From the NCBI GenBank assembly GCA_030386875.1, contig CM059556.1, positions 35,752,964 through 35,816,963 on the forward strand: a stretch of 64,000 nt of DNA, given 5' to 3'. The translations under genes were made by a program, and so were the position numbers. The stretch's first letter is position 1. Each line of letters opens with the position of its first letter. Below, one piece after another: positions 1 to 64,000 of the stretch. This stretch comes from Morinoia aosen. Lineage: Eukaryota > Arthropoda > Malacostraca > Amphipoda > Talitridae. Below the pieces are notes generated by a model. It saw only the letters and a program-made list of their open reading frames with translations. It was not told the DNA's origin and did not search any database.

Positions 1-284
1 TATCAATATTTAATTAGCTCGGGGAAATATCTGCGGTAATTTTCAGTAATTGCCACGAGGGAAAACATTTTGTAAACGAAAAAAATATCGGAATCACTTT
101 TACTTCCTGGAATTATTTTCTTAAAATTCTTCATTGCAAAAAACTAACACCACTAAACGATGAATTCGCTTTTATTTCTGCTGCGCGTTCAAGTCAAGTG
201 ATTTGGAAAGGCATTCGGTCAAGATCATCTGGCTTTGTTATCATATCCACGGCTATGCACCGAACGCGTATACCAATGCTGCTG
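1..284. other. Unassigned AT-rich DNA
   Basis: No open frame, RNA gene or repeat that I can support. Confidence 0.5.
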
Positions 285-595
285 AAAACAGCTTAAGCAA
301 ACATTCCAAGGAAACAGTCTAAGGAAAACAGCCTAAAGAAAACAGCCTAGTGAAAACAGCCTAAGGGAACACAGCATAGGGAAACAGTCTAAGGAAAACA
401 GCCTAAAGTGAACAGCCTAGTGAAAACAACCTAAGGGAAAACAGCATAGGGAAACAGCCTAGGGAAAACAGCCTAAGGGAAACAGCCCAAGGAAAACAGC
501 TTAAAGAAAACAGCTTTAGGTAAACAGTTTAAGCAAAATAACCATAGGAAAACAGCAAAAAAAAACATTTTGAAGAACCCTATAGCTGTATAAAA
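285..595. repeat. Degenerate tandem repeat of about 16 bp (AACAGCCTAAGGGAAA type)
   Basis: About 18 imperfect copies, with T-for-C and length variants; decayed compared with the larger arrays. Confidence 0.8.
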
Positions 596-741
596 CAGCC
601 TAAGGAATCAGGGAAGAGATTCCCACAGAAGCGGCCTTCGAGAATATTGACATTTACGTAACCTTGACGATCGCGTGCCCAACCGGTTGCTGGAGACGTA
701 CGTCGTCTGAGCTGCCTGCACTGTGAGGAACTGTTATGTTC

Positions 742-966
742 TTAACGCTTTGACTGCGATGTGGGCCACCGGTGGTACACGGAGAGAATTTTCAAAATGC
801 TGAAAATGGGAACCAGTAGTCAAAAAATTCATTTTCATAATTACTTAATGAAAACTAAAAGTAGTCACGTTAATGCTTGCTATTTTCAACATTATTACGA
901 CAATTGGCTTGAAATTTGAGTTGAACACTGAACTTCAGATTTACCTGCCCCAGTCTAAGTGTTTAT
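742..966 (+). mobile_element. MITE family 1 copy (TTAA-flanked, about 220 bp)
   Basis: It begins TTAACGCTTTGACTGCGA and ends in a decayed inverse of that sequence. It shares the internal block with GCCACCGGTGGTACACGG and later ATTTGAGTTGAACA with six other copies in the window. Confidence 0.75.
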
Positions 967-1004
967 GAATTGTTATGGGCGCTGGTAGAGCGTGAGGTCC
1001 ACCA

Positions 1005-3930
1005 CACTATAGTATGAGGTCTACCTCTAGCAGCTAGTACTATAGCGTGAGGTCTACCGGACTATAGCATGAGATCTACCTCTAGCAGCTAGTACTATAG
1101 CGTGAGGTCTACCGGACTATAGCATGAGATCTACTTCTAGCAGCTAGTAATATAGCGTGAGGTCTACCGGACTATAGCACGAGATCTACCTCTAGCAGCT
1201 AGTACTATAGCGTGAGGTCTACCACACTATAGCATGAGGTCTACCTCTAGCAGCTAGTACTATAGCGTGAGGTCTACCACACTATAGCATGAGGTCTACC
1301 TCTAGCAGCTAGTACTATAGCGTGAGGTCTACCACACTATAGCATGAGATCTACCTCTAGCAGCTAGTACTATAGCGTGAGGTCTACCACACTATAGCCT
1401 GAGATCTACCTCTAGCAGCTAGTACTATAGCGTGAGGTTTACCGGACTATAGCACGAGATCTACCTCTAGCAGCTAGTACTATAGCGTGAGGTCTACCGG
1501 ACTATAGCACGAGATCTACCTCTAGCAGCTAGTACTATAGCGTGAGGTCTACCGGACTATAGCACGAGATCTACCTATAGCAGCTAGTACTATAGCGTGA
1601 GGTCTACCGGACTATAGCATGAGATCTACCTCTAGCAGCTAGTACTATGGCATTGAGGTTTACCGGACTATAGCACGAGATCTACCTCTAGCAGCTAGTA
1701 CTATAGCGTGAGGTCTACCACACTATAGCACGAGATCTACCTCTAGCAGCTAGTACTATGGCATTGAGGTTTACCGGACTATAGCACGAGATCTACCTCT
1801 AGCAGCTAGTACTATAGCGTGAGGTCTACCGGACTATAGCATGAGATCTACCTCTAGCAGCTAATACTATAGCGTGAGGTCTACCGGACTATAGCATGAG
1901 ATCTACCTCTAGCAGCTAGTACTATAACGTGAGGTCTACCGGACTATAGCATGAGATCTACCTCTAGCAGCTAGTACTATAGCGTGAGGTCTACCGGACT
2001 ATAGCACGAGATCTACCTCTAGCAGCTAGTAGTATAGCGTGAGGTCTACCGGACCATAGCATGAGATCTACCTCTAGCAGCTAGTACTATAGCGTGAGGT
2101 CTACCGGACTATAGCACGAGACCTACCTCTAGCTTGTACTATAGCGTGAGGTCTACCACACTATAGCATGAGGTCTACCTCTAGCAGCTAGTACTATAGC
2201 GTGAGGTCTACCACACTATAGCATGAGGTCTACCTCTAGCAGCTAGTACTATAGCGTGAGGTCTACCACACTATAGCATGAGGTCTACCTCTAGCAGCTA
2301 GTACTATAGCGTGAGGTCTACCGGACTAAATCATGAGATCTACCTCTAGCTAGTACTATAGCGTGAGGTCTACCACACTATAGTACGAGATCTATCTCTA
2401 GCAGCTAGTACTATAGCGTGAGGTCTACCACACTATAGCATGAGATCTACCTCTAGCTTGTACTATAGCGTGAGGTCTACCACACTATAGCATGAGGTCT
2501 ACCTCTAGCTAGTACTATAGCGTGAGGTCTACCACACTATAGCATGAGGTCTACCTCTAGCAGCTAGTACTATAGCGTGAGGTCTACCACACTATAGCAT
2601 GAGGTCTACCTCTAGCAGCTAGTACTATAGCGTGAGGTCTACCACACTATAGCATGAGGTCTACCTCTAGCAGCTAGTACTATAGCATGAGGTCTACCAC
2701 ACTATAGCATGAGGTCTACCTCTAGCAGCTAGTACTATAGCGTGAGGTCTACCACACTATAGCATGAGGTCTACCTCTAGCAGCTAGTACTATAGCGTGA
2801 GGTCGACCACACTATAGCATGAGGTCTACCTCTAGCAGCTAGTACTATAGCGTGAGGTCTACCACACTATAGCATGAGGTCTACCTCTAGCAGCTAGTAC
2901 TATAGCGTGAGGTCTACCACACTATAGCATGAGGTCTACCTCTAGCAGCTAGTACTATAGCGTGAGGTCTACCACACTATAGCATGAGGTCTACCTCTAG
3001 CAGCTAGTACTATAGCGTGAGGTCTACCACACTATAGCATGAGGTCTACCTCTAGCAGCTAGTACTATAGCGTGAGGTCTACCACACTATAGCATGAGGT
3101 CTACCTCTAGCAGCTAGTACTATAGCGTCAGGTCTACCGGACTAAATCATGAGATCTACCTCTAGCTAGTACTATAGCGTGAGGTCTACCACACTATAGT
3201 ACGAGATCTACCTCTAGCAGCTAGTACTATAGCGTGAGGTCTACCGGACTAAATCATGAGATCTACCTCTAGCTAGTACTATAGCGTGAGGTCTACTACA
3301 CTATAGTACGAGATCTACCTCTAGCAGCTAGTACTATAGCGTGAGGTCTACCGGACTAAATCATGAGATCTACCTCTAGCTAGTACTATAGCGTGAGGTC
3401 TACCACACTATAGTACGAGATCTACCTCTAGCAGCTAGTACTATAGCGCGAGGTCTACCGGACTTAATCATGAGATCTACCTCTAGCTAGTACTATAGCG
3501 AGAGGTCTACCACACTATAGTACGAGATCTACCTCTAGCAGCTAGTACTATAGCGTGAGGTCTACTGGACTCTAGCATGCGATCTACCTCTAGCAGCTAG
3601 TACTATAGCGTGAGGTCTACCGGACTATAGCATGAGATCTACCTCTAGCAGCTTGTACTATAGCGTGAGGTCTACCACACTTTGGCATGAGATCTACCTC
3701 TAGCTAGTACTATAGCGTGAGGTCTACCGGACTAAATCATGAGATCTACCTCTAGCTAACACTATAGCGTGAGGTCTACCACACTTTGGCATGAGATCTA
3801 CCTCTAGCTAGTACTATAGCGTGAGGTCTACCACACTATAGCCTGAGATCTACCTCCAGCTTGTACTATAGCGTGAGGTCTACCACACTATAGCATGAGA
3901 TCTACCTCTAGCTAGTACTATAGCGTGAGG
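1005..3930. repeat. 55-bp satellite array, about 53 copies
   Basis: Each unit contains two related 20-bp halves (ACTATAGCGTGAGGTCTACC, then the same with CATGAG or CACGAGA) plus a CTCTAGCAGCTAGT spacer. Three variant classes occur in blocks. At 3120-3540 two classes alternate as a roughly 105-bp higher-order repeat, with a 51-bp short form (CTCTAGCTAGT). No coding potential. Confidence 0.95.
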
Positions 3931-4770
3931 CTAGGTTAAGTTACTAATGGATATTACTTATTTCCATACATTTAACTTAGCAATAAACAGTTCATTTGAA
4001 CATCTCAAACAGTGTGTGTTGGAAACACTTCGATGCGTAAAGAACGTTTAGGTTCTTGGAGACGAAGGTTCTGTTCGTAGAGGCGACAATTCTGTCGGTG
4101 CCGTAAGTGGCAATCTTGTTCATAGATAAGGGTCGTGCTCTTGGAAGCCACAGTTCTCTTGGTGAAGAAGGCAGTTCTGGTTTTGAGTTACAGTTACGTT
4201 CGTAGAGAACAATTATGAGATAGCGCATGAGACGTAGTGAGACATTACGTTCGGTTCAGTACTATTAGACTACTGGGCTTACAATTTTTTCGCATAGACA
4301 CCCGATTATAATCACAACCTTACCGAAGTTGACCCCTAATTTTCACTGAAGTTGACTTGGAGAGTCATTCCTCTCCTCATTGTAATGTCGGTGATAGCCT
4401 GAAGCCAGAGCATGTGTATAAAAGGTGATGGGAATAAATGTCATAACAGAAAAAAGAGTAAAATATTCCGGCGATATTAGTACAAAAAGACTTTAGCCAC
4501 ATAAATGTGAATTATATCTCAGAGAGACCGGTCTTTGAAGTGCGGAATTGGGAAAGGAAAAACAAGATATTTCTCTACAATAAATACAAAATGATTGACC
4601 ACCGCGTACACCCTGAAGCCATTCTAAACCACGCACTGACAGTTGATATCCGCGGATTTTCTAACGATTTTCGTCGTTGTATCGGTGCACCTGACAGCTC
4701 AAGGAAATAGACTTACGCTCCGATAGACTTACGCTCCGCGGTATACCGCTAGGACGACGTACATATTTCG
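3930..4770. other. Unassigned DNA between two satellite arrays
   Basis: The first 80 bases (TACTAATGGATATTACT and following) recur after the second array at 4990. The rest shows only weak repetition and short chance reading frames. Confidence 0.5.
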
Positions 4771-4771
4771 G

Positions 4772-4972
4772 TACTGCTATAGCGTGAGGTCTACCACACT
4801 ATAGCATGAGATCAACCTCCAGCAAGTACTATAGCTTGAGGTCTTCCACACTATAGCATGAAATCAACCTCTAGCTAGTACTATAGCGTGAGGTCTACCA
4901 CACTATAGCATGAGATCTACCTCTAGCAAGTACTATAGCATGAGATCTACCTATAGCTAGCTCTATAACGTT
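4772..4972. repeat. Small second array of the 55-bp satellite
   Basis: About four diverged copies of the 1005-3930 unit, with AACCTCCAGC variants. They are followed by the same right-flank sequence as the large array. Confidence 0.85.
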
Positions 4973-5390
4973 AGGTTATGTTAGGTTACTAATGGATATT
5001 ACTCATTTCCATACATTTAATTTAGCGATAAACTCGCCATTAGCGCATCTAAAACTGCACTTGGGCAGGCGACATATGGCGGAACTTGAGCTCACGCTAT
5101 AGCAGCACCCATATTTTAAAATCTGACTGTAGTAACATCGGTGATGAGATGTCTTGAACAAAATTTACGGGCTTACGAATTTACGTGCGTGTGCACTGCA
5201 CATCTCGCGAAGACCAAATTACCGTGCAAGGGAAGTACAGGAAATTTGATTGTGTTTTAAATATCCTCCATCGCCTCCTGCAGATGCTGCTCGCCATTCA
5301 CGTCCTGCATCGCTGTGTGGCCGACCTTCCTGCTCAGCTCCGTTCGGTGAGTTCGCTCTTGTATTCATTTCTGTTATTTGGGTGTACTTA

Positions 5391-5618
5391 CGCCACTGTT
5401 ATTGAGCTACTTATGCTACTGTTATTGAGCTACTTATGCTACTGTTATTGAGCTACTTGTGCCACTGTTATTGAGCTACTTATGCTACTGTTATTGAGCT
5501 ACTTATGCTACCGTTATTGAGCTACTTGTGCCACTGTTATTGAGCTATTTATGCTACTGTTATTGAGCTACTTATGCTACTGTTATTGAGCTACTTATGC
5601 TTCTGCTATTGAGCTACG
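5391..5618. repeat. 23-bp minisatellite (GAGCTACTTATGCTACTG type)
   Basis: Ten copies, differing mainly at TTATG/TTGTG and CTAC/CCAC. Open frames across it are by-products. Confidence 0.9.
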
Positions 5619-5619
5619 T

Positions 5620-5954
5620 ATGCAATCCAGCATGTCGGAGACTTTGTTTATCACACACTCTCAGATTCAGGGGCGAGTTGGCTCTTATTTTCACCACTGA
5701 TATTAAGGTATTTACCAGAATTTGTTGGCTCCACGCTCTGCCAGACATTGCTTGCTCTACACTCCCAAGTCTCAGGCTGGCTCTAATTTTTTCTTTTATT
5801 AGTAAGGGATTGTTGATGCCCGGCATGTCTAAAACTTCGCATATTTCGCATTACCAAGTCCCAAAGGCAAACCTGATCTAATTTTGTTATAGTCATCAAA
5901 ATATTCACGATGTACGGCTTTGTTTACTCCACACTCCGAAGCCCCACAAGGAAG
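5620..5954. repeat. Degenerate repeat of about 110 bp, otherwise unassigned
   Basis: Blocks with TTGTTTATCACACACTC, TGCTTGCTCTACACTCCCA and TTTGTTTACTCCACACTCC look like three decayed copies. No gene. Confidence 0.4.
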
Positions 5955-6325
5955 TCAGTTCAAATTATCGTTATTTATCGCTAGCGTCGAATAATATCGT
6001 TATTCGTTGTTCATCAAATATCGATATAATTAAATTATCGTTATTTATCGTTGGCATCAAATAATATCGGTATTCGTTATCCATCAAATATCGCTATAAT
6101 TAAAGTATCGTTATTTATCGTTTGCATCGAATAATATCGTTATTCGTTATCCATCAAATATCGTTATAATTAAATTATCGTTATTTATCGTTAGCATCGA
6201 ATAATATCGTTATTCGTTATCCGTCAAATATCGTTATAATTGAAGTATCGTTATTTATCGTTAGCATCGAATAATATCGTTATTCGTTATCTATCATATC
6301 TCGTTATAATTATATTATCGTTATA
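5955..6325. repeat. Tandem repeat of about 69 bp (TATCGTTATTTATCGTTAGC type)
   Basis: Five copies with internal ATCGTTAT sub-repeats. Confidence 0.9.
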
Positions 6326-6529
6326 ATAAGGGTGCGGATGATACCCACCCGTGCGAAATTGGGTTAATTTTGGAGTCATAGCTCCAAGTCGCTAAGGTAA
6401 TTATCGTCAATGTCATTGAGGTGAGGCAGGCTGGTCTGCGAATGTGTCTCACGTGGGCCGTCATCTCAAGCCCTTGGCCCTTATTATTATGACTATCCTT
6501 AGTTATAAAAACTGATGCCCATATTTATC

Positions 6530-7076
6530 ATAACGATCCTGGGTTATTATAATGTTTTAACCCTTATAAGCATCCTTGGTTACAAAAATTGATGCCTTTA
6601 TTAAATGTAGCCATCCTTACATATGATTATAAGGTTATAACCATCCTTGGTTATAATTATAATTATTATAACCATCCTTGGTTATAATAATGTTATTACC
6701 ATTATAACCAACATAGTCATCATGACCATCATTACATCACCTTATTAGAACCATCCTTACATCACGTTATTATAACCATCCTTACAATACCTAACTATAA
6801 CCATCCTTGCATCACGTTATTATAACCATCCTTACAATACCTTACTATAACCATCCTTGCATCACGTTATTATAACCATCCTTACAATACCTTACTATAA
6901 CCATCCTAACATCACGTTATTATAACCATCCTTACAATACCTTACTATAACCATCCTTGCATCACGTTATTATAACCATCCTTACAATACCTTACTATAA
7001 CCATCCTAACATCGCGTTATTATAACCATCCTTACAATACAACCATCCTATAACTGAGGCGCTAGCAAACCTATGT

Positions 7077-7117
<41 letters not shown>

Positions 7118-7380
7118 ATAACCATCCTTACAATACCTTACTATAACCATCATAACATCACGTTATTATAACCATCCTTACAATACCTTACTATAACTAT
7201 CCTTACATCACCTCGTTATAACCATCCTTACATCACCTCATCATAACCATCCATACATCACCTTATTAAAACGATCACCTTATTATAACCATCACCTCAT
7301 TATAACCATCACCTCATTATAACCATCACCTTATTATAACCATCACCTTATTATAACCATCACCTTATTATAGCCATCCT
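6530..7380. repeat. Degenerate 27/54-bp tandem repeat (ATAACCATCCTTACATCACC type) with an ACT microsatellite
   Basis: Units alternate CATCACGTTATT and CAATACCTTACT halves, cleanest at 6770-7035. An (ACT)n run of about 12 units interrupts at 7077-7114. The 3' part has shorter CATCACCTTATTATAAC units. Confidence 0.9.
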
Positions 7381-7384
7381 TATC

Positions 7385-8632
7385 CTCCATTGTGCGTCTG
7401 AGTGAGCGAACTGGCGGGATTTGGCTTGCATGTTGGAGACCGACGTTCCTATCTCTTTTTCTAATAGTTTTCGTTTCGCTGGTAACCGATCTTTGGTTAC
7501 CAAGGTATTCATTCTTAATTTTTTTTTTGAGCTTAAACTGATACCCTATTTTTATCCAAACAAAATCAAGCGCAACCTAACCTAGACTAACCTAAGGTTA
7601 TATTAGGCTAGGTTACAGTTATATCAGATTGAATTGGTTGTAGATTTGGGCAGGTTGTTGGTTTTGTGGAAAATGAATTTTGTTAGCTTGAGATTTCACT
7701 GTTGTAATTAACTTTATGGTGAAATTGAGGCCATTTTTAGAGTTATCATCAATTTTTGAGTTTGTTTAGATTTAAAATAGGTTGAACAAGATTGGGCTTG
7801 ATTCTTGGGTATCAGTAGCAAGTAAATGAATAATTAAACACCTAGGGGAAAAGCAAACAATTTTGCCGTAAATTCTAAGTGAAAACTGTGATTTATTAAT
7901 TTTTTATTTTTCGAATAGAGATCATTATTTTCATTGTCATCGTAAAAATATTTTTTATGTTTCGTTTTTAATTCCTAAGGAGGCAAATTTAGGTTCGGCT
8001 TATGGAGTTTCAACTCAAGTCATAATTTTTACAAATTACAAACAGTTCAGAAGCCTGAACCGATATGACCGAAAATGAACAATTGAAAAACAATTAAATT
8101 GAATGACCAAATGAATGAAATAATCGCATTAATTAAAGTAAAAAGTCCCAAAATCAATGAAATAGCTGTATAAATAAGGTGACCCTTCAGTAGAATTATG
8201 TTTACTTGAAAATTAATTCTACGCCGTACATTAGTTGCGAAAATTATGATTCAAATTTATGAAAATTATGAGTTTATGTTTTTGTTCCTCTAGTGCTAGT
8301 CAGAGGCTATACTTTGTTGAGGGAAGTTCGCTACGGTGTTTTCACTCTCAGATTGATTGCGATAAGTACCCGAAGGATGCGCGTGATGCATACGTATTTT
8401 AAATATTTACGCGGTCATTTTTCAAGTGACACATGTATACAACTTCAGAACGAACTTCGACCTCTCATACTATCTTAAACAAGGTATTTTCTAAAGTAAA
8501 TAATATAATAGAAAATGGGAAGATATACGGCAACAGAATAGCAACAGAAAATGGCAGCGAGCTGGGTGCCCTTTCTCGGATTGTCGCTGCCGTATTTGCA
8601 GTCATCGATTACCAGGTACAAGCACCAGTACG
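7385..8632. other. Unassigned DNA
   Basis: AT-rich, with short frames only and no convincing splice-bounded exon or repeat. Confidence 0.5.
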
Positions 8633-8860
8633 TTAACATTTTGGCTGCGACTAATAAATATTAAGTTCAATGTCAACCTCAAATTTAAGGTCTATTGTTG
8701 TAAACTATCTTGAAAATACCAAACATGAACTGGATCGTGCTTTCATTTAGATTTAAGTAAGTATTTATCATAATTGAATTTGCGACTCCTGGTCGGTCAG
8801 CAGCATTATGAAAATTACCTCCGTGTACCACCGGTAGCGCACGTCGCAGTCAAAGTGTTA
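8633..8860 (-). mobile_element. MITE family 1 copy, reverse orientation
   Basis: TTAACATTTTGGCTGCGAC at the left end and GTCGCAGTCAAAGTGTTA at the right form terminal inverted repeats. The CCACCGGT block is inverted relative to the 742 copy. Confidence 0.8.
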
Positions 8861-9113
8861 TTCCAACACAACATCTCTTGATGCAGTCTAAACGCAAAGG
8901 GTGATCCTCGGATTTGACAGTTGTTTCGCATTGTAAAAAATATTAGAGCCAAAGTTATATTTTTTTCTTTCTTAGTATAATTGTCTTGTGGTAGTCTCCG
9001 TTATGGAATCAGCTTTTATTCAGTTCAGCCACTATTTATGTGTAAAATTAGATCAATGCATTTACCATTTATATTAGACCGCACCTAAAATTGTAAAATC
9101 TTTTTAATTAATC

Positions 9114-9410
9114 CATTAAAACGCCCACTGCTCAACTGCAGTTTCCTGAACTGCAATCTCCTTTTTTCATCAATTACTGCCTAATGAATCCATTAAACGC
9201 GCCCGTACAACGGCTCGCAGTATAACAATTGCGAGGCAAACCTGCACTCAGTTTGCTCAACTGCAGTCTACTTTTTTCCATCAATTACTGGCTAATGAAT
9301 CCATTAAACGCGCCCGTACAACAGCTCTCAATATACCTATTGCGAGGCAAACCTGCACTCACTTTGCCCAACTGCAATCACCGTTTTTCCGTCAATTACT
9401 GGAAAAATTC
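9114..9410. repeat. Tandem repeat of about 110 bp, 2.6 copies
   Basis: Repeated blocks include CCATTAAACGCGCCCGTACA and TTGCGAGGCAAACCTGCACT. Confidence 0.85.
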
Positions 9411-10913
9411 ACGAAAGCGATGTACAAGAACCTGATTCCCCGCATCTCCCCGTGGATTTAATCAGGCAATGCAACAAAGCTATTCATCAAGTCAATTGGC
9501 CGGCAGCTTTTTTGCAGCGTTTCTGGGAATCAATTGACGTTTCGTTGCGGGATTCTGGCTGCTGTCCAAAGGCAGAACTCCTGCATTTACTTATTAAATT
9601 TACTCCCCATTACTAACAGTCATTTTCTATGGCGCATGACACAAATCCCGACCAACTTTACTGATATATTAGCTAGACATGACGCCAGTCTCGCCAGGGG
9701 AGAAGATTTGGATCGTAGAGAATTCAGAAAAACGGTGAAAATTGTATTGCTTACTAAAGAAACATTCTGACTTTGCTCCCGGTTTTCCTCAAGTGAACTG
9801 CGAGAGGAGATTTGTTTTTTCGACGAGGCGAACTAAATACGCTCAGTAATTGAAGATTAAATAGGTTTGCTGAAGACTACCCAATTAAAAATCATCGCAA
9901 TGCTACTGCAAATCGCCGCAGCAACATTCAGGCACCAATATAAAAGTCATGTCTGCTTATATACAGCAGCTTGCTTGCACGATGACTGCGCGTGTCACCG
10001 CAGTAATTCCGTCAGTGAACTCCACTGATCGTATACGAAGAACAGTGGTCGGCTACACAACAATGCCCCCTATAGACCTATTGTGTCTTCTGACAACACG
10101 CATTGCTGTAGCGTGCTGTAAATTTTTACTTCACTAAACATCCAACTGCTGCAATCGATCTTCGATTTAACCAGAGCTATTGGAGGAACGTACTGCTCTA
10201 AATCAACCTTAAAGTACCTCACTGCAACGAACTAAAGAAAACCATAGGAAAAAGCGACGATTTTTGATTGAGTCAGGAAAGATTCTTTTCTTTACCACAA
10301 AGTGTTAAGGAATACTGGAAGTTATTGACGATTACGGAGTGTCACTAAGATTTGCTTGAGTCTAAAAATAATTTTTCAATCACAATATAACCGCAGTAAA
10401 TAGCTATGCAGCAAAAAAGCTCCGACTGCACACGTGCATCAAAGCTCAGAATATTGCATTAAAATTATCTGTTGCTCCAGTGGCTGGCTGGAATAATCCA
10501 GATAATATAATTCAAATGTTATTCTAAATCCACGGGCCGGCACCATTCATTTAATTAAACGGAATTATTACACTAATGAATTCGTTCTTTTCAAAAGGTT
10601 GATTAATCGTCGTGAATTAATTCCTCATCAAATTCACTGATTCGTTTGCTAGAAACGCGTGTTCTCATAATCGAATGTGTGTGAAGAAATTTAAGTTCTT
10701 ATCAATGCATATAGTAAATATAGTAAGCTAACGGCACTTCAGAGTAAAGCTATGAAATAATTAGAGATTAATTTCTTCACTCGTAAACCCAAAACTTTTT
10801 TATTAACTTCACATTTGAACAAAAATTTCCTTAAAAAGATATAAATGTTACTAAAAAGCTTTTTATTTCTTAAAGATATTTCTGCTTATCATTACTGAAG
10901 GTACAAATGGTGG
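9411..10913. other. Unassigned DNA
   Basis: No gene or clear repeat. Short open frames at 9534-9770 and 9949-10137 show no recognisable domain. Confidence 0.45.
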
Positions 10914-11175
10914 TTAATCCGAGTATATGATAACAAAGGTAACAGCAAGAAAATGATAACAATGATAACAGTAAGACTTTGATGACAATGTAATCACTGT
11001 TATGATAACAGTGATAACAATAGAACAAAATACCTGGTAACAATAGAATATGAGGACAACATGAAAACGATAGAATATGATATCAATGATAGCAATAGAA
11101 TATGAACACAATGATAACAACAGAATTGGATAACAATAATAACAATAGAATATGATAATAATGATAACAGCAAGC
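10914..11175. repeat. Degenerate GATAACAATAGAATATGA repeat
   Basis: Irregular ATGATAACA and AATAGAATATGA units, period about 27-30. The minus-strand frame across it is low complexity. Confidence 0.75.
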
Positions 11176-11499
11176 GAGAACATTATAATAAATGTGCATA
11201 TCGACGAGTAAAATATGAGCAGCCTGTTCTCCAGATGAGAAATGACAGCCTCAAGCAGCGCTGGTGAAGCCATCTCACTCTCTCCATCACCACTGATCTC
11301 ACTTAACGTCCTTCTGCATCTCAGTGCATGCCGATCAAACCCGGCAAACGTGATGATTTGGTCAATGGATGTCAAAATGAGGCCATTGAAATTCTGGCTC
11401 GTAAAAGTTGTGCGCAGGTGATTCCATCTCACGTGTTTCCTGCTGCGTTGTCTGCAGTGCGTACTGCGATGTCTTTAGCGTAACTTGTAATGTTTTGTT

Positions 11500-11840
11500 C
11501 ATAGTATTTCTGCCACAGCAGAACTTGGTAATCTTTCTGCCACAGCAGAACTGAGAAATGGTTTTACCAATGCACAATGTAGTAATGATTTATAATGTTT
11601 CTAACTATGCACAACTTAGAAATGTTTCTGTCAATGCACTACTTAAAAATGTTTCAACTTATGCACAACTTGGCAATGGTTAGGAATGTTGTTATCATTG
11701 CATAACTGAATAATTTTTTTACCAATGCCCAACTTGGCAGTGTTTAGTAATGTTTATACCAATGCACGACTTGACGATGTTTAGTAATGTTTATACAAAT
11801 GTTTTACTTGGCAGTGTTAAGTTATGTTGCTACTAATGCG
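11500..11840. repeat. Degenerate tandem repeat of about 37 bp (CAATGCACAACTTGGCAATG type)
   Basis: Eight or nine imperfect copies joined by GTTTAGTAATGTTTATACC-like spacers. Confidence 0.8.
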
Positions 11841-11895
11841 CCACTTGGCAGAGTCAAGGGAGCTCTGACGCCGCTTGCTGCCGGTATATTGCCAC

Positions 11896-12177
11896 TCAAC
11901 ACGTTCCCTACGCACTGGGACATACCATGTGTACCATTAGGTAAATTGCACATTCATGTACCGGGACAAGTGAATAACATCTCATCTGTTTCACTACCTT
12001 TTTAGAAAAGAACTGTTATCATACGAAGTAAAAAGATATGGTACAATTGTATTTTTTATGTATCTTAGAAATGATAAAAATATGTGTTCGAGCATTAATG
12101 ACTATTTCCTAATGCTGCAACGTACAACCTAACCAAACCAACCGTTAACGACCGCGGAAAAGTAGCGAACGTGTTAA
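11896..12177. mobile_element. MITE family 2 copy (about 280 bp)
   Basis: It starts TCAACACGTTCCCTACGCA and ends GTAGCGAACGTGTTAA. It shares the inner ACCATGTGTACC and TTAGGTAAATTGC blocks with copies at 17.7, 25.9 and 26.3 kb. Confidence 0.6.
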
Positions 12178-12179
12178 AC

Positions 12180-12977
12180 GGAACTTTTCCATCGAAGTTG
12201 TATGTAGTGAAGTTTGTGAAGTGAAACTGAAGTTAAATAGAGCATTACAAAGCAGACACGATTTGGTAAATTTCTCTGTTCCCGCTAGGAGAAATAACGA
12301 CAACGGGTGCACATGAACTGCATCTTGGTGCTCAAAGTTTGTTTTATTTGTTTGTTTGCTTGATTGAAAGAGTTTGCTTTGAGACTTACACAGCAGGCCT
12401 TAAAAATTGGCACGGTCATCTACAAGCCTACACAACTGTGAGGAAAGAATAATGTAGACGGACAGACGTGCTTTGAAACAGCTTTTGTTTTCTTCGAGTG
12501 ATTGTAATTGTTCATGGTTGAGTATTTGGTTCACAATAAAAATCGTTATATAGCCTGTGTGAAGAAATATTTAGTGAGTTGATTGATGGTTTTTTTTGAC
12601 CAATAACTTGTAACCTACGGCCATTTTTGTGACAAACGCAGTTATTCTAATGTATCTTTCAATAATTTTTTTTTCTATCTGTGCATGTTCATCACTTTGG
12701 AGGCAAAAGGTGTTTGAAGACGCTATTTATGCAGACTAGCACACACGAGTGTAAGATATACTCTATATCAGAGATAGTCATTTTTTATTTATTTTCCTGT
12801 CAGTTCAACTGTGTTAAAATTTGAGATCATTCATCATACTAAGTATGTCATGAGTTATTTATGTTGCACTCAAATTTATTCGATCCTTTTGTTCATACAC
12901 ATCATACTGAAACTAATCATCATACTAAGAACGTAATTAATTACATTTGTTATAGTGACCTCTATCTAATCCTTCTC
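12180..12977. other. Unassigned DNA
   Basis: Nothing I can support as a feature. Confidence 0.45.
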
Positions 12978-13084
12978 CCAGTCAAACTTTTTCACCGGAG
13001 CATGTATGTTTTTCGTAACCTAAGCTATTTAATAACTGGGGCGGCGAAAAATATGCATGCAGGTGGCGAAAAAGTTAGACTGGG
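12978..13084. mobile_element. Palindromic mini-MITE (family 3), 107 bp
   Basis: CCCAGTCAAACTTTTTCACC at the left mirrors GAAAAAGTTAGACTGGG at the right, with inner GCATGTATGTTTTTCG / CGAAAAATATGCATGC. The arms are about 45 bp. A second copy is at 17937. Confidence 0.85.
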
Positions 13085-13089
13085 CTGTT

Positions 13090-14140
13090 CATACACATCA
13101 TGCTAAGGATAAACATCATACTAAGGATGAAAGTAATTATTTTTCTAACAGTGACATCTGTTTGAATCTTGTGTGCAAATACAAAGGAGTTCGCAGCAAA
13201 TTTTAAATTTTAAAATTATTGCGTACCGCACACTTTTTGCAGTTCTTCCCTCACACTTGAAGTGACTGATATAGATTAAGGATGGCCTTTACGGTTGCCA
13301 AGCAGTATAATATTCTTTTGCTTGAATTTCAGTAGGTAAACCTAAAACTAAAAATTGAACTCGTGTTCAAAGGGTATGGATTATTTTCGTTGTTAACTTA
13401 ACAAACCGTGAGAAAAATAAAGTGTAAACGTTTGGTTATCTAGCTTTTGTATTATTTTATATTCATCGTAAGCATACTTTATGGATGCCAGGAACATTTG
13501 AAAACATACGAATATTTACAAGCTGAGTGTCATCGTGTTTATATCTTCGAGTGTGAGTCACGATTGTTGAATTTTATCCTGAAAATTGCACAAATTTTCT
13601 TGTGCATCTCATGAAAGTGATTGTGAGATGGTTAGGAGTTGCAGGATTCATGTGGTTGAGAATCTATTTCGGAAGGCCTTCATATTTATTCGAGTGAATA
13701 ACTAAGGAACTGAGTATGACATTTCTGCTCGTCTGATGAGATTAACTTTTTCCAGGCATTTTGCAAACACACATTAGGCTTTCCATGATATAATCAAGTG
13801 TCTTTTCAAACAACAAGCATAAACAGTCTTTATTCCATACTAGTGAGATTCATCTTTTCTCAGCATTCTGTAAACAGACATTTGGGCTTCCATGCCTTGA
13901 TATACTGTCCCCACAAACGACAAGCATGAACAGTATTAATTTTGTATCAGCTCCCGGTCCTCTCGTGTAGAAAAGCGTGTGGGAAGCGAATGTTGATGGC
14001 AGTCGTTCATGGCTTGCCCTTTACTTCAAAGGATCGCGTGATCGGTTACCCTCTCATCTGCCCAACCATGCACTACCCTCACGTTCTTTTTATTTTAGGC
14101 TAATGATTGGGTATTTGTGGAGAAGAGGACCATAATCGAT
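13090..14140. other. Mostly unassigned; one tandem duplication of about 122 bp
   Basis: At 13735-13960 a block with AACAAGCATAAACAGT and a CATTTTGCAAACACACATT-like sequence occurs twice. The rest is unassigned. Confidence 0.45.
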
Positions 14141-14734
14141 ATCCCACATTTCGGTGCCTAAACATAGCTAATTAGATGTAAACAAACAATTTTAATTCGA
14201 TGCACTTTCCGTCTGAAATGAGTATTTTACGAGTTATAGCGCTAAGTTTAGTTTGGGTAGAGTACGTTTGGGTAGGGTAATTCATCAAATATCGAACAGA
14301 AATCACGTGTGTCTAGAAACAACCTTCATAAATCGGTAACTTTTGCTCTGAATAACTCTTGCGGGCCTCAAGGTTATTCTTGAACAGTTGCTTTCTTGTT
14401 CTGTGATGTCGCTTGAAAGACAACGTAGATTATTGAAATGTATTTATTGTTCTAAAAATCGAATTCTTTAGTAACATAATTTCATCAATATCGAACAGGA
14501 ATCGAACAAGAATTTTGATTCGAACAGGATGGTTTGTCAATTAGTTCTCTTCGTATGGAACTTTTGTTAGACTATTAGCACGCCACGTATGGTTTGTCTA
14601 TTAGTACGCCTCGTATATTTTGTCCATTAATATGCCTCGTATTCTCTATCTATTTGTACACCTCATGTGGCCACTTGGAAAATAAACGTTTTTCTTTCAT
14701 TCTTTTTTTCTTTGGTGCACTGGATTTTCTTGGA

Positions 14735-15035
14735 AGTGCTCGCGGTGGCACATCGGTTAAGGGATCGGATTTGTATGTTGGAGTCGCGGGTTCGTATCCC
14801 GGCGCTGGCGCTGCGATTTTCCCCGTCGGGTATAAGGGAAAGCTCAAGCACAATACCCCACTCGACCCAGGTGTCGGAAATGGGTACCGGCTTTACGGGG
14901 GAACCGTCATGGTGTCCTATATATAGTGTTAGTAATAAGACATTTGAAAAACCAATGCTTAAGATCATTTGTATCAGGCTTGATTGGAAATAAAGCATCC
15001 CAAAGATGCCGATGTTTGTTTTGTTTGTTTGTTTG
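14735..15035 (+). mobile_element. tRNA-derived SINE
   Basis: An A-box-like TGGCACATCGGTTAAGG is followed 30 bases later by a B-box-like GGGTTCGTATCCC. A tRNA-unrelated body follows (CTCGACCCAGGTGTCGG, GGGGGAACCGTCATGG), then a (GTTT)n tail at 15012-15035. This is the classic tRNA-SINE layout. It does not fold as a functional tRNA. Confidence 0.85.
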
Positions 15036-15327
15036 AAATAACTGTCTCATTACTTATTTTCAAGATGCATTTGAATGGAGAGTTATCAAAATTTGAATAT
15101 GATGTCGATGTTTCATTTGCAGTGTTTGTTGAACCATCATTGTGATCATCAACCTGTGTGACCTTTTTTGGAGTAGAGTGTAAAGCACTCGTCAATGAAT
15201 TATTATTGATGCTTGCATCAATTTTCTTGGCAAGGGATTGATCATCAGTAAATGTAGCCAGACGAATCATTGATGATCTTGAGGGCTTTGGAACACCAGC
15301 AGATGATTGATAGCCCCTCACCAGAAT
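14995..15327 (-). pseudogene. Minus-strand open frame of unknown origin, possible captured coding fragment
   Basis: An uninterrupted frame of about 110 codons (start MGILVRGYQSSAGVPKPSRS) with Ser/Thr/Asn-rich, non-repetitive composition, abutting the SINE tail. No family is recognised, and no convincing splice sites or partner exons are nearby. It may be a retrocopied exon piece or chance. Confidence 0.25.
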
Positions 15328-16654
15328 TCCCATCTTCAACTATTCAATGTTATTATCAATCGTTAATACAATATTTTAATGAAATGAAACAGGCGTTCAA
15401 TAGATCGATTCAGTTATTTAAAAGAATTAAGAATCGAAAAGCTTTGTTTGAGGCATAAATTCATGATTTTTAAGGAATTTTGATTCGAACACCTTTGTTC
15501 AGTATTTAATACTGACATGAAAAAGGAACTGAATGTCGAACATGGAATAATTATCAAGTTTTTGGCGGAAAAGAAAAAAATACAGTAACAGAACATCATA
15601 TGACAACACTACTCTCTAGTTATGACGGGAGGTTGACGGTGACCCAACAACAATTAAACCGTCGCAATTTTCCCGAGGTGCGTAAGATTTTTCGAGAGAA
15701 AAAATTCGACCAATTTGTAAGGGTCGTACAGAAAATGCGTTCGCAACAGCTGGTAGCAGTTTGCAGCTCACAGAAATGAGTTTTTATCACTAAAATAGGA
15801 GTTTTAGATGTAAGATCACTGGCACTGAGCAAGTTTGGATGCTTACTAAATTTATTACGCGCATATTTCCAAAGTTGTTCGATAATCAGTTCAGTTCGAT
15901 ATTTGATGAATTATCCTACTTGTAATTTATTATTTGCTGGCCCCGCGGAGCCTGCGGAGCCTGAACCCATTTCTAGGATCTTTTAGTTAATAACACAATA
16001 GAAGTTATCACCCAAAAAGCACGAATTATAGCTGTATGTTCATTTTCGTTTTAGATGGCGGGAATGATCAAGCGCGTGGGAAGGGAGAGTCCATTGTAGT
16101 GTTGCCGTCCGACGCGCGATTATGGTCCTCTCCTCCACATTTACCCATGATTGTATAGGTTTTGTTCCTCTGTCTTGTTATCATATTTTATACTCGTAAT
16201 TGTACTGTATATTTCTACGTGGCAACATTGCTTGTAATATGTGTTGTTAGTGCAAACCGAATTGTAATACGGATTTTTAGCGCAGCCCTTAGATTTAATG
16301 TGTGTTTTTGGGTAATCAGTGAATTTGATGTGATTGATTCGCCCATGAAGGCAATTTATTATCCAATTTTGCATTCATGATCGTATTAGTTTTGTTTCTC
16401 TATTTCGCTATTAGCCAATTCTATCTTACTCGCTTATTTCCCTCTTTTCGCTGTGCTATCGACTCTATTCCACAACGAATATATTCAAAAGACCTATGCA
16501 GTCATATATGATTCATTCTTTTTACACTGCTTTTCTACCTTCAACCTGTGAACTCAACATCAATGAAATTACGTTAATTTTGATTTGTGCTTTTGACAGT
16601 CCATTTAGAAGCTTGCGACAGGATCTCTACGTTCCAATATTTAGCAATTTCTTT

Positions 16655-17215
16655 GGTAAATCTGAGGGAGATGACAGTTGTCGATTTTCCACTTTTTGGT
16701 GCCTGAACCTAATTAATTGAACCAAAATAAACAGGTTTTCTTCTATTCTTTTTTCGTCTCAAATGAGTATTTTACGATTTATAGCGGTAAGTTTAGTTTC
16801 GTCATTCATGACGAATGCGCTCGAATAAACAGCTACTCATCGATTTTCGAATTTTTGTTGCTTGAAACATGGTAACATCGAAATAAACAACTTTTATTCT
16901 ATACACTTTTTTCGTCAAATGAGTATTTAACGAGGTATAGCGGTAGGTTTGGTTTCGTCTTTCAAGACAGAGCGCTGGAAGCGAGACGCCATTGCAGTAT
17001 TGCCATACAACTCGATCAAAGAATTTCTTTCCGCTTCAAAGACTGGAGTTGCGGTAAGTCATTTACCGCTATAACTAATGAAATACTCATTTGAGACAAA
17101 AAGTGCATAGAAGAAAACTTGTTTATTTCGATCTAATTAACTATGCTAAGGCATCGAAATTTACAAAATCGACAACTGTCATCTCCTTCAGATTTACCAT
17201 TTCTTTAGTATGTGG
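16655..17215. repeat. Inverted repeat pair of about 145-bp arms
   Basis: 16655-16800 (TCTGAGGGAGATGACAGTTG through AAATGAGTATTTTACG) reappears inverted at 17045-17215. A related TGAGTATTTAACGAGGTATA piece lies at 16918 and another at 14218. This suggests an uncharacterised dispersed element, possibly fold-back. Confidence 0.65.
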
Positions 17216-17222
17216 AAAAATC

Positions 17223-17445
17223 TTCAACACTTCGACTGCGACGTTACCCACCGGCGGTCCGGTAGCGGATTATAATTATACTGCTGATCGACCCGCAGTC
17301 ACAAACGCAATTTTCATAAATACTTAATCAAGGCTTAATGAACTTACGATCCATTTAATGTTTACTGTTTTCCACATAGATGATTGAAGTTTAATGGGAT
17401 TTTAATATTGTACGACAGTTTAACCAACTGCATTCAAAGTGTTAA
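17223..17445 (+). mobile_element. MITE family 1 copy
   Basis: It starts TTCAACACTTCGACTGCGAC and ends TTCAAAGTGTTAA, with the CCACCGGCGGTCCGG internal block. Confidence 0.7.
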
Positions 17446-17689
17446 TGGATGGATTTATTTTTGAAGTTATGATGTCAAGTTTTTGTACAAAGCGTGCAGT
17501 GACGAGCAATAATATCAAATTAAAGTTTTCTCTTTCGTGGTTTGTAGTGGCAAAAGCTAAAGTTAAATTCATATTTAACTTGTCGACTACGTTTGTAAGG
17601 TTACTGCGGTTGATTAGGATAGGTTGGGAGTAGCTTAATTGAAAAACCGAATAGACTACTCGAATACATTTCGAACCTTTCTAAGAAGA

Positions 17690-17850
17690 GTGAAAAATAG
17701 AATTGTACGGTAGCATTTTACCTCCTATGCTAAAATCTGTTTTGAAAAGAGGTAGTAAAATAATTAGAATGCTATTCATTCATACAGGTACGTAAATGAG
17801 TAATTTACCTTATGGCCCAGATATGTCCCAATACGAAGTCAACGTGTTAA
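17690..17850. mobile_element. MITE family 2 partial copy
   Basis: It contains a TATGGCCCAGATATGTCCCA-like block and ends CAACGTGTTAA. The left end is not clear. Confidence 0.5.
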
Positions 17851-17936
17851 GCATACGAAAAATGTTGAGAACATTGTTTGCTTTTACAACTCCATGGTTT
17901 TAATTGAGTTTCGGAGGAACCATTATTTGTCTTCTT

Positions 17937-18044
17937 CCCAGTCAAACTTTTCGCCGCCTGCATGCATGTTTTTCGCCGCCTTAGCAATTTAATTACTTGG
18001 GCGGGGAAAAACATGCATGTAGGCAGTGAAAAAGTTAGGTTGGG
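17937..18044. mobile_element. Palindromic mini-MITE (family 3), second copy, 108 bp
   Basis: CCCAGTCAAACTTTTCGCCG and AGTGAAAAAGTTAGGTTGGG are the outer arms, with GCATGCATGTTTTTCGCC inside. Its layout matches the 12978 copy. Confidence 0.85.
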
Positions 18045-18118
18045 TTCTATTTGCCTCTCTGGTTCACTGTCTGGCTCTTAAACACTGTAATTGAGAGATT
18101 AGTTGTTTCAGAAAAATA

Positions 18119-18480
18119 AGCCCTCAGCGGGATACAGCTATTGTATCTATGGGAATTAACGTTCCCAGGGGGAAAATGTGAAGGCCTGAGCTGAGAGCTA
18201 GGTAGGCCTTTTTTTGTTGATATAAAATGTTTTTTTGTTATGTTATGGGTCACCTTTTTTCGGTTCACCACTGTCCTTTTTTTCAGCACTTCTGACTTTC
18301 TTCTTCAACTTTTATCTTATTTCATAAAGTTTTATTCAACTTGCTGTTTCTGTGCCCCTTCTGCATAGATTCCTCATTCTCTTATCTCCATACTATGTGG
18401 TGCCTTCGTCCTTCCTCTCTTCGATACGCTCTTTTTTGTAGCGGTTAGGGAGGCTTAAACTAACTCAAAATCTTAATCTT
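18119..18480 (+). mobile_element. SINE-like family A copy
   Basis: It shares the 5' GGGATACA...TATTGTATCTATGGGAA head, the TAGGTAGGCC block, the CGGTTCAC...CTGTCC middle and the GGGAGGCTTAAACTAACT end with the full element at 28441-28806. Confidence 0.85.
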
Positions 18481-18509
18481 CAGAAAAATAATAAATTCAT
18501 TAGCCCTTT

Positions 18510-18850
18510 AGGGAACGTAAGATAGGCAATAGGTATAGGTGAGTAAGGTTTGTCTACCCTATGGTATAGGGAGACTGGCGCTCCCAGAGGGAGATACTGT
18601 TCGTAAACTCAGCTATAGATAGGTCTTTAGGACTTATATTTTGTGTACCCATTCTGTTCCTTTTAGCGTTCATGTCTTCTTCACTATTTGTCTTTTCTTC
18701 TTCTTCCTTCCAATTTTTTAAGCGCTGGTTATCCTCTGTGGGATCATACCTTGTGCAAAAATTCCCCGTTTTAAATCTAGACTAAATGGTCGTTTCTCTT
18801 TGCCCTCTTGAGACCGTCTTTGCTGCGACTGGAGTCTCAAACTACGAGTA
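18510..18850 (+). mobile_element. Diverged SINE-like family A relative
   Basis: It has a GGAGACTGGCGCTCCCAGAG head and TAGGTCTTTAGGACTTATAT. The same variant recurs at 58383. Confidence 0.5.
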
Positions 18851-19091
18851 TCATGAGAATAATAAACATTTATTTCGGATATAATTCAGAAGCAAAATTT
18901 AATGAAATATTGGAAGTTAAAAGTAGATTTTCAGTGCAAGAACATTTCGTGATGTACAATTATAGATATCAAAATAAGCATGTCAATAGTAGAATAAAAT
19001 ATTTGAAAAAAATATCAAAAATGTCTTTACTTGGTTAGTTTTCTCCCATATTGAAATTTTCTTGAAATCATTTGATTGGTTCGTATTGATT

Positions 19092-19250
19092 TACATTGTA
19101 TGGATTTGGTTTGTATGGATTTGGGTTGTGTGGATTTGGGTCGTCCTGAGTTGGGTTGTGTGGATTTGGGTTGTGTGGATTTGGGTTGTGTGGATTTGGG
19201 TTGTGTGGATTTGGGTTGTGTGGATTTGGGTAGTATGGATTTGTTATCCT
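19092..19250. repeat. 15-bp minisatellite (GTGTGGATTTGGGTT)
   Basis: About ten copies. Frames on both strands across it are artefacts. Confidence 0.9.
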
Positions 19251-19362
19251 ACTTTTCAAGACGGCTTCTGTGTTGATTTACTTTGCATTGATTTGCTGTT
19301 CTTTTCTACGAAAAAACATTTTATTCATGGATATCAGATGTCGGTGTAATTTTAGACCTTAA

Positions 19363-19740
19363 ACCCCTCAGGGGGATACAACTATTGTATCTATGGGAAT
19401 TAGCGCTCCCAGGGGAACCATGTGAGGGCCCGAGCTAGAGGTTAGGTAGGCTTCCTTTTTGTTGTAATAAAATAGGTTTTTGTTTTGTTACGGACCATCT
19501 TTTTTCGGTTCACTTCTGTCCTGTTTTTCAGCACCTACTACTTTCTTCTGCAACTTTTTTCTTGTTTCATGAACTTCTTTCCTAGCTTATTGTTTCTGTG
19601 CACCTTGTGCATAGATTCCACGTTCCCTCAACTATATACTAAATGGTGCCTTCCTTTTTCCTCTCTTGGAACATCTTTGTCGTGGTTAAGGGAGGCCAAA
19701 AATGTCTTATATAATAATAATAATAATAATAATAATTTCA
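19363..19740 (+). mobile_element. SINE-like family A copy with (ATA)n tail
   Basis: Full-length head CCCCTCAGGGGGATACAACT. It ends in an AATAATAAT tail instead of TAATC repeats. Confidence 0.88.
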
Positions 19741-19984
19741 GACCTTAAACGCCAACCGCCTGAGTCGCTTGACACAAGCGGATGCCAGGATGACAATTTG
19801 GCTCGACACCATGGCTGGGAATTCCGATAGGGAATCCTGGAATAATTTTGTTGAAAATAAATATTCCAATTTATGTGGAATATTATTCCTACATGGAAAA
19901 TTTTAAATTGATGTTACAGTGTATTATTTTTCGAGTAATATCATTTCGATCCTGGATGAAAAATTCTGCAAAAAATCATTCAAA

Positions 19985-20200
19985 AATTTGACTGCAATTT
20001 GAGCCACCGGTGGCTACGGAGGGAATTTTTACAATGCTGCTGACCGACCAGTAGTCACAAACTCAATTTTCATAAATAATTAAAGCTTAATGAAGGCATG
20101 ATTCAGTTCATGTTTGCTGCTTTCAAAATTGGTCACTAAACTTGACTTTAAACTTGAGTTGAACATTTAACTTCAGTTCAACCAATAACGGTCAAAGTGG
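19985..20200 (+). mobile_element. MITE family 1 copy
   Basis: Plus-orientation copy lying head to head with the next one; ends degraded. Confidence 0.7.
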
Positions 20201-20215
20201 TGATTGTTGAGGTCC

Positions 20216-20444
20216 TTAACACTTTAACCGCGACTACTAAATATTAAGTTCAACACCAAACTCAAATTAAAAGTCAACTGCAGCGCGCGATGTTGAAAAT
20301 AGCAAACATGAACTGGATCGTGCCTTCATTTAGCTTTGATTAAGTATTTATGGAAATTGTGTTCGTGACTACTGGTCGGTCTGCAGCGTTGTGAAAATTA
20401 CCTCCGTGTACCACCGGTGGGTCACGCTGCGGTCAAAGTGTTAA
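20216..20444 (-). mobile_element. MITE family 1 copy, intact ends with TTAA duplication
   Basis: TTAA at 20216-20219 and 20441-20444 flank a 221-bp element starting CACTTTAACCGCGAC and ending GCTGCGGTCAAAGTG. It is the best-preserved copy and defines the ends. Confidence 0.85.
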
Positions 20445-20552
20445 TAGATGACGGCTACAGAACGGAGACAAAATGGCTCCATAGATGAAAGCTAAGACAT
20501 TTGCACAACTTATGCTCCGCATAGATACTTTATATAACCTTTTAAAGCCGCG

Positions 20553-21115
20553 TTGTCATTGATTCGCAATTTTAGCTGAATGTGTTCTAACCTAAATTAG
20601 ATTTCCACGCTATAATATTGTTATTCGCAATTTTAGCTGAATGTGTTCTAACCTAAATTAGATTTCCACGCTATAATATTGTTGTTCGCAATTTTAGCTG
20701 AATGTGTCCTAACCTAAATTAGATTTCCACGCTATAACATTGTTATTCGCAATTTTAGCTGAATGTGTTCTAACCTAAATTAGATTTCCACGCTATAATA
20801 TTGTTGTTCGCAATTTTAGCTGAATGTGTTCTAACCTAAATTAGATTTCTACGCTATAATATTGTTATTCGCAATTTTAGCTGAATGTGTTCTAACCTAA
20901 ATTAGATTTCCACGCTATAATATTGTTGTTCGCAATTTTAGCTGAATGTGTTCTAACCTAAATTAGATTTCCACGCTATAATATTGTTATTCGCAATTTT
21001 AGCTGAATGTGTTCTAACCTAAATTAGATTTCCACGCTATAATATTGTTATTCGCAATTTTAGCTGAATGTGTTCTAACCTAAATTAGATTTCCACGCTA
21101 TAATATTGTTATTCG
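20553..21115. repeat. 61-bp tandem repeat, nine copies
   Basis: Near-identical units containing TTCGCAATTTTAGCTGAATG and CTAACCTAAATTAGATTTCC, with ATTGTTA/ATTGTTG alternating in the early copies. Confidence 0.95.
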
Positions 21116-21119
21116 CTCA

Positions 21120-22500
21120 TAACATCTTAAAGTTAAATTAAAAGCTGAGGGAAAGGTAAATACAGCATGCAATAAAATTCATATTTTAAATATTCAAATG
21201 GAAAGTTTTATTTTGTGCGTAAAATGGAAGCTTAATATGCCTCATTGTGAACGATGCATGTTTCGTCGTAATTTTTTTTTAGATAAAGTATTAATTTTCT
21301 CATACTCTGGAGCATACTGAATTTTGAAGCAAAATCCTGCTGCACATTTACATTTTTTTCAGCCCGCACAAAACGTTTTTTCAACAACGGTAAATTAGAT
21401 GTCTACTCACACAAATGTTTTTTAATTTGTCAGAAAAATTCAGGTCATGCTCTCAGAATTAGGTAATTTCTTCGGAAATGGCTCGCATTTTTGTACGATG
21501 TGATCTCAAATTTGCTTAGGGATAATTATGTTCGCTTTTAATATTGCGTATTTTTAATTAAAATGCGTTATGGTATGCTTTACTGTATTTTTATGGTAAT
21601 TTAAATAAAATACGATGAAGAAATAAGTATATAATAATATTCTGTTGCTGAAATGCTTGCCTAACAACATGATTGTGATAGATTTTGCGATATCGTCACC
21701 GGAATTCCGATTCCGTTTGCAGGATTCTTGGTCTTGTTTACGAGAGTCGCATGTTTGCTTGTGCGAGTTGCGGATTTTGTACTCGGAATTGACGATATCG
21801 AGCGCAGAATTTATCTTTATATTTATATGTTACTTGAATTTCTAAGCGCATTCTCATGTTGTTGCAGTTAGCTTTCTGATGTGGAAAATGAATACAATCA
21901 ACGAACGCGCGTCCGAGTACATGTAATATAATTAATAATGTAATATTCGCTTTCTCTGTTGCTGCAATTTGTCTTGGTGGCAAATTCAAGACCCAAGGTC
22001 ATAGTCAAAGAACTAGTCGAATACACAGAAAATGGGAATGTAAGATTGAAGCAAAGAGATTCTGTCGCGTAGGTGGGAAATTTATTTAGCACTGATATCT
22101 CATCATCATAATACACATCTTCATGCTACAAACAAGTAATTTTTATTGCTTTCAAAGCGGTCTACTGGCTAAGCCCAACCAAACAAACAAAAATATATGG
22201 AAAAATTGGGAACCAGTTTACCATGAATTTGATGCTGGGTTTTCTATTAACAAATTATCGACTTTGACTATTCCTACAACACAATTAAATTCCTCCGTTT
22301 CTAAAAGTCGGATTAAAGTTTTAAGTTTTCTGCTGCCATCCTCGACAACTATCCTTCGCTCTTCAAGTAATGAATGTTCAAAAACTAGCCGCTATTTTCC
22401 TGAGTCCAAATATTGTTCGGTGGATTGGTTGTCTTGTTGTTCTTTTTTTTGGTTGTTGGAAGATTTCGGTGACTTGAGCAGCTTGACGTGCTTCGATTTT
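21120..22500. other. Unassigned DNA
   Basis: No gene recognised. A 136-codon plus frame at 22123-22533 is Ser-rich, lacks motifs and runs into a MITE, so I do not call it. Confidence 0.4.
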
Positions 22501-22501
22501 G

Positions 22502-22723
22502 TTAACTCTTTGACTACGGTAATTAAATATTAAGTTCAACGCCAAACTCTAAAGTCAATTGTAGTAAGCTATTTAAAAAATACCAATTATGAACTGGCTC
22601 GTACCTATATTTAGCTTTGATTAAATATTTATGAAAATTGAGTTCACGACTACTGGTCGGTCAGCAACATTATGAGAATTACCTCCGTGTACCACCGGTG
22701 GCTCACGTATGAGTCAGTGTTAA
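22502..22723 (-). mobile_element. MITE family 1 copy
   Basis: TTAACTCTTTGACTACGG start, TTAA at the right end (22720), and an internal ACCTCCGTGTACCACCGGTG block. Confidence 0.8.
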
Positions 22724-22729
22724 AACTCC

Positions 22730-23265
22730 CAGTATAGCGCAACAACTGCTTCAAGTTTTTCCAAATTTTGTTCCAGATGCCACATATAGTGAACTACGCG
22801 ATAGAATATAGAACAAACAATTCATAGTAGCTTCAACACAACGTTTGATTTGGTAAGCGATTTTAACATTTTCAACCGCGATAGAAATACAGGCTGCATA
22901 GATTTAAGCCTACACCCTTACGCGTCAGTTGTAGGTGGTCTTCCTTGGAATAAAAATAATACGACACAGTTTTAAATATAGCTACGTAGCTGCAACGCAG
23001 ACGACCTTTACAGCGATGCCTGCTGCGAGCGCTGGACCGGTTTGTACCATGTAATCTCTTCGTCTGCTGGAGCACTTAGCGAACGCGCGTTTTTCTCCGA
23101 TTCAGTTCTGACGGTTTTCAGTCATACATTCAGTTTGTTGCATGGGGAGTTTTATCTGACGGAGAATATTTCTCAGAAGGTATTGTGTTTTGTTCAGTGC
23201 TCTGTATTATTAGGCAATTAGATTTAGTAATTATATGAACTCATGCAACTGTTTCTTTCCTCAGG
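22730..23265. other. Unassigned DNA
   Basis: No feature supported. Confidence 0.4.
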
Positions 23266-23267
23266 GC

Positions 23268-23640
23268 CCCTCAGGGGGGATACAACTATTGTATCTATGG
23301 GAATTATCGCTCACAGGGGGAAAATGGGTGGGGGCCCGAGCTGAGTGCTAGGTAGGCCTTCTTTTTGTAAAAACAAAATGTTTTTTGTTATGTTAACGAC
23401 CACCTTTTTTCGGTTCACTACTGTCCTGTTTTTCAGCACCTCTGACTTTCTTCAACTTTTATCTTATTTCATGAACTTCTTTCTCATCTGACTTTTTCTA
23501 TGCCCCTTCTGCATAGATTCCTTATTCTCATATCTCCATACTAAATGAGGCCTTCCTCCTTCCTCTTCTCGATACGCTCTTGTTTGTAGCGATTATGGAG
23601 GCTTAAACTAACTTATAATCGTGATCTTAATATAGGCGTG
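23268..23640 (+). mobile_element. SINE-like family A copy
   Basis: Near full length, from CCCCTCAGGGGGGATACA to ACTTATAATCGTGATCTTAA. Confidence 0.88.
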
Positions 23641-24140
23641 CCCCAGTATAACCCCATTAGACCTGAGGCCCTGAACCTAGCTGTGGAACGCTGAACCTCG
23701 CAAAGGCAATTCAACATGGGTACAGGCATTTGCGCTAGCTAACCATATTTGACCACGATTGGTCGTTTTTTTTGCTTTGTTACACATTTTCCCGTGATTG
23801 CTAAAGAATAGAGAATTAGGTTCATCGGTATAGAGTTGCAAATTACTGGAAATTCTATATAGCGGACTGATTAGGTTACGTAATTAAGGTGGATAAAGCA
23901 TATTTTAAGGTGGAGTAGGGTATAGTTTGCACCTTTTTTCCTTTCTAGAGAATTTTCTTTCTAGAGTTTTTTCCCGAAAACGCTTACATCAACCAATTTG
24001 AGGCAACTTATTATTCAGGGTATCCCAGCAGTGGGGCACCATCCAGGTTGAATTCTTGAGATGCAGAGCGGTATGTTGCTCCACCTCTTCGAAAAATTTA
24101 AACCAAAATAACTCCAGCATTGATGCTTCTAAGGTTGAGA
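23640..24140. other. Unassigned DNA
   Basis: No feature supported. Confidence 0.4.
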
Positions 24141-24196
24141 ATGAAAAGCAAGGCAAAAATCGCTACACGTAAAGCCATTTTTATTTAAATGATCAA
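24140..24196 (-). mobile_element. Penelope-like element 3' tail fragment
   Basis: The stretch around AAAATCGCTACACGTAAA followed by CATTTTTATT matches the 3' end of the Penelope-like fragment at 48.8 kb. Confidence 0.5.
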
Positions 24197-24518
24197 ATAA
24201 TGTAACCAATCTAGTTGAGTCAATTGAACTCTTTCTTGTACCGTGCGATTCTCGCCCATATCGGATATAATCTAAAACATAGGAAAAAATGCCAATTATT
24301 GTATGGTGGGCGACTTCTGGAACACCCTGTACAATAATGGAAGATTAAAGTGTTGCAATCCAAAAGAAGCTATAGAAATCACACAAGAAGAACAGAGATT
24401 GAAATTAAATATTGTTGGTAAATGTTTTGTAGGTGTCAAAAAAAGCTTATTATTCATTTGGAAAAGTTTTCGGAGTGACTATTTCAATTTTTATAACACA
24501 TCAATGAAGGAAGTCCAT

Positions 24519-24838
24519 GGCCAATCTCACTGGGGCGAGTCGAAGGCCAATCTCACTGGGGCGAGTCGAAGGCCAATCTCACTGGGGCGAGTCGAAGGCC
24601 AATCTCACTGGGGCGAGTCGAAGGCCAATCTCACTGGGGCGAGTCGAAGGCCAATCTCACTGGGGCGAGTCGAAGGCCAATCTCACTGGGGCGAGTCGAA
24701 GGCCAATCTCACTGGGGCGAGTCGAAGGCCAATCTCACTGGGGCGAGTCGCAGGCCAATCTCACTGGGGCGAGTCGCAGGCCAATCTCACTGGGGCGAGT
24801 CGCAGGCCAATCTCACTGGGGCGAGTCGCAGGCCAATC
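24519..24838. repeat. 26-bp minisatellite, about 12 copies
   Basis: Near-perfect units of CCAATCTCACTGGGGCGAGT plus CGAAGG (first eight) or CGCAGG (last four). Confidence 0.95.
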
Positions 24839-24839
24839 A

Positions 24840-25262
24840 TCCTGGTCATCTTGGCTACGCTGTAACACGCAACGTGTTCGAAAAAAATGATTCGTCTGAT
24901 AAACCACGACGACGACAATTTTTCGAGAATTGAACATTAATGCAGCAAAAAGATATTAAGCCGTTAATCAAACAGTTAAGACAATGTAAATATGTGAAAA
25001 TTAGACGTGCATCTTTGGACAAAAATGTTACGCCGTCTGCTTAACCTCTATGAAGACGAAAATTCCTCGAAAATTGGCATGCAGCTTAGGACAAAGACGT
25101 TACGCATAAGCCGCTGAGGCGAAGTATATTTTTGAAAATCCGACGCTGGGCAAATGGCAGATTTAGGGCTGCGGGCACGGAGACGATCCCGGGCATTGGA
25201 AGTCGCCGAGAGGATTGCGAGATCGTGACTTCGCAATACTCTACAGCGTTAGTCTCAAAATG
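24840..25262. other. Unassigned DNA
   Basis: A relatively GC-rich patch at 25080-25235 has no recognisable reading frame. Confidence 0.4.
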
Positions 25263-25264
25263 AA

Positions 25265-25550
25265 TTCTATAAATCCTTTATTCTGTGTCTTATTTTCTGA
25301 TTAATTTGGGACCTGTAAGTTTCCAACCGTAGAAATCTCTCGTATCGTATCACTTTTTCAGATTAATTTAGAACGTCGAAGTTTCCAACGCTATAAGTCT
25401 ATTCTATTGTGTCACATTTTCCAAATAAATTTGCCCTGAAAGTTCCCAACCATATGAATCTTTCCCTCCGTGTCATTTATCCAGATTAATTCGGGACCTA
25501 TTATTTTCCAACCAAAGAAATATCTCATATCGTCACTTTTCTGAGTTATA
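25265..25550. repeat. Degenerate tandem repeat of about 72 bp, four copies
   Basis: Each unit has CAGATTAATTTGGGACC-like and GTTTCCAACC-like blocks followed by a T-rich end. Confidence 0.75.
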
Positions 25551-25859
25551 TGGATAACATGGAAGTTTTCAATGAACACTATGAATATTATGTTAACAGT
25601 TGAAATACCAGTTAATAATAATTGTAAAAGGTAATCTTTGCTGCAGAGATTAATTACAGCGTTGCAGAAAAGGACTTCATCATCATACTGCGTTTCTTGA
25701 ATATTTTCCCTAGCCTTATAGTCAAGTCTTATCTTCAATACGTTCCCCCGCGTTTCCACGGCTGTTACGGTTAGTTTTTCTAGGTTGTAAGTAGCAGAAT
25801 AGGGAAATCGATTGTCAAGCTTGAATAGATTTTAATTCTTCCTAATGAATATGATAAAT

Positions 25860-26012
25860 GCAATTGCACGATAACATTTCCCCTCGTATGATAACAATTA
25901 TTTTAAAAAAATGTCGTGCAACTGATATAATTTTGTGCATCTATACCAGCACGTAATTGGGCAATTTACCCGTTGGTGTACATGTGGCCCCCATACACGG
26001 GAAACGTGTTAA
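25860..26012. mobile_element. MITE family 2 partial copy
   Basis: TTGCACGATAACATTTCCCC and CCTCGTATGATAA are followed by a GTACATGTGGCCCCCATAC end and ACGTGTTAA. Confidence 0.6.
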
Positions 26013-26104
26013 ATGATAATTCAGGATCTCGAAAAGCTGTTGAACAGTTTGCCTTCAAGGGATCTTGACCCATAATTTTGAATAAATTGGTGTCATAAAA
26101 CTCT

Positions 26105-26319
26105 TTAATACTTTGACACATGACCCAGCGGTGGTCAAGAAGGGGATTTTCAAAATGCTGCTGACTGACCAGTGATTACGAACTCAATTTTCATAAATAC
26201 ATACTTGATGAAAACTAAACAAAGGCACGATGGATTTAATGATCGTTGTTTTCAAAATTGAACTCTAAAAATAACTTCAATTTGAGTTGAATATTGAACT
26301 TCAGTCCTGAAGCAGTTAA
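26105..26319 (+). mobile_element. MITE family 1 copy
   Basis: TTAA at both ends (26105, 26316). The left end is TTAATACTTTGACAC, with the TTTTCAAAATGCTGCTGACT block. Confidence 0.75.
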
Positions 26320-26528
26320 CGTATTTAGCACGTTCGCCGCGTTTCCGCTGTTGCATAACGATTGCTTTGGCTCGGTTGTAAATTGCACACTTGGGGAATC
26401 GACATTACTGCTCGAATACGTTTTTATCCTTCAAATGCAACATAAAGTATACAACTGCACGATAACGTTAGACCTCGTATGATAATTTATAGCTTAAAAA
26501 GGCTACAAAACACGTAATCTTCACACCG

Positions 26529-27035
26529 TATTGGTTTATACCGTTTATTGTACCGTTTATTGTACCGTTTATTGTACCGTTTATTGTACCGTTTATTGTA
26601 CCGTTTATTGTACCGTTTATTGTACCGTTTATTGTACCGTTTATTGTACCGTTCATTGTACCGTTTATTGTACCGTTTATTGTGCCGTTTATTGTACCGT
26701 TTATTGTACCGTTTATTGTACCGTTTATTGTACCGTTTATTGTACCGCTTATTGTACCGTTTATTGTACCGCTTATTGTACCGTTTATTGTACCGCAATT
26801 TATACCGTTTATTGTACCGCAATTTATACCGTTTATTGTACCGCAATTTTAACCGTTTATTGTACCGCAATTTTAACCGTTTATTGTACCGCAATTTTAA
26901 CCGTTTATTGTACCGCAATTTGTACCGTTTATTGTACCGAAATTTGTACCGTTTATTGTACCGAAATTTGTACCGTTTATTGTACCGCAATTTGTACCGT
27001 TTATTGTACCGCAATTTATACCGTAATTTATACCG
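26529..27035. repeat. 12-bp minisatellite (CCGTTTATTGTA) grading into a 24-bp unit
   Basis: About 21 plain 12-mers are followed by alternating CCGTTTATTGTA and CCGCAATTTATA variants (CCGCAATTTTAA, CCGAAATTTGTA). Long frames in four frames are artefacts. Confidence 0.95.
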
Positions 27036-27066
27036 GCACTTGAATGAGATATTTACGCATTGGCAC

Positions 27067-27104
27067 TAGGGAGACAAACTAACTTATAATCTTAATCTTA
27101 ATCC
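27067..27104 (+). mobile_element. 38-bp severely 5'-truncated SINE family A insertion
   Basis: It consists only of the SINE 3' end (TAGGGAGACAAACTAAC, then TTAATC repeats). It is flanked by near-perfect 13-bp duplications TACG(C/T)ATTGGCAC at 27054-27066 and 27105-27117. Confidence 0.75.
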
Positions 27105-27269
27105 TACGTATTGGCACACATGTGGCCCAATACGCTGAGAACGTGTTTATTAAATGTTAAAATGAACACAAATGGAGTCATGCTACGTAAAGAACACTGG
27201 GAAAATGTAAGAAACCAGCGTGGAGATTTAGAATAACTTTCTTAAACCTGATCTTAGATGTTCGCTTCT

Positions 27270-27835
27270 GTCCCCCAGTAAGATGTAACAGTTATACCTG
27301 TAAGAACAGTCACTTCAAGAGGGAAGATGCGAGGTCCTGAGTAGGAGGTTAGGTAGGCCTTCCTTTAATTTAAATGGTAAAGGTGGTCTTGTTTTGTTAC
27401 GAAGCATAGTTTAAGGTTGTCAGCTTTTTCTCAGTCATTATTTGCTCGTTTTTTAACTTTTATTTGATAAAAAAAATTTCTCTCAATATATTGTTTTTAA
27501 CCCTTTAACGCCCACATTTTTATACTCATATTACCGGTATAACAACCACTATCACTAAACCGACACTGGCATTAGGTAGTCACTGTTATTAAGATGGGGA
27601 AGGAACTGCCACTCGGCAGTGACGTTCAAAGGACACATTAGTGAACAAATTGAATAAGAAATATAATATATTATTGTTATTTTTTAAAGAGGACCGTACA
27701 GTCCACTTGGGCGTTAAAGGTTTAAGCGCAAAGAATTTTGTATGCGAACATACTTTGACATGAATTTCCCGATCACTCCCTCATTCCTCTCTTTGGGACG
27801 TATTTTAAGAGGTTAGGAAGGCTTCAAATGTAACA
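27270..27835 (+). mobile_element. SINE-like family A copy interrupted by a MITE
   Basis: The diverged head and GGTTAGGTAGGCC block lie at 27300-27497. The 3' part resumes at 27726 and ends at GGAAGGCTTCAAATG. Confidence 0.6.
27497..27725. mobile_element. piggyBac-type MITE inserted in a SINE
   Basis: TTAA at 27497-27500 and 27722-27725 flank a 221-bp element with termini CCCTTTAACGCCCA and TGGGCGTTAAAGGT. TTAA target and CCC-starting inverted ends are piggyBac-like. It is non-coding. Confidence 0.8.
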
Positions 27836-27892
27836 CATAGTTTTATATCGCACCTAATTTCGTTTAGAATGAAATTCTTATTTTCTTCTTTT

Positions 27893-28215
27893 AGGGAGAT
27901 GAACTATTGCGTCTATGGGGATTAGTGCTCTCGGGGGAATATGTGAGGTTCTGAGCTAAAGGTTCGATAGGCTATTTTTCGTTAAAGTAAATAGATTTTT
28001 GTTTTTTACGGACTATCTTTTTTCGGTTCACTGCTATCCTGTTTTGTTGCACCGAATAGTTTCTTCGTCGATTTTTATCTTATTTCGTAGGTAGACTTCT
28101 TTCTCAACTTACTATTGCTATGTACCATACGCATAAACTCTGCATTTCATCAAGTCCATACTAAATGGCACCTTCCTCTTTCCTCTCTATGGAACGGCAG
28201 AGTTGTGGTTGTAAA
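27893..28215 (+). mobile_element. SINE-like family A copy, diverged
   Basis: Head AGGGAGATGAACTATTGCGT, GGTTCGATAGGC block and CGGTTCACTGCTATCC middle. The tail is lost. Confidence 0.75.
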
Positions 28216-28332
28216 ATTCTGGTGTTGGGAATCAAAACAAACGATTTAGAATAGAGGCCCAATAAATCTGATAGAAGCAGTATGAATATTTTAAGAAGAG
28301 TGAGCACAGATCATTACAAATGTTTGCAAGAA

Positions 28333-29088
28333 CCCCCTCAGGGGGATGCTACTATTGTGTCTATGGGAATTAGCGCTCCCAGGGGGACTATGTAAGGGCC
28401 TGAGCTAAAGGTTAGGTAGGCTTTCTTTTTGTTAAAATAGACCCCTCAGGGGGATACAGATATTGTATCTATGGGAATTAGCGCTCCCAGGGGAAAAATG
28501 TGAGGGCCCGAGCTGAGAGTTAGGTAGGCCTTCTTTTTGTTGAAATAAAATGTTTTTTGTTATGTTAAGGACCACCTTTTTTCGGTTCACTACTGTCCTG
28601 TTTTTCAGCACCTCTGACTTTCTTCTTCAAATTTTATCTTGTTTCGTGAACTTCTTTCTCAACTTTACTGTTTCTATGCCCCTTCTGCATAGATTCCTCA
28701 TTCTCTTATCTCCATACTAAATGGTGCCTTCCTCCTTCCTCTCTTCGATACGCTCTTTTTTGTAGCGGTTAGGGAGGCTTAAACTAACTTATAATCTAAT
28801 CTAATCTTTTGTTAAAATAGAATAGGTTTTGGTTTTGTTACGGACCATCTTTTTTTTCGGTTCACTGCTGTCCTGTTTTTCAGCACCTACTACTTTCTTC
28901 ATCAAATTTTTCTTGTTTCATGATCTTCTTTCTTAGATTTCTGTTTCTGTGCCCTTTCTGCATAGATTCGGCGTTTCCTTAACTCCATACTAAATTGTGC
29001 CTTCTTTCTTCCTCTCTTTGGATAGCCTTTGTTGCGGATAGGGAGGCTTAAACTAACTAATAAATAATCTAATCTAATCTAATCTGTT
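28333..29088 (+). mobile_element. SINE-like family A copy split by a nested copy
   Basis: The 5' part is 28333-28440 and the 3' part is 28807-29088, ending in TAATCTAATCTAATCT. The interruption at 28441-28806 is another copy. Confidence 0.9.
28441..28806 (+). mobile_element. Complete SINE-like family A element (366 bp) with target duplication
   Basis: It is bounded by identical 14-bp TTTTGTTAAAATAG at 28427-28440 and 28807-28820. It starts ACCCCTCAGGGGGATACA and ends ATAATCTAATCTAATC. The variable short-repeat tail and target duplication indicate LINE-type retrotransposition. No clear tRNA A/B boxes are seen, so the head's origin is open. Confidence 0.9.
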
Positions 29089-29129
29089 TGCAAGAACCTA
29101 ATAAGGAAATATCCCGAATGATTGAAGCT

Positions 29130-29470
29130 GTACTAGTGACGATTAAAATTAGCGTTCCCTAAATGAAAATGCGAGATCTGTGTTTGAAGGTTAGATAGGC
29201 TTCTTGTTGAAATTTTTTAGGATTTTTGCATTGTTGTGGATCCTTTCCTCCCGGTTCACTTCTGCCTTTTTCTGTGCCTATTAACTTCTTCAATTTTTAT
29301 CTTGTTTCGTAGAATTAATTAAATCTCGCTCTTTCTTTGCGTAGGGTATGGGGACACATTTAAAGCATAAATTCCATGTTTTTTCTTAATTCCACATAAA
29401 ATGAAGCCTTCTTCCTATCTCTCTTGGGAACACCTTTTAGTTTGGTGGGATAAAACTTACTTATTTGTCG
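29130..29470 (+). mobile_element. Strongly diverged SINE-like family A copy
   Basis: TTAGCGTTCCCTAAATGAAA and GGTTAGATAGGCTTC mark the head and the CCGGTTCACTTCTGCC block the middle. Confidence 0.55.
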
Positions 29471-29639
29471 AATTCAATCTAAATTAAATTTCTTTCTAAA
29501 TAGAAGCGCAGTGACCCAGCAAACAGAAAGTCATCATATTGCATTCATCGTATTTAAATCCCTTGAATAATTTCACATTTCCACAGCATAAAAATAACAC
29601 TTTTAGTCACATGGACCCAGTGTTCTTCCATTAATTTTC

Positions 29640-29905
29640 ATCATGCAGGTCGTGAAGGTCAACTCCAGGGGTGAACGCACGAGCACGAGCGCCTTTTTCG
29701 AGCACTCCAGGGAAATTTGACGGTCTCCATCGAGCAGAAACTCTGCCCCAATATACAGTACATTATGCAGGCCATCTCTTTATTACGGTCACCAACGAGA
29801 CCGGTGTCGGTAGCAGACGAGTGCATTGCGACTCCGTAGCTCTTCAAGCGGCAGAAACTTGTAAATTCTTTCCGTGTGTGGTTTTACTTCAACTCTGAGC
29901 GCCTG
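29640..29905. other. GC-richer patch of unknown nature
   Basis: Short open frames lie on both strands with no recognisable product. An AG acceptor-like site at about 29648 exists. It could be a non-coding exon of the receptor gene or unrelated unique DNA. Confidence 0.25.
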
Positions 29906-29934
29906 CTCCGAAGGATGTTAATTTTGATTTTGTA

Positions 29935-30302
29935 TGGGGATACAATTATTGTATCTATGGGAATTGGCGCTCACAGGGGGACAATGTATGAGGACCCGAG
30001 CTGAGAGTTAGATAGGCCTTTTTTGTTGTAATAGAATGTTTTTTTTGTTATGTCAAGGACCACCTTTTTTCGGTTCACTACTGTCCTGTTTTTCAGCACC
30101 TCTGACTTTCTTCTTCAACTTTTATCTTATTTCATCAACTTCTTTCTCAACCCTACGGTTTCTATGCCCCTTTCTGCATAGATTCCTCATTCTCTTATCT
30201 CCATATTAAATGGATCCTTCCTCCTTCCTCTCTTCGATACGCTCTTTTTTGTAGCGGTTAGGGAGGCTTAAACTAACTTATTATCTTAATCTCTTAATCT
30301 TC
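29935..30302 (+). mobile_element. SINE-like family A copy
   Basis: Near full length: TGTATCTATGGGAATTGGCG, ACTTATTATCTTAATC tail. Confidence 0.87.
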
Positions 30303-30522
30303 AGGTTCACTGCTGTTCTGTATTTCAGCACCTACTACTTTCGTCTTCAAATTTTATCTTGTTTCATGAACTTCTTTCTCAACTTATTGTTTCTATGCCC
30401 CTTCTGCAGAGATTCCGCGTTCTCTAACATTAATACTAAATGGTGACTTTTTCCTTCCTCTCTTCGATATGCTCTTTTTTGGCGACTAAGGAGGCTTAAG
30501 CTAACCTATAATCTAATCTGAG
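30303..30522 (+). mobile_element. 5'-truncated SINE-like family A copy
   Basis: It starts inside the element at TCAGGTTCACTGCTGTTC and ends ATAATCTAATCT. It lies directly downstream of the previous copy and just before the candidate first exon. Confidence 0.85.
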
Positions 30523-30558
30523 AGCCTGCAGCCGATATGCTGATCGACGTTCCCGCCG

Positions 30559-30609
30559 ATGATACTCAAATTGTCGAGATTGTCAACGTTTTTCCTCTCA
30601 AGTTGGACT
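30559..30609 (+). CDS. Possible first coding exon (start codon plus weak signal-like sequence)
   Basis: ATG at 30559 follows an in-frame TGA and opens 17 codons, reading MILKLSRLSTFFLSSWT, before a good donor (GTAAGA at 30610). It ends in phase 0, as the 31236 exon requires. The sequence has a basic residue early and a short hydrophobic run, so it could be the start of a signal peptide, but the run is short for one. The match rests on phase, donor and position only. A more distant first exon outside or inside the window is equally possible. Confidence 0.33.
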
Positions 30610-31235
30610 GTAAGAAAAAATTGAACCACTTTTCTTGTCATGGTTTGAGGGAGAAATTTCTGATGGCCTACGTAGTGAATTCAACATAGCATACATCGGT
30701 AGAAGTAGGTACAGCAATGAATTTAATCAAACAGATGATAAATCAATGATGTTATGAAAGATTTGCTCGAGGTAGGAGTCATTTTTCTAAATCAACATGT
30801 ACGTGTATAAGTTGATGTGAATTTGTCATTTGTAAAGTAATGATGTTATTATGCTAAAACTTTGTTTCGATTGCTCACAAAAAGGCCCCAAAATATTGGA
30901 GACCTAACAGTTGAACTATTAATCAATTTCATCAAAACGTTCATGTATCAGTGCTGTCAGACACATCATCTTAATTCAATTTAATTCGTCTTAATAAAAT
31001 TCACGAAACGACTTAAATGCGAAATCATTGCGAGCAGAGTTTTTAAATGACACTACAAGTGTCATTCACAACACAATGATCCCCTGTAGAGCAAACGCAG
31101 CAGGCTAGAATTTATTGTTATTTGATAAAGCAAGTGCATACAACATTATTAGAATTCTCATCATTGTTTAGCCATTACACATATTTGCCTTCCTACATTT
31201 CAGTCTCACAAACGCATGTTTTCTTTGCATTGCAG
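30610..31235 (+). other. Possible first intron, no other feature
   Basis: AT-rich, with no repeats seen. It ends in a good pyrimidine tract and AG. Confidence 0.35.
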
Positions 31236-32637
31236 GTTCGTCCAGACGGTGTCGAAGAAGAATCCACAGCAGTTGCACATTTCAACAGCTTTTACAAGAA
31301 AATTTTGCCAGATAATTCGCCCCTGCAACCACCAGAATATCTCCCGTCTGCCCCCCAAAAAACGATCGAAGCTGAAACAGTTCAAAGTACCAGCCATTTT
31401 CCTAATCCTCTATTGAGCGCAGTCGAGTTTTCGAGTGGTCAGCGGAAGAAATCGAAGCACAGACTTAAATTTGACAAGAACTCCAGACTCTCGTTGGAGT
31501 TGCAGGTAGAGCAGCGTAGCACTCGAGACGACAGTGAAGCAATTGTAATTTCTGAACCTGAAACATCTTTGCACACACTTCTCAGTTCATCCACCGACTC
31601 TAATCTAGTGAATAACTATAATAAGGAAAAAGAAACCGTTCATACAAAGAAATTTGTTCGCGATGTCACGAAAACGTGGAATGGAAAAGAAAAAGATCTC
31701 CACATCCCCGTCACCAATTCTGAAAATCGAACGACCGGAAGGCCGGAGAGGAAAAAATTTAAATCACGGATGAGTCACGCGTCGTCCATAAGTGATAATT
31801 TTGAAAAAACGATTTCGGTTAAACGAAGGACGCTTTCAAAGATGCTTCCAGAAAATCTCGATACCTTGGATGCTCTTAACAAGGCTCCTGATTTGAAAGC
31901 ACGCAGCTTTTTGAACACAACTTCTTCTTCAGGGGGAAAAGAGATAAGAACAACTTGGACGGGAAATTTTCTCAACACTAAAACTCTTCGAAACAGTGTA
32001 GAACGTGGAATTATTCGTAGTATTACTAGGCCTGATGATCTCGTCAGAGACGTAATGTTGCCAATTCCTGCCAATAAAAAAATATCTGAGCCTCAAAGTT
32101 TGATTGAAAACCCAGGATTAAACATCACGTCTTCGGTGAAACGAGACTTTCCTAAGCCTGAATTTGATGTAATTACTGGCGCGGTTGAATCTGCTGATAT
32201 TACTCCACAAAATGGTCCCAAGAAAAGTAGCAAACGTAAACATCAGCCAGATATCAAAGAACCTCAGAGAGAAGCTCCCCGCCGTTCTCTGTTGGACGAA
32301 ATTCAATTAGAGAACACGAACTACCAGTCCGACGACATCCATATCAATGAGCACCGTCCAACAGTCGAGAATTACATTATAGATTTCGACGAAGACGGAG
32401 ATGCGAGAGCAAAGCCAGGGCAGCCGGAAGATGCACTTCAGGAAGAAGACACAGAGACAGAAGACAGCGCCGATATTTTGGTGCCGGACGGTGACATTGC
32501 CGACTCAGAGGCGCTTAGAGAGTTGCAATATTCAAAGCATTCTGTGGAGACGATGCGGGCCAGACTTTTGGCCATCATGGACCTGCACAAGCGCCTCTGT
32601 GAGCATGCTGCTCTCCAAGATCCTCCAGACTGGCAAG
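31236..32637 (+). CDS. PTHR: PTHR-like receptor exon: long N-terminal extension and start of the hormone-receptor domain
   Basis: The acceptor is TTTGCATTGCAG before 31236 and the donor is GTAAGA at 32638. It encodes residues 1-467 plus one base. The reading frame is open upstream to 31122, but the strong acceptor suggests coding starts at 31236. The first 440 or so residues are rich in Ser, Lys, Arg, Glu and Asp, with basic clusters (GRPERKKFK, PKKSSKRKH) and an acidic patch (EEDTETEDSADI). They look disordered and match nothing I recognise. The last part (METMRARLLAIMDLHKRLCE-like) resembles the N-terminal alpha helix of class B receptor ectodomains, with Cys455 as the first ectodomain cysteine. 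Vertebrate PTH receptors have fewer than 100 residues before this point, so the extension is exceptional. Confidence 0.85.
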
Positions 32638-35600
32638 GTAAGACACTGGTACATAATCAAAATGTATGTAGTTCTCTTACAAGTTATTATGTGAGGTCCC
32701 GAGCCTCAGGTAAACCTCCCTTTTGTTGAAATAGAATAGATGTTTTGTTTTGTTACTGACCATCTTTTATCGGTTCACTGATATCCTGTTTTACAGCATC
32801 AAATACTTTTTTCATTGAATTTCATCTTGTCTCATAAAATTGTCAACTCCCTATTTCTCTGCACCTTATGTACGGATTCCGATTTTCCTTTAACTCCGTA
32901 CTATATGGTACCTTCCTCTTTCCTCTCTTTGCAATACCTTCATTGCGGATAGGGAGGCTTCAACTAAAATCTATTCTCTTCTAATTTGTTAGATAAAATC
33001 TAAATACGCATTTCAGATCCATTTTACTTTATACTAATTACGTGAGAAAGAAAACACCAAATAACTCAATTGAAATGAACTTTTTTTAAACAGGAGCATG
33101 ACGAATGGTTTCTTCAATCTCATTAGGTAAAATCTAAGTACTCGTTTTCTTTCCATACAACTTTTTTCATTTGCTGATGAGTAAGAAAACACTGAATATT
33201 CCGATTTGATGAAATGTTTTTTTTTGTATTATGCCGTAGCGAATCTGTTTCATATCCATGTCCCCTCAGGGGGATACAACTATTGATTGACGTTGCATTG
33301 ATTCTGTCGTAGCACAAATAATTGAGTACTTCTTAGCCACGAATTTTTTGTTCGAACATTGACAAAAGAAGTAGAAACTCATTTGTAAGACGAAAATTTT
33401 GCAGGAAAGTAAAATAAATTTGTAGATCGTCGTAAATCAGAAGTCAGAATCATCTTCCGAATTTCGATTCCCTCCCATTTCCTGCCACTTGAAACATTCC
33501 ATGTTTTCAATTTATCATTAGTTTTTGAAACTGGTTACTCTAGTTTCCGGAACTGGTTATGCTAGTGTCCGGTATTGGCTGCGCTAGTGACCGGTATTGG
33601 CTGCGCTAGTGTCCGGTATTGGCTGCGCTAGTGTCCGGTATTGGCTGCGCCAGGGGCCGGTATTGGCTGCGCCAGGGGCCGGTATTGGCTGCGCCAGGGG
33701 CCGGTATTGGCTGCGCCAGGGGCCGGTATTGGCTGCGCCAGGGGCCGGTATTGGCTGCGCCAGGGGCCGGTATTGGCTGCGCCAGGGGCCGGTATTGGCT
33801 GCGCCAGGGGCCGGTATTGGCTGCGCCAGGGGCCGGTATTGGCTGCGCCAGGGGCCGGTATTGGCTGCGCCAGGGGCCGGTATTGGCTGCGCCAGGGGCC
33901 GGTATTGGCTGCGCCAGGGGCCGGTATTGGCTGCGCCAGGGGCCGGTATTGGCTGCGCCAGGGGCCGGTATTGGCTGCGCCAGGGGCCGGTATTGGCTGC
34001 GCCAGGGGCCGGTATTGGCTGCGCCAGGGGCCGGTATTGGCTGCGCCAGGGGCCGGTATTGGCTGCGCCAGGGGCCGGTATTGGCTGCGCCAGGGGCCGG
34101 TATTGGCTGCGCCAGGGGCCGGTATTGGCTGCGCCAGGGGCCGGTATTGGCTGCGCCAGGGGCCGGTATTGGCTGCGCCAGGGGCCGGTATTGGCTGCGC
34201 CAGGGGCCGGTATTGGCTGCGCCAGGGGCCGGTATTGGCTGCGCCAGGGGCCGGTATTGGCTGCGCCAGGGGCCGGTATTGGCTGCGCCAGGGGCCGGTA
34301 TTGGCTGCGCCAGGGGCCGGTATTGGCTGCGCCAGGGGCCGGTATTGGCTGCGCCAGGGGCCGGTATTGGCTGCGCCAGGGGCCGGTATTGGCTGCGCCA
34401 GGGGCCGGTATTGGCTGCGCCAGGGGCCGGTATTGGCTGCGCCAGGGGCCGGTATTGGCTGCGCCAGGGGCCGGTATTGGCTGCGCCAGGGGCCGGTATT
34501 GGCTGCGCCAGGGGCCGGTATTGGCTGCGCCAGGGGCCGGTATTGGGTGCGCCAGGGGCCGGTATTGGCTGTGCCAGGGGCCGGTATTGGCTGTGCCAGG
34601 GGCCGGTATTGGCTGCGCCAGGGGCCGGTATTGGCTGCGCCAGGGGCCGGTATTGGCTGCGCCAGGGGCCGGTATTGGCTGCGCCAGGGGCCGGTATTGG
34701 CTGCGCCAGGGGCCGGTATTGGCTGCGCCAGGGCCGGTATTGGCTGCGCCAGGGGCCGGTATTGGCTGCGCCAAGGGCCGGTATTGGCTGCGCCAAGGGC
34801 CGGTATTGGCTGCGCCAGGGGCCGGTATTGGCTGCGCTAGGGGCCGTTTGTTACTGTTACTGTTGGCACTGTTTGTTGGCATGATAGATATACTAATATT
34901 TGTTGGCATGAGAAAGATACTAATGCTTGTTGCCGAGAGAAAGATACTAATGCTTGTTGCCGAGAGAAAGATACTAAAGCTTGTTGGCATGAGAAAGATA
35001 AGAAAGCTTGTTGGCATGAGAAAGATACTAAAGCTTGTTGGCATGAGAAAGATACTAATGTTTGTTGGCATGAGAAAGATACTAATGTTTGTTGGCATGA
35101 GAAAGATACTAATGTTTGTTGGCATGAGAAAGATACTAATGTTTGTTGGCATGAGAAAGATACTAATGTTTGTTGGCATGGAAAGATACTAATGCTTGTT
35201 GGCATGAGAAAGATACTAATGCTTGTTGGCATGAGAAAGATACTAATGCTTGTTGGCATGAGAAAGATACTAATGCTTGTTGGCATGAGAAAGATACTAA
35301 TGTTTGTTGGCATGAGAAAGATACTAATGTTTGTTGGCATGAGAAAGATACTAAAGCTTGTTGGCATGAGAAAGATACTAATGTTTGTTGGCATGAGAAA
35401 GATACTAATGTTTGTTGGCTTGAGAAAGATACTAATGTTTGTTGGCATGAGAAAGATACTTATGTTTGTTGGCATGAGAAAGATACTTATGTTTGTTGGC
35501 ATAAGAAAGATACTAATGCTTGTTGGCATGAGAAAGATACTAATGCTTGTTGGCATGAGAAAGATACTAATGCTTGTTGGCATGAGAAAGATACTAATGC

Positions 35601-38600
35601 TTGTTGGCATGAGAAAGATACTAATGCTTGTTGGCATGAGAAAGATACTAATGCTTGTTGGCATGAGAAAGATACTAATGCTTGTTGGCATGAGAAAGAT
35701 ACTAATGCTTGTTGGCATGAGAAAGATACTAATGCTTGTTGGCATGAGAAAGATACTAATGCTTGTTGGCATGAGAAAGATACTAATGTTTGTTGGCATG
35801 AGAAAGATACTAATGTTTGTTGGCATGAGAAAGATAATAATGTTTGTTGGCATGAGAAAGATAATTATGTTTGTTGGCATGAGAAAGATACTAATGTTTG
35901 TTGGCATGAGAAAGATACTAATGTTTGTTGGCATGAGAAAGATACTAATGTTTGTTTTCATGAGAAAGATACTAATGTTTGTTGGCATGAGAAAGATACT
36001 AATGTTTGTTGGCATGAGAAAGATACTAATGTTTGTTGGCATGAGAAAGATACTAATGTTTGTTGGCATGAGAAAGATACTAATGTTTGTTGGCATGAGA
36101 AAGATACTAATGTTTGTTGGCATGAGAAAGATACTAATGTTTGTTGGCATGAGAAAGATACTAATGTTGGTTGGCATGATAGGTTCCCATGTTTGTTGAC
36201 ATGAGAGTTAAAAATGTTTGTTGTTCAGCATTCTGCAACTCTGTTTCCCCGTGATACGCACATTGCAGACCAACTGAGTGTGGCTGTAGAATTCCACGAT
36301 CGTTAAACGCCGGAGCCTAACATCGCGCTGCTGCAGCTGCTCCACAAGATCGTCCGTGATCAGGGATCACATTGCCCTCTGCATCATTCTCATTTTACCG
36401 TCTTTCTGAGAATTTCCTGTCCTAACGAGGGATTATCTGCTCGCTCTTTGACTTGATTAATGGCCCATAGACTTGGCTGCTTGCTCATGGCCCATAGACT
36501 TGACAAATTTGACGATGGATTTCGATCGGTGTGATTTTTTGCTCGTGCAAAACTTTTATCACAGACCGAACACTACGAGCTGCGGGCAGTTGAATTAGAG
36601 CAGCCATCTCCGTGTGCTATACTCGTGTTACTCTGATGAATGAAGGGAGTAAGTAGAACTTGGTTCGGGGTATTGCTACGTCAGTTCTTTTTTTGGCGAA
36701 CACGCACTTGCATTTCGAAACATTTGCCTGATTTCTGTTTGCCTCAGAGGGGACAAAGGGACTTTCTTGGTGAGCTTGGTTTATTTCTTTTCCCCAGGGT
36801 TTGATTCTTTGATTCATTTTAACGAGTTTACGTTTTAAAATTTATGTTTCATAAACTCATAGCAACCCTCATCGACAACCTCAACAAAAAATACCGAAAA
36901 AAGAAAGAAAAGCTTAGCAATAGCAAACTGCAAAACTAACATCACGAATATCTGTTCAACTCTTGGATTTTGTGCATCCATGTACAGGTGTGGCCAATGA
37001 TGCTGAGAAAAAACTTTCTTTTATTTAAAGGCTTTTTACAGAATATACCTATGGCTAATCGTTTACAGTCCTACAATGTAGCAAAATTACTTAGATGCGA
37101 GGGTAAAAAAAACAAAATTACGGGAATTTTAAATAATGCTTTCCAATTTTGATTTTCCTAAAATACGGAAAACCTTTTTGTGTTGGTTTTAAAGCTGATA
37201 CGAGTATTGGAACTGATAAAAAATCGTTTGCAAAGTGAGTGGCATGTTTACTTTCAAATATTTTGTTTAATTATAATTTTAAATTAAAAAAAATGTTTTC
37301 TTTACCAGATTCAAAATCAGTGATTCTGGAAGATATTAGTAAAAATATCATTCTTCTTCATCAGAGGGGTCTATAAAAAAGGAAATCTTTGCCAAGCACC
37401 TTGCATCATCATAAACTGTCTACAGATTGATAAAACCAACGAAACAAAATCCGTAGTGGCGAAGACAGCCCCTGGCAGGAAAAGATTGTCGTCGGTTCGT
37501 CAAGATGGGGCTTTAAGGTGCTACTCGTTACGGGAAAGGACTGCCAGCAGTTCAGAGCTTGCGCTGGTATGGGAGAGGGATGGCTTCAATGTCTCAGCGC
37601 GAAGGAACGCACTTGCTTCAAGGAGACAACGGACTAACTTCGAGGAGAGCTGCGAAGAAACCTCTTTTGACGGCGAAGAACATCAAAGACCGGCTCAATT
37701 TTTGCTGGGAGTCTTTGCATTGGACTGCGGAACAATGGGGCAAAGTCATTTTCTCCGATGGATCTCCGTTCCCCCTTCTTGCCATTGCCACCTTCGGGAA
37801 AAACCTCGTGCGACGAAGAAAAAGCGAGAGATTTACCAAGGAGTTTGTCGTTCCAACGGTCAAGCATCCTGGCACTCTCCACGTCTGGGGCTGCTTTTCA
37901 GGTAAAGGAACTGGAGCACCAACGATTTTACTCGAAAATAAAGCAATAAATTCGGCCTGGTGCGTGAAAGTCTTAAAAGATCATCTCCTTCCAATGCCGG
38001 CTGGTCAGTTTCCCGACAAAGAGGAGGTTTACCAGCATGATGGTGCTCCTTGTCATATGGCAAGAGTGGTTAAAAAATCCTTGATGATAATGGAGCGAAG
38101 ATTTTGGATCCTTGGCTTGGAAATTCGGCTGATCTGAATCCGATCGAAAATTTATGGTCGATTATCAAGAGTCGAGGGAACAAGAAGAAGCCGGCAAATT
38201 TAGCGCAACTTGGAGCTTTAATTAAAGAACAGTTGAGGTCTTTAGACCCTAATATCATTGAAAAATTAGTAAACAGCATGGCCAAAGCGCGACAAAATAG
38301 TTTTGAAGAAGCTTGGTCAACATTGCAAATATTGAGAATGATCACTTTTCAATTTTGCAGGTTATTAAAAATGATTCGCGGGTAATTTATGTTTGTATTG
38401 ATACTTTATATTTTCAGAAAGAAACCAAGAAAAAACTTTACGAGACTAAACCTTAGCTGAATGGGAAAATAGAAAAATTCGCTCATTCTAAAATCATTGG
38501 CCACACCTGTACTCCGCATTACCGTTTGGACAAGCCAGTGATATTAGCAGAACACATCTGACTGGCAACTTGGGACAATATGTGTCGCAGGAAAAACCGA

Positions 38601-41600
38601 AGACACAAGTGTACAACTAAGAACAATTTAAAAATGTATTATGACCACTTTTAACCAGCTAATCTTATTAATAGTGCAAAATTTTAGGCTTGTATGATTG
38701 AAATTGTGACGTGTGTTCCAACTAGATACGAAAATACTAAAGTACAATAAAGGTATCTTTACACTTCAATTACGGGAATAAAACCTGTAATTCACTCAAT
38801 TAACAGGATGCAAACGAGCTTCGGGAAATACTTAAGTGCAATGAAGGTTTCTCTAAACATTAATTATGAGGACGTTATTCATTCAGCCCCACAGTTAAAT
38901 TTAATTTTAACATTAATTACAAGAACGTTATCAAATTAAAGCACAGGATTCCAACGATCATGGTGAAATGCTTTAAATGCAAAATTTAAACATTAATGAC
39001 GAAGATTTCATCCATTTATCACACAGGGTGCAAGCGTGCCTGGGACCAGGTGCTTTGCTGGCCGCCCGCCCGCCCCGCGTCTCTGTCGTCCCTGCCCTGT
39101 CCCGGTCACGTCCCTGGCATGGACGCTAGAGAGGTTGGTGCTGGTCGCTTGTATTGGGGCAGTGTGTTAGTGTGTTGATGTGTGTCGAGGCAGTGTACTG
39201 ATGCGTGTTGAGGCAGTGTGATGATGTGTTGTGTGAGGCAATGGGCTGATGTGTTTTGTGAGGCAATGTGCTGATGTGTTTTGTGAGGCGATGTGCTGAT
39301 GTGTTTTGTGAGGCAATGTTCTGATGTGTTTTTTGAGGCAATGTGCTGATGTGTTTTTTGAGGCAGTGTGATTATGTGTTGTGTGAGGCAGTGTGATTAT
39401 GTGTTTTGTGAGGCAATGTGCTGATGTGTTGTGTGAGGCAGTGTGATGTGTGTTGATGTGTTGTATGAGGCAATATGTTGTGTTGTGCGAGGCAATGTGT
39501 TGATGTGTTGTGTGAGGTAGTGTGCTGATGTGTTGTGTGAGGCAATATGTTGTGTTGTGTGAGGCAATGTACTGATGTGTTGTGTGAGGCAGTGAGATAT
39601 GTGTTGAGGCAATGTGTTGATGTGTTGTGCGAGGCAATGTACTGATGTGTTTTGTGAGGCAATGTGTTGATGTGTTTTGTGAGGCAATGTGTTGATGTGT
39701 TTTGTGAGGCAATGTGTTGATGTGTTGTGCGAGGCAATGTGTTGATGTGTTGTGTGAGGCAGTGTGCTGATGTGTTGTGTGAGCCAGTGTGCTGATGTGT
39801 TGTGTGAGCCAGTGTGCTGATGTGTTGTGTGAGCCAGTATGCTGATGTGTTGTGTGAGCCAGTGTGCTGATGTGTTGTGTGAGGCAGTTTGATGTGTGTT
39901 GAGGCAATGTGTTGTGTTGGTGTGAGGCAGTGTGTTGATGTGTGTTGAGACAATGCGCTGATGTCGGGCAGTGTGATAACTGTGAAATGCCATGATTTAC
40001 TAATATTAAGTCTCACCAAGGACATGAATCCGTTTTTTTCCATATGATAAATAAAGTTATTTATGTTTTGCTTCTACTCGCCAAAGAACCTGATTCAGAG
40101 TAAGTTAAATACTGGGAGCAGTTTCCGTAGACTATTAGATGCAACCAAATTATCCACGGAAAGAACGTAGAGGTCAGTTTTGATCCTCTGAAATGGTGGC
40201 AGTGTGCTGATGTCATGCTTTTTGGGCTGTGTGATATAACTGGTAAATTGCCATGACGTGATATTATATTAGTTAATCTTGAAGGCACATATTTAAGTTA
40301 GTTGTTTATGATATGGATAATGTTTCTTGTGTTTTACTTGTTTTCGCCACTGAACTCTACGAAGACTCTTGAATGATAGTAGCAGTTTCTGTAAACTATT
40401 ACGCGCAGTCAAGTTCTTCTCAGCAAGAAAAGTAGGTAAATTTTGATAATCTTGAATGGTTCTGGTGTGCCAATGTATGGCTATGGGGACTGTATGATGA
40501 CTAGCAATGTTCGATGTATTAATAAGTCAATTCTGGCTGAGGAATGTATTTGAACATTTTTTATGGTATGATGGATAGCATTTCCTGTGTTTTGCTTGAA
40601 TTTTACGTAGGAACACAACTCGGAGTAAGGTAAATATTGGTAGCAGCTTCCGTAGACTATCACTCATAGTTTCAATTTTTCATAAAAAAAAACGTAAGGG
40701 AGATGATACGTGACGCAGAGCCGCAGCGGTACTCTGATTTTAGCTACTATGCTATAATAACCAAGTGATAATGTCTGGCTAAAATGCAATGATAGTGTAT
40801 GGTAGCGGTATCGAGGTGACAATGAATGGCATTGAAGTAAAAACTGAAACGGTTCAAGTAGACAGAATGTGTTTTCTGGTTGTAATAAACTGGTACATGA
40901 CCAGAATTGTAAATAGAACTAACAGAAAAAATATCGTTCAGTAGTAGTGAGAAATGTAATAAAACGTTTCGAAACATTTTCTTGCGATTTCAGTCCAATA
41001 ATGAAGTGAGTCACAACATTGACTCAACAGAGAAAAAATTTCACCGTCAATTTGATAGGAAGGTAGGGCATATGAAACTGGATTCGAAATAATTATGTTC
41101 CAATTCCAGTGTAGACAGGCAATTCTAGAGAGAATATAGAGTGCCATGAGGGCGATAATAATTTGAATATTGTAGTGATTGAGAAATATTAAAGAATATT
41201 ATGAAGGGAACCATCATAATACAAACATGGGGCCAAAGAGAATTCCATGACAGTTAATTAAAATATGTATTGATTGATAGGCTAGAAAAAAGTAACAAGT
41301 TTTTTCATCACTATTATACACAAATGGTTTAGCAATCTCCATTTTCTAAACCAATTTCTAAAAAAATATGTAATGCCGTGAAATTTAATGGTTGCGTCCA
41401 CTTTCGAATTTGTGAGGTAATGTCTGATATTTTGGCTTCTTACAACCTTATAATCCAAGTATTAAAGCACAGGTGGCTGATTGTAGCTATTTGTTAAAGC
41501 AGTTATGGTTGACTTAGGCTTTACATTCTATTCAGTTTGGCCACGAAACCAAACGTTTTGTTTGAAACGTTGTAATTTACGAAATCTTAGTACCAACTGT

Positions 41601-44600
41601 TAATTTTTTGAAAGTTAAAGAGTTCCGGATACTTGCATTCAATGATATTGTGATGTTGTGAATTATAGTTCATACGTATTCTGCGGTATATAAATTCAAA
41701 GTAAGTTAAATACTGGTAGTAATTTCCGTAGAGTGATTTCTGTTTTTTTATGGAGAATAGCTGTTTTGGTTTCAAAAAAACTGTGGTACACTGAAACTTT
41801 TAACTTGCTCTAGCTTGAATATGATCGTTCAATGAAATGCGAAAAAAAGTTGCCAGAAGCTGATTAAGAGTTAATGTTACCTAGATATCAAAATAATTAT
41901 TTCCTTTAGAGTATAAAATTGTTAACAAATAACACATCACTTTAAATTCTCGATAGGAGAATATTATAAAAGTGGTATTGCTTTTTATATCCGAAATAAT
42001 TGCTTCTGTCTATTGGATTGAATTTTGAAATCTGCAATAATATTATTTGGGCTAATTTTTAATGGCATTACGAGTTTGAAAAGAAAATGGTATCTCACTA
42101 TGTATTGAACATTTAGTTCGCAATTCGATCATTCGCGCACTACATAGTTTTGAGTTTCATTGCTCTAATGATACCAAACTTTTCATTTTTAATAAATTCA
42201 TGAAACGAAACTAAAAACTTCATCATTAGGAAATTTTTTTTTACATTTCTAAAAAAAATTACACATTACGATCTAAATACATTGTTTGCACACCTTAAAA
42301 ATAAAGATCAATAATAAACAAATATCAACTAGATTGATTGTGGTGGCATGAACTTCATTCACAAGTTTCTGACGAACATTTCTTTCATTTCACAATTATC
42401 ATCTGTTCTTATTCTAAAATCTTTTTTTTAAAGACCGATATTCATTGGATTTATAGACTAGTTTTATAGATGTCCAAAACGAAATAAAAAAAGGCTTATT
42501 TCACATTGATAAAAGCATGAAGATTTAGATTCGGGAAAGACCTTATTATCTCATTTGAATCTGAAGCGTAGTCCTAGACCATGCGTCGACATTATGGAAG
42601 TGAATGTTTGTATCAACTTCACGATTTGTAATTCGTTAAAATGCAATGTATTTTCCTGTTAGGCACCGTCATTATTGGATATGCATAGCCGAAGCAATGT
42701 CTCCAGGTTTCATAGTTGGAGATGTCATCTCCGATAAAGAACAGTAATTGCCTTGCAAAAAATTCACTCTGCATGATAATCTTTAAAAAATCTACTCTTT
42801 ATTCAACAACTCTTCGTCCCCGAAGGAAACTTATTTTCTGCAAGTAACTAAAGGAGAAGTTCTAGCGAATAGAAATATAAGTTCCAACTAGTATGAATCT
42901 AAATTTTTGTTGGAATATAAACGAGTAACGTCTGTTGATTTGAAATGATATTTCAAATCTGGAACAATACAATTTTCTTGCATTGTTTCACGCATGACGA
43001 GAGCGCACATATTGTTCTGATACTTGAACACTATGAAAATAAAATGGTACGAGTAATGCATACTCTGCGCCACTTTCAACCTGCAACAGAGAAATTCGAG
43101 AAAATTTGTAAATTAGAAAGCTTAAGCTGAAATTTGTTTAAGTTTGTAAAAAGCAGGATCATATAAAATACAAAAAACGCATGAGCTATGTTTCTTGCGT
43201 GAAGAATTTCTCCCATTCTATGTAAAATTGTTTGGGTACAAAAACTATCCATGATAGATGTAATATCGCTATTTTCAGCACGACTTGTGGTTTATTTAGC
43301 AGAAGCTGTAACTTCAATTCACCTAGCCGAATACCAGGCTGAAGGATAGGGAAACGCATTGTAGGACTTGTAGTATTGTACTAACTTATCGATAAATAGA
43401 CTTTCCTCAAAAGTAGCAGAGCCCGGAAGTCGAGCAAAGCCCATCCGGTGCTTGTAAATGCAAGGCGCCCAAGGCACTTCCGTCGGCTCTTCCGCCTGCG
43501 ACCTGAATGCGATAAGGTATCCGGGCCAAACGCACAACGATCTTCCGAAACTCGTAAACCTCATCCTCCGGAACTCTTATTAACACAACCAGCGTCACAC
43601 CACAACGATGCCCACTTCACTATATAACAATAGACTAATGCATTTACGATAACGAATGATTCAATACGTAATGAAACATGTTTGAAATAGGCCAATGAAT
43701 ATTTTTCACGTACAACTCGCGAGTTGTTCAGGTGTGAAACTACCTTGTGCGAAAAATAGCCAAATGTTTAAGATAACATTGATTCAATAGTCACCTCAAA
43801 AGTGAAAGGAGAGTTGATAAAATTGCAAATAAGGTAAGTAGGCAGAAAGTTCACATTAACGGTACCTTTTTTTCTTACAAGGATTTTCTCATTTCTGCAG
43901 CGGGACGCAACGCGGTGGTGCGACGAAACTGGCAAATGGGAAGAAAGCCCTCACACCAAGAACCTAGGCACATCTACTTCAAAACCACAATCATTTCGCA
44001 GAGAAACCAACTTGGCTCGCCTTTCTGACTTCAAATCATCATCCATCAGTCATGAATCTACAACTTCTAATCACCTTCACAAAATTTCATCTCCACATCC
44101 CAATAATCCGGAACGCGTAGCATTCGTTACCACTCGTTCTATGGCGTCAGGCAACTTGCTATCAACGAGAACAACGCAGTCGTTGGGTACAATGTCTTTG
44201 GAGTCGACTATCCCACCGAGTTTCAATGATGGCTGGACCAACTATACTGCGTGTCTCGCCAAACCACGAAAGCCTGCCAGAAAAGTTTCACCCTTGATAG
44301 CGGTAAGAAAGAAATCTTGAAAATATTCAATGTGATCTATAGGAAGTTTTCATTTTTGTGTACATTTTTCATCACTCTCGTAATAAGTGTGGAAACGGTA
44401 ATTCTTGTATATTGAACGTACAATGTAGGTAGATCCATGGATTCTGTTCACACGGTAGAGCTTTCAACTATACCTGTATTCACTTTTTTAATATACTTTG
44501 CATACACATGAAATGTTGAAAATTTGAATAACGTGCTAAGTACCAATAATTTCCAGTTCTTGGAAACTAAACATTTTATGCACTAATGAAAATGCCTTTA

Positions 44601-47600
44601 ATATAATTTTCTTGCATTGTTTCACGCATGGCGAGAACGCACGTCCTGTTCTTAAATTTAAACACTAGGAAGATAAAATGGTAAGAGTAATGCATACTAT
44701 TGCAAAATGTACTGCAATTAAATTAGTTTCTGATGAGTAATAAGGCAAATATTCAGCCCGGGTATGGCTTCTGACGTCCTATATAATTTCCGGAAGCTGC
44801 TAAAAGTATTGTTTATCTTCATTCGAAATGCTCAAGCCTCTCTAGCAGCACGCTACGTTCTTTTTTTGCCCTTATAATTTCATATATTACAATTTACTTC
44901 TTTATTAGGAGTTCCCAAGCTGAGAGTTAGGTAGGCCTTCTTTTTGTTGAAATGAAATGTTTCTGTTATGTTCAGGGCCATCTTTTTTTCGGTTCCCTGC
45001 AGTCCTTTTTTTCAGCACCTACATAATACTTTCATTCTTCAACTTTTACCTTGTTTCATGAGCTTCTTTTTCAACTTACTGTTTAAACCCCCCCTTTTTC
45101 ATCGGTACAGCGTTCCCTGATTTCTGCACTAATTTGTGCCTTCCTCCTTCCTCTCTTTGGAACGTCTTAGTTCTGATAGGGAGGCTTAAACAAACGTTTA
45201 ATCTATTCTCCACCCCTAATCACACGCTTAATATAGATGGAAAGGTAAAATGAAACACCAATTAGCCGAACGTATAATTTTAGAGTTGTTATTCAAGTTT
45301 GGTTCCATGAGAGACCAACGGCGTACACGCATCAAGTATAAGCCTGGATGAAAACTTAGAGTTTACCTGGGTAAAAGAAAACTTATTAAAAAATATGACA
45401 AATTCCCTTTTAATCCAGAGTGCAATATTATTCCCTTTCATCTTCTATCTTTTATTCCATTTCATTTTGACGCACAAGCACCTGTTAAGCGTACGTAATG
45501 CAGAGTACCATTGTTTTAAGTTGGATACAAATACATACTGAAGAAATTCAGAGTGTTATGTACCATGAATTTGGTTGTCCTCAGAAATGGCTGCCTCTGG
45601 TGAGCTCGATATCGCTGGTGGGCTACAGCATCTCACTCACATCTCTCGTCTTCTCCTGCGCCATCCTGGCGTCCTTCAAGTGAGTGGTCGGTGCTCCTTA
45701 GGGAATTTCATCCTTCAAGTGAGTGGTCGGTGCTCCTTAGGTGAATTCCATCCTTCAAGTCAGTTGTCGGTATTCCTTTGGGGAATTTCATCCTTCAAGT
45801 GAGTGGTCGGTATTCCTTAAGGAAATTTCCTTCCTGGTCTTGCGAGCAAAATTTTGCTTTTTTCGTATGAATGATGATAATTGCACGCAAGTGGAGTCGA
45901 AGAGTCTTCTATGTCCTCACATTTTTGGTAACTTCGCCTTTGTCTGGTCCTCTTTTCTGTCTGATCCCCTTTGATTGTCTGATCTCCTTAGATTGTCTGG
46001 TCCTCTTTGATTGTCTAGTCCTCTTTGATTGTCTAGTCCTCTTTGATTGTCTGGTCCTCTTTGATTGTCTGGTCCTCTTTGATTGTCTGGTCCTCTTTGA
46101 TTGTCTGGTCCTCTTTGATTGTCTGATCTCCTTTGATTGTGTGATCTCCTGTGATTGTCTGATCTCCTCTGATTGTCTGATCTCCTCTGATTGTCTGATC
46201 TCCTCTGATTGTCTGATCTCCTCTGATTGTCTGATCTCCTCTGATTGTCTGATCTCCTCTGATTGTCTGATCTCCTTTGATTGTCTGATCTCCTCTGATT
46301 GTCTGATCTCCTCTGATTGTCTGATCTCCTCTGATTGTCTGATCTCCTCTGATTGTCTGATCTCCTCTGATTGTCTGATCTCCTCTGATTGTCTGATCTC
46401 CTCTGATTGTCTGATCTCCTCTGATTGTCTGGTCTCCTCTGATTGTCTGGTCTCCTTTGATTGTCTGGTCTCCTTTGATTGTCTGGTCTCCTTTGATTGT
46501 CTGGTCTCCTTTGATTGTCTGGTCTCCTTTGATTGTCTGGTCTCCTTTGATTGTCTGGTCTCCTTTGATTGTCTGGTCTCCTTTGGTTGTCTGGTCTCCT
46601 TTGATTGTCTGGTCTCCTTTGATTGTCTGGTCTCCTTTGATTGTCTGGTCTCCTTTGATTGTCTGGTCTCCTTTGATTGCCTGGTCTCCTTTGATTGCCT
46701 GGTCTCCTTTGATTGCCTGGTCTCCTTTGATTGCCTGGTCTCCTTTGATTGCCTGGTCTCCTTTGATTGCCTGGTCTCCCTTGATTGCCTGGTCTCCCTT
46801 GATTGCCTGGTCTCCCTTGATTGCCTGGTCTCCTTTGATTGCCTGGTCTCCTTTGATTGCCTGGTCTCCTTTGATTGCCTGGTCTCCTTTGATTGCCTGG
46901 TCTCCTTTGATTGCCTGGTCTCCTTTGATTGCCTGGTCTCCTTTGATTGCCTGGTCTCCTTTGATTGCCTGGTCTCCTTTGATTGCCTGGTCTCCTTTGA
47001 TTGCCTGGTCTCCTTTGATTGCCTGGTCTCCTTTGAATGCCTGGTCTCCTTTGATTGCCTGGTCTCCTTTGATTGCCTGGTCTCCTTTGATTGCCTGGTC
47101 TCCTTTGATTGCCTGGTCTCCTTTGATTGCCTGGTCTCCTTTGATTGCCTGGTCTCCTTTGATTGCCTGGTCTCCTTTGATTGCCTGGTCTCCTTTGATT
47201 GCCTGGTCTCCTTTGATTGCCTGGTCTCCTTTGATTGCCTGGTCTCCTTTGATTGCCTGGTCTCCTTTGATTGCCTGGTCTCCTTTGATTGCCTGGTCTC
47301 CTTTGATTGCCTGGTCTCCTTTGATTGCCTGGTCTCTTTTGATTGCCTGGTCTCTTTTGATTGCCTGGTCTCTTTTGATTGTCTGAACTCTTTTGATTGT
47401 CTGATCTCTTTTGATTGTCTGATCTCTTTTGATTGTCTGATCTCTTTTGATTGTCTGATCTCCTCTGAGTGTCTGGTCTCCTCTGAGTGTCCGGTCTCCT
47501 CTGATTGTCTGGTCTCCTCTGATTGTCTGGTCTCCTCTGATTGTCTGGTCTCCTTTGATTGTCTGGTCTCCTTTGATTGTCTGGTCTCCTTTGATTGTCT

Positions 47601-50600
47601 GGTCTCCTTTGATTGTCTGGTCTCCTTTGATTGTCTGGTCTCCTTTGATTGTCTGGTCTCCTTTGATTGTCTGGTCTCCTTTGATTGTCTGATATCCTTT
47701 GATTGCCTGATATCTTTTGATTGCCTGATATCCTTTGATTGCCTGATATCCTTTGATTGCCTGATATCCTTTGATTGCCTGATATCCTTTGATTGCCTGA
47801 TATCCTTTGATTGCCTGATATCCTTTGATTGCCTGATATCCTTTGATTGTCTGATCCCATCAGTCAACAAGAAATTGAGCGTTAATCCTAAGTGAGTTGA
47901 TCACCCAATCATCGTAGGGGATTTGGATCATTCAGAAAAATAGAATCTCTGAATCAAAATTAAACTTGAATGCTTCTGTGCATAATTTATAATTTCTCAT
48001 CTGCTATTGGACTGTTTATTTCCGCCGTGTTGAATTATACGCGTCATGCACTCATGTCGCGTGGTAGTCGCATGGTAGTCATTTGGGGCGCGTGGTAGTC
48101 GCATGGTAGTCTTTTGGGGCGTGTGGTATTCGCATGGTAGTCTTTTGGGGCGTGTGGTAGTCACATGGTAGTCTTTTGGGGCGCGTGGTAGTCGCATGGT
48201 AGTCTTTTGGGGCGTGTGGTAGTCGCATGGTAGTTTCTTGGGGCGTGTGGTAGTCGCATGGTAGTCTTTTGGGGCGTGTGGTAGTCGCATGGTAGTCTTT
48301 TCATTTGCAGCAATGGTGGTTCCTCCACCTTTAATCATTATCCCTCCCCAAGCATCGTGAATCCTAAACCCTTTCCCCCCATCTTGAATTATCTCTCTCC
48401 CACCTTGTCCTTTTATTAATTCTTCATCCCTTTGTTGGCCCTCAAAAGATGATAGCGATTCCGTGTATTTACGTTCGTTCCAACCATCAAAGAGAGCACA
48501 CGCTTTGACGTTAAACAAACTTGTGATAAGTGAAAAATAAGTTGTCTATGGCCATTTTCGTGAAGTTTAACCGTAATTTTTTGTCAATGGAGGTTTGCCG
48601 CCGTTTTTACTGCCTTAATACTGTAATGTCCTTTAGATCGTGGCATCGAGTGCTATTCTGCATGTGTGTCAAACGATCGCAGTTCAAAATTTCTTCACTT
48701 ATTTATCCAAGACTTTTCACAGCTTCTTATTGAATTCTTAGCATAGAACGACGTGAAAAAATTTTCGATTGAATAATATCAGCCCTCTGACACACGTTGG
48801 TAAGAATAAAAAGCAAGGCGAAAATCGCTACACGTAAACTCATTTTTATTAAAAACGATGAAATAAAACTGAACGTTTCAGACTAACTATCCATCATCAG
48901 CAAGAAATCTCTGTAAAACGAAACAAAAAGAAGAAGAATTGATACACTAAAGTAGTATTTATAAAATCTAAACTTTGAAAAAATACGAACAACGGTAAAA
49001 AAATGTAAAGGAAAACTGAGCAACTGAATTAGGTGTTGGCAACATGAAGCGGGAAAGCACTTAGGGTGTCATTCAGAGCAGGTTTCATTTTGTAAATATG
49101 CAATGATTCGAGAAGGCGCAGTTCTGTTCTGTAAAAGGTACTGGCCAAGATTTTAAAATCATTTAGGGAGACAAGAACATCGCACTCTTCAGCATGAGAT
49201 CTAACAGAGGACAGTGGGGGGGACCCAAGAGGAAGACCAGTTCTGCAAATACGCCCAGCATGCTCGAAGACTCTAGTCATCAGGGTACGGCAGGTAGAAC
49301 CAACGTACCGCGATTCAAAACGTGAACAACTATATTGGTACACCAGAGACGAGCACAGTGAGGGTGGCAGTTTGTCTTTGAAACGAAAAAGATGGGATGT
49401 TAAATCCCTCATTATCAAGTTTTTCCCGCAGCTAAAAGTTCAAATGATCCTCGTGAATAATTTTACAATTGGTTCTCTTTTTCGTTTCAAAGACAAACTG
49501 CCACCCTCACTGTGCTACAGGTCGAATACTGTAGTACAGTATTACCAGTTTCTAATTCTACGACTATAACATCTTTTTCAAAATCGGTCGAGCTGCATCT
49601 ATGACTCGTTTCAAGTCCAAATTAATTCCCTCATTATTAATTTGGCACACGTGAAACGCTGCGATTTAAGCAAGCACGACGTCAATTTGAGCGTATCAGC
49701 ACGATTTTTCCACAGGGATTAAAGTCAACATTGTATGAAAGCTTCGGTTAATTTCATCACTTAATTTTTGACTTCCATGAGAAAATTGACGCACTCTGTA
49801 GATTCTGAAGCATCTGAGTTGTCCTCTGTTAATTACTCAAGATTTTTATCTAGTTCCCTTTTTTGTCAGAATAAAACCTTTCATTGATGTTCAAAGGAGT
49901 ATTTGACATTTCCATTTGCGGTGTCTTTAATAAGACAGATATCTAAACATGTAATTGCATATCACGTAGAATTTGAGTTGAATATTTGGACGAATTAGAA
50001 CCTGTTACAAATGGAGTCAATAATGAATGAGAAATTAAGATCAATTCATGTAGCATCACCCGTTTGTTCGTTGCGGACGACTAAAACATAGAACCGTAAA
50101 AACAAGCCATTATAAAAATATATATGATCACTTTTACACCTCCCGTTTTTCATTGCAGACGACTAAAATTCACTACCTTGAAAACAAGTTAGGACAAATA
50201 TAGATAAAGAACAACTTAAATAGCCATTTTTTCGTTGCACACGACTCGAGCTCAGAACCTTGCAAGCAAGAAGCAATGCGGTAATAAATAAAAATTACCA
50301 ATTTTAAATCACCCGTTTTTCATTGCAGGTTTCTTAACCTCAGTACCCTGAAAACAAGTCGGTGAAGAAATAAAGATGATAAATTAACATCACCCGTTTT
50401 TTGTTCCAGGCGGCTGAGGTGCGCCCGGAATTTGCTGCACCTTCACTTGTTTGCATCGTTCTCGCTGCGCGCTCTGGCCGTGCTTCTCAAGACCACGCTT
50501 ATTTCCCCTGTTTCTGTTGCGGCAGCCAGCACTTACGACTTGAATGAGGTGGTGTGGGCACTTACGACTTGGATGAGGTGGTGTGGGCACTTACGACTTG

Positions 50601-53600
50601 GATGAGGTGGTGTGGGCACTTACGACTTGGATGAGGTGGTGTGGGCACTTACGACTTGGATGAGGTGGTGTGGGCACTTACGACTTGGATGAGGTGGTGT
50701 GGGCACTTACGACTTGGATGAGGTGGTGTGGGCACTTACGACTTGGATGAGGTGGTGTGGGCACTTACGACTTGGATGAGGTGGTGTGGGCACTTACGAC
50801 TTGAATGAGGTGGTGTGGGCACTTACGACTTGGATGAGGTGGTGTGGGCACTTACGACTTGGATGAGGTGGTGTGGGCACTTACGACTTGAATGAGGTGG
50901 TGTGGGCACTTACGACTTGGATGAGGTGGTGTGGGCACTTACGACTTGGATGAGGTGGTGTGGGCACTTACGACTTGGATGAGGTGGTGTGGGCACTTAC
51001 GACTTGGATGAGGTGGTGTGGGCACTTACGACTTGGATGAGGTGGTGTGGGCACTTACGACTTGGATGAGGTGGTGTGGGCACTTACGACTTGGATGAGG
51101 TGGTGTGGGCGCGCTATCACGTATTTTTACCGACCAAATCATATTGTGCAGCCAAATTTTGAGTTTCGTGTTGTCTTTTCATTCGAACTTGGAAAAAATC
51201 TTGCCACTGTTAGGTTGTACGTATTCTCTTACGAGATTTTTCCAATGGACTTGAAACTCATAACCGTTATTTCTTAATGAGGCATTAGAAGAGCGGGAAA
51301 AGTTCAGACATATATTTTTTACAATTTTGAATAGTGAAGTGATTTGATATTTCATCCGTATCTACTCAACGAAATGGTACATTATGCTTAAATTCAATGA
51401 AATTCAATCACCTCATGAAATACGTGTTTATTGATTTTTTGTGAGCTATACAATTTTAATGAGCAGTTATCTTGAGTGATTGACGTCTTTTTTTTATTAG
51501 AGTTGTTTTAATGTTGAAACGTAAAATATTTTACCAAAAGAGATCTCATGGACGCGGTCCATGTATTGTTTGTATTTCCTTTTTATAAAATCTCAAATCT
51601 ATAAATAAAGTCGCGATCAGATGTCAGTTTACACATACTCGTTTGTTGAGATAGATTTTTTAAACATTGGTTCATGTTCAACTTTTTTACGTTGGTTCTC
51701 TTTTTAACATTTCGTGTGAGATTTTTCAAGAATTAATCTATATGAAGTAAACATTTTTTACTATATTGCACCTCTTTTACTGTATTGTACTCAAACCTAC
51801 ATCAAAGCGTTCGTTAAGTGTGGGATATAAATTTACATAAATTTGTAAACGTTCGCGAACGGATATACTTGTATACTTGTCATATGATCCTGATAATCAG
51901 TAATTCACCTTCGCCATTAATAATTTTAATTATTAAATAGTATCGGCTTATAGAGCTCTAGGGTATAAAGGTTTCACCACCAATTAATTAATTCCAATAA
52001 TTTTAATTAATTTTATAATCACTAAAAATTTCAATTTAATGTCGGAGCGTATTGAGGATATCGGCCAGATGCTTCACCTGAACCAATTTCCAAAATATGC
52101 GTTACAATTACATAATAATTTAGGAACGGAAAAACATTATCACCCCCCCCCCCCTTAAAGTCTGAAAAATTAATATTTCGCGGACAAATTACCAAATCGT
52201 CAAGAATTTTTCAAACGTAATAAAAAAAAAGCAGCTGCAGTTTTGAGTGCATTGTGAGAAAATCGGCCTGCTGCTATGCTTAAAATAATTCCCACTGAAT
52301 ATGTAATAATTAATACCGTTCTACAAAGAGAAGGCTATTGTTGAAAAGACTAACCAAAAATGTTTCCAGCGATTACTATGCCAAAGTAAAATATAAAAGA
52401 ATTACAAAAAAATCGGTATAACGTAGTAATATATAAAATAAGGACAATAAAAAATCGCTTCAAAGCTGTGAATTTTAAAATGATTACAACTACAAACCGG
52501 TACAACTTAGGAAAATACAAAAAAAAATGATTAAAAACAACGCAGCAAAACATAAAATAAAAATTCTGATTAAAACTGGTACAACGCAGCAAAACATAAA
52601 ATAAGCAAAGCATCGTACCGACGGCAGGAAATCAGCAGCAGCGGGTGGGTGTGCCGGGTGAAGGTGGCCGTGTGGGAGTACTTCATCATCGCTAACTACT
52701 CCTGGCTGCTGATGGAAGGTCTCTACCTCCACAACCTGATTTTCAGAGCGCTCTTCACTGACTCCTCTGCTCTCATGCCCTACATCCTGCTCGGCTGGGG
52801 TACCGTGTTTTTATATTCTGTATATTTCACGGCATGTCAAAAATGACGGGATTCAATATTTTCCTTACTAGTGTACGTCAAGAATGACGGGATTCGATAT
52901 TTTCCTAAGTTTCCAGATGTGGATGACAAACATATACGTCCATCCTAATAGTATAAGCGATAAAAATATTCTTGCACACTGGTGTACAAGAATAGTATCG
53001 TCAAAAACGATGGGATTCGATATTTTCCTTGAATAAATTTTCCAGATGCGGATGCCAAACAAATATATCCATCCTAATAGTACCTGCGATTAAAATATTT
53101 TTGCACTTGGGCACTTGTGAAAGTCGTTTCACAGATATGGTCATTAAGCATCCTTATGAGCGCCACAGAGAGATGAAAGAAGCGGCCACTAAATGTATAT
53201 GTATAAATAAACACGCCAACAGTATTATTAGGCGAGAAGATTATGATATACATCTGTTTTTCAGCTCATCTTGGAAGGTGAAATTACTTTTCATCTAAAT
53301 GAACATTGAAGTTTCAATTTATCAGAGTCTATATTCCCGCTATTGTTGCTTAAATTTATGAAGAGAATGAAATTAAATTTATATTTAGAATGAAATAAAA
53401 GTTATCTTTGACACAAAATGAAACATTGTCACAAGAACGAGCCGGGTAGATTACTCTTAAACTGCTAGCTATAAAAAATCTGTTCTTTCATCAGTAGCAA
53501 TTGTTGACATGAGTTGCAGTATCAAGGTTTGTTCATTTCACTTAGGGGATACAACTATTCTATCTGTGGGAATTATCATACCCAAATGGAAAATGTGAGG

Positions 53601-56600
53601 GCCCGAGCGAAAATTAGGTCAGCCTACATTATGTTGAATTAAAATGTTTTCTGTTTTGTTACAACCATGTTTCCTCGGCTCACTGCTGTTCTGTTTTTCA
53701 GCTACAACTGCTACATTTTTGTACTTTTAATTAGCGCTCCCAGGGGAACCATGTGTGGGCCCGAGCTAAAGGTTAGGTAGGCTTCCTTTTTGTTGTAATA
53801 AAATAGGTTTTTGTTTTGTTACGGACCATCTTTTTTCGGTTCACTGCTGTCCTGTTTTTCAGCACCTACTACTTTCTTCTTCAACTTTTTCTTGTTACAT
53901 GAACTTCTTTCCTACCTTACTGTTTCTGTGCACCTTGTGCACTGATTCCACGTTCCCTCAACTCCATACTAAATGGTGCCTTCCTTTTTCCTCTCTTGGA
54001 ACATCTTTGTCGTGGTTAAGGGAGGCTAAAACTTTCTTATATAATAATAATAATAATTTTTGTCCTTTTACAGTATCTCATGAACTTTATTCTCAACTTA
54101 TTGTTTCTATGCATCTTGTACGTAGATTCTTCGGTCCTGAACTCCATACTAAGTGGTACCTTCCTCTTTTCTCTCTTTGGAATGCCTTTCTTGCGGTCAG
54201 TAAGTCTTCAACTAACATCTAATCTAATCTACTGCCTCCATTGACACGCATGTCTAAAGTGCACCAGCCTACTCATGAGTTATATAGTATCAACATTTTC
54301 ACTGCGTTCGTTGCTACGGAGTGCACTGCGTTCAATGCAAATAATTGCACTGCGTTCAATGCAAATAATTGCACTGCGTTCAATGCAACTAATTGCACTG
54401 CGTGTTCAATGCAACTAATTGCACTGCGTGTTCAATGCAACTAATTGCACTGCGTGTTCAATGCAACTAATTGCACTGCGTGTTCAATGCAACTAATTGC
54501 ACTGCGTGTTCAATGCAACTACTTGCACTGCGTGTTCAATGCAACTACTTGCACTGCGTGTTCAATGCAACCAATTGCACTGCGTGTTCAATGCAACTAC
54601 TTGCACTGCGTGTTCAATGCAACTACTTGCACTGCGTGTTCAATGCAACCAATTGCACTGCGTGTTCAATGCAACTAATTGCACTGCGTGTTCAATGCAA
54701 CTAATTGCACTAGGTGTGCAATGCAACTAGTTGCACTGCGTGTTCAATGTAACTAGTTGCACTGCGTGTTCAATGCAACTAATTTTACTGCGTGTTCAAT
54801 GCAACTAATTTCACTGCGTGTTCAATGCAACTAATTGCACTGCGTGTTGAATGCAACTAATTGCACTGCGTGTTCAATGCAACTAATTGCACTGCGTGTT
54901 CAATGCAACTAATTGCACTGCGTCTTCAATGCAACTAATTGCACTGCGTGTTCAATGCAACTAATTGCACTGCGTGTTCAATGCAACTAATTGCACTGCG
55001 TGTTCAATGCAACTAATTGCACTGCGTGTTCAATGCAACTAATTGCACTGCGTGTTCAATGCAACTAATTGCACTGCGTGTTCAATGCAACTAATTGCAC
55101 TGCGTGTTCAATGCAACTAATTGCACTGCGTGTTCAATGCAACTAATTGCACTGCGTGTTCAATGCAACTACTTGCACTGCGTGTTCAATGCAACTACTT
55201 GCACTGCGTGTTCAATGCAACTACTTGCACTGCGTGTTCAATGCAACTACTTGCACTGCGTGTTCAATGCAGCTAATTGCACTGCGTGTTCGATGCAACG
55301 AATTCCTCTGCGTTCGTTACAACGGTGGGCACTGCGTTCAATGTAACTAATTGCACTGATCCACCAGGGATGCCGCTGATCGTGATCGTGTGCTGGTCCG
55401 TGGCTCGTGTGCTGGTGGACAACAGCCACTGCTGGCTGGTGCATTTCAGCCCTTGGCCGCACTGGATTGGTCTCCGCCTGCCGGTTGCCGTCTCTGTTTT
55501 CCTCAACCTTTTCTTCTTCGTCAATATCATTCGCGTCCTCGCCTCAAAACTGCGCTCTTCCGTCTCCAGGGACAACAGAAAGTACAAGTGAGAGTTGCCG
55601 CTAGATGTTTTGGATAAAAAAATTCAGACTGCACCAGAGAAATGCGTTTTGGGTTTTGAGTGTTCCGTTTGTTTTTCGATTGGCTGGTTATGAATGCGAA
55701 TTTATTATGCATTGTGGGTTTTATTTATCGTTCTTATGCTCTGATAATTCAAGGTTATAATAAATCTGGCAGTATTGTATAACCAGTTAGTTGTTTCTTT
55801 GATTGTTTTGAGTGACGTCGTGTGCTTTATACGATCTTCATTTCTTTCCATCAACCTGAACTTCGATTTCGAAGATCTCGTTGGTGACGAAATTCAGTGC
55901 CAGAGCAATGATTTTGAAAATATTCGTAGTTTTCCATTCGTATTCCATCATTAATATAATTCTTCATTATCTTTCAGTTTGTTAATTTTCAATGTAAAAA
56001 AACAGTACCTTCTTCTTACGGTCCTGTAGGGGAGACACAAAACACTTTTTGTTTAACAGTCAACAATACTTGCAATGTGCATACACGACAGATGAGATGT
56101 GTTAAAGTCTCACTTTCGATTGAGATAAGTGCAGCAGTAAACATCTTTTTCGGGTCACAAGCACTAGACATCTCATGAGGTACATTATGAGATTTTAGCA
56201 GCAATCTTCTTTTTTGAATCTTGGCTTCAGATAAATACGTTGATTGAATTATCTCTTTAGGGGCACAACACGTGATAAATTTGCAGATTGGACGGGTAAA
56301 TGTCTCTTTTGGGTCACGGCATGAGGTCGATACGATGATTGAATTTTTTTTTTTGGATCACAGAACCAGATTGATTAGTTGATTGAATTTACTCTTTTAG
56401 GTCACGGCATGCGATAAACTCAATTATTGAATCATCTTTTTTTGGTCACAGCATGGTATGAATTCATGAATTGAATTAACCCGTTTTTGTCACGGCTGAT
56501 ACAACCAGTTCGATACACTTTACCGTTTAAGTCACATAGTATGATAAATTCGTAGATTGCTTTTTCTCTTTTAGGGTGTGCCATATGATATTCCCTCAAA

Positions 56601-59600
56601 TTGATACACTATCTCGTTAGGGTAACGGCATAAGATAAATTCATCAGCATTCATTTGTTCCATGGCAGGAAACTGAACCGTTCAACCCTGGTGCTGTCAA
56701 AGCCTCTGGTTTATACACTGTATCGTTAGGGTAAGGGCACGAAATAGAATCTTCAGCAGTCACATATTTCATGGCAGAAAGATGAGCCGTATAACCTTAG
56801 TGCTGGAAATGCCTCATTAATACTATCGGTAGGGCCACGGCGTGTGGTAAATTCGTAGACTGGTTTTTCCCTTTTGGGTGGTGCCATATGATAGACCTGC
56901 ACACTGTATCGTTAGGGTCACTGCATAAGGTATAAGTTCTTCAGGATCCATATAATCCATGACAGGAACCTGAGCCGTTCAACTCTAGTGCTGTCGAAGC
57001 CTTATTAATACTGCATCGTTAGGGTCACGGTATTAAGTTCGTCAGCATTCATATACCCATGACAGAAAGCTGAGCCGTTCGACCCTGGTGCTGGTGCCCC
57101 TGTTCGGCATCCACTACTGCTTGCTGTGGGGCTTGTCTCTGTCGTCACACCCGCCTGTTGAGCTCACGTGGCTGCTGCTGGACCAGGTCTGCTCTTCTTT
57201 CCAGGTGGGTTGCCCAGCACCCAAAGCTCGCTTTATTATACGCGTCTTCGAGTTGCTTACGCCTTCTTTAGCTAGCGTGGTGGGCTGGACTATGCTGAAC
57301 GCTAAAAATTTCATCTCCTTGTAGTGTCGATTGAGCTTCTACTAAGCTGAGTTTTTTCTCTGATAATCATACAACCTAATGATCGTCGGTTAAACTATAT
57401 TGAAACTGAAGTTACAACTTTAACTAGTTCATGAATGGCACTATAAAGTATTATGCATACCGTTAGTAACACTACGTGATAGCTGAAAATTTTTGATTTT
57501 GGACTGCAATCTAGTTGTACCTATTAAAATTCATTCGAACGTTATCCGCACACTAGCAAATGAAAGTATCGAAGGGAGAAAATGCGCGGGTTTTAACAGT
57601 TTATTCAGAAAAGTGGTCACCAATGAATTATAACTCCAATTAAAATACCTTCATTTTCTTACGAGGAGAGGAGACTATACCTTTACGAGCTGATGTGGAC
57701 AATACTAAAGTAGGATTGGTCATTGTGAAACTTGAATTGGTCATAGTGAAACTTGAATTGGTCATTGTGAAACTAGAATTGGTCATTGTGAAACTAAACT
57801 TCGTTATTGCATGAAGTACCGAAATTTATTTTGACACCTGAACAATATGGACGCTGAAAATGTTTTTAATTGCCCCCAAACTAGAGAGCAGAAAAGTGAA
57901 TATTAAAACATTTTAAGCATATATAGCTGTAAATAGCACAGAACCTCCCGTGATTCCAGCTTCATGCAGGGTTTGATCGTTTCCGTATTCTGTTGCCTCA
58001 TTTGCAGGGTTTGATCGTTTCCGTGCTCTATTGCTTCATGAACGGCGAAGTGAAGCAGGAGCTAAAGAAGGTGTACGGCAGAGCCACGCACGAGGAGGAT
58101 TTGGGTCCTATGGGCACGTCTTACAGTACCGTCATGAGGTGAGGCTCCAATGTCAGGGAATTGAAAAACTGATAGCTTTGACTACACAATTGGAAAGTGG
58201 AAAGGCTCGAACATCAGAGCTGCTGTAACAACAGTTTTCAAGTTGAAACTCTACCATTTTTGAAACTTCTGTAGACTTGCAAAAATGGTAGGGGTTTCAA
58301 CTTGAAACTGATGTAACAGTAGCTCTGATGTGAGAATCTTTCCACTTTCTAATTGTGTAGCCAAAGCTATAGGTACTGTTTAGTTACCTCTTCTATGAAT
58401 AGGTCTTCAGGACTTTTATCTTGAGTACCAATATTGATTTGTCGGTTTTCCTACCGTCTCTGCTGTCTCTTCGCTGTTTTTTCTTTTTTTATCTGCTTTA
58501 TTTTCCTGGCGACGTTGCATACTTAAAGCATGTTGTGTAGGAACGTACCATGTGAATAGGTTCTCGTTTTCTACAATCCTTTTATGGTTCCTTTTTTTGC
58601 TAAAGAGGTTCTCTTCGCTTTGGTTAGGGTGTTTCAAATTAAATAATATGGACAATAATGATTACAAAATTTAGCAGTTTCATTCAATTCTAAAAAGTGT
58701 ATTCAAATGGAAAATCGTCTGACACATGGATTGTGTGGTATAACCTAATGAAATTTATCCTATTTATTTATTTATTTATTTATTTACATAAAAACTAGGA
58801 TTGAATGAGTCAATGAAAAGAATTTAAAAAAGGGTTGTCTTGGAAATTGTGTGAATGACCGATAATCAAATTCTGCAATTGTGTATATTATTGCGCACAC
58901 ATTTTATGGTAAACTTGAAATGAAATTCCAAAATTTCAAGAGTTATAGAAAAACCATTTGGGTGATCTTGATAAAATTCCTGCATTTAATTTTGAAGTGT
59001 ATCATGTGATTTACTCGTGCATTATATGACTAAAGTATTGCAAAAAAATTTCAACTCCCCGCAGTGAAAACAATTTTGTTGAGGTTAAGGAGGCTTTAAC
59101 TCAGCTATAATCTAATAATTTTATCAGAAAAATATAAATTCGAGGGGAATAACAGTGATCAATAGAGATATGTTTTCATTTTTCCCATACCCTAGTGAAG
59201 CCTAAACTAACCTATGAACGCATAATCTTATCGAATAAAAATTGCACAATACGAGTGGAATAATAATGACCAATAAGGGTATATTTTCATTTTCCCATCC
59301 TCTCTTGGAGCCTAGAATAAACTATAACCTTTTCGGAAGAAATTACAAAAATGTTGGTGGAATAATAGTGATTTGTGAGAATTTGTTTTTTCCCATAATC
59401 TAATGAAGCGTAAATAATCTAAAATAATTTTAGGGATAAATTACAAAATGAAAGTAGAAAAATATTGATCAATAAGGATTTGTTTTGATTTTTCCCATAC
59501 TCTTCATTATGCACTTTGTGCGTAAAATAACCCATAACCTTATCGGAAAAAAATTCCAAAATGCGGGTGAAGTAATGATTAATAAGGATATATTTTAATT

Positions 59601-62600
59601 TTTCCATGATTTAGTAGTAAAATCTAAAATAACCCAAAATAATATCGGACAAAAATTCCAAAATGCGAACGGAATACTAGAGATCAATAAAAATAATTTT
59701 TTTGTTTTACCCCCGTTCTACAGCAGGGCGAAGGCTTCTCAGATTTCGATGCACGGAAGTTCAGACCGAGCTCTTCCCTCCTCATCTCCAGGCACCGCTC
59801 CGCACACTCCGCCGCTGCTCAGCAAGGTGGTTCCACGTTGTTTTACCCAGGGGTAATAGTAGGGAAAACTCGTGCACAAGTTGCATGTCGGTGATTTGAT
59901 CTAATGTTCTATTCGGGCATTATGGGTAGATCAGATTCAAGTTGCCTGCCGGATATTTCATTGCAATGTATTCTTATGTACAAGTTGCATGGCAGACATT
60001 TCATTGCAATGTATTCTCATGTACAAGTTGCATGGCAGACATTACATTACAATGTATTCTCATGTACAAGTTGCATGGCAGACATTACATTACAATGTAT
60101 TCTCATGTACAAGTTGCATGGCAGACATTACATTACAATGTATTCTCATGTACAAGTTGCATGGCAGACATTACATTACAATGTATTCTCATGTACAAGT
60201 TGCATGGCAGACATTACATTACAATGTATTCTCATGTACAAGTTGCATGGCAAACATTTCATTGCAATGTATTTTTAGATCGTTATTGCCACCGCTAATA
60301 CTCATGTTGATGTGTTTTAAGTCCTGTAACGAGGGGACAAGTTAATGTCTAACGGTATTCTTACCGCAAAAGGAGCCAGATGTGAGCCTTTGCGATGTTC
60401 GAGACAGTTTTATACTAAATTCTTTCCTCGAAGAATTCGTGTAGATACGAGCAAATTGGTGTAGGTAAATTGGTGTAGGTAAATTGGTGTAGATAAATTG
60501 GTGTAGGTAAATTGGTGTAGGTAAATTGGTGTAGGTAAATTGGTGTAGGTAAATTGGTGTAGGTAAATTGGTGTAGGTAAATTGGTGTAGGTAAATTGGT
60601 GTAGGTAAATTGGTGTTGGTAAATTGGTGTTGGTAAATTGGTGTTGGTAAATTGGTGTAGGTAAATTGGTGTAGGCAAATCGGTGTAGGCAAATTGGTGT
60701 AGGCAAATTGGTGTAGGCAAATTGGTGTAGGCAAATTGGTGTAGGCAAATTGGTGTAGGCAAATTTGTGTAGGCAAATTGGTGTAGGCAAATTGGTGTAG
60801 GCAAATTGGTGTAGGCAAATTGGTGTAGGCAAATTGGTGTAGGCAAATTGGTGTAGGCAAATTGGTGTAGGCAAATTGGTGTAGGCAAATTGGTGTAGGC
60901 AAATTGGTGTAGGCAAATTGGTGTAGGCAAATTGGTGTAGGCAAATTGGTGTAGGCAAATTGGTGTAGGCAAATTGGTGTAGGCAAATTGGTGTAGGCAA
61001 ATTGGTGTAGGCAAATTGGTGTAGGCAAATTGGTGTAGGCAAATTGGTGTAGGCAAATTGGTGTAGGCAAATTGGTGTAGGCAAATTGGTGTAGGCAAAT
61101 TGGTGTAGGCAAATTGGTGTAGGCAAATTGGTGTAGGCAAATTGGTGTAGGCAAATTGGTGTAGGCAAATTGGTGTAGGCAAATTGGTGTAGGCAAATTG
61201 GTGTAGGCAAATTGGTGTAGGCAAATTGGTGTAGGCAAATTGGTGTAGGCAAATTGGTGTAGGCAAATTGGTGTAGGCAAATTGGTGTAGGCAAATTGGT
61301 GTAGGTAAATTGGTGTAGGTAAATTGGTGTAGGTAAATTGGTGTAGGTAAATTGGTGTAGGTAAATTGGTGTAGGTAAATTGGTGTAGGTAAATTGGTGT
61401 AGGTAAATTGGTGTAGGTAAATTGGTGTAGGTAAATTGGTGTAGGTAAATTGGTGTAGGTAAATTGGTGTAGGTAAATTGGTGTAGGTAAATTGGTGTAG
61501 GTAATTTTGTGTGGATAAACTCGTGCACCTGCATGGCTTCCTGTTAAGATTCATGGTAAGCTTTAATCTCATGTTTTTAAACCTCAGACTAATGGTTGAT
61601 TTCCGCAGTCAGTCCTGCAAGTTCTCCAGCAATGAACTAGAGTGATCCCAGGCAAACCGATACTATCTGCTAAAATACCCTGAATACAATTAGGGATATT
61701 GCGCGAAACGACAATTTGGTCTCACATGAGTAACTATAAATTAATAAATTCAATTTGTATTTTTATTTAGTCCAGTAATTCAAAATACGTTGATTGTTGA
61801 TCTCAATTTGGCATTTTTTACGTTCCCTTCGCCTTGAAGGCATATAATTTTGTATGCGAGGACCCTGGCCAGAGGTTACGTAGGACTTCTTTCTGTTGAA
61901 ATAGCATTGTTTTTTGTTTTGTTACCTCTTTTCTCTGTTCGCTGTTGCCCTGTTTTTCAACACTTTATGCTTTATTTTTCAGCTCATATCTTACTTCATA
62001 AGCTTCTTTCCGAACTTACTGTTTCTAAGTACATCGTGCATAAATTCCAGATTCTCTTACTTCTATACTAAATAGGGCATTCCTCTCTTTCGAATGCCTT
62101 CGGAAAAAATACAAGGAGAAAATACTTCGGAAGGAAAATGCGCTTAGGGAGGCTTCAACTAACATGTAATTTATTCGTGTTTTCCTCCTTCCTACCTTTG
62201 GAACACCTTTGTTGCGCTTAGGGAGGCTTAAACTAACAATCTAATCGTGCTTTCTTCCTTCCTCTCTTTGGAACACCTTTGTCGCTGCTGGGGAAGCTTT
62301 TAAATTTAAATCTCATCTAATTTAGCGTTCATTTGGCAGAACCATTCCGTGGACTTCTTCAGCCTTGGCTCCGTCCCAGAGGAGCGCGTGGAGATGCAGT
62401 TGTACGACTCAAGTGAACCTCGGTCAACAAACTTCATGAGGTTGTCCTCCCTATCGTCCATGGATCGCAGCTGCGAAAATGACGACCGAGAAATCGACGC
62501 AGTTTTGAATGAGAACGAAATGAGAAACGACTTCATCTTGGCTGAAGGAGAAATGAGCTCGAAAAAAATACATTTAATTTCGGCAACTTTTATCCCCGCT

Positions 62601-63044
62601 TCCAGTAATCATGTAAATAAGATTTCAAACCCAAAATCCTCCTGTAGGTCATCGCTTGACCGTGGGCACATTCCCTCTAAATCCTGTGCCCAAAAGAAAA
62701 AGGCCCCTTTAGTGAAGAAGTTGTCTTTTCAGGAACCCGTGAAGGGCCTGCCATTTTTAGGAGAGATCCTGAACTCAGAAGACACAAACAAGCGTAATTT
62801 GTCGGGTTCTTCAAACTCCGGCATGAACTCTAACGCGGAAGAAACAACCGAACTTTCTTCCCTACTTTCTGTGCATAATTCCATGTCTTCAGCAACTTTT
62901 AATAACAGTTCCCTAGCTGAAGATGACCAGCTGTCAAAAAGTATAGACCCTCTGTGTGTGACACAGAATAACTCGCTCTTAATTGCCGAGAAGTGTAATG
63001 GAATTAGCACCCAAAGTCACTCCGAAAAATTAATCAACAGTTGA
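31236..63044 (+). CDS. PTHR: Class B1 (secretin-family) GPCR, parathyroid-hormone-receptor-like; eleven exons
   Basis: This is the overall gene span; exons are listed separately. The joined exons give 1204 codons and a stop, with splice phases 1,0,0,2,0,1,2,0,2,0 agreeing at all ten junctions. Seen: ectodomain cysteines at residues 455, 469, 478, 492, 510 and 621, the WD and CWP motifs (473-480), WTNYTAC (615-621), TM1 about 643-668, TM2 about 676-698, the TM3 cysteine in WVCRVKV, EGLYLH at the end of TM3, NSHCW in ECL2, IIRVLASKLR at the end of TM5, STLVLVPLFGIHY in TM6, and YCFMNGEV in TM7. Known: such receptors sit in the plasma membrane, bind peptide hormones and usually signal through Gs. 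The TM5-ICL3-TM6 stretch is closest to PTH receptors, a branch found in some insects and absent from Drosophila. VIP/PACAP/secretin-like is the alternative. Residue 1 here is the first codon of exon 31236-32637; the true N terminus lies upstream. No ligand gene is visible. Confidence 0.9.
32688..32990 (+). mobile_element. SINE-like family A copy in receptor intron
   Basis: Begins about GAGGTCCCGAGCCTCAGGTA, lacking the extreme 5' head, and ends GGGAGGCTTCAACTAAAATC. Confidence 0.8.
33263..33285 (+). mobile_element. Fragment of SINE-like family A head
   Basis: CCCCTCAGGGGGATACAACT only; a 23-bp remnant. Confidence 0.55.
33545..34850. repeat. 22-bp minisatellite, about 59 copies, GC-rich
   Basis: Unit CAGGGGCCGGTATTGGCTGC plus GC. 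About 40 consecutive units (33650-34540) are identical; variants are confined to both edges. It is open in several frames because 22 is not a multiple of 3 and the unit lacks stops, which produces spurious 400-530-codon frames. It lies in receptor intron 2. Confidence 0.97.
34860..36205. repeat. 27-bp minisatellite, about 49 copies
   Basis: Unit TGTTGGCATGAGAAAGATAC plus TAATGCT, TAATGTT or TAAAGCT. The GCT and GTT forms occur in blocks. It directly follows the 22-bp array. Frames across it are artefacts. Confidence 0.97.
36215..36607 (-). pseudogene. Mariner-like transposase N-terminal relic
   Basis: Reading leftward from about 36607: MAALIQLPAARSVRSVIKVL, then EIHRQICQVYGP, which is the helix-turn-helix start of mariner transposases. 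Further on, in another frame, come ITDDLVEQLQQRD and LRRLTIVEFYSH, matching the linker before the catalytic domain. Stops, frameshifts and a small internal duplication (AAGTCTATGGGCCAT twice) show decay. No catalytic domain is seen, and the array at 36205 abuts it. Confidence 0.75.
36985..38509 (+). mobile_element. Tc1-like transposon, 1525 bp, defective
   Basis: Perfect 17-bp terminal inverted repeats (CAGGTGTGGCCAATGAT at the left, its complement at the right) are flanked by TA on both sides (36983-36984, 38510-38511), the Tc1/mariner target. It contains the broken transposase listed separately. Confidence 0.93.
37320..38380 (+). pseudogene. Tc1-like DDE transposase pseudogene
   Basis: The catalytic core is readable from about 37700: WGKVIFSDGSPF (first Asp), HPGTLHVWGCFSGKGTG, YQHDGAPCHMARVV (second Asp). 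After a one-base frameshift near 38075-38085 comes GNSADLNPIENLWSIIK (third acidic residue in the NPIENLW block). The N-terminal DNA-binding part (37320-37560) has stops and at least one more frameshift, with an APGRKR hinge at about 37465. It is inactive as written. Confidence 0.9.
39027..39133 (+). CDS. PTHR: PTHR-like receptor exon: hormone-receptor domain, Cys2-Cys4
   Basis: The exon enters in phase 1 (one base from the previous exon completes Gly468) and encodes GCKRAWDQVLCWPP through CPGHVPGMDARE. The WD pair and CWP core are the conserved hormone-receptor-domain signature. The acceptor (TTTATCACACAG) is good. The donor GTTGGT at 39134 is weak, but phase 0 matches the next exon. It gives 17 residues between Cys4 and Cys5, about the usual family spacing. 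A 25-bp minisatellite begins roughly 25 bases after this donor. Confidence 0.88.
39158..39978. repeat. 25-bp minisatellite, about 32 copies
   Basis: Unit GTGCTGATGTGTTTTGTGAG plus GCAAT, with TTGTG/TTTTG and GCAAT/GCAGT/CCAGT variants. It begins about 25 bases after the exon ending at 39133. Minus-strand His/Thr-rich frames are artefacts. Confidence 0.95.
39965..41780. repeat. Degenerate long tandem repeat of about 240 bp
   Basis: A block with AGTAAGTTAAATACTGG and AGCAGTTTCCGTAGACTATT appears at about 40100, 40370, 40620 and 41700. It alternates with a GTGTGATAACTG/TGCCATGA block at 39970, 40230 and 40490. Strongly diverged; no gene. Confidence 0.65.
41780..42960. other. Unassigned intronic DNA
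   Basis: AT-rich; no feature seen. Confidence 0.5.
42963..43072. repeat. Direct repeat of about 105 bp, left copy
   Basis: TTTTCTTGCATTGTTTCACG through TAATGCATACT recurs at 44605-44705, flanking the 43901-44302 exon. Confidence 0.8.
43320..43600 (-). other. GC-rich patch with minus-strand open frames, unknown
   Basis: Two overlapping frames (63 and 81 codons) cover a patch with exon-like composition unlike its surroundings (for example RLARIPYRIQVAGG). No family recognised. It may be a fossil coding fragment. Confidence 0.25.
43901..44302 (+). CDS. PTHR: PTHR-like receptor exon: hormone-receptor domain Cys5-Cys6 with a large insertion
   Basis: The acceptor TTTCTGCAG and donor GTAAGA (44303) are both good, and the exon is in phase 0 at both ends (residues 504-637). 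It starts RDATRWCDETGKW (Cys510, Trp516), and the WTNYTAC block (615-621) closes the domain. In relatives these blocks are about 10 to 20 residues apart; here 98 residues separate the two tryptophans. The extra segment is Ser/Thr/Asn-rich with no cysteine and lies inside a single open exon, so it is not a retained intron with stops. NYT at 618-620 is a possible N-glycosylation site. Confidence 0.9.
44605..44705. repeat. Direct repeat of about 105 bp, right copy
   Basis: Matches 42963-43072 with scattered substitutions. Confidence 0.8.
44908..45228 (+). mobile_element. SINE-like family A copy
   Basis: 5'-truncated, from GAGTTCCCAAGCTGAGAGTT to GGCTTAAACAAACG. Confidence 0.8.
45585..45679 (+). 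CDS. PTHR: PTHR-like receptor exon: TM1
   Basis: The acceptor is TTGGTTGTCCTCAG and the donor GTGAGT is at 45680. The exon is phase 0 in and phase 2 out (residues 638-668). It encodes WLPLVSSISLVGYSISLTSL and the rest of a hydrophobic helix, with the class B TM1 pattern GYSxSLxxL. The donor and about 10 exon bases are repeated three more times downstream. Confidence 0.9.
45670..45830. repeat. 40-bp tandem repeat carrying the TM1-exon 5' splice site, four copies
   Basis: TCCTTCAAGTGAGTGGTCGG recurs with donors at 45680 (used), 45719, 45759 (GTCAGT) and 45799. The last bases of the exon (CTTCAA) are included in each copy. Confidence 0.9.
45960..47858. repeat. 18-bp minisatellite, about 105 copies
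   Basis: Unit CTGGTCTCCTTTGATTGC. Variants come in long blocks: CTGGTCCTC, CTGATCTCCTCT, CTGGTCTCCTTTGATTGT, the GATTGC form (about 46680-47330), then GATCTCTTTT, CTGGTCTCC and CTGATATCC. The multiple-of-3 length gives three artefactual frames of 300-670 codons. Confidence 0.97.
48050..48310. repeat. 31-bp minisatellite, about eight copies
   Basis: Unit TGGTAGTCGCATGGTAGTCT plus TTTGGGGCGTG, with an internal half-repeat GTAGTC(G)CATG. Confidence 0.92.
48790..49420 (-). mobile_element. Penelope-like retroelement 3' fragment with GIY-YIG endonuclease
   Basis: The minus frame 49418-49029 encodes YQYSCSRFESRYVGSTCRTL and FEHAGRICRTG. These have the tyrosine pair, Arg and Glu-type GIY-YIG layout, and the tail LRLLESLHIYKMKPALNDTL is typical of the C terminus of Penelope-like elements. 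The reverse transcriptase is missing (5' truncation). The 3' region to about 48790 includes a CTGATGA...GAAAC stretch reminiscent of the hammerhead motifs known from such elements. Confidence 0.85.
49456..49520 (+). mobile_element. Inverted partial copy of the Penelope-like element
   Basis: TCGTTTCAAAGACAAACTGC and CACCCTCACTGTGC repeat, in opposite orientation, the sequence at 49347-49390. This head-to-head arrangement is a known outcome of Penelope-like insertion. Confidence 0.75.
50050..50430. repeat. 84-bp degenerate repeat carrying the TM2-exon 3' splice site, five copies
   Basis: ATCACCCGTTTTT...TTGCAG followed by an exon-start-like CGACT/CGGCTGAG recurs at about 50075, 50159, 50241, 50329 and the used site 50410. 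Two earlier copies retain a good pyrimidine tract and AG. Confidence 0.78.
50410..50548 (+). CDS. PTHR: PTHR-like receptor exon: ICL1 and TM2
   Basis: One base completes Lys669; the exon then reads RLRCARNLLHLHLFASFSLR and continues through TM2 to STYDLNE. The RN..HxHLF block is the class B ICL1-TM2 hallmark. The exon end at 50548 (donor GTGGTG) is chosen by phase agreement with the next exon. The same donor recurs every 29 bp in the following minisatellite. The acceptor TTTTTTGTTCCAG is the last of five related copies. The 3' boundary is the least certain of the gene. Confidence 0.82.
50531..51110. repeat. 29-bp minisatellite carrying the TM2-exon 5' splice site, about 20 copies
   Basis: Unit CACTTACGACTTGGATGAGG plus TGGTGTGGG. 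The first unit contains the exon's last 18 bases and donor; the rest are nearly identical (AAT/GAT variant). Confidence 0.95.
51115..52340. other. Unassigned intronic DNA
   Basis: AT-rich, with a 13-base C run near 52143. No feature. Confidence 0.5.
52370..52610. repeat. Degenerate A-rich tandem repeat before the TM3 exon
   Basis: AACGCAGCAAAACATAAAAT occurs twice perfectly and in decayed form earlier, each time with a CCGGTACAAC-like block. Confidence 0.7.
52628..52799 (+). CDS. PTHR: PTHR-like receptor exon: ECL1, TM3, ICL2 and start of TM4
   Basis: It encodes EISSSGWVCRVKVAVWEYF, then WLLMEGLYLHNLIF and YILLGWG (residues 716-772 plus one base). The TM3 cysteine (WVC) pairs in this family with the one in ECL2, and EGLYLH is invariant class B sequence at the TM3 base. 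The donor GTACCG (52800) is acceptable. The acceptor (CCGACGGCAG) has no pyrimidine tract and sits in an A-rich repeat, so the start could move a few codons: further AGs lie within the next 15 bases. Confidence 0.86.
52835..53110. repeat. Tandem duplication of about 160 bp after the TM3-exon donor
   Basis: GGGATTCGATATTTTCCT, CAGATGTGGATGACAAACA and CCATCCTAATAGTA blocks are each present at least twice. Confidence 0.8.
53542..54235 (+). mobile_element. Cluster of three SINE-like family A pieces
   Basis: A diverged head at 53542-53720, a copy at 53724-54055 with an ATA tail, and a 5'-truncated copy at 54056-54235. Confidence 0.8.
54320..55350. repeat. 26-bp minisatellite, about 37 copies, ending at the TM4-exon acceptor
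   Basis: Unit CAACTAATTGCACTGCGTGT plus TCAATG, with CTACTT and CCAATT variants in blocks. The final unit, TAACTAATTGCACTG, lies 10-25 bases before the acceptor AG at 55366. Confidence 0.95.
55368..55587 (+). CDS. PTHR: PTHR-like receptor exon: TM4, ECL2, TM5, ICL3 start
   Basis: The exon opens with two bases completing Gly773, then MPLIVIVCWSVARVLVDNSH and on to CW of ECL2, TM5 (VSVFLNLFFFVNIIRVLASK) and the ICL3 start. The IIRVLASKLR stretch is the best single argument for the PTH receptor branch. It exits in phase 2 at donor GTGAGA (55588). The acceptor (GATCCACCAG) has no pyrimidine tract. The 26-bp minisatellite runs to within about 15 bases of it. Confidence 0.9.
56030..56650. repeat. 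Degenerate repeat of about 65 bp (GGTCACGGCATG-GATAAATTC type)
   Basis: Units start TTTTAGGTCACGGCATG and carry TTGATTGAATT. They merge into the longer unit of the next entry. Confidence 0.75.
56650..57095. repeat. Long tandem repeat carrying the TM6-exon 3' splice site, four copies
   Basis: CATGGCAG followed by AAACTGAACCGTTCAACCCT or a variant occurs at 56669, 56778, 56966 and the used exon start 57066. Each earlier copy continues to a stop in the receptor frame. Confidence 0.9.
57066..57204 (+). CDS. PTHR: PTHR-like receptor exon: TM6 and ECL3
   Basis: One base completes Lys846, then KLSRSTLVLVPLFGIHYCLL and on to WLLLDQVCSSFQ (residues 847-892). STLVL and PLFGIHY are the class B TM6 core containing the conserved Pro-Leu-Phe-Gly kink. 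Donor GTGGGT at 57205 is in phase 0. The acceptor and first 25 to 30 exon bases are present in three earlier degenerate copies in the preceding intron. Confidence 0.92.
57690..57800. repeat. 21-bp repeat (GGTCATTGTGAAACTTGAAT), about five copies
   Basis: Short array in receptor intron 9, with TAGAAT and TAAACT variants. Confidence 0.88.
57962..58044. repeat. 38-bp duplication of the TM7-exon 3' splice site
   Basis: GCAGGGTTTGATCGTTTCCG occurs at 57967 and 58005. The upstream copy keeps AG but runs into a stop in the receptor frame. Confidence 0.92.
58008..58138 (+). CDS. PTHR: PTHR-like receptor exon: TM7 and helix 8
   Basis: It encodes GLIVSVLYCFMNGEVKQELK and then a polar juxtamembrane tail to SYSTVMR (893-935 plus two bases). 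The YCFxNGEV motif is diagnostic of class B TM7/helix 8. Acceptor TTTGCAG and donor GTGAGG are good. A partial copy of the acceptor and exon start lies 38 bases upstream. Confidence 0.93.
58172..58370. mobile_element. Fold-back element, arms about 85 bp
   Basis: ATAGCTTTGACTACACAATT and its near complement at the right end (AATTGTGTAGCCAAAGCTAT) enclose CAAGTTGAAACTCTACCATT and its complement. A long hairpin. Confidence 0.88.
58383..58655 (+). mobile_element. Diverged SINE-like family A relative
   Basis: TAGGTCTTCAGGACTTTTAT matches the variant at 18.6 kb; the end is degraded. Confidence 0.45.
58760..58786. repeat. (TTTA)n microsatellite
   Basis: Six to seven TTTA units. Confidence 0.9.
59080..59690. 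repeat. Degenerate repeat of about 115 bp
   Basis: Blocks with AATAAGGATATATTTT-like, TTTTTCCCATA and CTTATCGG-AAAAATT recur about five times up to the C-tail exon. Confidence 0.65.
59724..59826 (+). CDS. PTHR: PTHR-like receptor exon: cytoplasmic tail
   Basis: It encodes a Ser/Pro-rich segment (RAKASQISMHGSSD to TPPLLSK), residues 937-970, joined in phase 2 to the TM7 exon and in phase 0 to the last exon. The acceptor reads TTCTACAGCAG, a NAGNAG pair: use of the second AG (start 59727) drops one serine and keeps frame. Donor GTGGTT at 59827 is moderate. Assignment depends on phase, splice sites and exon-like composition rather than on homology, since C-tails diverge. Confidence 0.7.
59930..60285. 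repeat. 43-bp minisatellite, about eight copies
   Basis: Unit CATGTACAAGTTGCATGGCA plus GACATTACATTACAATGTATTCT. TTTCATTGC variants occur at both ends and TTACATTAC in the middle. Confidence 0.94.
60455..61512. repeat. 14-bp minisatellite, about 75 copies
   Basis: Unit GTAGGCAAATTGGT in the centre (about 60672-61300), flanked on both sides by GTAGGTAAATTGGT. Minus-strand frames of 312-385 codons are artefacts. Confidence 0.97.
61845..62320 (+). mobile_element. Two or three SINE-like family A pieces before the last exon
   Basis: A copy from GGCCAGAGGTTACGTAGGAC to 62165, then truncated 3' ends at 62166-62245 and 62246-62320, each closing with GGGAGGCTT- or GGGGAAGCTT-type sequence. Confidence 0.7.
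62340..63044 (+). CDS. PTHR: PTHR-like receptor last coding exon: C-terminal tail and stop
   Basis: It opens in phase 0 after GCGTTCATTTGGCAG with NHSVDFFSLGSVPEERVEM and runs 234 codons to TGA at 63042. It is Ser/Thr/Asn/Glu-rich, with many possible phosphorylation sites and a basic patch (CAQKKKAPLVKK). With the preceding exon, the cytoplasmic tail is nearly 300 residues, roughly twice that of vertebrate PTH1R. The open frame, non-repetitive composition and phase support coding. Confidence 0.82.
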   Translation, partial: NHSVDFFSLGSVPEERVEMQLYDSSEPRSTNFMRLSSLSSMDRSCENDDREIDAVLNENEMRNDFILAEGEMSSKKIHLISATFIPASSNHVNKISNPKSSCRSSLDRGHIPSKSCAQKKKAPLVKKLSFQEPVKGLPFLGEILNSEDTNKRNLSGSSNSGMNSNAEETTELSSLLSVHNSMSSATFNNSSLAEDDQLSKSIDPLCVTQNNSLLIAEKCNGISTQSHSEKLINS

Positions 63045-63790
63045 GGTGAGGCATGAAATCATTTCTCCAGCTAAGCTGCTTGTTGTCCCATATTGCACGA
63101 GACTCATAGTTGTACATAGGACTCGAAATACTTTTTCCTCGTCAAGACGGCTTCAGACGCCATTACCATCACATCATGTCTTCAAAAATCTCTCGAATAT
63201 CAACTTCATAGTCTCGTACCTAGAAGATCCTCTCGATAATCTACTTCATGATTTCATATCTCGAAGAATCTCTTGCAAGTCTACTTCATAGTCATTTCTA
63301 GAAGAACCTCTCAAAAATCTACTTCTTAGTCTCATATATAGAAGAATGGCTCGAAAGTCTAATTCATTGTCTTAAATAATACTCAGGCTGCATTCTGTAT
63401 ACTGTTACCTGTTAATGTAAGGAAATTTGTGTACCTTGAATTACTTGGCGTGGTAATCAAGAATGCTAATTTGTATATTTTTGCATAACTCATGAACTGT
63501 ACTTCTGCTGCAGTTAGTGAAAGGTGCGCGCTTGTCACGCTGTTCTTATTTTTCTAAGCTATTCGTCGTAAATGCGCTTTTTATATCCGTCGTAGCTGGT
63601 CAAGTGAACTAGTCGGTTTACTTATCCTTGTTTTGTGCTTCAGATAAATCAAGTATTTATACGATGTTTTTGGGAGAGTTGGTTGTTGTGAATTGAAATT
63701 AAGTGGCATTTTCTGCACTTAGTGCTACACTCAGGTTTCGTTATTGAAACAAACTAACCGTATTTAGGCAAATAAATGCTTTCCTCATAA
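63045..63790 (+). other. Probable 3' untranslated region of the receptor gene
   Basis: It follows the stop codon with no further open frame. It contains four to five degenerate copies of a unit of about 46 bp (63170-63370) built on TCTACTTCATAGTC and AGAAGA. A canonical AATAAA lies at 63771-63776. Confidence 0.5.
63771..63776 (+). promoter_or_regulatory. Candidate polyadenylation signal AATAAA
   Basis: Canonical hexamer about 730 bases after the receptor stop codon. It is the first clear AATAAA downstream. Confidence 0.45.
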
Positions 63791-63977
63791 AAGTGAGGCG
63801 ATGTTCATAATACGAGATACTGCGTATCCTTATTTAATTGAGCTTAATGTGAATCAAATGTCATGATACGTTAATATAAGTTATGTATAGTGTATTATCG
63901 TGTCTAAACTAAGGTATAGACTTCTATGTTTCGCTCTTGAGACAAGTATGTGTAGCAGAGCACGTTTACGTACTTCA

Positions 63978-64000
63978 TTAACACGTTGACTACGTATTGA
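63978..64000. mobile_element. Possible start of a TTAA MITE cut by the window edge
   Basis: TTAACACGTTGACTACGTA resembles the ends of MITE families 1 and 2. Confidence 0.35.

Follow-up and report, generated by a model that had tools for sequence, protein, structure and literature searches.

The question raised by this locus is whether tandem repeats in this genome start preferentially at exon ends, as five copied exon ends of one receptor gene suggest, or whether a repeat-rich genome simply places some of its arrays over splice junctions. In the present study, the window (the whole 64-kb stretch of DNA that was analysed) and an independent sample of junctions were used. Judged from its sequence, the host gene of the five arrays is a family-B (PTH/secretin-type) receptor. 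When the exon-adjacent site is used at every junction, ten exons give an open spliced frame of 737 codons including the stop. The exons, with their evidence in brackets, are as follows.

39027..39133, + strand, extracellular-domain exon 1, acceptor 39027 and donor 39133 (tblastn with arthropod homologs, open spliced frame)
43901..44302, + strand, extracellular-domain exon 2 (sequence reading, open spliced frame)
45585..45679, + strand, TM1 exon, donor GT at 45680 (homology, frame)
50410..50548, + strand, TM2 exon (homology, frame, sequence reading)
52628..52799, + strand, TM3 exon, acceptor 52636 also possible (homology, frame)
55368..55587, + strand, TM4/TM5 exon (homology, frame)
57066..57204, + strand, TM6 exon (homology, frame)
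58008..58138, + strand, TM7 exon (homology, frame)
59724..59826, + strand, C-terminal exon 1 (open spliced frame)
62340..63044, + strand, C-terminal exon 2, stop codon included (open spliced frame)

The 3' end of the TM2 exon lies in a variable loop without a homolog anchor, and an alternative end at 50553 is in phase with acceptor 52636. Tandem copies straddle 5 of the 19 junctions of the gene, two donors and three acceptors. All five arrays that the original prediction had described were recovered by the copy list and by TRF with relaxed penalties:

45672..45829, + strand, TM1-donor array (TRF, copy list, single genome match)
50034..50415, + strand, TM2-acceptor array, last copy ending at the true acceptor 50410 (TRF 2 3 5, copy list)
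50529..51110, + strand, TM2-donor array (TRF, copy list)
56646..57093, + strand, TM6-acceptor array (copy list, TRF 2 3 5, single genome match)
57965..58039, + strand, TM7-acceptor duplication (TRF, copy list)
57959 and 58033 (57959..58040), + strand, pair of the 8-base motif GCTTCATG, bounding the TM7 duplication at both ends

The TM1-donor unit of 39-40 bp is present as the real junction and 3 copies, each with 8 exon bases, and its decoy donors have GT at 45719, 45759 (GTCAGT) and 45799. At the TM2 donor, a 29-bp unit is repeated 20.1 times with 99% matches (TRF) and carries 20 exon bases, provided that the exon ends at 50548. Equivalents of the TM6 acceptor at 56669, 56778 and 56966 make four copies together with the true site at 57066, with 28-29 exon bases each, and the 38-bp TM7-acceptor unit occurs twice (true acceptor 58008, copy 57970) with 26-32 exon bases. 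The 82-bp unit of the TM2 acceptor is degenerate; TRF 2 3 5 gave 4.7 copies reaching 6 bases into the exon, and the copy list gave the real site and 4 copies, of which 2 retain AG. Exon bases had been expected in every array, and this held at the other four junctions, but the exon content at the TM2 acceptor is weak, with 1, 6, 6 and 9 aligned bases. By eye, degenerate arrays also seemed to run up to the acceptors of ECD1, TM3, TM4 and C1, an impression that the junction test did not support (p 0.066, 0.33, 0.46 and 0.95), and no significant copies were found at the junctions of extracellular-domain exon 1 (junction test p 0.066 for the acceptor, 0.455 for the donor) or exon 2 (p 0.993, 0.877).

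On the + strand of the window, GCTTCATG occurs only twice, both times at the ends of the TM7 duplication, which was the only informative case for endpoint microhomology in two-copy arrays. The joint of the TM7 units holds a degraded third copy of the motif.

In the five arrays, the copies sit on the intron side and the exon bodies are intact (copy list; open spliced frame). Substitutions distinguish the copies within the arrays, and indels or differences in spacing add to them in TM1, the TM2 acceptor, TM6 and TM7. The units differ between junctions, in agreement with the claim that no single element had spread. Dispersal of a transposon-like element that brings a splice site with it was rejected for the TM1 and TM6 arrays, the two that were searched, each of which has one match in the 1.99-Gb assembly under a search that ignores simple and very common words.

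All 22 decoy donors have retained GT, and 6 of the 8 decoy acceptors have retained AG. In the spliced-frame test, each of 28 single-decoy choices led to a premature stop; hence the receptor requires the exon-adjacent copy, and we infer from the reading frame that true splicing probably takes place there.

In the window, TRF arrays covered 3-5 of 19 junctions at five settings, the corresponding figures being 35-38% for intronic positions and 0-1.4% for positions inside exons, and an earlier version gave 3 of 19 junctions against 20.4% of 496 intronic controls; thus, coverage showed no junction excess. This null counts every amplified copy, and since every intronic position of an amplified array is counted, it cannot test where arrays start. 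With one seed unit per array, 5 junction-straddling arrays were found in the window against 0.9-1.1 expected (P 0.002-0.005), and stricter TRF gave 3 against 0.41 (P 0.009). The receptor gene was chosen for its odd look, so these P values are biased and an independent junction sample is the proper test.

This sample, also from this genome, comprised 136 junctions that were picked by Pfam family and fall into 28 gene bins, a gene being a 200-kb bin. The match rows used were those inside retrieved stretches (15 of 37, 47 of 79 and 29 of 91), the first set further omitting long open frames and the window's own gene. Before the count, we removed a gene at C7:12.77 Mb that is a near-identical duplicate (3 rows), the alternative myosin exons (7 rows) and 26 ends of junctions with a splice call judged implausible (one within the excluded myosin cluster), and acceptor C16:10112341 was shifted 34 bases by hand. 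By eye, 13 of the 136 junctions (9 donors, 4 acceptors), about one in ten, are straddled. TRF gave 8-9 straddling arrays against 1.7-3.5 expected from deep-intron array density (P 0.01-0.0003). When the expectation was taken from all arrays per locus, the counts were 10 against 3.9, 10 against 3.5 and 8 against 2.9 (P 0.003-0.009); two later corrections bring the count of 10 down to 9.

Array starts per kb (TRF) were 1.6-2.2 for the straddling class, 1.0-2.1 at 0-50 bp, 1.0-1.2 at 50-100 bp, 0.6-0.75 at 100-150 bp and 0.3-0.8 in deeper intron, a baseline that unrecognised exons lower somewhat. Straddling arrays alone reached 2.5-4.7 times the deep-intron start density, with a gene-bootstrap interval down to 0.9 at one of six settings; together with the first 100 intron bp the ratio was 2.2-3.4, with lower bootstrap bounds of 1.4-1.9. 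Because starts are dense over the first 100 bases of the intron as well, the excess is a feature of exon ends rather than of the junction by itself. Detection bias for old arrays was not supported as its source, because the excess persists in arrays of at least 85% identity (10 between the junction and 100 bp against 2.0 expected, two uncorrected items included), and GC content predicts 0.85-1.07, that is, no excess. Self-BLAST, whose clustering inflates unit lengths, gave a smaller, non-significant excess (other genes 8 against 5.2 and 9 against 5.3; window 3 against 2.0-2.2). The original prediction had proposed counting tandem repeats against junctions; on the 136 sampled junctions, the expected bias appeared with TRF, but it extends over about 100 intron bases and was without significance by self-BLAST. 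Of the receptor, myosin and transporter junctions sampled, a junction-copy alignment test covered the 103 receptor and myosin ones, and there too junctions were not above introns by coverage once alternative myosin exons were removed; nine matches at C1:35.64-35.65 Mb were such exons aligning with each other and were discarded. Eight further gene bins, spread over six contigs of the 29-contig assembly, hold similar arrays. The paralog at C1:51.5 Mb shares no array junction with the window gene and has arrays at the TM3 acceptor, TM3 donor and TM5 donor, by our own reading of its junctions.

It had been stated that no class of minisatellite of this kind was described. This did not stand, as the mirage minisatellites of amphioxus are the same class. 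They are reported from Adh3, the globins BflGb6/BflGb9, TnC, PGBD5 and others, with units of 10-72 and 150-160 bp that span the intron/exon boundary on both the 5' and the 3' side, AG/GT retained in many copies, length instability and undisturbed splicing (PMC3087553, PMC3902484). The units here likewise hold exon and intron bases at donors and acceptors and mostly retain GT/AG, but they differ in the arthropod host, in the five junctions of one gene and in the measured bias of start density to exon ends; our arrays are known from the sequence of one assembly. The TM2-donor array (29 bp x 20) closely resembles the human CBS 31-bp VNTR c.1444_1467+7(16_21), a notation that denotes 24 exon and 7 intron bases in 16-21 repeats at a donor (PMC2630376); as described in that source, this is a single polymorphic locus outside any genome-wide pattern. 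In the human IFI6 (6-16) minisatellite, like CBS a single case, several splice donors come from repeat units (PMC4526556, citing Turri 1995) and downstream units serve as donors, whereas a downstream donor copy in our receptor gives a premature stop. Intron gain by tandem or internal gene duplication (Rogers 1989; Zhuo 2007; Gao and Lynch 2009, as cited in PMC3087553) also copies a splice site, but the receptor gene keeps its ancestral junction, and no new intron or exon was seen. What is new is the arthropod case, its frequency and its measured positional bias. The phenomenon extends from amphioxus to an arthropod with a large genome, at the frequency given above. Two questions become countable, namely whether mutation favours exon ends as sites of short duplications, and in what way the spliceosome passes over many decoys of equal or better consensus score. 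The arrays are also relevant to proposals that derive new introns or exons from junction arrays.

With their observed anatomy, their presence in other genes and the TRF excess near exon ends, the arrays are probably best explained as mirage-type minisatellites that come from frequent short duplications, are tolerated on the intron side and are biased in their start towards exon ends. Short tandem duplications would be frequent in this genome, probably primed by chance microhomology, a route that we infer. Where a unit straddles an exon end, all copies but one would fall in the intron and could be removed by splicing; such copies would be tolerated and could expand as in any minisatellite. Start density is about 2-3 times higher from the junction to 100 intron bases than deeper in introns, and the excess may have a mutational rather than a selective source. 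Chance alone, with nothing special about exon ends in a minisatellite-rich genome, is unlikely: tandem repeats make up 27.1% of the window, coverage at junctions equals or falls below that of intronic positions, self-BLAST lacked significance and the gene was selected for its appearance, but seed-based TRF in the family-chosen genes, together with the bootstrap bounds on the first 100 bp, speaks against it.

Selection, by which exon-end copies are retained for a splicing role (decoy or alternative sites, intron length), is quite improbable. The premature stops from all 28 decoys, the different junctions of the paralog arrays and the change of unit at each junction argue against it; the retained GT and AG and the use of IFI6 repeat units as alternative donors (PMC4526556) would favour it, but young or homogenised copies may alone explain the retention. 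An assembly artefact is hardly credible, as the copies differ by substitutions, indels and spacing and comparable arrays lie on six contigs. Beside the mirage-type reading, we tentatively consider that a mutational process linked to exon ends might preferentially seed tandem duplications near junctions, within some 100 bases, and introns would then grow outward from exon edges through junction copies. A candidate process is template switching at places where replication or repair is disturbed by transcription, splicing or exon nucleosomes.

In the present study, the exons of the window gene were placed at 39027-63044 on the + strand and gave, when spliced, an open frame of 737 codons including the stop; no first exon was found further upstream of 39027. 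Sequence comparison identified the product as a family-B G-protein-coupled receptor. Secretin and PTH receptors are its relatives among solved proteins (E to 1e-59); by sequence, it is related to arthropod PTH/secretin-type receptors, with the top score for Penaeus (49%) followed by tick (49%) and the highest identities for Procambarus (56%) and Petrolisthes (61%) over part of the query. For myosin-Id, another gene of this assembly, the nearest relatives were found in contig sequences (75-85%), with Limulus following at 63%. These comparisons point to an arthropod source, probably a crustacean. In our reading of the alignment, 8 junctions of the TM region match the homologs, which leave the position of the TM2-TM3 junction open because it lies within a variable loop. 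All five junction arrays of the original prediction were found by TRF and copy lists.

Junction arrays of the window gene (+ strand)
TM1 donor: 40-bp unit, 4 copies
TM2 acceptor: 82-bp unit, about 5 copies, 1-9 shared exon bases
TM2 donor: 29-bp unit, 20 copies
TM6 acceptor: 4 copies spaced 100-190 bp, 28-29 exon bases in each
TM7 acceptor: 38-bp unit, 2 copies

The claim that no single element had spread was borne out for the TM1 and TM6 arrays, the two that the search answered, each having a single match in the 1.99-Gb assembly (29 contigs; window at C1:35752964-35816963). At TM7, GCTTCATG, which occurs on the + strand of the window only twice (57959 and 58033), lies at either end of the duplication, and a degraded third copy lies where the units join. 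Such copies would be expected if short direct repeats had mediated slippage or template switching.

The splice-site copies other than the exon-adjacent one (decoys) retained GT in 22/22 donors and AG in 6/8 acceptors, and 2 of the 3 TM6 decoys outscored the true site on a simple consensus score with weights supplied by us. Splicing to any single decoy (28 tested) gives a premature stop; therefore, the receptor can be made only via the exon-adjacent copy, which splicing presumably uses, and the best reading of the junction copies is that they are decoys that the gene tolerates.

Of the window, 27.1% lies in TRF arrays. Repeated DNA contained 3-5 of the 19 junctions of the gene (4/19 and 5/19 at the two settings with final coordinates), versus 35-38% of intronic and 0-1.4% of exon-interior positions, a comparison that is no test of array start sites because every amplified copy counts. 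When one seed was counted per array, 5 arrays straddled junctions versus 0.9-1.1 expected (3 versus 0.41 with stricter TRF), but this test is not independent because the gene was chosen for its look. For an independent sample, class-B receptor, myosin head and SNF (PF00209) transporter exons of the same assembly were located by Pfam family with repeats disregarded, and splice sites were called from position, frame and consensus, which left 136 junctions from 28 gene bins. Candidates were flagged by program, and the flagged junctions alone were read by eye. Tandem copies with exon bases straddled 13/136 junctions, so the phenomenon recurs in other genes of the genome.

Straddled junctions of the sample (contig:position)
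C1:51524577, acceptor and donor
C1:51529615, donor
C13:59227889, acceptor
C18:8152077, donor
C9:53913532, 53913877 and 53918536, donors
C2:3001472 and 3003131, donors
C2:862618, acceptor
C2:45546905, donor
C19:38142514, acceptor

The flagged exons C15:26062227, C2:45531813 and C13:53235934 were judged unconvincing on reading and set aside. In the paralog (C1:51.5 Mb), arrays occupy what we read as the acceptor and donor of TM3 and the donor of TM5. The junction test showed none at these three in the window gene, whose five arrays lie at other junctions; therefore, the two sets most likely arose separately.

The seed test in the sample counted each array as one unit and was run with three TRF settings and two rules for overlap. 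There were 8-9 straddling arrays, where the 150-1000 bp zone predicts 1.7-3.5 (P between 0.01 and 0.0003). With the expectation taken from all arrays per locus, before two corrections, the counts were 10 versus 3.9, 10 versus 3.5 and 8 versus 2.9. Array starts per kb were 1.6-2.2 for straddling, 1.0-2.1 at 0-50 bp, 1.0-1.2 at 50-100 bp, 0.6-0.75 at 100-150 bp and 0.3-0.8 deeper. Relative to deep intron, a baseline somewhat lowered by unrecognised exons, bootstrapping over genes gave ratios of 2.5-4.7 for straddling arrays (lower bounds 0.9-1.4) and, with the 0-100 bp zone added, of 2.2-3.4 (lower bounds 1.4-1.9). When arrays were detected by self-BLAST, the excess in the sample was smaller and not significant (8 versus 5.2 and 9 versus 5.3 expected). 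GC was not supported as the source, as it predicts no excess. Slower decay of exon-containing copies is spoken against by the arrays of at least 85% identity, which also show the excess (10 versus 2.0 expected, junction to 100 bp). Thus, a significant junction enrichment was obtained with TRF and not with self-BLAST, and the junction is no separate target: the excess belongs to exon ends and the neighbouring 100 bp of intron, of which the junction is the edge.

The observation is right, and this class of repeats is already known, contrary to the earlier statement that none had been described. PGBD5 and troponin C are further cases of the amphioxus mirages, minisatellites whose unit straddles an intron/exon boundary (PMC3902484). 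The human CBS VNTR consists, by its notation, of 24 exon plus 7 intron bases repeated 16-21 times (PMC2630376), and in human IFI6 repeat units serve as donors (PMC4526556). A term search of the main text of a Daphnia tandem-repeat survey returned no splice, exon boundary, intron-exon or exon-intron (PMC3152781). Literature searches, with most subscription papers outside their reach, brought up no arthropod mirages and no genome-wide start-density test. As far as we have seen, the measured exon-end bias is new; it is of moderate size.

Other features of the window
37324-38385 (+): several overlapping frames, which we take to resemble a decayed Tc1/mariner-type transposase
49029-49439 (-): ORF that presumably resembles the end of a GIY-YIG / Penelope-type element; a short inverted copy lies close by (about 49475-49515)
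44930-45200, 53560-54220 and 61880-62320: dispersed repeat with cttcctctctttggaac...gggaggcttaaac, present several times in introns of the gene
58160-58380: near-palindromic inverted repeat directly past the TM7 donor

Elsewhere in the assembly (G000), at least 6 alternative copies of one muscle-myosin exon, of the mutually exclusive type, are clustered at C1:35644596-35649000. Several exon matches at the myosin and SNF loci lie within open frames of 400-1743 aa reaching far past the match, which may be stop-free repeat introns.
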